42,762 bases of DNA from Desulfobacterales bacterium. GTDB taxonomy: Bacteria; Desulfobacterota; Desulfobacteria; Desulfobacterales; C00003060. Position numbers and translations under genes: made by a program. Shown here piece after piece: positions 1-42,762 of the stretch. How positions within the stretch are numbered: position 1 is the first letter of the stretch; the number at the start of each line of letters is the position of its first letter. The stretch is from the NCBI GenBank assembly GCA_023129535.1, contig JAGMBW010000055.1, forward strand, positions 1-42,762, in the 5' to 3' direction. The notes under the pieces are model-generated. The model saw nothing but the letters and a program-made list of their open reading frames with translations, had not been told where the DNA came from and searched no databases.

Positions 1-59
1 TTGCCATGAACCGACCCGAATTGGGATAGATCCTCAGAGATTGAGTTATACAGGCAACG

Positions 60-330
60 CGTTAACCCAAAACGTAACAGTTCACGGGGCTCACGGCTCA
101 TATCAGCGGTTGCGGTTGCGCTACTCGTTACGGTTATCGTTGTACGTTGTGCGGCTCCAAAAACAACTCAATCGATAGACGACAGGCGACACGAAGTGAA
201 GCTATGCGCTAACGAGCCGCGCAACCAATAGACGACAGACGACCAAGGGGCTAAGGCTTACGCCAATACCTGAACCCGTGAACGGTTACAAAGGTTGTAA
301 CCCTGAACGGTGAACACTGAACCTGTGAAC
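60..330. repeat. Intergenic degenerate short-unit repeats, nested inverted
   Basis: This leader holds no gene that I can support. It contains 7-bp units AGACGAC (177-183, 230-243) and TGAACGG/TGAACAC/TGAACCT (304-324). An outer inverted pair is formed by GTAACAGTTCACGGGG near 74-89 and CCCGTGAACGGTTAC near 275-289; an inner pair is GTTGTGCGGCTC near 146-157 and GAGCCGCGCAAC near 213-224. The same TGAACCG-type heptamers recur at 20503-20537. The repeat runs into the first codons of the possible long form of the next gene. Confidence 0.6.
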
Positions 331-360
331 GGTTACACTTTATTTGTTAAAGGTTTGGCT

Positions 361-2217
361 GTGTCCTTGAACGAAAGCCCTGATTGCAAGATCGAAAAGA
401 TTATTCGTGCAGACGCCACTCAGGTTGTTGCACTGGTTTCAACACGCCTTGAGGATGAACAGATGCACTATTTCTTTCGTAACCAGGACTGCCTGACAAC
501 CGATCTGCACAGCACAAAGGCCAGACTCGGCATCAATCAGGAAAAGTTGAGTCGTTTTGAACTAAAAGATAAAGAGATCTCATACGAAGCCAGGTTCTGG
601 TTTTACATCCCCGAATATAGCGCAGGCTTGACCATTGACCAGTTGATGGTACCGGGTCTTGAAGTAGGCAAGATCTATTTGAAAAATCGTGAACTGAAAT
701 ACTCTGCCGAGGAACTGATCAACCTCATCTCAAACCGCACCATCATTGTCCCTAAGGGAACCAGGGTGCTGGAGGAAGGCATTCTGGCTGTGCCGGTTAT
801 GCCCTTTGTCCATCTTCCCAATCCCCGGGTGTTGACGCCCGATTATCTGAAGGCTGCTGTGCTGAAATCGATCCCTCGTGAGGATCTCTATTTTGTCCAG
901 CCCGAGCAAAAGGTGGATCAGGTCATAGTGCCTGCCGGAAGTGGAGTGATATCCCACACAAGCCTTTTTACACAGCAAAACGAAATCTATATTCTGGACC
1001 CAGAGCACACAGATGCCAGGGTAGGAAGTAAACACACCAATGGAATCATATACCTGGAGCTCATTGGGGGAGAAAGAGACATTGTCAAGGAAATGGTGCA
1101 TTTCGAGGTCTACAAACCGGCCGTTGCGCAACACAGTACGAAAAGAAAGTTCTATATTGACCTGAAGTCCTCGCTTTTAGAGCGACTTTACCAAGATGGG
1201 GCCGTGGATGACAACACCATTGTAGCCATTAGTGAAGCTGAAGGACAAAAATACATCAAGCTAAACACAAGGTATGATCAACTGTTACATGAGCTTCAGC
1301 CTAACACATCGCTGATCCTTCAGGATTTCCCAAGCCGGCTCCTTGCATCTTACCTCATTGTGGCCGCTGATCTGGGCATTATCAGGGATCTGACTTTCAG
1401 GAGGGCGCCTGAGGAGGAGTATTTTTTCAGGTCCGAGGACCTTGTCTTTATGAAGACCCTTCAGGATATGGGCGTGGAGATTTACTGGAAAAATCCCTTG
1501 CAGGGTGACTTGGTCTTATACAAGCGATTCTTTATGAAGTCCTCGGTAATACCTCCATTCAATGAGGCCCTCAGCTCGAGAAAGCTGGCTGCCATTTACG
1601 GAACAGGAGGAGATGTGGATGCTGAGACCCAAAAAGAGATTGTGGACAGCATCAAGTCCTTCAAGGAGTTCCACGGCGGCATTTGCGGCATCCTTACTGG
1701 CGGGAACACCGGAAGCGTCATGTCTTTTGTGTCTGAAACCACGGCCTCTCTGGGCGTGCTCTGCGGGGCAGTGTACTGGAAAATCCCAGGGGTAGACATC
1801 GATCCCCATGTGGATTTTGCAGCCTATCTGGCCCGAAATGACTTGCTGGAAAGACAGGAAATTCTATCTGAAACCACTGAGGCAGACATCTATGTCAAAG
1901 GTGGCGTGGGCACCAACCTTGAACATGCCATCACTTTTGTGAAGAAGAAACTCGGCATTGGTCATTACAAGCCGCAAATTTTTTTGGGTGAATTCTACAG
2001 GCCCCTCCAGGACTGGCTTAACCACCTGGCATCTCAAGGGATGGTGGATCCCAAGGTCTTTGAAAGCTGCTATTTTATCAAGCATGGCGCTCAGATCTTT
2101 GAGACCTTGTGCGAACACTTCGGCTCCGAAGATAAGATGATTCACGAGGTCTCAGCGAGTGAAGCCTCCTCTAGTGAGAATTTCGCTGATTTCCTCGGGA
2201 GAGATATCGATCTTTGA
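361..2217 (+). CDS. LOG-like Rossmann-fold protein with a large unknown N-terminal region
   Basis: I do not recognise the first ~400 residues. The C-terminal ~200 residues look like the LOG (lysine-decarboxylase-like, cytokinin-activating) Rossmann fold: a first strand and glycine turn AAIYGTGGDV near residue 410, then ILTGGNTGSVM, then KGGVGTNLEHA near residue 514, a variant of the family signature PGGxGTxxE in which Lys replaces Pro. The extended frame opens at GTG 310, but its first 17 residues are translated intergenic repeat; GTG 361 has AAAGG seven bases upstream and is preferred. Activity is unknown: LOG proteins cleave nucleoside monophosphates at the base-ribose bond, and the glutamate of that signature is kept here. 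The 3' end overlaps the convergent HD gene by 66 bp. Confidence 0.6.
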   Translation: MSLNESPDCKIEKIIRADATQVVALVSTRLEDEQMHYFFRNQDCLTTDLHSTKARLGINQEKLSRFELKDKEISYEARFWFYIPEYSAGLTIDQLMVPGLEVGKIYLKNRELKYSAEELINLISNRTIIVPKGTRVLEEGILAVPVMPFVHLPNPRVLTPDYLKAAVLKSIPREDLYFVQPEQKVDQVIVPAGSGVISHTSLFTQQNEIYILDPEHTDARVGSKHTNGIIYLELIGGERDIVKEMVHFEVYKPAVAQHSTKRKFYIDLKSSLLERLYQDGAVDDNTIVAISEAEGQKYIKLNTRYDQLLHELQPNTSLILQDFPSRLLASYLIVAADLGIIRDLTFRRAPEEEYFFRSEDLVFMKTLQDMGVEIYWKNPLQGDLVLYKRFFMKSSVIPPFNEALSSRKLAAIYGTGGDVDAETQKEIVDSIKSFKEFHGGICGILTGGNTGSVMSFVSETTASLGVLCGAVYWKIPGVDIDPHVDFAAYLARNDLLERQEILSETTEADIYVKGGVGTNLEHAITFVKKKLGIGHYKPQIFLGEFYRPLQDWLNHLASQGMVDPKVFESCYFIKHGAQIFETLCEHFGSEDKMIHEVSASEASSSENFADFLGRDIDL

Positions 2218-2727
2218 GAATATCTTTTTTTCCAGGAGTTGGGTTTCCAGTTGGACCTCTTGAATGCCGGCCTGAAGACCCGGGTACTTGTTTGCGTACC
2301 TCTCATGCACGTCCCGGAACCGCTCTTCGATGTCCACCAGCTCTTCGTGCTTGACCCGTTTATCAGCATAGTTCACTATCTCTGCCTCACTCACAGCATC
2401 CGGGTTACAGGTTCCCGGATGTACACGGATATGCTGGCGTACGATATCGGCCACCGCGGGATATCCCAAAGAGCTAATTAGCTCACCTCCGGTTTGAGCG
2501 TGGTCTTCCTTTGTCTTGATAGACACGGTCTTGGTAATGTCGTGGAGCAAGGCCCCTGCCTCCACCAGGGCAAGGTCGAGGTGCTCACCAAAACGGTTCA
2601 ACTTGCGGGCAATGAGCAAGGCCACGTCTGTAACCAGTTGGCTGTGCCGGACAATATGTGGCAGCATTTCGTATCGTCGGATCAACTCAAGACATTGTTT
2701 TCTTGTGGGTATCAATGGCTTCCTCAC
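2152..2727 (-). CDS. HD-domain phosphohydrolase
   Basis: A 191-residue protein of the HD superfamily of metal-dependent phosphohydrolases. The metal ligands are visible in order: H near residue 24 (PHIVRHSQLV), the HD pair in ALLHDITK near residue 63, and a later Asp in NYADKRVKHEELVD. It resembles the small TIGR00277-type HD proteins, which act on nucleotides or other phosphomonoesters; the substrate cannot be told. A coiled, charged C-terminal region follows. The start is a GTG at 2725-2727 with no clear ribosome binding site, so it may be slightly wrong. The gene is convergent with the LOG-like gene and the last 66 bp are coding on both strands. Confidence 0.75.
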   Translation of the reverse strand: MRKPLIPTRKQCLELIRRYEMLPHIVRHSQLVTDVALLIARKLNRFGEHLDLALVEAGALLHDITKTVSIKTKEDHAQTGGELISSLGYPAVADIVRQHIRVHPGTCNPDAVSEAEIVNYADKRVKHEELVDIEERFRDVHERYANKYPGLQAGIQEVQLETQLLEKKIFSKIDISPEEISEILTRGGFTR

Positions 2728-2800
2728 CTAAATGCAATAACACATTTTTTACGGGTTCTCGGCCTGATTCACCAGGGGCGGTGTTCATTCCTCTATCAAA

Positions 2801-2829
2801 GGAGATTGCTTCGCTTCGCTCGCAATGAC
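2801..2829. repeat. Short palindromic repeat unit (ATTGCTTCG...GCAATGAC family)
   Basis: One half-unit of a dispersed repeat reading GATTGCTTCGCTTCGCTCG then CAATGAC. Other copies are at 3632-3742, 22349-22412, 24655-24769, 30302-30340 and 34243-34320. It lies between the HD gene and the methyltransferase gene. Similar palindromic repeats are known from several proteobacteria; function unknown. Confidence 0.7.
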
Positions 2830-2886
2830 GAAAAAGCCGAGCTTTTTGAGAAGTTAGAATCCTGAGACGTTTATTTATGTGAAAAC

Positions 2887-3594
2887 CTATGGCTGGCGAA
2901 AACGGAGCTTGTAAAGACCAATCACATAGACTTCGCCCTCGGCTCGCAAGGTGTGAGAACTTCTTTGAATTTCAAAGTCACGTCTCAGCATATCGAAAAA
3001 CTTCAGGGGAGATCTTCTTGTCACATCCCCGGCCAAGAAAATGGTTCCCCCGGGCAACAACAAGGTTTTGAACACGTGCATAAGGGGTTCGAAGAGATCC
3101 TCCTTATAAATTACCTCCGATCCGATAATGTAATCGTACTGGTGAGTCACAGCCGGTCGGGTCCAGTCCAAAAGCGCAAACTTGATATTTTCCAGGCCGT
3201 TCAACATAGCATTGGCCCGGGCAAACTTAAGGGCGTCCTCACTGTGATCCGTGATGGTTATCCTGTGTCCAAAAACCGCAGCAAAAATACCAGTCACTCC
3301 CATGCCGGCTCCGATCTCAAGCCATTCTTTGTCACCGTCCTTTGGAATGCGAGACAAGAAGTTGGCCAAAACAACAGAAGCCTCCCAAATTTTGAGCCAA
3401 AAGGGAAATTCGGCCGAACCGTCTTCACCCAGGCGAACGCCATCAAGGGCACCTTCTATCTCCTTTGCCTGGAGGAATTTCAGCCTTTTGCCAGCAACGG
3501 CAATATCTGTCGGGTAGGTATTGTATTGTCGATGGAGAGCCTCCAGGAGATTATCCTGTCCTTTTCGTCCTGTGCTATTCATACGATTCAACAC
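2887..3594 (-). CDS. METTL21-like SAM-dependent methyltransferase
   Basis: A 235-residue class I methyltransferase. The glycine-rich SAM loop is EWLEIGAGMGVTGIFAA (about residues 90-106), followed by an acidic residue in ITITDHSEDAL, then LLDW and the post-II motif YDYIIGSEVIYKEDL. This layout, with W(E)ASVVLANFL before motif I, matches the Methyltransf_16 / METTL21 / FAM86 family, whose studied members methylate protein lysines. The bacterial substrate is unknown. The start is probably TTG at 3594 with GAGG five bases upstream; an ATG follows four codons later. The gene stands alone between repeat elements. Confidence 0.72.
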   Translation of the reverse strand: MLNRMNSTGRKGQDNLLEALHRQYNTYPTDIAVAGKRLKFLQAKEIEGALDGVRLGEDGSAEFPFWLKIWEASVVLANFLSRIPKDGDKEWLEIGAGMGVTGIFAAVFGHRITITDHSEDALKFARANAMLNGLENIKFALLDWTRPAVTHQYDYIIGSEVIYKEDLFEPLMHVFKTLLLPGGTIFLAGDVTRRSPLKFFDMLRRDFEIQRSSHTLRAEGEVYVIGLYKLRFRQP

Positions 3595-3598
3595 GTCC

Positions 3599-3799
3599 TC
3601 AGCAATTCTCGGTGAATTTGTAATGCCCTGAGATTGCTTCGCTTCGCTCGCAATGACAGAACCATTTTCGCGATGTCATTGCGAGAAACGGGATTCCTCG
3701 CCTGTCATTGCGAGGCCGACTAAGTCGGCCGAAGCAATCTCAAAACAGGCTCGGAACAGGCTCCGCAATCTCATGCTGATTTTGACCGAGAATTGCTGA
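3599..3799. mobile_element. MITE-like element with 15-bp terminal inverted repeats, filled with nested palindromes
   Basis: TCAGCAATTCTCGGT at 3599-3613 is repeated exactly inverted at 3785-3799. Inside, 3632-3742 holds three units of the GTCATTGCGAG palindromic family in alternating orientation plus the palindrome GGCCGACTAAGTCGGCC. There is no coding sequence or transposase. The element fills the whole gap between the methyltransferase start and the DUF77 stop; its left terminal repeat supplies the GAGG before the methyltransferase start. Confidence 0.6.
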
Positions 3800-3806
3800 C
3801 ACCTCC

Positions 3807-4112
3807 TTAGGCATGTTGCTTCTTGGCCAATACGGCCTTCACTTTCTCTTTGGCTGACGCCACTTTATCCCTTCTGTCATCGATCTTGATAGAAGTCACA
3901 ACCCGAAGTGCTCCGGCTTCAAAGGGCACCTCGTGCATCTTCAACGTAACGTCAAAGAGATCTTTCAGATCCCCCTCAATGATCGTGCCCATACCGTGCA
4001 ATTCATAGGTGAGGCCAGAGTCCTCCACGACCTTAAGGCAGGCCTCAACATAGCTGCTCAGACTGGTGGACTTCGTTCCGATGGGAATGATGCTGAGTTC
4101 TGCAATAGCCAT
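3807..4112 (-). CDS. MTH1187/YkoF-like thiamine-binding (DUF77) family protein
   Basis: A 101-residue protein of the MTH1187 / UPF0045 (DUF77) family. The family signature is visible: MAIAELSIIPIG at the N-terminus, SLSSYVEACLKVVEDSGL, YELHGMGTIIEGD, and a late basic RVVTSIKIDDRRDK. Members form small ferredoxin-like tetramers; some bind thiamine or its pyrimidine precursor, though for most the role is unproved. The ATG at 4112 has AGGGGGACC close upstream. Length is typical. It is transcribed away from uvrA; the shared intergenic space is filled with 9-bp repeat arrays. Confidence 0.82.
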   Translation of the reverse strand: MAIAELSIIPIGTKSTSLSSYVEACLKVVEDSGLTYELHGMGTIIEGDLKDLFDVTLKMHEVPFEAGALRVVTSIKIDDRRDKVASAKEKVKAVLAKKQHA

Positions 4113-4131
4113 AAGGTCCCCCTTTCGTTTG

Positions 4132-4233
4132 CCCGTTTAGTCCGTTTAGCCCGTTTAGCCGGTAAAAGCGCTCAAGGAACCAAACGGGCTCAACCGGCTC
4201 AACCGGCTAAACGGGCTCAACCGGATTCAAAGG
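4132..4233. repeat. Inverted 9-bp-unit array (CCCGTTTAG / CTAAACGGG)
   Basis: The left arm has units CCCGTTTAG, TCCGTTTAG, CCCGTTTAG and CCGGTAAAA (4132-4167). The right arm has CCAAACGGG, CTCAACCGG (twice), CTAAACGGG, CTCAACCGG and ATTCAAAGG (4180-4233). CTAAACGGG is the exact reverse complement of CCCGTTTAG, so the arms can pair around a 12-base loop. The array lies just upstream of the DUF77 gene start. Confidence 0.8.
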
Positions 4234-4264
4234 ATATAGTGGCCAAACAATGAGCGTCAAGGAA

Positions 4265-4354
4265 TTTGTTGTGTTTGTTGTGTCTATTGTGTTTGTTGTG
4301 TCTGTTGTGTCTGTTGTGTCTGTTGCGTTTGTTGCGTCTGTTGTGTCTCTTGTG
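4265..4354. repeat. Ten tandem 9-bp units (T[C/T]TGTTGTG)
   Basis: Ten consecutive 9-bp units without any indel: TTTGTTGTG or TCTGTTGTG with single-base variants (TCTATTGTG, TCTGTTGCG, TTTGTTGCG, TCTCTTGTG). It sits immediately upstream of a TATAAT hexamer and forms the left arm of an imperfect inverted pair with the array at 4381-4470. Confidence 0.88.
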
Positions 4355-4369
4355 TTAGAATGATATAAT
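4341..4369 (+). promoter_or_regulatory. Candidate sigma-70 promoter for uvrA
   Basis: A perfect TATAAT at 4364-4369 lies in the 26-base spacer between the two 9-bp arrays. TTGTGT at 4341-4346 is a weak -35 at 17-bp spacing (three of six matches) and belongs to the left array. Transcription would start near 4376, so the right array would be the whole 5' untranslated region. No LexA-type operator was seen. Confidence 0.45.
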
Positions 4370-4380
4370 TTGTACAAACT

Positions 4381-4470
4381 CAATAAACTCAATAGACCCA
4401 ATAGACTCAATAGACCCAATAGACCCAAAAAACCCAATAGACCCAATAAACTCAATAGACCCAAAAACTG
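4381..4470. repeat. Ten tandem 9-bp units (CAATAGACC) ending 3 bp before the uvrA ATG
   Basis: Ten consecutive 9-bp units: CAATAGACC five times, with CAATAAACT (twice), CAATAGACT, CAAAAAACC and CAAAAACTG. The unit is a near reverse complement of the left array (seven Watson-Crick pairs plus one G-U of nine). There is no Shine-Dalgarno sequence between the array and the ATG at 4474. An in-frame TAG inside the array at 4456-4458 rules out an N-terminal extension of UvrA. Confidence 0.9.
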
Positions 4471-4473
4471 ACC

Positions 4474-7314
4474 ATGCCTTTAGACAAAATTACAGTACGC
4501 GGTGCGCGCCAGCATAACCTGAAAAATATCGATGTCGACATCCCTCGAAATCAATTCGTGGTGATAACCGGCATTTCTGGCTCCGGCAAATCGACACTCG
4601 CCTTTGACACGCTTTACGCTGAAGGACAGCGGCGATATGTTGAGTCACTTTCAGCCTATGCTCGCCAGTTCTTGGAGCAGATGGACAAGCCGGATGTGGA
4701 CAGCATAGAAGGCCTTGCCCCAGCCATCGCCATCGAGCAAAAAACAATCACCAAGAACCCCCGTTCTACTGTTGGGACCATTACCGAGATCCACGATTAT
4801 CTTCGACTCCTGTTTGCCCGCATCGGCAAACCACACTGCCACAGGTGCGGACAACCCATTACAACCCAGACGAGCCAGGAGATCGTGGATCGAGTCATGG
4901 CCCTTGAGTCAGGCACCAAGGTCATCATCCTGTCTCCTCTAATTACCCGTCAGAAGGGGACCCAACAAAGGCTGTTTCAAAGGCTGCAAAAGGACGGCTT
5001 TGCGCGAGTCAGGGTAGATGGCACGATATTTGACCTGGATGAAACCGTTCCGCTTGATAAGAACATAAAGCATACCATAGAGGTAGTGGTAGACCGTCTT
5101 ATGGTTAAAGAGTCGGCCCAAAATCGTCTGGCCGACTCTATTGAACTTGCCATGGGACTCTCAGAAGGTCTGGTCACTGTGGACCTGTTACACGGCGACT
5201 CACTGGTTTTCAGCGAAAAGGCAGCCTGCATGGTTTGCGGTATCAGCTATCCTCCTTTCACGCCAGCCAGTTTCTCCTTTAACAGCCCCCAGGGGGCCTG
5301 CCCTAAGTGCAAAGGCCTCGGCTCCATGATGGTCTTCGACCCCGATCTAATCGTGTCTGATCCTGCCCTTTCTCTCAGGGATGGCGCTATTGCCCCGTGG
5401 GAACATCGACATTCGGTGTATTTCTATCAGGTACTGGACGCCATCACGCGACACTTCCATGCGAACATCTATACGCCATTCAATGAATTCCCCAAGGCCC
5501 TAAAAGATTTCCTTCTTTATGGGTCCAGGAGTAAGGCGATTCCCTTTTATCTTGAACGGGACGGCAGGCGCTATACCTACTCCAGACCCTTTGAGGGGAT
5601 TATCCCCAACCTTGAACGGCGTTACAGGGAGACCCGATCACACCAGGCCCGCGAAGCGATTGAGCAGTTTATGGAGGTGCAACCCTGTCCTGATTGTCAT
5701 GGCGCAAGGCTCAAACCGGAAAGCGTTGCAGTAAAGGTTGGCAGAGAGTCCATCCATCAGGTATGCAGACGCCCAATTACTGAACTCCTTGACTTTTTTG
5801 AGGCGATTCCTCTCAGTCCTCGAGACAGGGTCGTTGCAGATCCTATACTAAAAGAGATCACCGAAAGGCTCTTCTTTTTGAGCCAGGTGGGATTAGACTA
5901 TCTGACACTCGATCGGGCTTCGGCCACGCTTTCAGCAGGAGAGGGGCAGCGGATTCGCCTGGCTACGCAGATCGGTTCCAAGCTAACTGGCGTCCTCTAT
6001 GTCCTGGATGAGCCGAGTATCGGCCTCCACCAGCGGGACAACCAAAGGCTTCTTAGCACTCTCAAACAGATGCGTGATCTTGGAAATACAGTTCTTGTGG
6101 TGGAGCATGACGCAGAAACAATCCTTTCGGCTGACTATGTGATTGACATGGGGCCTGGAGCCGGGGCCGATGGCGGACACCTTGTATTTAGCGGGACATC
6201 GGACGCTTTGCTTCAGCACGAGGCCTCTCTTACGGCTCAGTATCTGTCAGGTCGTAAAACCATACCGGTCCCCCCAAATCGCCGGCCGGCCGGAAACGGC
6301 TACATAGCAGTGGAAGGGGCTTGGACCAACAACCTTAAACATATCACAGTTCGATTCCCACTGGGATGTTTTGTGTGCGTCACTGGAGTATCGGGCTCGG
6401 GTAAATCGAGCTTAGTCGTTGAAACGCTGTATCGATCTCTGGCTCGTCGGTTCTATCATTCCAGGAAAGCCGTTGGCAAATACAGCCGGCTGATCGGTCT
6501 TGAAAAGATAGATGGCGTTATCAACGTTGACCAGTCTCCCATCGGGCGAACTCCACGTTCCAATCCAGCCACCTACACGGGCGTATTTGGCGAGATTCGG
6601 AACTTGTTTGCCAAAACGCCGGAGTCCAGAGCACGTGGATATAAACCGGGACGATTCAGCTTCAATGTGAAAGGAGGCCGGTGCGAGGCGTGTCGCGGGG
6701 ATGGGATCATCAAGATCGAGATGCAGTTTCTCCCAGATGTATATGTGACGTGTGATGTATGCCGAGGAAGGCGTTACAATCGGGAAACCCTGGATATCAG
6801 GTACAGGGGAAAGAACATCTCGGAGACGCTGGACATGACTGTAGACCAGGCCCTCAACTTTTTTGGCAAGATCAAGAAGATAAGAACCAGGCTTCAGACC
6901 CTGGCAGATGTCGGTCTGGGCTACATTCGCCTCGGGCAACCCGCGACCACCCTTTCCGGCGGAGAGGCGCAGCGGGTAAAGTTGTCAAGAGAACTCGGCA
7001 AGCGGCCAACAGGGAGAACTGTCTACATTTTAGATGAGCCTACGACAGGGCTCCATTTTGCCGACATCCAGAAACTCTTGGACGTGTTAGAGCGGCTCAC
7101 GGATGCTGGCAATACCATCATCGTGATCGAGCACAATACGGACGTTATCAAGTCTGCCGATTGCATCATTGACCTTGGACCCGAAGGAGGAGACAAGGGC
7201 GGCCACGTCGTGGGGTGCGGTACACCTGAGGAGATTGCCCAACTGCCGGCATCCCACACCGGCAGGTTCCTGAGTAAGGTGCTGAGTAAAACGGGCTCAA
7301 CGGCGCTGCCGTGA
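4474..7314 (+). CDS. uvrA: Excinuclease ABC subunit A
   Basis: A full-length UvrA (946 residues; E. coli has 940), the damage-sensing ATPase of nucleotide excision repair that loads UvrB. Two ABC ATPase modules are present: Walker [13 protein letters not shown] near residue 33 and [11 protein letters not shown] near 640; signatures [12 protein letters not shown] near 490 and [12 protein letters not shown] near 830; Walker [11 protein letters not shown] and [10 protein letters not shown]. Zinc-binding cysteine pairs are visible (CHRC; CMVC with CPKC; CEAC with CDVC). The first signature is LSAGEGQ rather than the usual LSGGEAQ. The gene stands alone after a repeat-filled leader without a Shine-Dalgarno sequence. 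Its 3' end overlaps the convergent rex gene by 18 bp. Confidence 0.97.
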
Positions 7315-7941
7315 CCTTGCCGAGGTGAGCCTGTAACAGAGGATATCCAACTTCAGGCTAAAATCTACGTTTTCGATAAAAACATGGGTCGCACACTGGA
7401 GCTGAATGGGCGCAAAATTCACAATGCCACAAACGCCAGCCATTACCAGCATGTCCGCGGCCTTTTGAGCCCATACCGGCTTTATGGCAATCACACCGAT
7501 CTCTACGCCCTTTTCCTTGACCAGACGATTTATGGCTTCCAGGGGCGCAACCTCTATGTCCCCAATTCTTATGTCGATTCTTTCCGGTTTTTCGTCGAAT
7601 GCTGCCACAAAGGTGTAGCCGTGGTTCATGAAGTGGGTATGCCTTAACAGGGCCAAGCCAAGATTTCCTACCCCCACCAAACCCAAACGCCATTCTTTGT
7701 CCAGGCCAAGGATCTTTCCAATCTCAAAGAGGAGTTCTTTTACGTAATAGCCAACGCCTTTAACTCCGAATTGGCCAAAGTAGGCCAGATCCTTCCGAAT
7801 TTGTGCGGGATTAGTGCCGCAGATGTCGGCCAGGCGCACCGACGACACCACGTCTACACCTTTTTGCTCCAATATCTTAAGATTTCTTGCATAAGTCGAC
7901 AGGCGTGTGATTACGATTGAAGGAATTTTCACGAATTTCAC
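7297..7941 (-). CDS. rex: Redox-sensing transcriptional repressor Rex
   Basis: A 214-residue Rex. The N-terminal winged helix is visible ([19 protein letters not shown], then the recognition region [18 protein letters not shown]), followed by a Rossmann domain with [12 protein letters not shown] (about residues 90-101) and an acidic residue in [10 protein letters not shown] for NADH/NAD binding. Rex senses the NADH/NAD ratio and represses genes of anaerobic metabolism, in sulfate reducers often including ATP synthase and sulfate-reduction genes. It lies directly downstream of the atp operon terminator in the same direction, so it probably has its own promoter; an inverted repeat at 7969-7987 lies 28 bp upstream of the start. 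Confidence 0.95.
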
Positions 7942-7968
7942 GGGAACAGCTCTTCAGTCGATATGGAT

Positions 7969-7987
7969 CAAGATTGGTTCAATCTTG
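7969..7987. promoter_or_regulatory. Inverted repeat upstream of rex (possible operator)
   Basis: CAAGATT and AATCTTG (7-bp perfect arms) are separated by GGTTC, 28 bp upstream of the rex start. It does not match the usual Rex site (TTGTG...CACAA) well, so autoregulation is a guess. It could also be a minor stem-loop. Confidence 0.3.
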
Positions 7988-8023
7988 TGAGGTAGGCTTT
8001 CTAAAAATTGTAAAAAAGGTAAC

Positions 8024-8076
8024 AAAAAAAGAACGGGGTTGAATGCCGCCTGCAGCAGGCAACTGCAACCCCGTTC
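8024..8076 (-). terminator. Rho-independent terminator of the atp F0 operon
   Basis: On the minus strand an 11-bp perfect stem (GAACGGGGTTG 8031-8041 with CAACCCCGTTC 8066-8076), carrying an inner GCCTG/CAGGC stem, is followed by seven T. It begins 14 bp after the atpE stop, so transcription of atpZIBE probably ends here and rex is expressed separately. Confidence 0.92.
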
Positions 8077-8089
8077 CGTTTCCGTTTGA

Positions 8090-8458
8090 TTAAAGAGCGA
8101 ACAGTTTTGCGATCGCTGATGACTGCGGATGCGCATAGATAAGGATTAAGGCAATAACCAGGGCGTAGATACACAGGGACTCGACCATGGCCAGACCAAT
8201 CAGCATGGTCACGGTCACCTTACCCGAGGCCTCAGGGTTCCTGGCAATACCTTCAACCGCGCCCCTGATTCCGATGCCCTGGCCGATACCGGTTCCAAAG
8301 GCTGCGATGCCAATGCCGATACCGGCTGCAAACACGGATACCGAGAAGTACTTCAGACCGGCAGTGGCTACCTCCTCACCAGCGGCAAAGGCTACTGTGG
8401 AAAGGGCAAGCAGCAAAAACGCGGACCCCAGACTGGAAAACGATAATTTCTTGAACAT
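8090..8458 (-). CDS. atpE: F0F1 ATP synthase subunit c, sodium-type signature
   Basis: A 122-residue c subunit: an N-terminal hydrophobic, signal-like segment (residues 5-25, possible cleavage after AFA), then the usual two-helix hairpin with the loop [11 protein letters not shown]. The ion-carrying residue is Glu93. Gln60 (GIGQG), Glu93, Ser94 and Tyr98 line up at constant offset 28 with Q32, E65, S66 and Y70 of the sodium c-ring of Ilyobacter tartaricus, so sodium coupling is plausible; the Thr67 equivalent is Leu95. Proton-type c subunits of cyanobacteria keep the Gln but have Ala in place of the Ser. It is the last gene of the operon and is well spaced with an AGGAGG-like site upstream. 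Confidence 0.96.
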
Positions 8459-8491
8459 AAATTCCTCCCTCCTTTAGTTAAAGATTTTATA

Positions 8492-9181
8492 CTAATGGGC
8501 TTCTTCCATTGCACCAGCAAAATACATTACGGAAAGCAAGAAGAACACGAAGGCCTGAACCAGACACACAAAGATGCCAAGCGCCATAATGGGCAGGGGG
8601 GCAAAATAGAGACCCGCCAGCATAAAGAGAATGCTCAAAACCAGTTCATGGCCCATCATGTTTCCAAAAAGACGTATGGTGAGAGACATAATCCGGGCTA
8701 AGTGGCCGATTATTTCAATCGGGAATATGATGGGTACCATCCACCATACCGGCCCCAGAAAGTGCTTGATGTATTTGGGTCCATGATACATCACCCCGAT
8801 CACATGGGTCAATGGGACCACAACAAGGGCAACAGACAAGGTCGTATTAATCTTAGCAGTAGGCGGGAAAAACCCCGGGACCAGGCCGATAAGATTGCAG
8901 ACAAAGATATAGATGAACACGGTGGCAAGAACTGGAAAGAAGCGGCGGCCCTCCTCTCCTGTAATCTCTACCATGAACTCTTCCATCCCCCCGATCACAA
9001 GTTCGAATAAGTTTTGCACCTTGGTAGGAACCATGCTGATCCCTTTGGTGGCAAGAAGTGCAAACACGATCAGCAGGAGCATTACAAACCATGTGTAAAT
9101 GACATGCACGTTCTCGTGAGCGAAGTGTCCCAGGCCAATAGCGTCAAACAGTGACACTAAAAAAAGGATTGGATGTTCCAT
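8492..9181 (-). CDS. atpB: F0F1 ATP synthase subunit a
   Basis: A 229-residue F0 a subunit, the stator half of the ion channel facing the c-ring. The invariant Arg lies in the penultimate long helix (MSLTIRLFGNMMGHELVL), and there are five to six membrane spans; the N-terminus HPILFLVSLF and a helix with FPVLATVFIYIFVCNLIGLVPG are typical. The stop of the upstream gene is 1 bp away (atpI ends at 9183), so translation is coupled. The F1 genes (atpA, atpD and so on) are not in the window, a split-operon layout common in this lineage. Confidence 0.96.
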   Translation of the reverse strand: MEHPILFLVSLFDAIGLGHFAHENVHVIYTWFVMLLLIVFALLATKGISMVPTKVQNLFELVIGGMEEFMVEITGEEGRRFFPVLATVFIYIFVCNLIGLVPGFFPPTAKINTTLSVALVVVPLTHVIGVMYHGPKYIKHFLGPVWWMVPIIFPIEIIGHLARIMSLTIRLFGNMMGHELVLSILFMLAGLYFAPLPIMALGIFVCLVQAFVFFLLSVMYFAGAMEEAH

Positions 9182-9182
9182 A

Positions 9183-9569
9183 TCACGCCGCCTCCTTAAA
9201 AATGATTTTCCTTAATTCATTAAATGTTGCTATAAAGATGCTCGTAACCACGACAGAAAGGCCTATGATTAGTCCCAGGGGATTTACATAATGATCCGCT
9301 ATCAATACATATATGATGAGAGCGCTGACCATGAAACGGATATAATATTTGCCCAGAACCGCCGCCGGTCTGACAACATGGGGCGGGGTTAGGGCCTGTT
9401 TCAGAGACCGATATAGAAGCTGAAAATTAATGGTTACAATGAGGCCGCCCGCCAGGATCCCCCATGCAAAACGCCCTGGTGTCAGGATAAAGCCGGAGAT
9501 GGTAACTATGCAAAAAAGGATCCAGTTCGTCCGCGTGATAAATCTCAGGAGTCTCCTTTCTATACGCAC
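9183..9569 (-). CDS. atpI: ATP synthase subunit I family protein
   Basis: A 128-residue membrane protein with four predicted spans (near residues 14-32, 33-52, 75-92 and 96-115), matching the ATP_synt_I family found at the start of atp operons. These proteins help c-ring assembly or, with AtpZ, form a magnesium/calcium channel. It is located between atpZ and atpB, with almost no spacing to atpB. The family is poorly conserved, so the call relies on position as well as on hydropathy. Confidence 0.85.
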   Translation of the reverse strand: MRIERRLLRFITRTNWILFCIVTISGFILTPGRFAWGILAGGLIVTINFQLLYRSLKQALTPPHVVRPAAVLGKYYIRFMVSALIIYVLIADHYVNPLGLIIGLSVVVTSIFIATFNELRKIIFKEAA

Positions 9570-9586
9570 AGCTTACAGTTTGCCTT

Positions 9587-9808
9587 TTACAGTCTCTGGC
9601 TTTTTTTCATGGCTAAGTAGATGTTGCGAAATCCAGCTATGACTCCAAGACCAAGAAAGACAAGTGTGAGCCATGGAGAGGTGTCAAAAACATGATTATC
9701 CAGCCAGTACCCAATGGCCAACCCGATCACTATGGACAGCGCAATGGAAAAGCTCAGGCTACTGTAATACCATAGCTCCTTGAACTGTTTCTTGGTCTCT
9801 TCTTTCAT
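9587..9808 (-). CDS. atpZ: AtpZ/AtpI-like small membrane protein
   Basis: A 73-residue protein with a charged N-terminus (KEETKKQFKELWYYSSL) and two membrane helices: FSIALSIVIGLAIGYWLD and LTLVFLGLGVIAGFRNIY. This is the ATPase_gene1/AtpZ pattern, with the conserved GxxxGxxLD turn and the Gly-Phe-Arg-Asn end. It is the first gene of the F0 operon and 17 bp ahead of atpI. AtpZ and AtpI together are thought to supply divalent cations or to assist ring assembly. Confidence 0.85.
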   Translation of the reverse strand: MKEETKKQFKELWYYSSLSFSIALSIVIGLAIGYWLDNHVFDTSPWLTLVFLGLGVIAGFRNIYLAMKKSQRL

Positions 9809-9904
9809 GACAAAGAGCGCTTACCCAAAGGCCTGTTTAAAGCAAAATATCCGACCTTCGAGGATAAAGCGCTTCATAGCATATCGTGGCTTCCAAGTCA
9901 ATCC

Positions 9905-11194
9905 CTAAATTCGCAAAGCACCGAAAACCTCTCTGGCTGCCAGAATCGTCGCCTGGATGTCCCCTTCATTGTGGGCATTTGATACAAAAACCGTCTCGTA
10001 TTGCGATGGAGCCAGGTAAATACCCCGTTCCAGCATCCCCTTGAAATACTTTGCAAACATCGCCAAATCACTCGTCTGGGCATCAGCAAAGTTTGAAACA
10101 TACTTTTCGGTAAAAAAGAGCCCCATCATAGAACCGATCCGATTCGTCACTGCAGGCAGTCCTGTATTGCCAATAGCTTCCCTGAGGCCTGCCTCGAGCA
10201 TGGCCGCTCTGGCTTCCAGGATTTCATAGAACTGCGGCTGCTGCAAACATTTCAATGTGGCGATTCCGGCTGCCATGGCCAGTGGGTTCCCGGAAAGGGT
10301 CCCGGCCTGATAGACAGGGCCTTCAGGGGCGATTTTCTTCATGAACTCTTCCCTTCCGCCGTATGCCCCTACAGGCAGCCCACCCCCAATGACCTTGCCC
10401 ATGCAGGTGAGATCCGGCATAAGCCCGTACAGGGCCTGGGCTCCCCCATAAGCAACACGGAAGCCTGTCATGACCTCATCAAATATAAGTATGATCCCGT
10501 GTTGCTGTGTTAAGGCCTTTAGAGTTTCCAGGAACCCGGCCTCCGCCGGAACAAGCCCCATATTTCCTGCGACGGGTTCAACAATAATGGCCGCAATGGC
10601 ATCACCCTTTTTTGAAACCACGTCGGTTACTCGCTGTGCATCATTGTAGGGAAGGGAAAGGGTGTTTTGCACGAAGGCCTCAGGCACCCCGGGGCTGTCA
10701 GGAATGCCCAGGGTTGCCACCCCGGAACCCGCTGCCACCAGGAGGGTATCGGCGTGGCCATGATAGCAACCGTCGAACTTAATCAGCAAATCCCTACCCG
10801 TGATGCCCCTTGCCAGGCGAATGGCACTCATAGTGGCCTCGGTGCCGGAGTTGACCATCCGGACCATCTCTACTGACGGAACAGCTTCGACGACCATCTC
10901 GGCCAGTTCTATCTCAAGTTCAGTGGGGGCCCCAAAACTTGTCCCTCTGTCCAATACACCCCGGATGGCCGCCATCACCTTGGGATGGCGGTGCCCCAGG
11001 ATCATAGGGCCCCAGGAACCGACATAGTCTATATAGGCATTCCCATCGGCATCAAACACCCTGGACCCTTCGCCTCGCTGGATAAAGACAGGTTTTGTGC
11101 CCACGGAACGGCAAGCCCGCACCGGACTGTTCACACCACCGGGGATGACTTTTTTGGCCTGTGCAAAGAGTTTTTCAGAGACGTAGTGGTTCAT
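9905..11194 (-). CDS. hemL: Glutamate-1-semialdehyde 2,1-aminomutase
   Basis: A 429-residue class III PLP enzyme that converts glutamate-1-semialdehyde to 5-aminolevulinate in the C5 haem/corrin pathway. It shows [10 protein letters not shown] near residue 19, [18 protein letters not shown], the aspartate in [10 protein letters not shown], the PLP-lysine region [16 protein letters not shown] near residue 270, and the hallmark [16 protein letters not shown]. Length is typical. The gene is monocistronic: it is 96 bp from atpZ and preceded by a tRNA gene. Confidence 0.97.
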
Positions 11195-11316
11195 TCACAA
11201 CAGTCGCTTCCCTTTTGGTCTACTTTAATCCTACCTTTATGCCTTGGGCTGCCAAAAATCAAGTTATAAAATCACTTCGCGGTAGTATACATCGTTCGAC
11301 ATCGCATATCACAATG

Positions 11317-11348
11317 AAGAAGGCTCGATTCTTGAATCGAGCCTTCTT
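11317..11348. terminator. Hairpin terminator between tRNA-Asn and hemL
   Basis: A perfect 15-bp inverted repeat (arms 11317-11331 and 11334-11348, AAGAAGGCTCGATTC with its complement) lies 6 bp after the 3' end of the minus-strand tRNA gene. Only a short T-rich tract follows on the minus strand, and a better one (TTATTTT) on the plus strand, so it may work in both directions. Confidence 0.7.
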
Positions 11349-11354
11349 ATTTTC

Positions 11355-11430
11355 TGGCTCCCCAGCACGGACTCGAACCGCGGACCCGATGGTTAACAGC
11401 CATCTGCTCTGCCAACTGAGCTACTGGGGA
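11355..11430 (-). tRNA. tRNA-Asn (GTT)
   Basis: A 76-base tRNA read on the minus strand with encoded CCA. The acceptor stem TCCCCAG pairs with CTGGGGA (11424-11430 with 11359-11365), followed by discriminator G and CCA (11355-11357). The D arm has AGCTCAGTTGGCAGAGC, the anticodon loop CTGTTAA gives anticodon GTT, and the T arm has GGTTCGAGTCC. No intron or mismatch was seen. Confidence 0.97.
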
Positions 11431-11443
11431 TTGTAATATCCTA

Positions 11444-11473
11444 AATCTACAACAAGCAACATTTCTAAGTCAA
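11444..11473 (-). promoter_or_regulatory. Candidate promoter of tRNA-Asn
   Basis: On the minus strand TTGACT (11468-11473) is followed, 18 bp later, by TAGATT (11444-11449), about 13 bp before the mature tRNA 5' end. The -35 is good and the -10 moderate. The rest of 11431-11688 shows no gene or clear repeat. Confidence 0.5.
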
Positions 11474-11688
11474 GCCAAAATTGCTCAGGACAGCTCTGAT
11501 TTCCACTTAATCCTCCCTCCGTTAATATGAAATTTACATTTTCAGATTAAATGTGCTAACGTTTATAAAGAGACTGAAATAGGTCCATACTTTCTTCGTC
11601 TAACTCATGGGCTTTGCCCCAATTAGAGTATTGGAGCAATGGAGTACCAGGAAAAAACAATTAGCTGAAAAGGAAATTTCGAAGAGAT

Positions 11689-13113
11689 ATGAAAAGCAAG
11701 CGAGGCAAAAAGAAAATAGAAGAACTCAGAAAACGACTTGTCCGCAAGCCGCAACTTGTGTGGGATGTCCTGGGACCAGGAGAAAAAGAGAAGATCTTTG
11801 AGTTTGCTGAGAGATACAAAGCTTTTCTTGATTCCGCCAAAACAGAGCGTGAGGCCGTGCGCCTTATCGAGGCCTGCGCCAAAAAGGAGGGGTTCAAGGA
11901 TATCACCCGTGCTAAAGGCGGAAAGAGGTTTTACAAGATCAACAGGAGCAAGAATATTGCTTTGGCTGTCCTTGGCAAAAGGCCTCTGATTTCAGGTGTG
12001 AATCTGATCGCGTCTCACATTGACTCACCGCGCCTTGACCTGAAGCAAAACCCACTCTATGAAGAGGTGGACCTTGCCCTTCTAAAGACCCACTATTATG
12101 GGGGCATCAAAAAATATCAATGGCTGGCTCGACCCCTGGCCATCCACGGCAAGGTCATCAAAAAAGATGGAAGCCATCTCGATCTTCAGGTGGGCGAATC
12201 AGACCATGACCCTGTCTTCACGATAGCCGACCTCCTGCCGCATCTTGCACACAAGGTCCAGACCGAAAAAAAGGTGTCAGACGCCTTTGAAGGGGAAAAG
12301 TTGAACCTGTTGGTCGGGAGCATACCTATAGGCGACGATGAAACCAAAGATCGTTTTAAGCTTGCGGTGCTTGAACACCTCTTCGACACCTACGGCGTTG
12401 TCGAAGAAGACCTCGTGAGTGCTGAGATAGAGATCGTACCTGCCGGCAAGGCCCGTGATGTGGGATGGGACCGGAGCCTTATCGGTGCCTATGGCCAGGA
12501 CGATGCGGTGTGCGCCTATGCCACGCTTGAGGCGGTGGGTGAACTAAAGACCCCGGAGACAACGGCAGTGGCCCTTTTCATCGACAAGGAAGAGATCGGA
12601 AGTGACGGGAGTACCGGGGCAAAATCGCGTTTTCTGGAAGACTTTGTGGCAGATCTGTTTCAGATAACCGGCGAGCAGCCCACTGGAATGGCTCTCAGGT
12701 CCTGTTTGATGTCCTCCAGGGCGCTATCTGCCGACGTAAACGCCGCCCTCGACCCGGATTACCAGGACGTGCATGAAAAGCGGAATGCAGCCAGGATCGG
12801 ATACGGCGTCTGTATCACCAAGTTTACCGGCTCTGGCGGCAAGTACGGGTCAAGCGATGCGAATGCGGAATATGTAGCTCAAATCCGAAAACTCTTCAAC
12901 GAAAACAGGGTCGTCTGGCAGACTGGAGAACTGGGCAAGGTGGATGAGGGTGGTGGCGGCACGATTGCCAAGTTTTTGGCCATCTATGGCATGGAGGTCT
13001 TAGACTGCGGCACGCCGGTTCTTTCCATGCACTCTCCTTTTGAGATTGCAAGCAAAGCTGATACCTACATGACGTATAAAGGATATACGGCGTTCTTTAA
13101 TAGCAAATTATGA
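11689..13113 (+). CDS. M18 family zinc aminopeptidase
   Basis: A 474-residue aminopeptidase I (M18) family protein, related to aspartyl aminopeptidase. The metal and catalytic signatures are visible: LIASHIDSPRLDLK near residue 107 (His-x-Asp), FIDKEEIGSDGSTG near 300 (catalytic/metal Glu pair), DPDYQDVHEK, and the late His in LSMHSPFEIASKAD near 450. These cytosolic tetrahedral dodecamers remove N-terminal residues, often acidic ones. The start ATG is 6-7 bases after GAAGAG. The next gene overlaps by 4 bp (ATGA), so the two are translationally coupled. Confidence 0.9.
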   Translation: MKSKRGKKKIEELRKRLVRKPQLVWDVLGPGEKEKIFEFAERYKAFLDSAKTEREAVRLIEACAKKEGFKDITRAKGGKRFYKINRSKNIALAVLGKRPLISGVNLIASHIDSPRLDLKQNPLYEEVDLALLKTHYYGGIKKYQWLARPLAIHGKVIKKDGSHLDLQVGESDHDPVFTIADLLPHLAHKVQTEKKVSDAFEGEKLNLLVGSIPIGDDETKDRFKLAVLEHLFDTYGVVEEDLVSAEIEIVPAGKARDVGWDRSLIGAYGQDDAVCAYATLEAVGELKTPETTAVALFIDKEEIGSDGSTGAKSRFLEDFVADLFQITGEQPTGMALRSCLMSSRALSADVNAALDPDYQDVHEKRNAARIGYGVCITKFTGSGGKYGSSDANAEYVAQIRKLFNENRVVWQTGELGKVDEGGGGTIAKFLAIYGMEVLDCGTPVLSMHSPFEIASKADTYMTYKGYTAFFNSKL

Positions 13114-13961
13114 AAACCTATCTCGATTGTATCCCTTGCTTCTTGAAACAGGCGCTTTTTGCTGCCAGGGCTGCCCTTGATGACGAGGAAAAAATCAAAG
13201 AGGTGCTCGATAGGGTTGGAATGCTCGTCTCTGAGCTCCCTCTGGACAGCTCCCCCCCTGAGACCGGCAGGGAGGTTTACAGGGTTGTCAGAGAGGTGAC
13301 GGGCGTAGACGACCCGTTTGCAACCCTGAAGGCCGAAAGCATTGAAAAGGCCCTGGCTCTCTATCCTTCAATGAAGCAAATCGTGGGAGACTCTGATGAC
13401 CCTCTGGAAACGGCTGTAAGGCTCGCCGTAGCAGGCAACCTCATCGACTTTGGTGCCAACCCCGATTTCAACCTGGAACGAGATGTCAAAGAAGCCCTCC
13501 GAAAAGAACCGGCCATAAACCATTACGAGGCCTTTAAGAACAAGCTGGAAGGAGCCCGTGAGATCCTCTATCTGGGAGACAACGCCGGTGAGACCGTGTT
13601 TGACAGGGTCCTTATCGAAGTGATGGCCAAACCTGTCACATATGCCGTCAGGGAAAGGCCCGTGATCAACGATGCCACGGTAGAAGATGCTGTAAGGAGC
13701 GGGCTTGACGAGCTGGCAGAAGTGGTCTCTTCAGGATGCGATGCTCCGGGAGTCATCCTGAACAGATGCTCAGAACCGTTTCTTGACCATTATAAAAGGG
13801 CTGATCTGATTATTAGCAAAGGGCAGGGAAATTACGAAACTCTCTCCGGTGAGCAAAGGCCGATATTCTATCTCCTGAAGACCAAGTGTCCTGTCATTGC
13901 CGCAGATCTTGGTGTCAAAGACGGAGATACGGTCATCAAATATGCCCTCGCTAATGATTGA
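13110..13961 (+). CDS. DUF89 (ARMT1-like) metal-dependent damage-control phosphatase
   Basis: A 283-residue DUF89 protein. The N-terminal CIPCF (CxxC) motif is typical of the prokaryotic subgroup, and the metal site is LYLGDNAGETVFD near residue 152, with later NDATVEDA and DLIISKGQGNYETL. DUF89 proteins hydrolyse damaged or over-phosphorylated metabolites such as sugar phosphates and phosphopantetheine derivatives; the substrate here is unknown. It overlaps the M18 aminopeptidase gene by 4 bp. The stop codon lies inside an ATTGATG-type heptamer repeat (13957-13988). Confidence 0.87.
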   Translation: MKTYLDCIPCFLKQALFAARAALDDEEKIKEVLDRVGMLVSELPLDSSPPETGREVYRVVREVTGVDDPFATLKAESIEKALALYPSMKQIVGDSDDPLETAVRLAVAGNLIDFGANPDFNLERDVKEALRKEPAINHYEAFKNKLEGAREILYLGDNAGETVFDRVLIEVMAKPVTYAVRERPVINDATVEDAVRSGLDELAEVVSSGCDAPGVILNRCSEPFLDHYKRADLIISKGQGNYETLSGEQRPIFYLLKTKCPVIAADLGVKDGDTVIKYALAND

Positions 13962-14010
13962 TGATTGACCCTGGATTGTCGATTGAAAGGTAACCCTGAA
14001 CCTGTGAACG
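13957..14010. repeat. Heptamer repeats at the DUF89-glgB junction
   Basis: Units ATTGATG, ATTGACC, a 4-base insert, ATTGTCG and ATTGAAA (13957-13988) are followed by CCTGAACCTGTGAACG of the TGAACCG family. The same units occur in the same order at 21075-21109. The repeat is translated as the first ~17 residues of the long form of GlgB. Confidence 0.7.
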
Positions 14011-16232
14011 CTTACGAAGGATCTTTAATTACAGGAATTCCTGTAGAAGACATAGAAAGGCTCGTCAGGGTCGAGCATCCTGATCCGCACAGCATTCTCG
14101 GGGTCCATCCCCATACGGTCAGAGACGAAAAGGGGATCGTAGTACGGGCTTTTCACCCCGAGGCGATCAGGGCAGAAGTGCTTATTGAGGGAAAAGAGCC
14201 TTTTCTTATGAAGAAGTGCCATCCGGGTGGTCTTTTTGCTTGCTTTATTCCTCGCCAAAGCCTCCCCGTCCATTACACGATTCGTTTCATTTTTACTGAT
14301 GGAAACCACTGGGAAAGTAATGCTCCTTACCAGTTCTTGCCGACCCTGGGGGATATGGACCTGTATTTAGCAGGAGAGGGGACCCATCACCGCCTTTATG
14401 AAAGGCTCGGGGCGCATTTGCATGAAATAGACGGTATACGGGGCATCTCCTTTGCAGTCTGGGCGCCTAACGCAAGAAGGGTGAGCGTGGTTGGAGATTT
14501 CAACCAATGGGATGGAAGGCTTTTTCCCATGAGGCAGATGGGATCTTCCGGGATCTGGGAGCTCTTTGTACCCGGGATAGGACCGGATACTGTTTACAAG
14601 TATGAAATAAAAACGGCCAAAGGGGAGTTAAGGCTCAAAGCCGACCCGTATGCCTTTGCCATGGAGCTGAGGCCAAAGACCGCCTCTGTTGTATGGGACA
14701 TAGAGGCCTACCAATGGAATGATGACGAATGGATGGCCGGCCGCGGCAAGCGACGCTTGCGCCAGGAGCCAATGGCTATCTACGAGGTACACTTAGGGTC
14801 CTGGATGCGTGTGGCCGAAGAGGAAAACAGGTGGCTCACGTATCGAGAGCTTGCCCCCAGACTGGTTGAACACATCAAGAAATTCGGGTTCACCCATGTG
14901 GAGCTTTTGCCTGTTGCCGAGCATCCCTTTGACGGTTCCTGGGGTTATCAGGTGACGGGGTATTACGCCCCCACCAGCCGCTTTGGGAACCCTGATGATT
15001 TCAAATATTTCGTCGATACATGTCACCAGCATGGCATCGGCGTCATTCTGGACTGGGTGCCTGGCCACTTCCCAAGAGACGATTACAGTCTCAGGCTCTT
15101 TGATGGCACCGCCCTTTACGAACACTTTGATCCCCGTCAGGGCGAGCATGCCGAGTGGGGAACCCTGGTTTTTAACTTCGGCCGACGTGAGGTTCAAAAT
15201 TTTCTCATGGCGAATGCCCTGTTTTGGCTGGACAGGTATCATATTGATGGTCTCAGGGTGGATGCGGTCGCCTCCATGCTCTATCTCGATTACGGCAGGC
15301 GGGATGGCGAGTGGATTCCAAATCGGTACGGAGGAAATGAAAACCTGGAGGCCATAGAATTCTTTCGGAGGCTGAATGAGGCAGTCTACGGGCTGTTTCC
15401 AGGGTGTTTTACAATCGCCGAAGAGTCAACTGCCTGGACAGGGGTTACCTTACCGGGCTACTTAGGCGGCCTCGGTTTTGGGTTCAAATGGGACATGGGA
15501 TGGATGCATGATACCTTACTCTACTTTAGCAAGGACTCTGTTCATCGGAAATACCATCACAACAATCTGACCTTTTCCATGATGTATGCTTACAGTGAGA
15601 ATTTCATCCTGCCATTTTCTCACGACGAGGTGGTTTACGGCAAAGGCTCTCTTCTCAGAAAGATGCCGGGAGATGAATGGCAAAAATTTGCCAATCTGAG
15701 ACTGCTGCTGGGCTACATGTATACACACCCGGGAAAAAAGCTTCTTTTTATGGGAACCGAACTGGCATCCTGGGATGAGTGGTACCACGAAAAGGGCCTC
15801 GACTGGCACCTGCAATCAAACCCGATGTCCCAGTCCTTTCAGCGGTTTATGATGGACCTCGGGAAACTGTACTTAGAGCATCCGGCCCTGTGGGAGATGG
15901 ACCCCTTCCCCGAAGGCTTCTCATGGATTGATTGCAATGACTCACAGAACAGTGTCATCTCCTATATCCGTTACGGAAAGGAAAGACACCTGGTTTGTGT
16001 TTTTAACCTGACCCCTGTTTCCAGACACCGCTATCGAATCGGCGTGCCCGTAAAGGGACCGTACCGTGAACGCATCAACAGCGACTCAGCTTATTACGGG
16101 GGAAGTAACGTAGGCAATGAGGGCTGTGTTGAGGCAGCGGAAATCGAGTCTCACGCTTTCCCGCAATCGGTCTCCCTGACATTGCCTCCCCTGGCTTTCT
16201 TGGTCCTGGAACCGCGTTGCGGACTTGAGTAA
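13965..16232 (+). CDS. glgB: 1,4-alpha-glucan branching enzyme
   Basis: A 755-residue GH13 branching enzyme that makes alpha-1,6 branches in glycogen. In order: an N1 module ([11 protein letters not shown]), a CBM48 module ([13 protein letters not shown] near residue 178), and the catalytic barrel with [16 protein letters not shown], the nucleophile Asp in [17 protein letters not shown] near residue 430, the acid/base Glu in [10 protein letters not shown], and the third carboxylate in [13 protein letters not shown]. The start is uncertain: TTG 13965 and GTG 14004 are both in repeat sequence, and the conserved part begins near VEDIERLV. The stop is 10 bp before the lipoprotein ATG, so the genes are probably co-transcribed. 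Confidence 0.95.
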
Positions 16233-16242
16233 GGAGAAAGGT

Positions 16243-18564
16243 ATGAAGCATATAGTAAGGATATTTGGCGCCTTGTTTTCTCTGCTCCTCTTGATCCCTT
16301 CTTGTGACAAAGCAGACAGAGATAGAGTCGGCAGAGGGCCCGTGCTGGGCGTTACTGATACCGAAATCTTTCTGGGGTCTTCTCTGGCCTTGAGCGGTCA
16401 TGCGAGCTTCTTAGGGACTCAGACCCTGCACGGGGCACTCTCTTATCTCAACCATATCAATGAACAGGGTGGTATCCATGGCAGAAAGATAAGAGTCATT
16501 GCATACGATGACGGATATGACCCTCCAAGGTGTGTGGCCAATACCCAAAAACTTATTAACGAAGATAAGGTCTTTGGCCTCTTTTGTTACGTGGGCACAC
16601 CCACATCGGTCAAGATTATCCCTATTGTTGAGGAAGCTAAGATTCCCCTACTCGGTCTCTTTACAGGGGCAAATGCCCTGAGAGAACCCTTTAAGCGCTA
16701 TATCATAAATGTCCGGGCATCTTATTACCAGGAGACACGTACGGCGGTTAAACACTTTGTGGAAGATCTGGGTGTAAAAAAGATAGCCGTGTTTTACCAG
16801 TATGATGCCTATGGATTCGATGGCCTTACAGGAACAGAGATCGCGCTTAAAAAATATGGCCTTGCCCCGGTGGCCACAGGGACTTATATCCGCGGGACCC
16901 TGGATGTAGAAAACGGGCTCAATAAGATCATCCCTTCCGGTGCTGAGGCAGTCATTATGATTGGCACCTATGATCCGTGTGCCAGGTTCATAAAGCTTGC
17001 TAAGTCAAAGGGCTTTGGCCCCGTCTTCCATAATGTCTCCTTTGTAGGTGCGGATCAGTTGGCCAGGAAACTTGGCAAGGAAGGGGAAGGGGTTATTATC
17101 ACACAGGTGGTTCCACCACCTGAGGCGCCAGAGGCAAGAACCTTGCTCTGGGGTGCAGAAGAATATAGCCATTTACTGAAAGAATATTATCCTGAAGATA
17201 AACCAAACTTTGTGGGACTTGAGGGTTACATCAATGCCAGGACGCTGGTGGAAGGCCTGAGAAGGACTGGCAGGGATCTGAACCGGGAAAAATTCATTGA
17301 TGCCATAGATTCGATACGGAATTTTTCCCTGGGTATTGCCAACACCCTCACATTCGGTCCGGATGATCACCAGGGATTGGAAAGGGTATATTTTACCCGG
17401 ATACAGGACGGCAGACTTATTATGCTTATTGATTGGGAGAAGATAAAAAGGGCACGGGCGGTGCCGGGCGTTAATGATACCGAAATCCTCCTCGGTTCTT
17501 CTCTGGCCTTGAGCGGTCATGCCAGCTTCCTGGGAAAACAAACTCTGCACGGGGCACTCTCTTATCTCAACCATATCAATGAACAGGGTGGTATGCATGG
17601 CAGAAAGATAAGAGTCATTGCATACGATGACGGATATGACCCTCCAAGGTGTGTGGCCAATACCCAAAAACTTATTAACGAAGATAAGGTCTTTGGCCTC
17701 TTTTGTTACGTGGGCACACCCACATCGGTCAAGATTATCCCTATTGTTGAGGAAGCTAAGATTCCCCTACTTGGTCTCTTTACAGGGGCAAATGCCCTGA
17801 GAGAACCCTTTAAGCGCTATATCATAAATGTCCGGGCATCTTATTACCAGGAGACACGTACAGCGGTTAAACACTTTGTGGAAGATCTGGGTGTAAAAAA
17901 GATAGCCGTGTTTTACCAGTATGATGCTTATGGATTCGATGGCCTTACAGGAACAGAGATCGCGCTTAAAAAATATGGCCTTGCCCCGGTGGCCACAGGG
18001 ACTTATATCCGCGGGACCCTGGATGTAGAAGACGGGCTCAATAAGATCATCCCTTCCGGTGCTGAGGCAGTCATTATGATTGGCACCTATGATCCGTGTG
18101 CCAGGTTCATAAAACTTGCTAAATCAAAGGGCTTTGGCCCAATCTTTCATAATGTCTCCTTTGTAGGTGCGGACGAGTTGGCCAGGAAACTGGGCAAGCA
18201 AGGGGAAGGGGTTATTATCACACAGGTGGTCCCACCGCCTGAGGAGAGGATCCTGTTGCCGGCTGCAAAGGATTATGCCCGATTACTCGCTAAATATTAC
18301 CCCCGGTGCACGCCCACCTTTGTGGGATTTGAGGGATTCGTTAATGCAAAAATCCTGGTCGAAGGCCTGAGGCGGGCTGGAAGAGAACTTAGCAGGGAAG
18401 GGTTCATCGATGCTATAGAAACCTTAGAAAGATACTTTGTGGGTATCGGCGCCAAAATCTCATTTGGCTCCAATGATCATCAAGGTTTGGAGCAGGTGTA
18501 CTTTACAAAGATTAAAGATGGCAACGTCATCATGTTTACAGATTGGAAGGCTCTAAAGAGATAG
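16243..18564 (+). CDS. Lipoprotein with two tandem periplasmic-binding (Leu/Ile/Val-type) domains
   Basis: A 773-residue secreted protein. The signal peptide ends in a lipobox (LIPSC, lipid Cys21) followed by Asp, which would favour inner-membrane retention. Two copies of a type I periplasmic-binding fold (Peripla_BP_6, as in amide/branched-chain amino acid receptors) follow, at about residues 34-406 and 407-773, offset by exactly 1119 bp. Both start with (T/N)DTEI(F/L)LGSSLALSGHAS. The central ~225 residues differ at only five positions, while the last ~110 residues of each copy are much more different. ATG 16243 is chosen because AAGGAGAAAGG directly precedes it. No ABC permease gene is nearby; a histidine kinase gene follows after 11 bp. 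Confidence 0.9.
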   Translation: MKHIVRIFGALFSLLLLIPSCDKADRDRVGRGPVLGVTDTEIFLGSSLALSGHASFLGTQTLHGALSYLNHINEQGGIHGRKIRVIAYDDGYDPPRCVANTQKLINEDKVFGLFCYVGTPTSVKIIPIVEEAKIPLLGLFTGANALREPFKRYIINVRASYYQETRTAVKHFVEDLGVKKIAVFYQYDAYGFDGLTGTEIALKKYGLAPVATGTYIRGTLDVENGLNKIIPSGAEAVIMIGTYDPCARFIKLAKSKGFGPVFHNVSFVGADQLARKLGKEGEGVIITQVVPPPEAPEARTLLWGAEEYSHLLKEYYPEDKPNFVGLEGYINARTLVEGLRRTGRDLNREKFIDAIDSIRNFSLGIANTLTFGPDDHQGLERVYFTRIQDGRLIMLIDWEKIKRARAVPGVNDTEILLGSSLALSGHASFLGKQTLHGALSYLNHINEQGGMHGRKIRVIAYDDGYDPPRCVANTQKLINEDKVFGLFCYVGTPTSVKIIPIVEEAKIPLLGLFTGANALREPFKRYIINVRASYYQETRTAVKHFVEDLGVKKIAVFYQYDAYGFDGLTGTEIALKKYGLAPVATGTYIRGTLDVEDGLNKIIPSGAEAVIMIGTYDPCARFIKLAKSKGFGPIFHNVSFVGADELARKLGKQGEGVIITQVVPPPEERILLPAAKDYARLLAKYYPRCTPTFVGFEGFVNAKILVEGLRRAGRELSREGFIDAIETLERYFVGIGAKISFGSNDHQGLEQVYFTKIKDGNVIMFTDWKALKR

Positions 18565-18575
18565 TTGTTTAAAAA

Positions 18576-20378
18576 ATGAGAATACTTCAGAGGTTAAGTT
18601 TTAAGAATAAGGTATTATTTAGCGCCCTATTAATCGTGCTTCTTTTGGGTATAGCCGTGGCTATTGTTACCCGGTGTGTACTATTGCCCAGTTTAACGTC
18701 AGAGCTTGAGACAAGAGGAGTTGCTATCGCCCGAAGCATAGCTGGCCTGAGCAGGGGCTATATCCTGACAGAAGACAGACCCATGCTGATCAGCTTGATC
18801 TTTGATGAAAAGCAACTTGAAGAGAGAAGGCGCTTTGTATCATACATACTGGTCCTTGACAGAAATCAAGAGGTGTTGGCTCACACCTTCATTGGTGAAC
18901 TTCCCTCATCTATTGCAGAAGCTAACAAGGTTTTGCCGGATCAAATACGAAGTATCAAGCCCTTTAAGATCCCTGAAGGGCACGTTTACGATATCGCTGT
19001 GCCTGTTAAGGAAGGTATATATCAGATTGGAACGATTCGTGTTGGTTTGAACAAAGCGGTTATAGACCAGCTTATAGGCAAACTGGCCATCATCCTCTTA
19101 GGGGCAATATCGCTTATTATTATTATAGGGTTTTTTATAAGCCAATGGCTATCCAAATATATTACGCGACCCCTTACACAGCTTACGCGGTCTGCGCATG
19201 AGATCAGCCATGGAAACCTGGATGTGAGCCTTGATATTGGCGGGAAAGGCAATGGCGGTGATGAGATAGTACAGCTTGCAAATGCCTTCTCCCAGATGAC
19301 TAAGGATTTGAAGGTCTCCAGGGATGAATTAAAAAAAATCTATGATTTCCAAACAAATCTCATTGAGAGCTCCATTGATGGAATTGTTGCCACCGACGAC
19401 AAGGGAAACATAGTAATCTTCAATGAGGGTGCGGAAAAAGTCTTTGGATATGTGAGCGGGGAAGTTATTGGGAAGATGGACGTGGCCGATCTCTATCCGC
19501 CCGGTCAGGCCGAAAAAGTCAGGGAAGCCCTGTATGCCGATGGATATGGAGGAGCCGGTAAGCTGGCAAACTATGAGACCTCTATTTTGAACAAAGCCCG
19601 CGATGAAGTGCCTGTATGGCTGTCGGCAAGCATGATATACGAAGACGGGAATGTGTTGGGCACTGTGGTCTTCTTGAAGAATCTAACCGAAAGGAAAAGA
19701 CTTGAAAGAAGGGTTTTGCAATCCGAGAGATTGGCAACCATTGGTCAAGCAGTCGCTTACGTCTCTCACGAAATCAAGAATCCGTTGATGATTATCGGTG
19801 GTTTTGCCCATCAAGTTCTTCGCGACACAAGCCAGGATCGCAAAAACAAAGAAAAGCTGGAAATCATCACAAATGAGGTCAAAAGATTGGAGGGATTCCT
19901 TTCTGATGTTAGCGGGTTTACTAAGGTATCCAGGCCAGAAAAGACCATGGCGACCATCAACGCTGTCACACTGGAAGTCTCAGCCCTTTTTCAGCAGGAG
20001 TTTGAGGCCCATCACGTTGTATATGACCAATCGACGGACCCACAGATTCCCGAGACCTCGTTTGATCCAAAACAGATTAAACAGGTACTCATAAATGTTG
20101 TCAAGAATGCGATTGAGGCCATGCCTGAAGGGGGGAAGCTATCTATTGAAACACATCTGAAGGACAATTACATTGAAATCCGCGTCAGTGACACAGGGAA
20201 AGGAATTGCCCCTCAGGACTTAAGGGATGTTTTTCGCCCTTTTGTTACCACGAAACCGAGGGGCACAGGACTTGGGCTGGCCATTTCTCGTGAGATTGTA
20301 CAGGTTCATGAAGGCGACCTACGCATTGAAAGTAAACTGGGACGAGGAACCGTTTGCACCATCATTCTTCCTATTTAA
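18576..20378 (+). CDS. Membrane sensor histidine kinase (HAMP-PAS-HisKA-HATPase)
   Basis: A 600-residue sensor kinase. TM1 is about residues 12-35, a periplasmic sensor of ~130 residues follows, TM2 is about 165-187, then HAMP (YITRPLTQLTRSAHEI), a PAS domain from about 255 (LIESSIDGIVATDDKGNIV), the H box YVSHEIKNPL with phospho-acceptor His398, and the ATPase boxes NVVKNAIEAMPEGG, DTGKGI, RPFVTTKPRGTGLGL. It starts 11 bp after the tandem-binding-domain lipoprotein, suggesting that the lipoprotein presents its ligand to the periplasmic part. No response regulator is adjacent; the partner may be encoded elsewhere. Confidence 0.93.
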   Translation: MRILQRLSFKNKVLFSALLIVLLLGIAVAIVTRCVLLPSLTSELETRGVAIARSIAGLSRGYILTEDRPMLISLIFDEKQLEERRRFVSYILVLDRNQEVLAHTFIGELPSSIAEANKVLPDQIRSIKPFKIPEGHVYDIAVPVKEGIYQIGTIRVGLNKAVIDQLIGKLAIILLGAISLIIIIGFFISQWLSKYITRPLTQLTRSAHEISHGNLDVSLDIGGKGNGGDEIVQLANAFSQMTKDLKVSRDELKKIYDFQTNLIESSIDGIVATDDKGNIVIFNEGAEKVFGYVSGEVIGKMDVADLYPPGQAEKVREALYADGYGGAGKLANYETSILNKARDEVPVWLSASMIYEDGNVLGTVVFLKNLTERKRLERRVLQSERLATIGQAVAYVSHEIKNPLMIIGGFAHQVLRDTSQDRKNKEKLEIITNEVKRLEGFLSDVSGFTKVSRPEKTMATINAVTLEVSALFQQEFEAHHVVYDQSTDPQIPETSFDPKQIKQVLINVVKNAIEAMPEGGKLSIETHLKDNYIEIRVSDTGKGIAPQDLRDVFRPFVTTKPRGTGLGLAISREIVQVHEGDLRIESKLGRGTVCTIILPI

Positions 20379-20391
20379 AACCTGGGTTGAG

Positions 20392-20537
20392 CGGTTCAAC
20401 GTTCACGGTTCCCGGTTGAAAAGCCCTGTCAGAGATCAGAGGTCAGAGATCAGAGATCAGAGCCATGACTTCTGATAAGGGATGTCAATAGATTATAACC
20501 TTTGAACCGTGAACCGTGAACCATAAACCGTAAACGG
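20392..20537. repeat. Inverted 7-bp-unit array (CGGTTCA / TGAACCG) around TCAGAGA repeats
   Basis: Left arm 20392-20419: CGGTTCA, ACGTTCA, CGGTTCC, CGGTTGA. Right arm 20503-20537: TGAACCG, TGAACCG, TGAACCA, TAAACCG, TAAACGG, the reverse complements of the left arm units. Between them is a third array, TCAGAGA/TCAGAGG, 4.9 copies at 20429-20462. Each array is in perfect 7-bp register. Confidence 0.88.
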
Positions 20538-20547
20538 ACACGAACTC

Positions 20548-21066
20548 ATGGTGGGAAAAAAGGTGAAACATAGGTCTACCAGGATGCGCTTTTTAGTGCA
20601 GGAGCACCACGCGCGACAGCTCCACTACGATTTCCGTCTGGAGATGTCCGGCGTATTAAAGTCCTGGGCCTTACCCAAAGGGCCGTCCCTAAACCCGGCT
20701 GATAAGAGGCTGGCGGTTATGGTAGATGACCATCCCCTTGAATATTTCGGGTTTGAGGGGATCATCCCTGCCGGCCATTACGGAGCCGGTGCGGTGGTGG
20801 TGTGGGATCAGGGTGAATACAGCCTCCTTGAAGGAGCGGATCCTGCGAAGGCCCTTGAAAGTGGAAAGATGGTTATTGAACTTCACGGCATGATACTCAA
20901 GGGAGGGTTCACCCTGGTAAAGATGAAAGGGCGGGGCGAAAATAATTGGCTCCTGATCAAGAAGAAAGACGCTTACAGCCAGGCCAAATGGATTCTTCCA
21001 CGGGCACTTACAAAGGAAAAGGAGGCCGGTCTGCAGGAACGGGTGCCGCCATGCAAGGTGGATTGA
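20548..21066 (+). CDS. Stand-alone LigD-type DNA 3'-phosphoesterase
   Basis: A 172-residue protein consisting only of the 3'-phosphoesterase (PE) domain of bacterial LigD. The family signature HHARQLHYDFRLEMSGVLKSWALPKGPS (His, Asp and Arg of the active site) is near residues 18-45, followed by KRLAVMVDDHPLEYFGFEGIIP, GHYGAGAVVVWDQGEY and a late NNWLLIKKKD. The domain trims 3'-phosphates and ribonucleotides at broken ends. Ligase and polymerase domains are absent and no Ku gene is in the window, so it may act alone or with distant partners. The start ATG has no clear ribosome binding site and follows a heptamer array. Confidence 0.9.
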   Translation: MVGKKVKHRSTRMRFLVQEHHARQLHYDFRLEMSGVLKSWALPKGPSLNPADKRLAVMVDDHPLEYFGFEGIIPAGHYGAGAVVVWDQGEYSLLEGADPAKALESGKMVIELHGMILKGGFTLVKMKGRGENNWLLIKKKDAYSQAKWILPRALTKEKEAGLQERVPPCKVD

Positions 21067-21109
21067 TTGAGCGGATTGATGATTGATGATTGTCGATTGT
21101 CGATTGAAA
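21061..21109. repeat. Direct 7-bp-unit array (ATTGATG/ATTGTCG/ATTGAAA)
   Basis: Seven units in register: GATTGAT, TGAGCGG, ATTGATG, ATTGATG, ATTGTCG, ATTGTCG, ATTGAAA. The array overlaps the stop codon of the phosphoesterase gene. The same unit order occurs at 13957-13988. There is no clear inverted arm. Confidence 0.8.
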
Positions 21110-21120
21110 ACAATTAACAA

Positions 21121-21260
21121 CCTAAATTGAGCGATTCTTGTAGCCGCAACCTTTAGGTTGCGTTGGTTGGGGCAACTTCACATTCACCCAACTGGTTTTG
21201 ATAAACGCAGGCTAAAGCCTGCGGCTACAACAAATCCCATAAGAAATCGCTCAATTTAGG
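21121..21260. repeat. REP/MITE-like element, intact copy (140 bp)
   Basis: Terminal inverted repeats CCTAAATTGAGCGATT at 21121-21136 and 21245-21260. Inside lie two palindromic halves: GTAGCCGCAACCTTTAGG with TTGCG on the left, and CGCAGGCTAAAGCCTGCGGC with TAC on the right. An interrupted copy is at 30601-30991. It resembles repeats mobilised by RAYT (REP-associated tyrosine transposase) proteins, but no such gene is in the window. Confidence 0.82.
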
Positions 21261-21291
21261 AACAATATATCTCAACTTTCAGTCATTCTGG

Positions 21292-21455
21292 TTCCGATGC
21301 TCTGCGTCGGAACCCAATCCACTAGACGCTCTGCGTTTGTCATAGCAATAATTCGCCTCCGGTGGACTTGCCATGAGTTCATATTGCCATCGTATAACGG
21401 CGCAGAGCGCGCAGCGGTATGCGTTCCCACGCAGAGCATGGGAACGAGAAACTTC
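21292..21455. repeat. Palindromic repeats (GTTCC...GCTCTGCGT...GGAAC family)
   Basis: GTTCCGATGCTCTGCGTCGG with AAC, and GCGTTCCCACGCAGAGCATG with GGAACGAG, face each other around ~100 bp. A related unit is at 31644-31701. No gene is supported between 21261 and 21535. Confidence 0.65.
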
Positions 21456-21535
21456 GTGTCGGATTTATTTTTTGAAATTCTTTGTCTGAAAAACTATAGT
21501 ATCTGATTGCAAAGCCGAGCTAACTGGAAGAATTT

Positions 21536-22276
21536 GTGAACATGGCAAGACAAATAGCAAATATCTTGTTTGTGTGCACGGGCAACATTTGTCGCAGTTC
21601 TTTTGCTGAAGGGCTTTTCACACAGGTTGTGGGCCGAAAAGGGCTCAAAGGCGTTACAGCAGATTCTGCGGGGCTGCTTGCACTTCCCGGCAATTCAGCC
21701 ACTTACTTAGCGCAACGGGTTGCTACTGAACACGGCGTGGATTTAGCTGAGCACGAAGCAAAATCTGTGTCTAAAGACCTTGTGGCCTGGTCCGATCTAA
21801 TCCTGGTCATGGAGAAATCCCACCAGGATGCGCTCCTGCCCGTGTTTCCAGAAGCAGCAGGCAAGATTCTGTTGATCAGGCATTTTGCCCGTTTTGGTTC
21901 AAGGAGGCGAGGTATTGCTGACCCGTACGGGCTTGACTACGACGCATACCGGTTTTGCTTTCTTGATATTGAGGACGCCATTTCAGGTCTCATAGAGTTC
22001 CTGGGTAGTTCCTCAATCACCTTTGAGGCGATACGTGTGAGCTCTTACGCTGGGTACAAATCGAATGAATCTCCCCGCTCATTTGTGTGGGGGGAGCGGG
22101 TCTTCAACATCACCAGGATTGTTGACCACTGGTATGATGGCAGCGTAGATGCCCGATCCGAGATAGCAAACTATTTCAAGGTACAGGCTGATGACGGCGG
22201 CACATATATTATTCGCTACAACCGGCTTTTTGACAGTTGGGCCGTGCTTATCCCTGAAAGCCGTGAATTTCAGTGA
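21536..22276 (+). CDS. Low-molecular-weight protein tyrosine phosphatase fused to an ~85-residue extra domain
   Basis: Residues 1-155 are a low-molecular-weight phosphatase: P-loop VCTGNICRSS with Cys14 and Arg20, and the general acid in IADPYGLDYD near residue 128. Such enzymes dephosphorylate protein tyrosine or arginine. Residues ~160-246 form a second domain (IRVSSYAGYKSNESPRSF, then VDHWYDG, YFKVQADDG, YIIRYN, SWAVL) that resembles small stand-alone proteins of this lineage and DUF6504-like domains; its role is unknown to me. The frame is continuous. Starts GTG 21536 and ATG 21542 are both possible after GGAAG. Confidence 0.82.
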   Translation: MNMARQIANILFVCTGNICRSSFAEGLFTQVVGRKGLKGVTADSAGLLALPGNSATYLAQRVATEHGVDLAEHEAKSVSKDLVAWSDLILVMEKSHQDALLPVFPEAAGKILLIRHFARFGSRRRGIADPYGLDYDAYRFCFLDIEDAISGLIEFLGSSSITFEAIRVSSYAGYKSNESPRSFVWGERVFNITRIVDHWYDGSVDARSEIANYFKVQADDGGTYIIRYNRLFDSWAVLIPESREFQ

Positions 22277-22348
22277 TAACAAACAAAGATTGTTTCGTCG
22301 TCCCGCGAAGCGCGTGACTCCTCGCAATGACACAAAAAAACGACAACG

Positions 22349-22412
22349 AAAACCCTTAATTTCGAGCCGTCATTGCGAGGAGTGAGGAACGAACGACGAA
22401 GCAATCCCTTTA
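22349..22412. repeat. 64-bp inverted repeat, left copy
   Basis: This 64-bp segment is present as an exact reverse complement at 24706-24769. It carries the GTCATTGCGAG palindromic core and begins AAAACCCTTAATTTCGAGCC. The pair encloses the ACT-domain gene and the two-domain kinase gene. Confidence 0.93.
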
Positions 22413-22420
22413 CAAGCCAT

Positions 22421-22819
22421 TTACTTGTTGATGACTTTCAAGGCCTTCGTATCTTTGTCTGTCTTGAATATGCAGAAGGTCGAACGCTTAGACCCCGCGG
22501 TTCCGTAAACGTACTGTATGTCTATTCCTGCTTCGGCGAGGATGGTAGATACTTTTTCCAGCTCACCCACCTTGTTAGGCATCTCCACCGCGACGACGGG
22601 CTCGTACTCGGCCGCCATATCCATTTTCTTGAGGATGCGTTTGGCCTTGGCATTGTTATCTGTTATCATCATAAAATACGCTCTGTCGTTCATCTGGTAA
22701 GCGCAAAGGCCGGTAATGTTGACGTCGGCAGCGGCCAGACCAGCACTGATCTCGGCAAGCAGCCCCACCTCATTTCCCATCTCCAATGTCAGTTGCTTGG
22801 ATTTAGTTGCTTTAGCCAT
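22421..22819 (-). CDS. ACT-domain protein (two ACT repeats)
   Basis: A 132-residue protein made of two ACT-type modules: KQLTLEMGNEVGLLAEISAG with LAAADVNITGLCAY, and EPVVAVEMPNKVGELEKVST with LAEAGIDIQYVYG. The Gly-x-Leu turn after the first strand is the amino-acid binding spot in ACT regulators. Stand-alone ACT pairs usually sense an amino acid; the target is unknown. ATG 22819 is chosen over upstream in-frame codons because AAGGAGG precedes it. The start of the longer frame would add 28 unlikely residues. Confidence 0.85.
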   Translation of the reverse strand: MAKATKSKQLTLEMGNEVGLLAEISAGLAAADVNITGLCAYQMNDRAYFMMITDNNAKAKRILKKMDMAAEYEPVVAVEMPNKVGELEKVSTILAEAGIDIQYVYGTAGSKRSTFCIFKTDKDTKALKVINK

Positions 22820-22934
22820 GCTGTTTTCCTCCTTTACAAAAATTTTCCTATTCAGGATTTTTTTGTTTATGACAATAAAACAGCATAAGTCAAGAAAAAA
22901 CACGTAGAAAATAAGAATAACTCGAAAAAAAGGT

Positions 22935-24569
22935 TCACTTATTTCCTAACCTTTTCATCGCCTTTGCGGTTTGCACGGATTCGAGAACATAATCCTGGGA
23001 AAGGATATACTCCATACTCTCTTCCAGGGGCCTTTCGGTCTCCACGCTGATGTGCATGTCATCACGCACCTCATTCAGGGACTCAAAGCGCGCCTTCATT
23101 TGTTCAAAGTGGCAAAGACGTGCATCAGAAACTGAAGATACGGCCTCGCGTTTCAGCAGACGTTCTTTAAGTATGGCTTCGGGGCATATGCACTCTACAA
23201 ACATCAGGTTTGTGTTCATATCCTTTGCCAGACGAAGGACCTCACCACGCTGATGGCGCGTGCTGTAAGTTGCATCCAGAATGACGCAATAACCGTTTTC
23301 AATCTCTTCCTGGGCCAGCAGGAGTAGTTTCCCATAAGTGAGCGAACTGGCCCCCTTTGAATAGATGCCCTGTTCAAACGAAACATCCGTATGCTCGTCA
23401 GGTTGCAGGGCAAACAATTCTTTTCGGATTACATCCGAGCGGAATACTTTCACACCGAGTGTCCTGGCCAGTTCTTTCGCAATGGTACTCTTGCCGGAAG
23501 CAGGCATACCGCATACCACCCAGAGGGTGGGACGAGAGAACTGCACCGCATACCGGTGGGCAAGGTCCATATATTGGCGGGTTTCTTTCAAGAGCCTGTC
23601 CGTTTCCTGCTCGTCAAGATTGCCTTCGTGGAGACGGAAGCAATTTACCTTCACGCGCACAAAAGCTCTGTAGCACTTGTAGAAATCGAGTAGGAGATAC
23701 ACGTCGTGGTCTTTTGTATACCGAACGTAAGCCTTGAGCAGAGCGTGAGCGATTTGTGGATAGCCCCCGTAATCGAGATCCATCGCCAGGAAGGCTAGAT
23801 CAGACGTGATATCTCCGTATCTGAAACGCTCATTGAATTCGATGCAATCAATGATTTGAATCCCATCAGTAAAATAAATATGTCCGGTCCTCAGGTCCCC
23901 GTGGCAATCGCGAATCTTTTCATTTTTAATGCGATGCTCAAAGAGTTCTTGGCGTTTGCGCAAGAAAGATCGAGTAGCGGCCCGAACGATTTGATACATT
24001 CGTTCGTCAATTAGCGTTTTCACAAACATTTCCGTTTGTCTGAAGTTCTCCTCGCAATTGGCCGAGACTATTTCCGATGACCCAAAGGTATTGATGTGCC
24101 CGCCACTGTGAGCCTGGCCATAAAACCTTGAAAGCATGCACGCCAGCTCGTCAAGAGCCTTTTCTTCAATCTTTCCTTTTCTTAACAAATGAACCATGGA
24201 ACAGGCATCGAGGAGTTGGCGCATCTTGACGGCATATTCAACAGGGTCACCTGGCCCGGACAGGTGGTACCGGCCGTCTTTAAAGGTAATAGGAACGACG
24301 TCAAGGTAAACGTTGCGAGTTAAGCGACGATTAAGGATCACTTCCTGGTGGCAAAAATATTGCCGCTTTTCCAGTGTGGTGAAGTCCAAAAACTCCAGAT
24401 TGACCGGTTTTTTGATTTTATAGACGTAGGTGCCTGTCAAAAAGACCTTGGAGATATGGGTCTCACATTGTTCAATGGTGGTCACGGGGTGAGGATAAAA
24501 GTCGGGCCTTTCCATGGCTTGAAAGACTTCTGCTTGCCGGTGCATTTCCATAACTGCTCCATTTTCCAT
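22935..24569 (-). CDS. Bifunctional APH-like phosphotransferase / P-loop kinase
   Basis: A 544-residue fusion. Residues ~1-330 resemble the aminoglycoside-phosphotransferase-like group COG2187: THISKVFLTGTYVYKIKKPVN (ATP lysine), IRDCHGDLRTGHIYF (catalytic His-Gly-Asp) and IIDCIEFNERFRYGDITSDLA (metal Asp region). Residues ~355-520 are an AAA_33-type kinase with Walker A GMPASGKSTIAKELA, FRSDVIRKEL and VILDATYSTRHQRGEV. The fusion is widespread but its substrate is not established; the second half is similar to gluconate- or zeta-toxin-like kinases. The gene is isolated and lies between 64-bp inverted repeats. Confidence 0.85.
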   Translation of the reverse strand: MENGAVMEMHRQAEVFQAMERPDFYPHPVTTIEQCETHISKVFLTGTYVYKIKKPVNLEFLDFTTLEKRQYFCHQEVILNRRLTRNVYLDVVPITFKDGRYHLSGPGDPVEYAVKMRQLLDACSMVHLLRKGKIEEKALDELACMLSRFYGQAHSGGHINTFGSSEIVSANCEENFRQTEMFVKTLIDERMYQIVRAATRSFLRKRQELFEHRIKNEKIRDCHGDLRTGHIYFTDGIQIIDCIEFNERFRYGDITSDLAFLAMDLDYGGYPQIAHALLKAYVRYTKDHDVYLLLDFYKCYRAFVRVKVNCFRLHEGNLDEQETDRLLKETRQYMDLAHRYAVQFSRPTLWVVCGMPASGKSTIAKELARTLGVKVFRSDVIRKELFALQPDEHTDVSFEQGIYSKGASSLTYGKLLLLAQEEIENGYCVILDATYSTRHQRGEVLRLAKDMNTNLMFVECICPEAILKERLLKREAVSSVSDARLCHFEQMKARFESLNEVRDDMHISVETERPLEESMEYILSQDYVLESVQTAKAMKRLGNK

Positions 24570-24654
24570 CGCGACACATATATCTCAATTAGAAATTATG
24601 TCAATTTTTGTTTTTCGGGGATAAGTAGTGCTTGAGCGAAAAGTTCCTGAATCA

Positions 24655-24769
24655 TACCTTTCCTGTCATTGCGAGGGAGGTACGACCGAAGCAATCTCCT
24701 GAAAATAAAGGGATTGCTTCGTCGTTCGTTCCTCACTCCTCGCAATGACGGCTCGAAATTAAGGGTTTT
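24655..24769. repeat. 64-bp inverted repeat, right copy, with an adjacent related unit
   Basis: Positions 24706-24769 are the exact reverse complement of 22349-22412. Positions 24662-24700 hold another diverged GTCATTGCGAG...GAAGCAATCTC unit. The remainder of the gap to 24956 shows no supported gene. Confidence 0.9.
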
Positions 24770-24956
24770 AGTTGGGGCACTAAGTAGTGGAAGCGGAAGA
24801 CTTGCGGCAGGAAGTTGTGCCTCAAAACGCTTTTTCTTGGTTTTGGGGCACACATCCCTGCAGCGCCTCAGAAAGAAAGGAGAAGGGAAATCAGAGGAAG
24901 GTAGCTACGACCTGCGAAGGAACAAAAAAACATATCACGTTGCCCGGGTATGCGGT

Positions 24957-25463
24957 TTACCCTGCCGTAATAACTTTTTTCATCTCGTCAAAGACCTCCA
25001 TGAGCCTGAGCATACCCACGAGCTTGTCTCCCCTCATCACCGGTAGCCGCCCTAAATTATGCGTCACCATGACGTGAACCGCCTCGGCCAGAGAGACATT
25101 TTCATCTATGGTAACCTTTATGGGAGACATGATCTCTTTGACCTTTTTTTCTGCTTCTGTCTTACATCTGCCCGAAAACTCGCCCTCGTAATAAAAGACA
25201 GGATAGTCTTTAAATGTTTCTCGGGTAAACCAGGAATAACCCCACAGTCCTCTACCATATTTGGGCTCCAATCCTATCAAGACATCTCTATAGCTGAGTT
25301 GTCCCACTGGCTCATTCTTTTCATCTACAACCAAAACAGCCTTATGCACTGCTTCGGCCAGGAGTCCAAATGCATCCTTGATAGACCCCTCTGTGGAGAT
25401 AGTCCCATAGTCTTCAATGGGAATCATCAGCTCCTTGACTTTTCGTTCTCCTTGGTTTGCCAT
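24957..25463 (-). CDS. CBS-domain pair protein
   Basis: A 168-residue protein with two CBS modules: VKELMIPIEDYGTISTEGSI through QLSYRDVLIGL, and VKEIMSPIKVTIDENVSLAE through MLRLMEVFDEM. They are separated by an unusual ~40-residue insert containing YGRGLWGYSWFTRETFKDYP. CBS pairs bind adenosyl ligands and report energy state. The start ATG has GGAGG nine bases upstream. It follows a receiver-only regulator by 31 bp and is probably the last gene of the DASS1 cluster. Confidence 0.9.
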   Translation of the reverse strand: MANQGERKVKELMIPIEDYGTISTEGSIKDAFGLLAEAVHKAVLVVDEKNEPVGQLSYRDVLIGLEPKYGRGLWGYSWFTRETFKDYPVFYYEGEFSGRCKTEAEKKVKEIMSPIKVTIDENVSLAEAVHVMVTHNLGRLPVMRGDKLVGMLRLMEVFDEMKKVITAG

Positions 25464-25493
25464 GATAACCTCCGTTTTCTTGTTTTGATTTGT

Positions 25494-25952
25494 CTACGTT
25501 TCCTCTTTGATGTGTTCAAAGACCCGCCCAGGATGAACTTTTAACTCGGCTACCCTGGCCGCCTGGATCTTTTCTTCGTGGGCCTTTTTTTTCTCATAGG
25601 CCTGTGTCATTTTTTTCATCAAGTCATCGAGCTCTGCGGGCTTCATAATGTAATCAAACGCCCCTAATTTCATCCCCTCAATACCCGATTCCACAGTTGC
25701 ATGCCCGGTGAGCATAATGACCTCCATCAGAGGCTTCTTTCTCTTCATTTCTCGTAGCGTCTCCACCCCGTCCATGCCCGGCATCTTGACATCCAGGATA
25801 ACCACGTCAAAGAGTTTTTTGTCCAGGAGTTCCAGGGCCTTTTCCCCACTTTCAACTCCGGTCACATCAAGCTCTCGCTTCTGCAATCGATTAACAAAGG
25901 TTTCACGAAAATCATTCTCATCATCAACGACCAATACCCTAAAGTTTTCCAT
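25494..25952 (-). CDS. Receiver-only response regulator
   Basis: A 152-residue CheY-like regulator with a full receiver: acidic pair D10/D11, phospho-acceptor Asp54 (VILDVKMPGMDG), Thr in MLTGHA, and Lys in IMKPAELDD. The last ~30 residues (AYEKKKAHEEKIQAARVAEL) are a charged helix without a DNA-binding domain. It is a close paralogue of the regulator at 41563-42024. RBS AAAGGAGG is clear. It lies between the membrane protein and the CBS protein, all on one strand. Confidence 0.93.
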   Translation of the reverse strand: MENFRVLVVDDENDFRETFVNRLQKRELDVTGVESGEKALELLDKKLFDVVILDVKMPGMDGVETLREMKRKKPLMEVIMLTGHATVESGIEGMKLGAFDYIMKPAELDDLMKKMTQAYEKKKAHEEKIQAARVAELKVHPGRVFEHIKEET

Positions 25953-25976
25953 TGCCTTTTCCTCCTTTGATCTTCT

Positions 25977-26888
25977 TCAAACACACACCAAGTATACGAT
26001 GACCCCTAAGGGGATGGTTGCAAATCTTGTCTTCTTTTTATTTCTTTGAAGAAATTCTATTCTTATATAACGCCTTTTTCTGGGATTAGCAACATAATCA
26101 AGCGCCAGATTTAAAAGAAATATGATTAAAACTGTGTGTACCAGCGACCTTCCCAGATTAGAAGGCGTGATCCCAAGCAGTTCATACGAGGCGACTTTCT
26201 TTATGCAGGCGTCAACGTATGAATCTCTTGCTTCAAAGCCTTTTTGAAATGTCAAAGAATCGACCACGTTTTGAAACAGGCTGTGGTATGGGTCCGCGAC
26301 ATCAATAGCATAAAGAAGAAGATCAATGTATACCAAATGGGTTCGGCCTAAAAGTACCCTGTGGAATTCTCTTGCGTTATCTTCCTCCGGGAGTCTGTAG
26401 ATAGAGGTAAAACCGAAAATTCTATTCTCTTTATTTAGAACCGGATTTCCTACGATGACGTTTTTCGCCCCTTTTTTGATAAGTCCCTTTTTCATGAGAT
26501 CTCTAAATTCTTTGATCACCTTGGAATCAAAAAACTCATCTACCGTAACATAATCTGTGAAAACCTTAAAACGCTTTTTTTCATGCTTGTAAGTCTTGAT
26601 ACCCAGGATGATGAGGCTCTTATCTGTTTGGTTCAAACCATCCCAACCGATAAAGGTCGTACCATACTGTTCCAGGGCGTCTTTGCACCACTCACGATGT
26701 TTCGGATCAATGGGGCTGGTGCGGAGCCAGCTTTGTGAAATCTTTTGAACGCTGGCGGGAATGGCAACAGAAAAATGGGCTTCGTCATCTGTATATAGAC
26801 TATTTCCGGCCCCCTGAATGGTGGAGGGCTTTGAAATCAGAAAAAAGAACCCCAGGCCGATGATTATGATTAAACGCATCTTCTTCAA
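25977..26888 (-). CDS. Secreted/membrane-anchored protein of unknown function
   Basis: A 303-residue protein. It has an N-terminal signal or anchor (LIIIIGLGFFFLISKP), a ~200-residue extracytoplasmic part beginning DEAHFSVAIPASVQKI, and two C-terminal hydrophobic segments (near 247-265 and 290-303). I do not recognise a family. The overall plan (signal, a mixed domain with a beta-strand opening and a final DSLTFQ-like end, C-terminal membrane anchor) is the same as in the protein at 37120-37971, and both lie next to DASS transporters and response regulators. TTG 26888 or ATG 26879 could be the start. Confidence 0.6.
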   Translation of the reverse strand: MKKMRLIIIIGLGFFFLISKPSTIQGAGNSLYTDDEAHFSVAIPASVQKISQSWLRTSPIDPKHREWCKDALEQYGTTFIGWDGLNQTDKSLIILGIKTYKHEKKRFKVFTDYVTVDEFFDSKVIKEFRDLMKKGLIKKGAKNVIVGNPVLNKENRIFGFTSIYRLPEEDNAREFHRVLLGRTHLVYIDLLLYAIDVADPYHSLFQNVVDSLTFQKGFEARDSYVDACIKKVASYELLGITPSNLGRSLVHTVLIIFLLNLALDYVANPRKRRYIRIEFLQRNKKKTRFATIPLGVIVYLVCV

Positions 26889-26906
26889 ATTATAGGGTGA
26901 TACCTA

Positions 26907-27004
26907 CTGGATTCCCGCTTTCGCGGGAATGACGAATTAACGTAAGTCCTGTCTGTCATTCCCGCGAAGCTTGTCCTCGACTCGATCGGGGAGCGGGAAT
27001 CCAG
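26907..27004. repeat. Palindromic repeat (GGATTCCCGC...GCGGGAATGAC family)
   Basis: Two units, CTGGATTCCCGCTTTCGCGG with GAATGAC (26907-26933) and GTCATTCCCGCGAAGC ... GAGCGGGAATCCAG (26954-27004), in inverted order. This type is widespread in environmental bacterial genomes. The rest of 26889-27154 shows no supported gene. Confidence 0.8.
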
Positions 27005-27154
27005 GAAATGTTCATAGCACATGATCTACCCGGACTTTTTGAGAACTTACGTATCCCAGATGAATTCTTGTTGTTATCACCTCATAGCTCCCAATGGCAT
27101 CTTGTTAGGCCGGGGAGGCCTTTGAAAGACCCCCCCGTGGATGTCCTCCGGCAC

Positions 27155-28774
27155 TTATCCTCCAACTGCGGGCCACGGCAAGAATTGCCAGTATCCGAAG
27201 AAGGCAACAAACCAGAGGACAAGCAGAGAGATGACGACAAAGGGAATACCGTAGACTACAAAGTCGAATGGGCTCAGGAGCCGTTCACCTGTCTCCGGAT
27301 GCTTGGCCATCCCGTAGGCAATGGCGTTATTCACGGTGCCCACGATCATGCCGTGGGCATAAGAAGACCCGAAGGAGCAGGCCAGTCCCACCTTCCACAG
27401 GTGCACCCCGCCTATGGCCGCCATTGGGAGAACCACCGGGCCGAGGGCCCCTACCGCAGCGCCGTCACTCATGAAGTTGGTCATGATGGTGGTGATCAGG
27501 CTTGAGGACAACACGATCCCCATCCCTTTTGAGAAATACCCCGGGAGTATTCCCACAAACTGGTTGGCCAACCACACACCGGCCCCCGTGTATTTCAGGG
27601 CAACGCCCATGGCACAGGCCCCGGCATACAGCCCGACAACATCAAAGCGCACCCTTGCCTGGATATCGTCCCAGGTCATCAAGCCCAACACTAAGATGAT
27701 AAGGACCACCAGGACGGTAGCGCCTCCCAGGCCGATTAGTGAGCTGAAACCGATCCAGAGGACAACCTGCGCCGCAAACAGCAAGGCCATGGTAAGCTCT
27801 TTTCCTCTAAGAGGCCCCATGCCCTCCACGCCCTTTCTCATCACACTCCCCAGGTCCATGTGCAGGGCGGGTCCTGTTCTGCGAGCCAGGGTCAGATATA
27901 TCCAGATGCTACAGCTTACTGCAATAAACGGCACTAATGGCAAGCCATACATCATCCACGTGCCAAAGCTCATGGGCAAACCATAGTCGTAGAAATAACC
28001 GATCATAATAGCCGAGCGACCTCCCACGGCCGGAGACCCTGAGCCGCCCACATTCGCAGCATAACAGATCCCCAAAAACAGGGTACAGGCCAGCATGTGA
28101 AGCTGTTTTTTGCTAAGGTCTCCTCTTCTTTCTCCCTCCATATAAACAAGGATAAGGATCGGACACAATAGCGCAACCAGGGCATGTTCCGATAAGAAGC
28201 CGGCAATGACCGCCAACGTGGGAAAAAAGATAAAACAAAAGCCCTTTAATCCTTTGATTTTGCCCATAAGTATATTGCCGATTCTTCTGTCAAGTCCGGT
28301 GACGCCCACGGCCGCAGCTAAGATGAGCACACCGGCGATAAAGAACACGGCGTCCTTCATGTAGGCTTTCGATATCATATTGATAGGCAAGAGGACAAAT
28401 AGATACATAATGATCCCGACCAGGATGTCTGTGGCCGCCAGGGCAATCGCCTCAGTACCCCAGAGTAAGGCGATGGTAAAAAGCATGGCCACACATAACT
28501 TCATTTTCTGGGCCACCTCCTCCGGGGTACGATCGGAATCCATAAGCTTGTTGTAGGAATCGACGTAGTTATTGGTTCCTTCCTTATACTTGGCCCCTTT
28601 GGCGTTTGTCTCCGTTGCGAGGTCCACCATGCTTTTTGGCACTGGGATTAAAGCGACCGTAGCGAAAAAGATCGCTAAACCGAGTATGATAAGCGGCCTC
28701 TGCCCGGATCCTCCTACCCACCACGGCCAGGAAAAAGTCTTGTGCGCGACTGATGCGGTAACTACATGTTCCAT
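27155..28774 (-). CDS. DASS/SLC13 family transporter 1 (SEH/SDG type)
   Basis: A 539-residue protein with about 11-13 membrane spans in two inverted halves, of the divalent anion:sodium symporter family (substrates in the family: sulfate, di- and tricarboxylates). The re-entrant hairpin motifs, normally Ser-Asn-Thr, are here FLSEHALVAL (S195-E196-H197) and NFMSDGAAVGA (S436-D437-G438). The downstream loops read GGSGSPAVGGR and VGTVNNAIAYG where the family usually has PPN. A ~40-residue polar loop follows TM1. RBS AAAGGAGGG precedes the ATG. The substrate is unknown; the motif changes make a standard dicarboxylate role doubtful. Confidence 0.88.
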   Translation of the reverse strand: MEHVVTASVAHKTFSWPWWVGGSGQRPLIILGLAIFFATVALIPVPKSMVDLATETNAKGAKYKEGTNNYVDSYNKLMDSDRTPEEVAQKMKLCVAMLFTIALLWGTEAIALAATDILVGIIMYLFVLLPINMISKAYMKDAVFFIAGVLILAAAVGVTGLDRRIGNILMGKIKGLKGFCFIFFPTLAVIAGFLSEHALVALLCPILILVYMEGERRGDLSKKQLHMLACTLFLGICYAANVGGSGSPAVGGRSAIMIGYFYDYGLPMSFGTWMMYGLPLVPFIAVSCSIWIYLTLARRTGPALHMDLGSVMRKGVEGMGPLRGKELTMALLFAAQVVLWIGFSSLIGLGGATVLVVLIILVLGLMTWDDIQARVRFDVVGLYAGACAMGVALKYTGAGVWLANQFVGILPGYFSKGMGIVLSSSLITTIMTNFMSDGAAVGALGPVVLPMAAIGGVHLWKVGLACSFGSSYAHGMIVGTVNNAIAYGMAKHPETGERLLSPFDFVVYGIPFVVISLLVLWFVAFFGYWQFLPWPAVGG

Positions 28775-28840
28775 TTTATGGTTCCCTCCTTTCTATTTTT
28801 AGGACCCTTTTCTATTCTCACCTGAGACTCTGTCTCTGAT

Positions 28841-28994
28841 CCCCCTCACCCCAAATCCCCCCAGCCCCCCTTTACTAAAGGGGGGAATTTTTAAAAGCCC
28901 CTTTACTAAAGGGGGGAGTTTTTGAAAGCCCCCCTTTTGCAAAGGGGGGTGAAAGTCCCCCTTTTGCAAAGGGGGATTTAGGGGGATTTTTTGT
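28841..28994. repeat. G/C-run palindromic repeats (AAATCCCCC...GGGGGATTT family)
   Basis: About five alternating half-units of CCCCTTTACTAAAGGGG or CCCCCTTTTGCAAAGGGG, each a small hairpin, ending GGGGGATTTAGGGGGATTTT. Related units are at 30823-30907 and 41299-41426. They lie between DASS1 and the small membrane protein and may act as hairpins in mRNA. Confidence 0.85.
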
Positions 28995-29042
28995 ATTGAG
29001 CCTAACCCTCTCCACCCGGGGGAGAGGGCAGGGGTGCAGGTA

Positions 29043-29513
29043 CTAATTGACAAACAGCTCTCTTTTCCCATGAACATAGTACCCGAACAGACACATGAGA
29101 GTAATGGGTACCAACAGGCCAAATGAGCCTGACGATACGATCATGATCAGATTATTCATAATTCCAAGGGCCAAAAAGACCATGTATACGATCCATGCAG
29201 ATCTCTTTAACCTCAAAAATCCATGAAATATATAGATACTTATTCCGGCATGGACAAAATGGATCAAAGCTGCTGGCTTTCCCAAAAGGGCCACTCCCAG
29301 GATCCCCGCCGGAGTTCCGGAAAGACCTGCGCAGATACAAAAGATGCCGCCAGCCAAGATGAGAACGCCCAACAACGTAATCCCCATTGGCCTTTTTTGC
29401 GCGTGTTTTCTTCCACGGTACACGGTATTCCCCTGGACATCGTCCATTTGTTGAAGCTCCCCCCGGATCTGCATGGCTCCCACGATCTTCACCACATCAC
29501 CCCCTTCCCCCAC
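29043..29513 (-). CDS. Small four-helix membrane protein, unknown
   Basis: A 156-residue protein with a ~42-residue soluble N-terminus and four hydrophobic segments (near residues 43-63, 68-90, 105-120 and 125-145). No family is recognised with confidence. It begins where the receiver gene ends (29513), so the two appear coupled; a later Met could be the true start since the first ~40 residues look non-conserved. It lies between a response regulator and DASS1. Confidence 0.55.
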   Translation of the reverse strand: MGEGGDVVKIVGAMQIRGELQQMDDVQGNTVYRGRKHAQKRPMGITLLGVLILAGGIFCICAGLSGTPAGILGVALLGKPAALIHFVHAGISIYIFHGFLRLKRSAWIVYMVFLALGIMNNLIMIVSSGSFGLLVPITLMCLFGYYVHGKRELFVN

Positions 29514-29959
29514 TATAGCGAGGTTAGCTCCGCTTCGCTCCGCAATTGGTCGAGTGGTCGACCACTCGACTCCGCCTCAGGCGGACGAAGGGTAGCGGAG
29601 CCCCTGAATTCTTTCTTAATAAGGTCCTTCAGGTATTTCATGTTCAATGGTTTGGGCAGATAATCTGTGCAGCCCAGGCTCCTTGCCGCCTGCTCTTTTT
29701 CCCGCGACGGGAAGGCTGACATCATGATTACAGACATTGCCCTGTCCATTTCCTTGAGCCTGGCCAGTACCTCGATTCCGTCCATCTCCGGCATGCCAAT
29801 ATCGACGATAGCCAATTGAAAGGAGTTCTCTGCAGCAAGTTTGAGCGCAGCCCTCCCTGAGTCTGCACACTCAACCTGGTAACCCTCTTTTCCAAGGATG
29901 CGCTTTAAGAGTCTTCGCATATTCTCCTCATCATCAACGACTAAAATTTTAGGCGCCAT
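29513..29959 (-). CDS. Receiver-only response regulator with a repeat-derived tail
   Basis: A 148-residue receiver protein: D9/D10, phospho-acceptor Asp53 (AIVDIGMPEMDG), MMSAFPS and Lys in LPKPLNMKYL. It is a close paralogue of the regulator at 33546-33932, which also precedes a DASS gene. The final ~24 residues (after KEFRGSA) are encoded by an octamer repeat element (GGTCGAGTGGTCGACCACTC, 29547-29566) that also occurs near 35980, so the tail looks like accidental extension. No Shine-Dalgarno sequence is obvious before ATG 29959. Confidence 0.9.
   Translation of the reverse strand: MAPKILVVDDEENMRRLLKRILGKEGYQVECADSGRAALKLAAENSFQLAIVDIGMPEMDGIEVLARLKEMDRAMSVIMMSAFPSREKEQAARSLGCTDYLPKPLNMKYLKDLIKKEFRGSATLRPPEAESSGRPLDQLRSEAELTSL
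29521..29610. repeat. Octamer-family repeat inside the 3' end of the receiver gene
   Basis: CGAGTGGTCGACCACTCG is an 18-bp perfect palindrome of the CGACCACT unit. Its flank TTAGCTCCGCTTCGCTCCGC is homologous to the reverse complement of 35975-35995. A second small palindrome is CCGCCTCAGGCGG. Confidence 0.75.
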
Positions 29960-30372
29960 AATTTAACGTTTGGGAATTTCTACCACCTATTCCGATTGCG
30001 GCCTCTGGCCCGTAAGGCCTACGCCCCGGAGGGAGCAAAGCGGAGCTAAGTTTCCTTTTCGGTCATTTCCGATAAAACGCAATGGTTGTGCCAAGAGGGG
30101 ATGATGACTGGGAATAGGGTCAACTGACTGAAAGGAAAGAAGATTATTGAAAGGTAAGGCGACGTCTGGCTTTGGGCTAACAAGGATGCTTGACAGTATT
30201 TTTTACAGATTGTAAAATATTTTTACGATGTCAAGTTCTCTTGTACAGACCTACGGCTTTGACTGGTTAGTTCTGATGATCTCGCAAAAAGTCTTCTCAC
30301 CGGTCATTGCGAGGAACGAAGCGACAAAGCAATCTCCTGATTTCAGTCACTTACGTTTCATGAGCCTGCCCT

Positions 30373-30435
30373 GCCCGCCCTGGCGCTTTAGCTTATTGTA
30401 GGCTATCAAGATAGTAATCCAGGTCTGGGCCAGGG
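30373..30435. repeat. 63-bp hairpin cassette, copy 1
   Basis: It begins GCCCGCCCTGGCGC (30373-30386) and ends CCAGGTCTGGGCCAGGG (30419-30435); CCCTGGC and GCCAGGG can pair. The 32-bp core is unrelated by eye to that of copy 2. The 17-bp end alone recurs at 30512-30528. Confidence 0.75.
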
Positions 30436-30629
30436 GCGCGACGTGGTTTGAATTCGCTCTTGCTTCTGCTGTTTCCGGGTGCCTTCATCATGATCAGCGC
30501 ACGAAGACCGGCCAGGTCTGGGCCAGGGATTGCTTCGCTACGCTTGCAATGACTGCATTGGAGACTTTTTACGAGTTTGTCACTTCTTGATTATACATAC
30601 CTAAATTGAGCGATTTTTGTAGCCGCAAC

Positions 30630-30693
30630 CCTGGCCCAGACCTGGTTTGCACAGACTATGGCTTAATTTACACGTGTCGCGCCAGGGCGGGCC
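30630..30693. mobile_element. 64-bp hairpin cassette inserted in the REP/MITE (copy 2)
   Basis: On the minus strand it begins GCCCGCCCTGGCGC (30680-30693) and ends CCAGGTCTGGGCCAGGG (30630-30646), exactly the ends of copy 1, with a different 33-bp core. It interrupts GTAGCCGCAAC|CTTTAGGTTGCG of the host element. Confidence 0.75.
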
Positions 30694-30770
30694 TTTAGGT
30701 TGCGTATTTCAAGAGAATTCGCCGTTCACCCAAGAGGTATTGATAAACGCAGGCTAAAGCCTGCGGCTAC

Positions 30771-30950
30771 GGGCGTATCCAGCACTTGGGGGTGACCACT
30801 CATCTTGCGTGCCGATTTGGAAAATCCCCCTAAATCCCCCTTTAGAAAAGGGGGACTTTGAGCTGTTTTCCTTAATTCCCCCTTTTGCAAAGGGGGGCAG
30901 GGGGGATTCATGGGAATTTATGGGACTTCCCCCAAGTAGTGGATGCGCCT
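30771..30950. mobile_element. 180-bp MITE-like insertion with 9-bp target duplication
   Basis: Imperfect inverted ends GGGCGTATCCAGCACTTGGG at 30771 and, inverted, CCCAAGTAGTGGATGCGCCT ending at 30950. TGCGGCTAC directly repeats on both sides (30762-30770 and 30951-30959) and is single in the intact host copy at 21121. Inside are G/C-run hairpin repeats of the AAATCCCCC family (30823-30907). Confidence 0.75.
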
Positions 30951-31052
30951 TGCGGCTACAGCATCTTTGGCAAAGAATCGCTCAATTTAGGAGATAATGG
31001 GGGGAGAGGTGAAAGAAAAGGTGACTCGGCCAGGTGGGGGTGAAACCGATTG

Positions 31053-31134
31053 AAAAAAACTTGAAACTCGAAAACCGAGCCTCATTGATTCGCATTCGGT
31101 CAAGTTTCAAGTTTCAAGTTTCAAGTTTCAAAAC
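31053..31134. repeat. Inverted 7-bp-unit array (AAACTTG / CAAGTTT)
   Basis: Left units AAACTTG, AAACTCG, AAAACCG (31057-31077); right side four exact CAAGTTT units (31101-31128) followed by CAAAACA. The right unit is the exact reverse complement of the first left unit. It lies directly downstream of the UspA gene and could act as a terminator-like hairpin. Confidence 0.88.
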
Positions 31135-31145
31135 ACAGAATTCTC

Positions 31146-31574
31146 CTATACGACAATTACAGGAATGGAGGCTTTGTTTACAACCTTGCGTGAAACACTT
31201 CCCAGCATAACAGTCTCACCTTTCTTAGATCGTGAACCGATGACCATAAAATCGTAACCTTTTTTTGCCTCGGCCAATATTTCATCGGCTGCATGGCCTT
31301 GAACAGTAATCGCCCTGGCCTTCACCCCGAGTTCCGAAAGGACCTTCTTGCCCCTCTCGGCGTACTCCAAAAAAACGCCGGCGCCTTTGTCAAAGACCTC
31401 TTGAAGGTCGACGTCAATAGCACTGGTATGCTGGAGAATGGCATGCAGATAGTCCGGCTTCGGCTGCACGCTCAAGACTGTCGCCTCCGCCTCCATAACC
31501 TTTGCAATCTTGCCGCCAACCCTGATAGCATTCTCTGATAGCTCCCTTCCCTCTGTACAAAAAAGAAATCTCAT
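31146..31574 (-). CDS. Universal stress protein (UspA family)
   Basis: A 142-residue single-domain UspA protein. The ATP-binding region is GSRSKKGETVMLGSVSRKVV near residues 117-136, a version of G-2x-G-9x-G(S/T) in which the second Gly is Ser, so nucleotide binding may be altered. The N-terminal strand MRFLFCTEG and QGHAADEILAEAKKGYDFMVIG are typical. The family assists survival under starvation and stress and is often encoded next to transporters. The gene is 150 bp downstream of DASS2. RBS GGGAG is present. Confidence 0.88.
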   Translation of the reverse strand: MRFLFCTEGRELSENAIRVGGKIAKVMEAEATVLSVQPKPDYLHAILQHTSAIDVDLQEVFDKGAGVFLEYAERGKKVLSELGVKARAITVQGHAADEILAEAKKGYDFMVIGSRSKKGETVMLGSVSRKVVNKASIPVIVV

Positions 31575-31643
31575 GTTCTTTTCTCCCTTGAATGTTTCAC
31601 ATTAAGTTCTAAAAGACTTCAACCTGTGCGGTTAACAAACTAC

Positions 31644-31701
31644 TTCGTGGGCGCAGAGCGCCCATCGGGTGCGTTCCCACGCAGAGCGTGGGAACGAGAA
31701 T
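31644..31701. repeat. Palindromic repeat (GCGTTCCCACGCAGAGCGTG family)
   Basis: GCGCAGAGCGCCCATCGG and GCGTTCCCACGCAGAGCGTG with GGAACGAGAA, related to 21292-21455. It fills part of the gap between UspA and DASS2 and forms a strong hairpin. Confidence 0.7.
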
Positions 31702-31724
31702 AGGGGGTTAAGGTGATGGCTATG

Positions 31725-33413
31725 TTAATAGATTGCTGGCCAGCTCAGGAACTGCCAGTAGCCGAATATACCCCAGAACCAGAGCACTATCCAGGCCATA
31801 ACAGTAACACCGAGGCCGTATTTCATAAAATCAGTGACTTCCATCAGGCGCTCGCCAGTCTCCGGATCCACGCACATACCAAAGGCAATAGCATTATTCG
31901 GCGTGCCTACGACCAGGAAATTTGCAAAGGACGAAGAAAAGGCACACGCCAACCCGACCTTCCAGGGATGGACGCCCGCCAGATCAGCCATGGGAAGCAC
32001 AATGGGACCGAGGGCGGCCACTGTTGCGCCATCGCTCATGAAATTGGTCATTGTACCGGTAAGTAGACTTATACCTAAAGCAAGGCTGTCTCCTTTGGAC
32101 AGAAAATCAGGCAATTTCTCCACAAAGGTATTGGCCAGCCAGAGCGCTCCGCCCGTGAACTTAAGGCCAACTCCCATGGCACAGGCAGCCGCATAGAGCC
32201 CGACCACGTCAAAGGCCACGCCTGACTGCACGTCCTCCCACTTGACGATGCGGCACAGGAACATCGCCACAACCGCATATAGCGTAGGCCCTCCGAGGCC
32301 GGCATGTTCACCCAGCGTGATCCAGGCAGCTACCAGGCAGACAAGGATCACGAGCATCATTGCTTCTCTGCCTCTGATCTTTCCCAGCTTGGCCGCTTCG
32401 GCCTTGACCACCTCACTTGGATTCACGTGCTTCACCTTGAATTTCGGCCTGAGGAACAAAAGCATGTAAGCGCCTATGCAGCAGGCCATCACAGGCACAA
32501 AGGGCATACCATATTTCATCCATTGTAGAAAGGGGATAGAAGCGCCATGCTCCATGAGATAGCCTACCATAATGGCATTCCGGCCCCCTGCGGCAGGCGA
32601 CCCCGGCCCCCCGTGGTTCGCAGCAAAGCACATACCAAGTACCAGAAAGAGGGCAAGGGCCCTGTCCTTCTCTACGCCGTACATCTTGCAGGTCGTTTTG
32701 TAGACGCCCATGAGCACGGGAACAAGCAGGGCTACCAGGGCGTGCTCGGAGAGAAAGGCTGCCGACATGGCGAGCATGGGAAAAAAGAGGAAGGCAAATC
32801 CCTTGGCGCTCTTTATGCGGGAAAGTAACAGAAGTCCGATCCGCTTATCAAGGCCCGTCTTTCCCACCCCAACAGCCACGGCCAGGATGCCGAAGATGAA
32901 AAAAACAGCGTCTTTCATATACGCCTTGGATATCTCATTGATGGGAAGTATGCAGAAGATATACAATAATACCCCAACCATGAGGTCAGTGGCTCCTAAG
33001 GGAAGCGCCTCGGACCCCCACAACGTGGCAGCAGTAAGAAGGATCAGCACCATGACCTTGGCAAGAAACGCCACTTGCTGAGCGGTCAGAAGAGGTTTTG
33101 GCTCATGTGCGGCGTGCTCTTTGGCAACTTCCGCATGTACGATCCCTTTTTTCTCATTTTGATACGCCTTGAAGGCCTTGGGCCGGAGCTTCTGGTTCAC
33201 GGTATCAACAATGCTCGTGCAATCCCTGCCCAGTGCGTAGCCCGGTGGCCTCTCCTTGCTGACCAGATCGAGTAGACCTTGTGGTTCAGGCAGGATTGTG
33301 AACAAGGTGAAAAGGGTTGCCACAATCAGGAGAATAATGGGCTTGTAGCCAGGTTGCCCCTTCCATGCTACAGGTATTTCCCCCGCGTAACCTGGTGTAA
33401 TGTGAACGGCCAT
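31725..33413 (-). CDS. DASS/SLC13 family transporter 2 (SEH/SDG type)
   Basis: A 562-residue paralogue of DASS1. The hairpin motifs are FLSEHALVALLVP (S222-E223-H224) and NFMSDGATVAA (S460-D461-G462), the same substitutions as in DASS1. Loops NHGGPGSPAAGGRNAI and VVGTPNNAIAFG follow, and the C-terminus ends GYWQFLSWPA like DASS1. The polar loop after TM1 is longer (~70 residues, two Cys-free charged helices). ATG 33413 has AAAGGAGG upstream. The receiver-only regulator at 33546-33932 precedes it, across a 9-bp repeat array. Substrate unknown. Confidence 0.88.
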   Translation of the reverse strand: MAVHITPGYAGEIPVAWKGQPGYKPIILLIVATLFTLFTILPEPQGLLDLVSKERPPGYALGRDCTSIVDTVNQKLRPKAFKAYQNEKKGIVHAEVAKEHAAHEPKPLLTAQQVAFLAKVMVLILLTAATLWGSEALPLGATDLMVGVLLYIFCILPINEISKAYMKDAVFFIFGILAVAVGVGKTGLDKRIGLLLLSRIKSAKGFAFLFFPMLAMSAAFLSEHALVALLVPVLMGVYKTTCKMYGVEKDRALALFLVLGMCFAANHGGPGSPAAGGRNAIMVGYLMEHGASIPFLQWMKYGMPFVPVMACCIGAYMLLFLRPKFKVKHVNPSEVVKAEAAKLGKIRGREAMMLVILVCLVAAWITLGEHAGLGGPTLYAVVAMFLCRIVKWEDVQSGVAFDVVGLYAAACAMGVGLKFTGGALWLANTFVEKLPDFLSKGDSLALGISLLTGTMTNFMSDGATVAALGPIVLPMADLAGVHPWKVGLACAFSSSFANFLVVGTPNNAIAFGMCVDPETGERLMEVTDFMKYGLGVTVMAWIVLWFWGIFGYWQFLSWPAIY

Positions 33414-33437
33414 GACATGCCTCCTTTAGTACTACAG

Positions 33438-33536
33438 TTTGTTGTGTTTGTTGTGTTTGTTATGTTTGTCGGGTTTGTCGCTTTTGTTGGATTTTAACTC
33501 AATAAACTCAATAAACACAACGAACCCGATAAACAC
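33438..33536. repeat. Inverted 9-bp-unit array (TTTGTTGTG / AATAAACAC)
   Basis: Eleven 9-bp units in one register: TTTGTTGTG, TTTGTTGTG, TTTGTTATG, TTTGTCGGG, TTTGTCGCT, TTTGTTGGA, then TTTTAACTC, AATAAACTC, AATAAACAC, AACGAACCC, GATAAACAC. Left and right halves are near reverse complements. The units belong to the same family as the arrays before uvrA. Confidence 0.85.
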
Positions 33537-33545
33537 ACTCCTCGA

Positions 33546-33932
33546 TCACTCCGTTACTCCAGTTGGGGCAGAGCCCGTGAGTTCTTTCCTAACAAGGGTC
33601 TTAAGACGCTTCATGTCGAGTGGTTTGGGCAGGTAATCCGCGCAGCCCAGGCTTTTTGCCGCCTGCTCTTTTTCCCACGAGGGAAAGGCTGATATCATGA
33701 TCACGGGCATTTCCCTGTCCATTCCTTTGAGCTTTGCCAGCACCTCGATGCCATCCATATCCGGCATAGAGACATCGACTATGGCGAGTTCAAAGGGCCT
33801 CTCTGTGGCAAGTTTCAGCGCTCCCTGCCCCGAATCGACACACTCAATATGGTAGCCCTCTTTGCCAAGGACACGCCTAAAAAGCGCCAGCATATTCTCC
33901 TCGTCATCAACTACAAGAATCTTGTGCGTCAT
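33546..33932 (-). CDS. Receiver-only response regulator
   Basis: A 128-residue CheY-like receiver: D9/D10, Asp53 (AIVDVSMPDMDG), MISAFPS and Lys in LPKPLDMKRL. It is a paralogue of the regulator at 29513-29959. The ATG at 33930-33932 follows GGAAGG; the longer open frame upstream would add 86 residues of repeat-like sequence and is rejected. It lies upstream of DASS2 in the same direction. Confidence 0.92.
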   Translation of the reverse strand: MTHKILVVDDEENMLALFRRVLGKEGYHIECVDSGQGALKLATERPFELAIVDVSMPDMDGIEVLAKLKGMDREMPVIMISAFPSWEKEQAAKSLGCADYLPKPLDMKRLKTLVRKELTGSAPTGVTE

Positions 33933-34073
33933 GATCCTTCCCCAGTTTAAAAATGGACAGCACAAAGCGTACCAAGGGAAGGCAAAAAGTGGGTGTTGAG
34001 GTATAACCTGTTGAAATGAAATATATTTATAAATGATGTGACCGGGCAGGCTGCTATTGGGCGGACTGATTTG

Positions 34074-34110
34074 TGTCCAAAAACATAGACACTGTCCAAT
34101 TAGTTGGACA
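34074..34110. promoter_or_regulatory. Operator-like repeat TGTCCAA
   Basis: Three copies of a 7-bp half-site: TGTCCAA at 34074 and 34093 and its complement TTGGACA at 34104, the last two forming the palindrome TGTCCAATTAGTTGGACA. It lies ~140 bp upstream of the receiver gene. It could be a regulator site or an insertion-sequence remnant. Confidence 0.35.
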
Positions 34111-34156
34111 CTTTGTATACGTTTTAGGATGCCGCTTCGCTCAATCCCCAATCCCA

Positions 34157-34373
34157 TCCACAGATTTCGCAGATTAATAACTATACGCAACCCTCACTAT
34201 ATCATCTTTAATCTGTGGTAACCGTTCACGGATCTTTCTTCTTGTCATTGCGAGGAGCGAAGCGACGAAGCAATCTCCGAGCCGTGAACCATGAGATTGC
34301 TTCGCTCCGCTCGCAATGACAGAGGGCATGTCGGCCCTGTGAACGGTTACAATCTGCGTAATCTGCGGACCCT
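34157..34373. repeat. Nested inverted repeats between receiver and NtrC genes
   Basis: The outer pair is CAGATTTCGCAGATTA against TAATCTGCGGA-like ends, the middle pair GTAACCGTTCAC (34218) with GTGAACGGTTAC (34339), and the inner pair two GTCATTGCGAG units (34243-34320). It fills the gap downstream of the NtrC gene; no gene is supported. Confidence 0.7.
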
Positions 34374-34380
34374 CAATTTC

Positions 34381-35751
34381 TCAATCGATTGAGTTCCCTA
34401 TACCGAGTTCTTTTAGCTTGTTATAAAGGGAGCTTCGACTGATGCCGAGAAGTTTGGCCGCCCTGGTCTTGTTCCCTCCTGAATCTCTCAAGGCGGCCGC
34501 TATTGCCTCCTTTTCTTCCTGCCGGGCGAGGGTCCTTGTTGCAGTCTTCAAGGGTTTGAAAACTTTGTGCGATACGTCTTCTCTTGCGATGGGGAAACAG
34601 AGTGATGCCTCATCAATGAGCGGACCGGGGGTAAGCAGCACGGCACGTTCCATCACGTTTTCAAGTTCTCTCACGTTTCCGGGCCAGGGATTCTCCATGA
34701 GGGCCCGCATGGCCCCAGGTGTGACATCAGACAGATTCTTGTGATAGGCCCTGGCATATTTGCGCATAAAGTGATGGGCGAGCGGCGCGATATCTTCTCT
34801 TCGTTCCTGCAAGCGAGGCACATTCACGGTCACTACTGCCAGCCTGTAGTAAAGATCCTTTCGAAAGGTCCCATCATGCATAGACTGCTCAAGGTCTACA
34901 TTTGTAGCTGCCAGGACTCGCACATCTACCTTCGTGCTGGCCACAATTCCTACCGGCTTTATCTCCTTTTCCTGGAGGACACGGAGCAGATTCAATTGCA
35001 CCGCAGGCGAGATCGTCCCGACCTCGTCCAAAAAGAGTGTGCCGCCGTCTGCGGCAAGAAAGAGTCCCTCTTTGTCCTTAACAGCCCCGGTAAAGGCCCC
35101 TTTGACATGCCCGAAGAGCTCGCTTTGTAAAAGGTGTTCTGGCAAAACACCACAATCCACAGCGACAAAAGGCTCATCTCGCCGACTGCTAAGATCGTGA
35201 ATGGCTCTGGCAATCAGTTCCTTGCCGGTGCCACTTTCTCCCTGGATAAGGACTGTCGCCTGGCTGTCAGCAACCTTGGTAATGAGCTTGAAGACGCTGT
35301 CCATGGCCTTGCTCTTGCCAACAATCTCTTTAAATCCATCCCTTACCTTAAGCTCCTCGCGGAGCCGTTTGACCTCGTTGTGTAGCTTGCAGTACCTTAA
35401 CGCCTTACCGACCACAAGCAGAATATCGTCCCTCTGGAAAGGCTTGGTCAGGTAATCAAACGCCCCCGCCTTCATGGCCTCAACCGCTGATCCGATGGTC
35501 CCGTAAGCGGTGATGACGATGAAGGGAATATCCGGATGCTTAATCTTTACCTCCTTCATGAGGTCGATACCACCAAGGACAGGCATGACAAGATCAGAGA
35601 TAATAAGATCGAAGGCTTCCTCTTGTAACATGCGGAGGGCTTTGTTTCCGCTGTCAGCGGTTCGGACCTCATACCCTTCCTTGCCCAGGACTTTCTGAAA
35701 AAGCTTGAGCATGTTCTGCTCGTCATCCACAACCAACAGCTTTGGTAACAT
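34381..35751 (-). CDS. NtrC-family sigma-54-dependent response regulator
   Basis: A 456-residue activator: receiver (D9/D10, Asp53 in IISDLVMPVLGG), a linker, an AAA+ domain with Walker A GESGTGKE near residue 170, the sigma-54 contact loop GAFTGA, Walker B GGTLFLDEVG and the arginine finger region FRKDLYYRL, then a Fis-type helix-turn-helix (GNKTRAAKLLGISRSSLYNKL). It activates sigma-54 promoters when phosphorylated, most likely by the PAS kinase encoded just upstream. The promoter before DASS3 is a candidate target. AAGGGA precedes the ATG. Confidence 0.96.
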   Translation of the reverse strand: MLPKLLVVDDEQNMLKLFQKVLGKEGYEVRTADSGNKALRMLQEEAFDLIISDLVMPVLGGIDLMKEVKIKHPDIPFIVITAYGTIGSAVEAMKAGAFDYLTKPFQRDDILLVVGKALRYCKLHNEVKRLREELKVRDGFKEIVGKSKAMDSVFKLITKVADSQATVLIQGESGTGKELIARAIHDLSSRRDEPFVAVDCGVLPEHLLQSELFGHVKGAFTGAVKDKEGLFLAADGGTLFLDEVGTISPAVQLNLLRVLQEKEIKPVGIVASTKVDVRVLAATNVDLEQSMHDGTFRKDLYYRLAVVTVNVPRLQERREDIAPLAHHFMRKYARAYHKNLSDVTPGAMRALMENPWPGNVRELENVMERAVLLTPGPLIDEASLCFPIAREDVSHKVFKPLKTATRTLARQEEKEAIAAALRDSGGNKTRAAKLLGISRSSLYNKLKELGIGNSID

Positions 35752-35862
35752 ACCATTCCCTTTTTATTCAACGTCTCGAAATTTATATCCGCCTACGGCG
35801 AAAAATTTCAGCGACTTTAGTCGAGTAGTTAAACCTGTTCCTGACAGGTTCAGGAATAGTCG

Positions 35863-35974
35863 AGTCGTAAAGTCGTAAAGTCGTCAAGTAGTCGAGTCGT
35901 CAAGTTGTCAAGTTGTTACAACCACTCGACCAGTTCCCCACTCGACCACTCGACCACTCGACCACTCGACCAAT
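35863..35974. repeat. Fourteen 8-bp units in one register, inverted halves (AGTCGTCA / CGACCACT)
   Basis: Consecutive octamers from AGTCGTAA, AGTCGTAA, AGTCGTCA through AGTTGTTA, then CAACCACT, CGACCAGT, TCCCCACT, three CGACCACT and CGACCAAT. The first seven are diverged complements of the last seven. The array lies between the PAS kinase stop and the NtrC start. Confidence 0.9.
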
Positions 35975-35991
35975 TGCGAAACGAAGTGGAG

Positions 35992-37107
35992 CTAAGTTCC
36001 CTGTTGCACAGGTAAGTATATGCTGCATGTGGTGCCTGCACCCTCACAACTCTCTATTTCGATCTTGCCGCCGTGGTCGTCCATGATTTGCTGACAAACC
36101 GAAAGACCCAAACCTGTCCCCTTACCCCCCTTTGTCGTAAAGAAGGGATCAAAGACTCGCTTAAGGTCCTTTTGGGGGATGCCGTGGCCTGTATCAGATA
36201 TAGTGACCCTAACGTAATTTTGGTCCTGTTGTGATTGCTGGCAACGCACAACACCGAGGCTTAGTTGAAGTTCACCCGCGTTCGGCATGGCTTGAATACC
36301 ATTGATCATCACATTGAGGAAGACCTGCTGGATAAGGTCCGGGTCGATCACGGTATAAGGAAGTCCGTTCTCATAGGCCCTTCTGATCTTGACTTTATTC
36401 TTCTTGAATTGAGGAATAAGTAATAATACTGAATCTTCCAGAAGCTGCAATATGTCTACCTGTGTCCTTTGGGCCGGCTTTAAACGGGCAAAGTCGAGGA
36501 GGTCCTTGACCACCTCAACACACCGTGTCGTCTCCTGTTCGATGATCTTGATCGATTCAAAAAGGGGATAGTCTTCCGAAACCTCATCCAGCATATCCTG
36601 AACAAATCCGAGAATGATCCCAAGAGGATTGTTGATCTCATGGGCTATGCCTGCTGCGACTTCACCCATGAAAGCAAGTTTGCTGGATCGATTAAGCTGG
36701 TCTTGCAACATGTTCCGCTCGTCGAGGAGCCTGCGGTATCGTTCCTCGTCCTCCCGGGTCTTTCCCTCCTGGAGGCGTTTCGTGGTTACATCCCGGAGCG
36801 TTAGCAGAAGGCAGGGGGATCCATCATGATCAAAGGGGGCAAAGGAGACGCTTGCCATAAAGATATGACCATCTTTTCGCCTGAGATCTATGTCAACTTC
36901 TGTCGTCTTTTTGATCTCGGACAGTGTTGAAAAGATGTATCGGCCCGATTCATAAGGAGCACACAGATCTCGCAGGTTAAGCCCCAAAAGCTCGGTGCCG
37001 GAGTATCCGGTAAATTCTTGTGAGCTTTTGTTGGCGAAGATTATCTGACCATCCTCGTCAGCAACCATCAGAGGGAGGGTCACCCCTTCAACCATAGCCC
37101 TAAACAA
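35992..37107 (-). CDS. Soluble PAS sensor histidine kinase
   Basis: A 371-residue kinase without membrane spans: a PAS domain (MVADEDGQIIFANKSSQEFT through LLLTLRDVT, about residues 13-110), a coiled linker, the H box GIAHEINNPLGI with His156, and ATPase boxes NVMINGIQAMPNAGE, DTGHGIP, DPFFTTKGGKGTGLGL. It probably phosphorylates the NtrC-type regulator encoded next. The start is TTG at 37107 with GGGAG upstream, 12 bp after the preceding stop; Met5 is an alternative. Being soluble, it must sense an internal cue or a membrane partner. Confidence 0.92.
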   Translation of the reverse strand: MFRAMVEGVTLPLMVADEDGQIIFANKSSQEFTGYSGTELLGLNLRDLCAPYESGRYIFSTLSEIKKTTEVDIDLRRKDGHIFMASVSFAPFDHDGSPCLLLTLRDVTTKRLQEGKTREDEERYRRLLDERNMLQDQLNRSSKLAFMGEVAAGIAHEINNPLGIILGFVQDMLDEVSEDYPLFESIKIIEQETTRCVEVVKDLLDFARLKPAQRTQVDILQLLEDSVLLLIPQFKKNKVKIRRAYENGLPYTVIDPDLIQQVFLNVMINGIQAMPNAGELQLSLGVVRCQQSQQDQNYVRVTISDTGHGIPQKDLKRVFDPFFTTKGGKGTGLGLSVCQQIMDDHGGKIEIESCEGAGTTCSIYLPVQQGT

Positions 37108-37119
37108 TGGTTTCTCCCA

Positions 37120-37971
37120 TTAAAACTCAACCCACTTAAAGGCGGCCAGGCAGACAATAAAACTCAGCAAAATGCTTATTACTCGTATGGCCCCTCGATT
37201 AACCCGGAGTCTTGATTTGAAAAAAGATTCAAGACCCCAACTGAATCCTAAGTAAAGGATAAAGAAAAGGGCCAGGAGCTTGAGGATATCCTCGATCCGC
37301 TCACCCCACGTCCGTTCTTCCCACCAATTTTGGGGATAGGGGCGATGCTGATATTTCTCTTTGAATTCAAAGGATTCGATTAGCCGATGAAAAAGGGATG
37401 CGCTTTCCAACGACCTGGTGGGAGGGGATGAAAAAAGGACCAGGTAAACAACCTCATGGCTTCCTAAAAGGGAGACATAGTATTCTTCGGCTTCAAGGCC
37501 CTCGGAAAACTCAAATTTACAGGTGAATTGCATGACCCCATTTTCCCGGCTGGTGACAGGCCCCTTCAGTGATACTTCCGTCAGACCGTACCTCTGAAGC
37601 TGACCAACCAGAGCCTTTTCATAAGCCTCGATGTTTTTTGTGCTTGCAAATTCCTCATAAGGGAGGGCTTTCCTCAATCTCTTTCGATAGGGCTGGATCT
37701 TAAGGCCTACGAAAAGGAAGGTGTTATCCTCTTTGGCTACAAAGACCCGGTCAAAATCTTTGATTCGCTTTTTGTAGACACGTTCCCAGGGAGTGTCAGA
37801 AAGGAGTGAAGGCGGCAAATCTTTTGATTTGAGAAGGGTAAAACCTTCTGGAAGCCGGAAGGTAAAGTGGTACTCCCGGATCTCTTGAGGAAGCACGAGT
37901 TTTCTGGCGGATACATCTCCTGTGGAGATAACGAATATCACAGCCAGTATGGAAAAATATCTCATTCCCAT
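37120..37971 (-). CDS. Secreted/membrane-anchored protein of unknown function
   Basis: A 283-residue protein with a signal peptide (YFSILAVIFVISTGDVSA), a ~190-residue extracytoplasmic domain (YHFTFRLPEGFTLLKS, GVMQFTCKFEFSEG, LIESFEFKE) and two C-terminal membrane helices (near 233-250 and 262-280). The strand pattern and final SFEF are reminiscent of PsbP/DcrB-like folds, but this is only by eye. It shares this layout with the protein at 25977-26888. It lies between the PAS kinase and a receiver, so it may be the external sensor for the soluble kinases. Start could be Met1 or Met3. Confidence 0.6.
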   Translation of the reverse strand: MGMRYFSILAVIFVISTGDVSARKLVLPQEIREYHFTFRLPEGFTLLKSKDLPPSLLSDTPWERVYKKRIKDFDRVFVAKEDNTFLFVGLKIQPYRKRLRKALPYEEFASTKNIEAYEKALVGQLQRYGLTEVSLKGPVTSRENGVMQFTCKFEFSEGLEAEEYYVSLLGSHEVVYLVLFSSPPTRSLESASLFHRLIESFEFKEKYQHRPYPQNWWEERTWGERIEDILKLLALFFILYLGFSWGLESFFKSRLRVNRGAIRVISILLSFIVCLAAFKWVEF

Positions 37972-38004
37972 CTAACCACTATGTACGCAGAGGTTGCACT
38001 CTGT

Positions 38005-38445
38005 TCAGATTTCTCCGACTTTTCTCATAAGAAGCCTCGCTTCCGCCCTTCTGATCCGCTCTTCTTGCTCGTCCTTTCTCTTTCTGGCTGTCTCAAGTTT
38101 GGCTGATAGGTCTTCGAAATCGGCCGGCTTCAAAAGATAATCAGAGGCGCCCAGTTTCATTCCCTCCACAGCGGTTTCTATAGTACCGTGCCCAGTTAGC
38201 ATGATAACCTCAACCAGAGGGAATCTCCTCTTTACCTCTCTTAAGGTTTCAATGCCATCCATACCTGGCATCTTGATATCGAGAATCACCACATCAATTT
38301 CCTCGTTCTTGAGGGTTTCGAGACATTCTTTGCCGCTATAGGCAGGTGTTGGTTTTTCTCCTTCCTCCTTCAACCTTAAGGAAAGCATTTGCACAAAATC
38401 TTTCTCATCGTCGACTACCAGTATTCTGGTTGGTACTTTGATCAT
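38005..38445 (-). CDS. Receiver-only response regulator
   Basis: A 146-residue receiver protein: D12/D13, Asp56 (VILDIKMPGMDG), MLTGHG and Lys in LLKPADFEDL, with a charged C-terminal helix (ARKRKDEQEERIRRAEAR). ATG 38443-38445 overlaps the stop of the upstream receiver-kinase gene by 4 bp (ATGA), so the earlier in-frame codons are not needed. This coupling suggests that it receives phosphate from that kinase. Confidence 0.92.
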   Translation of the reverse strand: MIKVPTRILVVDDEKDFVQMLSLRLKEEGEKPTPAYSGKECLETLKNEEIDVVILDIKMPGMDGIETLREVKRRFPLVEVIMLTGHGTIETAVEGMKLGASDYLLKPADFEDLSAKLETARKRKDEQEERIRRAEARLLMRKVGEI

Positions 38446-39593
38446 GATACTCTTTCTCCTTCTTTGATTTGATGCTGTTTCGGTAACTTGACACAAAAGC
38501 TGGTCCCCCGGCCGAGCTCGCTTTCCACCTCAATCTTTCCGTCGAGCTTCTCAATAATGCTGCGAGTCACGAATAGTCCCAGGCCCGTGCCTTCGCCAGG
38601 AGATTTGGTGCTGAAAAACGGCTCAAAAATCTTTTCCAGATCCTCTTTGGGAATTCCTTTCCCGGTATCGTGCACCGTAAGGAACACCTCCTCGCCGATA
38701 GCTTCAAGAATTATCGTGATTTTGCCTCCAGACCCGGTCGCCTGAATGGCATTGGTTAGAAGATTGATCAAGACCTGTCTCAACTGATATGGATCACTCC
38801 AGATGGTATCTATAGAATGATCCACTTTCTGGACGATTTCAATATTCTTGTTTGCCGCTTCCCTATTTACCGATTGAACAATTTCATCTACCAATCCTCT
38901 CAGGTCCACTTTAGCCAGGGCTGAATCGCTTTTTCTTACAAATCCCAAGAGCTGGTGAGTGATTCTCCTGGTCCTCTCTATGCTCTCTTCTATCTTGTTC
39001 AGCGCCATGTCAAAGTCCTGCTTGCGCGGCATCTCCGCCAGTTCTTCTTTTTTAAGGAGGAGCTTCAACCAGCCGGCCGATTCCTTCATGATCGCCAGAG
39101 GGTTATTGATCTCATGGGCCACGCCGACTGCCAGGGTTCCTAATGAAGCGAGCCTTTTGGTGGCTATCATCTGCTGCTCCATCCTGGCCCTGAATTCTGC
39201 CTCCCTGAGTTTTTCTTCCCCCCGGCGGCTCTTTTCGTGGGCCTGTTTAATCTTGCCTAATAAATGTTCGAGTTCTACTGGTTTGGCGAGATAATCAAAG
39301 GCACCTGACTTGATGCCCTCAACCCCATCCTGGGTAGTTGCATGCCCTGTCAGGAGTATGACCTCGGTTTTAGGGTGTTTTTTCTTGATATGATGAAGGA
39401 CCTCGACCCCGCTCATACCAGGCATCCTAACGTCCAATACCACCACATCCACGGGTTTTTTCTCAAGGATAGCTAAACACTCTTCACCATTTCCTGCCTC
39501 TGCAGGGCAAATGCCCCTTTTTGTTAGACGTTTGGCAATGGTACGCCGGAAGTCATCTTCATCGTCAACAAGGAGAAGCCGTATGTTTGTCAT
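38442..39593 (-). CDS. Receiver-histidine kinase hybrid (soluble)
   Basis: A 383-residue protein with an N-terminal receiver (D10/D11, Asp54 in VVLDVRMPGMSG, TGHAT, LAKPVELEHL), a coiled linker, H box GVAHEINNPLAI with His160, and ATPase boxes NLLTNAIQATGSGG, DTGKGIP, PFFSTKSPGEGTGLGL. It lacks membrane spans and sensor domains. Its ATG directly follows the stop codon of DASS3 (TAAATG, no spacing) and its end overlaps the next receiver gene by 4 bp, so transporter, kinase and regulator appear made together; this hints that the kinase reads the transporter's state. Confidence 0.94.
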   Translation of the reverse strand: MTNIRLLLVDDEDDFRRTIAKRLTKRGICPAEAGNGEECLAILEKKPVDVVVLDVRMPGMSGVEVLHHIKKKHPKTEVILLTGHATTQDGVEGIKSGAFDYLAKPVELEHLLGKIKQAHEKSRRGEEKLREAEFRARMEQQMIATKRLASLGTLAVGVAHEINNPLAIMKESAGWLKLLLKKEELAEMPRKQDFDMALNKIEESIERTRRITHQLLGFVRKSDSALAKVDLRGLVDEIVQSVNREAANKNIEIVQKVDHSIDTIWSDPYQLRQVLINLLTNAIQATGSGGKITIILEAIGEEVFLTVHDTGKGIPKEDLEKIFEPFFSTKSPGEGTGLGLFVTRSIIEKLDGKIEVESELGRGTSFCVKLPKQHQIKEGERVS

Positions 39594-41177
39594 TTACACC
39601 AGCCCTAAAATCTTCCACCAGGTGGCTGCCACTACTATCAGAATTGCTAATAAAATAGGAGTGGCAACAGCACCTACTTTCGTGAGGTCAGGAGCCTTGA
39701 AATACCGATAGCTGTAAGCGATGGCGTTGGGCGGGCAGCCGATTATCAAAAGCATGGCAAATGAAGTGGCTGTTCCAAGACATAGAGCGAGTACGGTGGG
39801 ATCTACCCCCTCTAATTGCGCCATGGGAATCACGATGGGCAATATGAGGGCAGCGGCGGCCACATTGGCCATGGCATTGGTCACAAGCGCCCCGAAAATC
39901 GCCACACCAGCGAACAGGAGCAGCCAGCCACCCCCCTGAACAAGAGGGAAAAAGAGGGTGGCAAAATAATTGGCAGCCCCGGAGTAGCCCATGGCAAGGC
40001 CGAGGGAAATACCGCCTCCAAAGATAAACAGGGCTGTTCCCCACTCGAGATTTGCATGAATATCCTCCCATTTCAACACGCCGAAAAGGACCAGGGCGCT
40101 TACGCCCAACATGCCGGTTACCGAGTAATGTATACCATGAAACCCTTTTGTTAACCATAGAGCAAATGCCAGACCAATGATAACCAGGGTCTTTTTTTCC
40201 AGAGGGGTCCAGGGGCCGAGATCCTCTTCGAATTGCGGAAGTTTGTACTTCGGATTAGGCCGGAAGACAAAATAAACAATCAAAACGGCTACCGGCACGG
40301 TAAGAATCGCTGCTGGCATGCAGTACTTTATCCAGTCAAAGAAGGTGATCTCCAATCCTGTGAATTCCTTAAGGAAGGCAGCGGCGACCATACACCGGCC
40401 TCCACCTACCAGCGATCCCATGCCTCCGCAGGAGCAGGCAAAGGGTAGTGAGAGCATCATAAACTTCGCCGTCCTGGTGTGGGGTTCAATGCCGGCAGCC
40501 TTCATCAAGGGGAGCATGGTCACAATCCCTATGGCGCAGGCAGCGGCATCGTGCATAAAGGAAGAAGAGATACCAAGGCTCATTGCAATGATAAAGGTAA
40601 ACTTAGTGACACTGGTTCCCGCCTTTTTCACGATAAAATATCCGAGTCGCTTTGTGATCCCGGCCTTGTCCAAGGAGATGGCAAAGATCAGGCAGCACAT
40701 GATAAAAACAACCACCGGATGCATATACGGTGCCCAGGCCCCTTTGACATCAGCAACGCCCATGATCACTAAAAAGACACCAATACAAATGGCTGTGATC
40801 TCAAGAGGGATGGGCTCTACTACAAAGAGAAAGACCAATACTGCAAGGACAGCGAGAAATCTCTTGGCCTTTGGAGAGAGACCATTGACATAATCAATTT
40901 GAATGCCTGTCATTTGTAATTCCGCAGCCTTGTCCTGTAGAAATGTTCCAGTAGACATGGGGCTGCCAGGACTTTTTGCCTCTGCTATAATATATCCCCT
41001 GGCATGCTCCTTTTCGGTAGAAACCAACGTGAAGTGCTGACTGATGTGTTGAAAGAATCTCTGGTTGCCCTCACCTGTTATCTTAAATTTCGTTCCTTCC
41101 GGTCTGGGTAAAAGCAGAACAATAATGCCGAGCGCAAATGCCAGGCTGAGCTGGACTCCTTTGTTTCTAAAAAACAT
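39594..41177 (-). CDS. DASS/SLC13 family transporter 3 (divergent)
   Basis: A 527-residue member of the ion transporter superfamily with about 11-13 spans. It lacks the SEH/SDG pair of the other two: the hairpin motifs read SSFMHDAAACAIG (M208-H209-D210) and TNAMANVAAAAL (M436-A437-N438). It also has GGMGSLVGGGRCMVAAAF and IGCPPNAIAYS, closer to the usual PPN loop. An ~80-residue external domain follows TM1 (FKITGEGNQRFFQHIS through QMTGIQIDYVNG). GGAGG precedes ATG 41177. It is the first gene of an apparent operon with the receiver-kinase and regulators. Confidence 0.87.
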   Translation of the reverse strand: MFFRNKGVQLSLAFALGIIVLLLPRPEGTKFKITGEGNQRFFQHISQHFTLVSTEKEHARGYIIAEAKSPGSPMSTGTFLQDKAAELQMTGIQIDYVNGLSPKAKRFLAVLAVLVFLFVVEPIPLEITAICIGVFLVIMGVADVKGAWAPYMHPVVVFIMCCLIFAISLDKAGITKRLGYFIVKKAGTSVTKFTFIIAMSLGISSSFMHDAAACAIGIVTMLPLMKAAGIEPHTRTAKFMMLSLPFACSCGGMGSLVGGGRCMVAAAFLKEFTGLEITFFDWIKYCMPAAILTVPVAVLIVYFVFRPNPKYKLPQFEEDLGPWTPLEKKTLVIIGLAFALWLTKGFHGIHYSVTGMLGVSALVLFGVLKWEDIHANLEWGTALFIFGGGISLGLAMGYSGAANYFATLFFPLVQGGGWLLLFAGVAIFGALVTNAMANVAAAALILPIVIPMAQLEGVDPTVLALCLGTATSFAMLLIIGCPPNAIAYSYRYFKAPDLTKVGAVATPILLAILIVVAATWWKILGLV

Positions 41178-41234
41178 TTTTCCTCCTTCCTAAATAGTCG
41201 TGTAGTAACTTCTCAAAAAGTCCGGGTAAACCAT

Positions 41235-41250
41235 GCAACAGTTCAGCCCT
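41235..41250 (-). promoter_or_regulatory. Candidate sigma-54 promoter upstream of DASS3
   Basis: On the minus strand, GGCTGAACTGTTGCA has GG and GC exactly 10 bp apart with TTGC at -12 and GGC at -24, about 60 bp before the DASS3 start. The match to TGGCAC-N5-TTGC is partial (seven of ten), but an NtrC-type activator is encoded downstream in the same cluster. Confidence 0.3.
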
Positions 41251-41272
41251 GTAGATGGGAGCATTACCTGTT

Positions 41273-41283
41273 TGTTAATAACA
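41273..41283. promoter_or_regulatory. Small palindrome TGTTAATAACA
   Basis: A perfect 11-bp palindrome ~100 bp upstream of the DASS3 start, just upstream of the candidate sigma-54 site. It could be an activator or Rex-like site; there is only weak support. Confidence 0.25.
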
Positions 41284-41298
41284 GTTCGAAGCTTGAAT

Positions 41299-41426
41299 AA
41301 ATCCCCCCTGCCCCCCTTTTACAAAGGGGGAATGGGAATTCCCCGGCAGATTCCCCTTTTCTAAAGGGAGAATGGGAATTCCCCGGGAGAGTCCCCCTTT
41401 TCTAAAGGGGGATATAGGGGGATTTT
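41299..41426. repeat. G/C-run palindromic repeats (AAATCCCCC family)
   Basis: Alternating CCCCCTTTTACAAAGGGGG-type half-units and AATGGGAATTCCCCGG segments, ending GGGGGATATAGGGGGATTTT. Related to 28841-28994 and 30823-30907. The rest of 41178-41562 shows no supported gene. Confidence 0.82.
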
Positions 41427-41562
41427 AGGGACCAATTATTAGCACGCGAAGTTATTGAGAAGTTACGTCGCGTAGCATATAAATATTACAGCACGAAGTT
41501 AGGGGCTTTGCCCCAAATTGGATGTGGCAATAATTCTATGAATGACTAAAGAGATAGGGTAT

Positions 41563-42024
41563 CTATTTTCTTTCTTCTTTTATCTGTTCAAAGATCCGCG
41601 CCGGGTGCCCCATCAATTCCTTGACTTTGGCCTGGCGAATCTTTTCTTCATGAGCCGATTTCCTTTGATAAGCCTGGCGCATCTTTTCCATCAAGTCATC
41701 GATATCTGCTGGCTTCATGATATAATCGAATGCCCCGATCTTCATCCCTTCAATCCCTGATTCAACCGAAGCGTGGCCGGTCAGCATGATGACCTCCATG
41801 AGGGGCCTCTTTCTCTTCATTTCTCGTAAAGCTTCCACCCCGTCCATGCCTGGCATCTTGACATCCAGGATCGCCACATCAAAAAGCTGTTTATCGAGCA
41901 ATGCAATGGCGTCTTCGCCGCTTTCAACTCCGGTCACATCAAGGTTTCGCTTCCGCAGGCGATTAACAAAGGTTTCGAGAAAATCACGCTCATCATCAAC
42001 AACCAACACTCTAAACTCGTGCAT
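41563..42024 (-). CDS. Receiver-only response regulator
   Basis: A 153-residue receiver protein: D10/D11, Asp54 (AILDVKMPGMDG), MLTGHA and Lys in IMKPADIDDL, with a charged helical tail (AYQRKSAHEEKIRQAKVKEL). It is a close paralogue of the regulator at 25494-25952 over its full length. GGAGG lies upstream. It follows the stop of the partial kinase gene by 12 bp, so the kinase is its likely partner. Confidence 0.93.
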   Translation of the reverse strand: MHEFRVLVVDDERDFLETFVNRLRKRNLDVTGVESGEDAIALLDKQLFDVAILDVKMPGMDGVEALREMKRKRPLMEVIMLTGHASVESGIEGMKIGAFDYIMKPADIDDLMEKMRQAYQRKSAHEEKIRQAKVKELMGHPARIFEQIKEERK

Positions 42025-42036
42025 AATCTTACCTCC

Positions 42037-42762
42037 TTATCTTTTTTCTATTGGTAGATAGACCGCAAAAGTGGTTCCCGACCCCTCTTCACTTTCCACC
42101 GTAATCCTTCCGCCCAGTTTCTGAACAATGCCGTAGACTATAGACAGCCCCAACCCGGTACCCTCTGCTGCTTTCTTGGTCGTAAAGAAGGGATCAAAGA
42201 TTTTCTCTTGCATTTCCTTGGCAATACCAGGGCCGGTATCCGTGATCCCGATAGCGATCTCTCTGTCTTTGGAATTGTAACCTGTTTTGATACGGATCTG
42301 GCCGTCTTTGCCGATCGCATCAATAGCATTGCCAATGATGTTGAGAAAGATCTGCTGGATTTGGGAAGAGTCGCTTTTTGTTTGGGGGAGATCGTCAAAA
42401 TAGTCAGTCCGTATATCAATATTCCTGTATCGGGCTTCATTCTCCAAAAAATCGATGGTCTCGTCCATAGTCTTATTGATATCTACCATTTCATAAACGG
42501 GCTCCATCCGCCTGGCAAAGCCCAAAAGGCGGTGTATCACCTTCCTCGCTCGCTCGACATGGTGGTCAATTTTGGAGATTGACTTTTCGAACTCCTCATA
42601 ATTTGGGCCCCTGGCCATGTCTTCTTCTGCAAGGAGATCCTTCATCCAGCCTGCTTTTTCTTTGATGACGGCTAATGGATTGTTGATCTCATGGGCTATG
42701 CCAGCAGCTAACTTTCCAAGGGCAGCCATCTTGTTTGATTGAAGCAGGCTGGCATCCAGAAT
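42037..42762 (-). CDS. Sensor histidine kinase, 5' part missing (window edge)
   Basis: The C-terminal 241 residues of a histidine kinase; the frame stays open to the right edge, so the N-terminal sensor part is outside. Visible are the H box GIAHEINNPLAV, a dimerisation helix with RKVIHRLLGFARRM, and ATPase boxes NIIGNAIDAIGKDG, DTGPGIAK, DPFFTTKKAAEGTGLGL. It is closest in style to the receiver-kinase at 38442-39593. It ends 12 bp before a receiver-only regulator gene, a probable partner. Confidence 0.93.
   Translation of the reverse strand: MLDASLLQSNKMAALGKLAAGIAHEINNPLAVIKEKAGWMKDLLAEEDMARGPNYEEFEKSISKIDHHVERARKVIHRLLGFARRMEPVYEMVDINKTMDETIDFLENEARYRNIDIRTDYFDDLPQTKSDSSQIQQIFLNIIGNAIDAIGKDGQIRIKTGYNSKDREIAIGITDTGPGIAKEMQEKIFDPFFTTKKAAEGTGLGLSIVYGIVQKLGGRITVESEEGSGTTFAVYLPIEKR

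Follow-up and report, generated by a model that had tools for sequence, protein, structure and literature searches.

Characterised DASS symporters of the VcINDY type carry a Ser-Asn-Thr (SNT) motif at the tips of both of their hairpins, HPin and HPout, where the motifs bind sodium and substrate. In human NaS1, sulfate is bound by residues of HPin and loop L5 (PMC10980263), and a loop of the L5ab type forms the Na1 clamshell (PMC9098524). LaINDY, an exchanger, has an Arg in its Na1 site (PMC7553777), His779 replaces the HPout Asn in Pho90, a yeast phosphate carrier of DASS fold, and ArsB and Drosophila INDY are H+-coupled members of the superfamily (PMC13381914). As of 2018, no study had identified the sulfate-import proteins of dissimilatory sulfate reducers; sulfate import is the first step and has a major effect on sulfate reduction rates (PMC5840216). 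That study describes two groups of sulfate-reducer DASS, Ci and Cii (HRM2_38230, HRM2_38300 and HRM2_40290), and strong expression of some sulfate-reducer DASS at low or high sulfate. Desulfosarcina variabilis 3be13 is reported to possess a DASS sulfate-uptake cluster (Dvar_38230, Dvar_38430) in which several DASS genes lie among those of two-component systems and CBS-domain proteins, the DASS proteins are abundantly formed and a kinase has a cache domain; related clusters are reported for 26 species (PMC11887813).

The stretch of DNA that we analysed (the window) comprises 42,762 nucleotides from a Desulfobacterales bacterium and holds three DASS genes among regulatory genes (Table 1). The open reading frames of DASS1 and DASS2, which the initial annotation had named, are present, and their products match PF00939 (Na_sulph_symp) with 101.5 and 140.6 bits against a cut-off of 27. 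DASS3, at 177.8 bits, is the best PF00939 match in the host genome. With NCBIfam TIGR00785, DASS1 and DASS2 score 147.5 and 184.1 bits, under the curated cut-off of 198.6. AlphaFold2 models of both DASS2 (mean pLDDT 89.4) and DASS3 (pLDDT 83.7) show the DASS fold, with broken helices and a pair of re-entrant hairpins. The best Foldseek match of DASS2 is the sulfate transporter NaS1, with NaCT and VcINDY also found; in the DASS3 model, the HDA and ANV motifs lie at helix breaks. Because SEH and SDG stand in place of SNT at both tips, we file DASS1 and DASS2 as divergent DASS and not as canonical members of DASS-C, the characterised Na+-coupled DASS. Degenerate or broken genes are ruled out by the open frames and by motifs kept across dozens of genomes from several phyla.

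Table 1. Genes of the window and the tip and loop motifs of its three DASS transporters
Feature	Coordinates	Strand	Description	Basis
CBS-domain protein	24957..25463	-		Pfam CBS
Response regulator receiver protein	25494..25952	-		Pfam
303-aa protein	25977..26888	-	directly downstream of DASS1	no Pfam match
DASS1	27155..28774	-	539 aa, SNT-less DASS transporter, type A' (SEH/SDG/GGRS/TVNN)	ORF, PF00939, A' subclade
DASS1 L10ab	27326..27337	-	TVNN, aa 480-483, at canonical TPPN	
DASS1 HPout tip	27461..27469	-	Ser-Asp-Gly, aa 436-438, SNT position	
DASS1 L5ab	28013..28024	-	GGRS, aa 251-254, at canonical (T/S)PPN; Arg is clade mark	
DASS1 HPin tip	28184..28192	-	Ser-Glu-His, aa 195-197, SNT position	
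156-aa hydrophobic protein	29043..29513	-	upstream of DASS1	no Pfam match
Response regulator receiver protein	29513..29959	-		Pfam
Universal stress protein (Usp)	31146..31574	-	downstream of DASS2	Pfam
DASS2	31725..33413	-	562 aa, SNT-less DASS transporter, type A (SEH/SDG/GGRN/TPNN)	ORF, PF00939, AlphaFold2, fold match
DASS2 L10ab	31893..31904	-	TPNN, aa 504-507	
DASS2 HPout tip	32028..32036	-	Ser-Asp-Gly, aa 460-462	
DASS2 L5ab	32577..32588	-	GGRN, aa 276-279, Arg278	
DASS2 HPin tip	32742..32750	-	Ser-Glu-His, aa 222-224	
Response regulator receiver protein	33546..34190	-	upstream of DASS2	Pfam
NtrC-like response regulator	34381..35751	-		ORF; groups with response regulators in clustering
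PAS histidine kinase	35992..37107	-		Pfam
283-aa protein	37120..37971	-	homologous to the 303-aa protein	no Pfam match
Response regulator	38005..38496	-		ORF; groups with response regulators in clustering
Receiver-histidine kinase hybrid	38442..39593	-	directly downstream of DASS3	Pfam
DASS3	39594..41177	-	527 aa, SNT-less DASS transporter, type D (HDA/ANV/GGRC/CPPN)	ORF, PF00939, AlphaFold2
DASS3 HPout tip	39861..39869	-	Ala-Asn-Val, aa 437-439	
DASS3 HPin tip	40545..40553	-	His-Asp-Ala, aa 209-211	
Response regulator	41563..42024	-	upstream of DASS3	ORF; groups with response regulators in clustering
Histidine kinase	42037..42762	-	truncated by window end	Pfam

The phmmer alignments of DASS1 and DASS2 with VcINDY are free of gaps through both hairpins and place FLSEHA opposite WISNTA at HPin and FMSDGA opposite FASNTA at HPout. 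In the DASS2 model, HPin is broken between helices 203-218 and 223-244 with S222-E223-H224 at the tip, and HPout between helices 441-459 and 461-479 with S460-D461-G462 at the tip; SEH and SDG each occur once per protein. Alignment and model thus agree with the initial annotation that SEH and SDG replace SNT at both hairpin tips, identically in the two paralogues, and that the PPN loops are altered as well (GGRS/GGRN and TVNN/TPNN opposite canonical (T/S)PPN). The outcome that the initial annotation had named as refuting, other and canonical SNT motifs at the hairpins, was not borne out. We found nothing in favour of an alignment artefact, with canonical SNT at the tips and SEH and SDG elsewhere, and the absence of gaps, the helix breaks and the single occurrence of each motif make it extremely improbable; misalignment is ruled out by the phmmer alignments, the model and a tree of 155 sequences. 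VcINDY, a Na+/dicarboxylate cotransporter, shares the fold of DASS2, is collinear in sequence and is approximately 23% identical to it in the fold alignment but, unlike DASS1 and DASS2, keeps SNT at each tip, with SPPN/TPPN as its loop sequences. Likewise, NaS1 (SLC13A1), a Na+/sulfate cotransporter and the best fold match of DASS2, differs in its tips, which read SNT on HPin and SNP on HPout, and its L5 residues Thr259/Ser260 correspond to Gly276/Gly277 of DASS2, which are followed by Arg278. Among assayed DASS, we know of none in which both tips carry a carboxylate.

The initial annotation placed this pattern in two paralogues, which holds for DASS1 and DASS2 but is too narrow, since the loss of SNT is common to DASS3 (HDA/ANV), the third such transporter in the window, and to a whole clade. 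DASS1, DASS2 and DASS3 all fall in one well-supported clade of five SNT-less types, and the family tree that had been proposed as a check recovers type A and the whole SNT-less group as supported clades (0.997 and 0.998), with a support of 1.0 for the A' subclade that holds DASS1. Among the 72 type A sequences, whose membership was assigned by the HPin motif, HPin reads S-E-H in 71 and S-G-H in the other one. HPout reads S-D-G in all 72, a count biased toward SD in that part of the loci was retrieved by the patterns KAYMKDA or MTNFMSD; type A members from a pattern-free HMM search have the same motifs, and, despite the motif-based sorting, the tree recovers type A as a clade. Because the motifs are near-invariant at a mean pairwise identity of 65%, and down to 38%, their conservation in type A is, as judged by sequence comparison, not due to chance. 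The position of VcINDY Pro202 in L5ab is occupied by Arg in 151 of 151 SNT-less sequences and by Pro in 30 of 30 canonical DASS sampled. Throughout the clade, the middle residue of the HPout motif is either Asp or Asn, and that of HPin is variable. In types A-C, an Asp stands at the HPout tip and the acid that canonical DASS have four residues earlier is lost, a shift from position 457 to 461 in DASS2 numbering. The initial annotation had noted neither the invariant Arg nor the acid shift, and it had missed both the loss of SNT in DASS3 and the gene cluster known from the literature.

The SNT-less transporters track dissimilatory sulfate reduction genes. In the 395 genomes of the phylum that were searched, dsrA is present in 33 of the 34 SNT-less profile-positive genomes, against a baseline of 190/395; canonical DASS do not track dsrA, which was found in 21 of 49 carriers of an SNT protein. 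Outside the phylum, three of six carriers have dsrA. Since type A occurs in three MAGs that lack dsrA (two from Phycisphaerae and one from Poribacteria), either the role of the clade extends beyond dissimilatory sulfate reduction or those MAGs are incomplete. The host genome contains dsrA and aprA, and searches of it found no SulP and, with PF00939, no DASS beyond the three described here.

These observations, together with the NaS1 fold match and the likeness to the published cluster, favour sulfate, and we consider that DASS1, DASS2 and DASS3 are probably elevator-type importers of DASS/SLC13 fold that supply sulfate for dissimilatory sulfate reduction, with both SNT tips replaced. It is considerably less probable that they carry chiefly another sulfur oxyanion or an organic dianion (sulfite, thiosulfate, sulfonate or dicarboxylate), with sulfate as a side substrate. 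A cluster that holds three paralogues of different type could indeed split substrates among them, type A adjoins hydrogenase genes in Phycisphaerae locus L114, and TauE proteins, whose TauE/SafE-like family includes sulfite exporters, are encoded near 11 loci and near one Phycisphaerae copy. The dsrA link, the NaS1 match and the lack of SulP and further DASS in the host all argue against this, as do proteomic and transcript data that tie DASS clusters and genes of sulfate reducers to sulfate (PMC5840216, PMC11887813). Since the same sources already attribute sulfate to such clusters, there is no need to invoke a substrate beyond those of the DASS family.

Matched by gene content, the window resembles the Desulfosarcina cluster in combining DASS, two-component and CBS genes of a sulfate reducer. 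Transporters of types A, C and E occur in D. alkanivorans and D. widdelii, which belong to the same genus as D. variabilis. Group Ci of PMC5840216 is probably type E, because Gly258 and Ala260 are described for it. The gene cluster is thus already known in related bacteria; for the rebuilt binding site we found no published account in the literature, the tip motifs being unmentioned in the consulted passages of PMC11887813 and the term SNT absent from the text of PMC5840216. Homologues of the 303-aa protein lie directly downstream of A'-type DASS in loci L119, L120 and L121, and those of the 156-aa protein upstream of A'-type DASS in L120 and L121; the 303-aa and 283-aa proteins are 23% identical (BLASTP E 2e-12). 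The NtrC-like product, read from its translation, contains receiver, ATPase-like and helix-turn-helix-like sequence. Neighbour clusters c4 and c8 were set aside as probably antisense frames in G+C-rich genomes. The monophyletic clade, the strong dsrA link and the conserved regulatory cluster together bear out the earlier suggestion of a functional subfamily.

Two-component genes surround most copies of SNT-less DASS. This arrangement, with the altered coupling residues, would also suit transceptors, whose main task would be to report external sulfate to the two-component systems next to them and whose flux would be small, but we regard this as very unlikely, as the kinases have sensory domains of their own (dCache in relatives, a cache domain in the published cluster) and the DASS proteins of that cluster are reported to be abundant (PMC11887813). 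As importers, the transporters would instead be controlled by the neighbouring two-component and CBS proteins.

For import of sulfate we infer a substrate, a direction, a cation coupling and a role for each residue as follows. Like that of human NaS1, the sulfate site would lie between the tip of HPin and loop L5ab, with Ser222 of DASS2 kept and His224 in place of the substrate-binding Thr. Arg278 would bring a positive charge into the Na1 clamshell, where it would either pair with Glu223 and substitute for the Na1 ion or touch sulfate directly; replacement of Na1 by the Arg is plausible, though we lean slightly against it. At HPout, Asp461 would take the cation-ligand position of VcINDY Asn378 (Na2), with the canonical acid (457) lost, and the elevator movement of the transport domain would take sulfate across together with one or more coupled cations. 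The added acids near the anion site could hinder sulfate. Pho90, which carries an inorganic oxyanion, offers a precedent for an ionisable residue in place of the HPout Asn, but with another residue, another substrate and only distant sequence similarity to the DASS of the window.

An altered ion coupling, as the initial annotation had predicted, is possible. The transporters might import sulfate as proton-coupled carriers or anion exchangers, with Glu223/His224 and Asp461 as proton sites or with Arg278 abolishing Na+ coupling. Both tips have ionisable residues, H+-coupled ArsB and Drosophila INDY exist in the superfamily (PMC13381914), and an Arg in the Na1 clamshell loop (PMC9098524) recalls, by analogy, the Arg near Na1 that LaINDY has instead of plain Na+ ligands (PMC7553777). 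The LaINDY Arg, however, lies on HPin after SNT and is accompanied by a His at Na2, whereas the Arg of the SNT-less clade lies on L5ab; the clade has Leu, Met, Ala or Val at the HPin position and no LaINDY-type His before the HPout motif. Membership in the LaINDY-type exchangers (DASS-E) is ruled out by the absence of these two markers. The position of VcINDY 412, where Ser marks cotransporters (PMC13394699), is Ser495 in DASS2 and Ser in all full-length sequences of types A-D, and we therefore view proton coupling or exchange as rather unlikely. The exchanger-like locus L004 shows an SNTAR pattern at HPin.

A more far-reaching reading, which we hold to be less likely than not, is that in this lineage-specific subfamily of sulfate importers the L5ab Arg permanently fills or neutralises Na1, with Na2 served by an Asp or Asn; fewer Na+ would then be used per sulfate, possibly in an electroneutral manner. 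If true, import with fewer Na+ would be an energy-saving adaptation of bacteria whose sulfate respiration runs close to the thermodynamic limit, and dsrA-bearing members of other phyla would have it too. The SLC13 fold is studied in medicine, and the SNT-less DASS are a naturally occurring variant of it; the few residues named here are ones whose change would bear on how coupling was altered. The signature of an L5ab Arg and no SNT separates these transporters from carboxylate DASS and would allow their proper annotation in genomes.

The initial annotation had proposed that the Ser-Asn-Thr (SNT) motifs at the hairpin tips (HPin and HPout) of characterised DASS transporters such as VcINDY are replaced by SEH and SDG in DASS1 and DASS2. 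In a profile search, both proteins matched PF00939 far over its cut-off, and they scored 147.5 bits (DASS1) and 184.1 bits (DASS2) with the stricter NCBIfam DASS model, below its curated cut-off of 198.6. VcINDY and human SLC13 proteins aligned with both in phmmer searches against PDB, pairing WISNTA of VcINDY with FLSEHA and FASNTA with FMSDGA, with neither hairpin gapped. The AlphaFold2 model of DASS2 (pLDDT 89.4, pTM 0.87), whose fold matches human NaS1 best (E 1.6e-18), with NaCT and VcINDY next, has helix breaks at exactly residues 219-222 and 460, indicating that the predicted hairpin tips are SEH (222-224) and SDG (460-462). Alignments and model thus place these motifs, and not canonical SNT motifs, at the hairpins, confirming the proposed replacement. 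The tip motifs of DASS3 likewise sit at helix breaks of its model, and beyond these three transporters the host genome (98% complete) encodes no PF00939 protein.

Coordinates of the transporter genes and of the neighbouring features discussed in the text
Feature	Positions	Strand	Product	Remarks
DASS1	27155-28774	minus	539 aa, open frame	SEH/SDG, type A'
DASS2	31725-33413	minus	562 aa, open frame	SEH/SDG, type A
DASS3	39594-41177	minus		HDA/ANV, type D
Possible accessory gene	25977-26888			directly downstream of DASS1
Possible accessory gene	37120-37971			DASS3 block
Repeat region	29960-31145			1.2 kb intergenic, Usp gene to response regulator
L114 (Phycisphaerae MAG)	277-4981			type-A DASS gene flanked by NiFe-hydrogenase subunit and hydrogenase maturation protease genes
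L118 (another Phycisphaerae MAG)	2269-3597			type-A DASS gene, TauE/SafE-like gene directly upstream

Among DASS proteins from relatives and 80 named loci, we distinguished five SNT-less types, named by their HPin/HPout tips: A (SEH/SDG), B (SAH/SDA), C (SDH/ADG), D (HDA/ANV) and E (AHT/MNV). Each forms a single clade in a FastTree tree of 155 sequences (support 0.997-1.0), and the five jointly split from SNT proteins with support of 0.998, a value obtained with four SNT proteins only and midpoint rooting; the grouping of D with E is weakly supported (0.378). DASS1 belongs to a distinct subclade, A' (support 1.0), which retains TVNN in loop L10ab and whose members with sufficient flanking sequence have two neighbor genes of their own. 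The functional subfamily that had been read from the pattern shared by DASS1 and DASS2 is real, but it is larger than these two paralogues, comprising DASS3 and types A-E.

In known DASS proteins, Na1 sits in a clamshell formed by the HPin tip and loop L5ab (PMC9098524), and Asn151 is in contact with the substrate as well as with Na1 (PMC13394699). NaS1 holds sulfate by Ser139, Thr141, Thr259 and Ser260, with Asn140 on Na1 (PMC10980263). At the L5ab position of VcINDY Pro202, all 151 of 151 SNT-less sequences carry Arg (as GGRN, GGRS, GARN, GGRC or AARG), while Pro is found in 30/30 sampled canonical DASS and in a second canonical set of four sequences, save for Ala in one exchanger-like protein. 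The middle residue of the HPin tip differs by type (Glu, Ala, Asp, Asp and His in A to E), and that of HPout is Asp or Asn throughout the SNT-less clade, with Asp standing for the SNT Asn in types A-C. Four residues ahead of that Asn, 27/30 canonical DASS have a Glu, a position at which the SNT-less clade has Asn (Gln in 5/25 type C). The HPout acid thus appears to have been moved, rather than simply added. We infer that the cation ligand of Na2, at HPout, is kept, and that a substitute, for which the L5ab Arg is the candidate, may have taken the place of Na1. In the exchanger LaINDY, Arg159, on HPin right after the tip, fills Na1 and a His fills Na2 (PMC7553777); both are absent from the SNT-less clade, and the Ser at VcINDY 412 that marks cotransporters is retained in types A-D. 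Changed coupling in the SNT-less DASS is plausible.

The host is a sulfate reducer, encoding dsrA in full as well as aprA, and its genome gave no match to SulP sulfate transporters. Judged by the two transporter families covered, PF00939 and SulP, the three SNT-less DASS may carry its sulfate uptake. Over 395 genomes of the phylum, a type-A profile (E <= 1e-60), which catches types A, B and C, was positive in 34, and by hand-counted overlap dsrA is present in 33/34 of these versus 190/395 overall (p about 1e-10), and in 14/14 when type A is counted alone. Since shared ancestry inflates the 33/34 figure, a canonical control and carriers in other phyla matter. A comparable profile for canonical SNT DASS showed no dsrA link in the same genomes (21/49, also counted by hand; p = 0.45). 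Six type-A MAGs lie outside the phylum: dsrA exceeds the family cut-off in three (a Calditrichaeota, a Bacteroidetes/Chlorobi and an unclassified bacterium) and no such dsrA was found in two Phycisphaerae and one Poribacteria.

Among 63 records, made up of the window and 62 loci, 54 contain histidine kinases and 51 contain response regulators. Types A, C and D are repeatedly found together in the order D-A-C (L076, L094); Desulfosarcina alkanivorans has A, C and E inside about 40 kb, and Eth-SRB2 has A, D and E inside about 70 kb. Three further proteins are recurrent next to type-A DASS, at loci including L085, L087, L091, L094, L095, L096 and L115: 13 loci have a PPDK_N/PEP-utilizer protein (about 856 aa), 11 have a TauE/SafE-like one (about 430 aa) and 6 have an unnamed protein of 228 aa. 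The two possible accessory proteins of the window are mutual homologues (BLASTP E 2e-12, 23% identity) with no Pfam match, and homologues of the one beside DASS1 follow A'-type DASS in L119, L120 and L121; they possibly represent an unnamed accessory family of SNT-less DASS transporters. The intergenic region consists of dispersed, partly palindromic repeats with 72 matches in its own genome, itself included (mostly 70-97% identical, about 25-240 bases), which are likely small mobile or REP-like elements.

PMC11887813 describes a 30.5-kb cluster of Desulfosarcina variabilis that combines two-component systems and CBS-domain proteins with DASS-type sulfate transporters, the latter formed in abundance, and reports related clusters in 26 species; judged by gene anatomy against that description, the window is of this kind. 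A survey of sulfate-reducer DASS reports HRM2_38230 and HRM2_38300 as strongly expressed at low sulfate (PMC5840216) and does not contain the term "SNT". It elsewhere puts HRM2_38300 under high sulfate, and is inconsistent as to whether HRM2_38300 or HRM2_40290 is the low-sulfate DASS gene of D. autotrophicum. Full-text searches of the open-access literature turned up no publication that treats the loss of SNT in sulfate-reducer DASS. Thus, the cluster was already known, and what appears to be new is the rewired binding site as the mark of a clade.

Sulfate is the likely substrate of the SNT-less DASS, and we consider the explanation as a whole, that they are cation-coupled sulfate importers with a rewired site, fairly probable. 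Their family, cluster and probable substrate were known beforehand, and their sulfate transport is a prediction; what would surprise specialists is that both signature motifs have been exchanged in the proteins by which sulfate reducers likely import sulfate.
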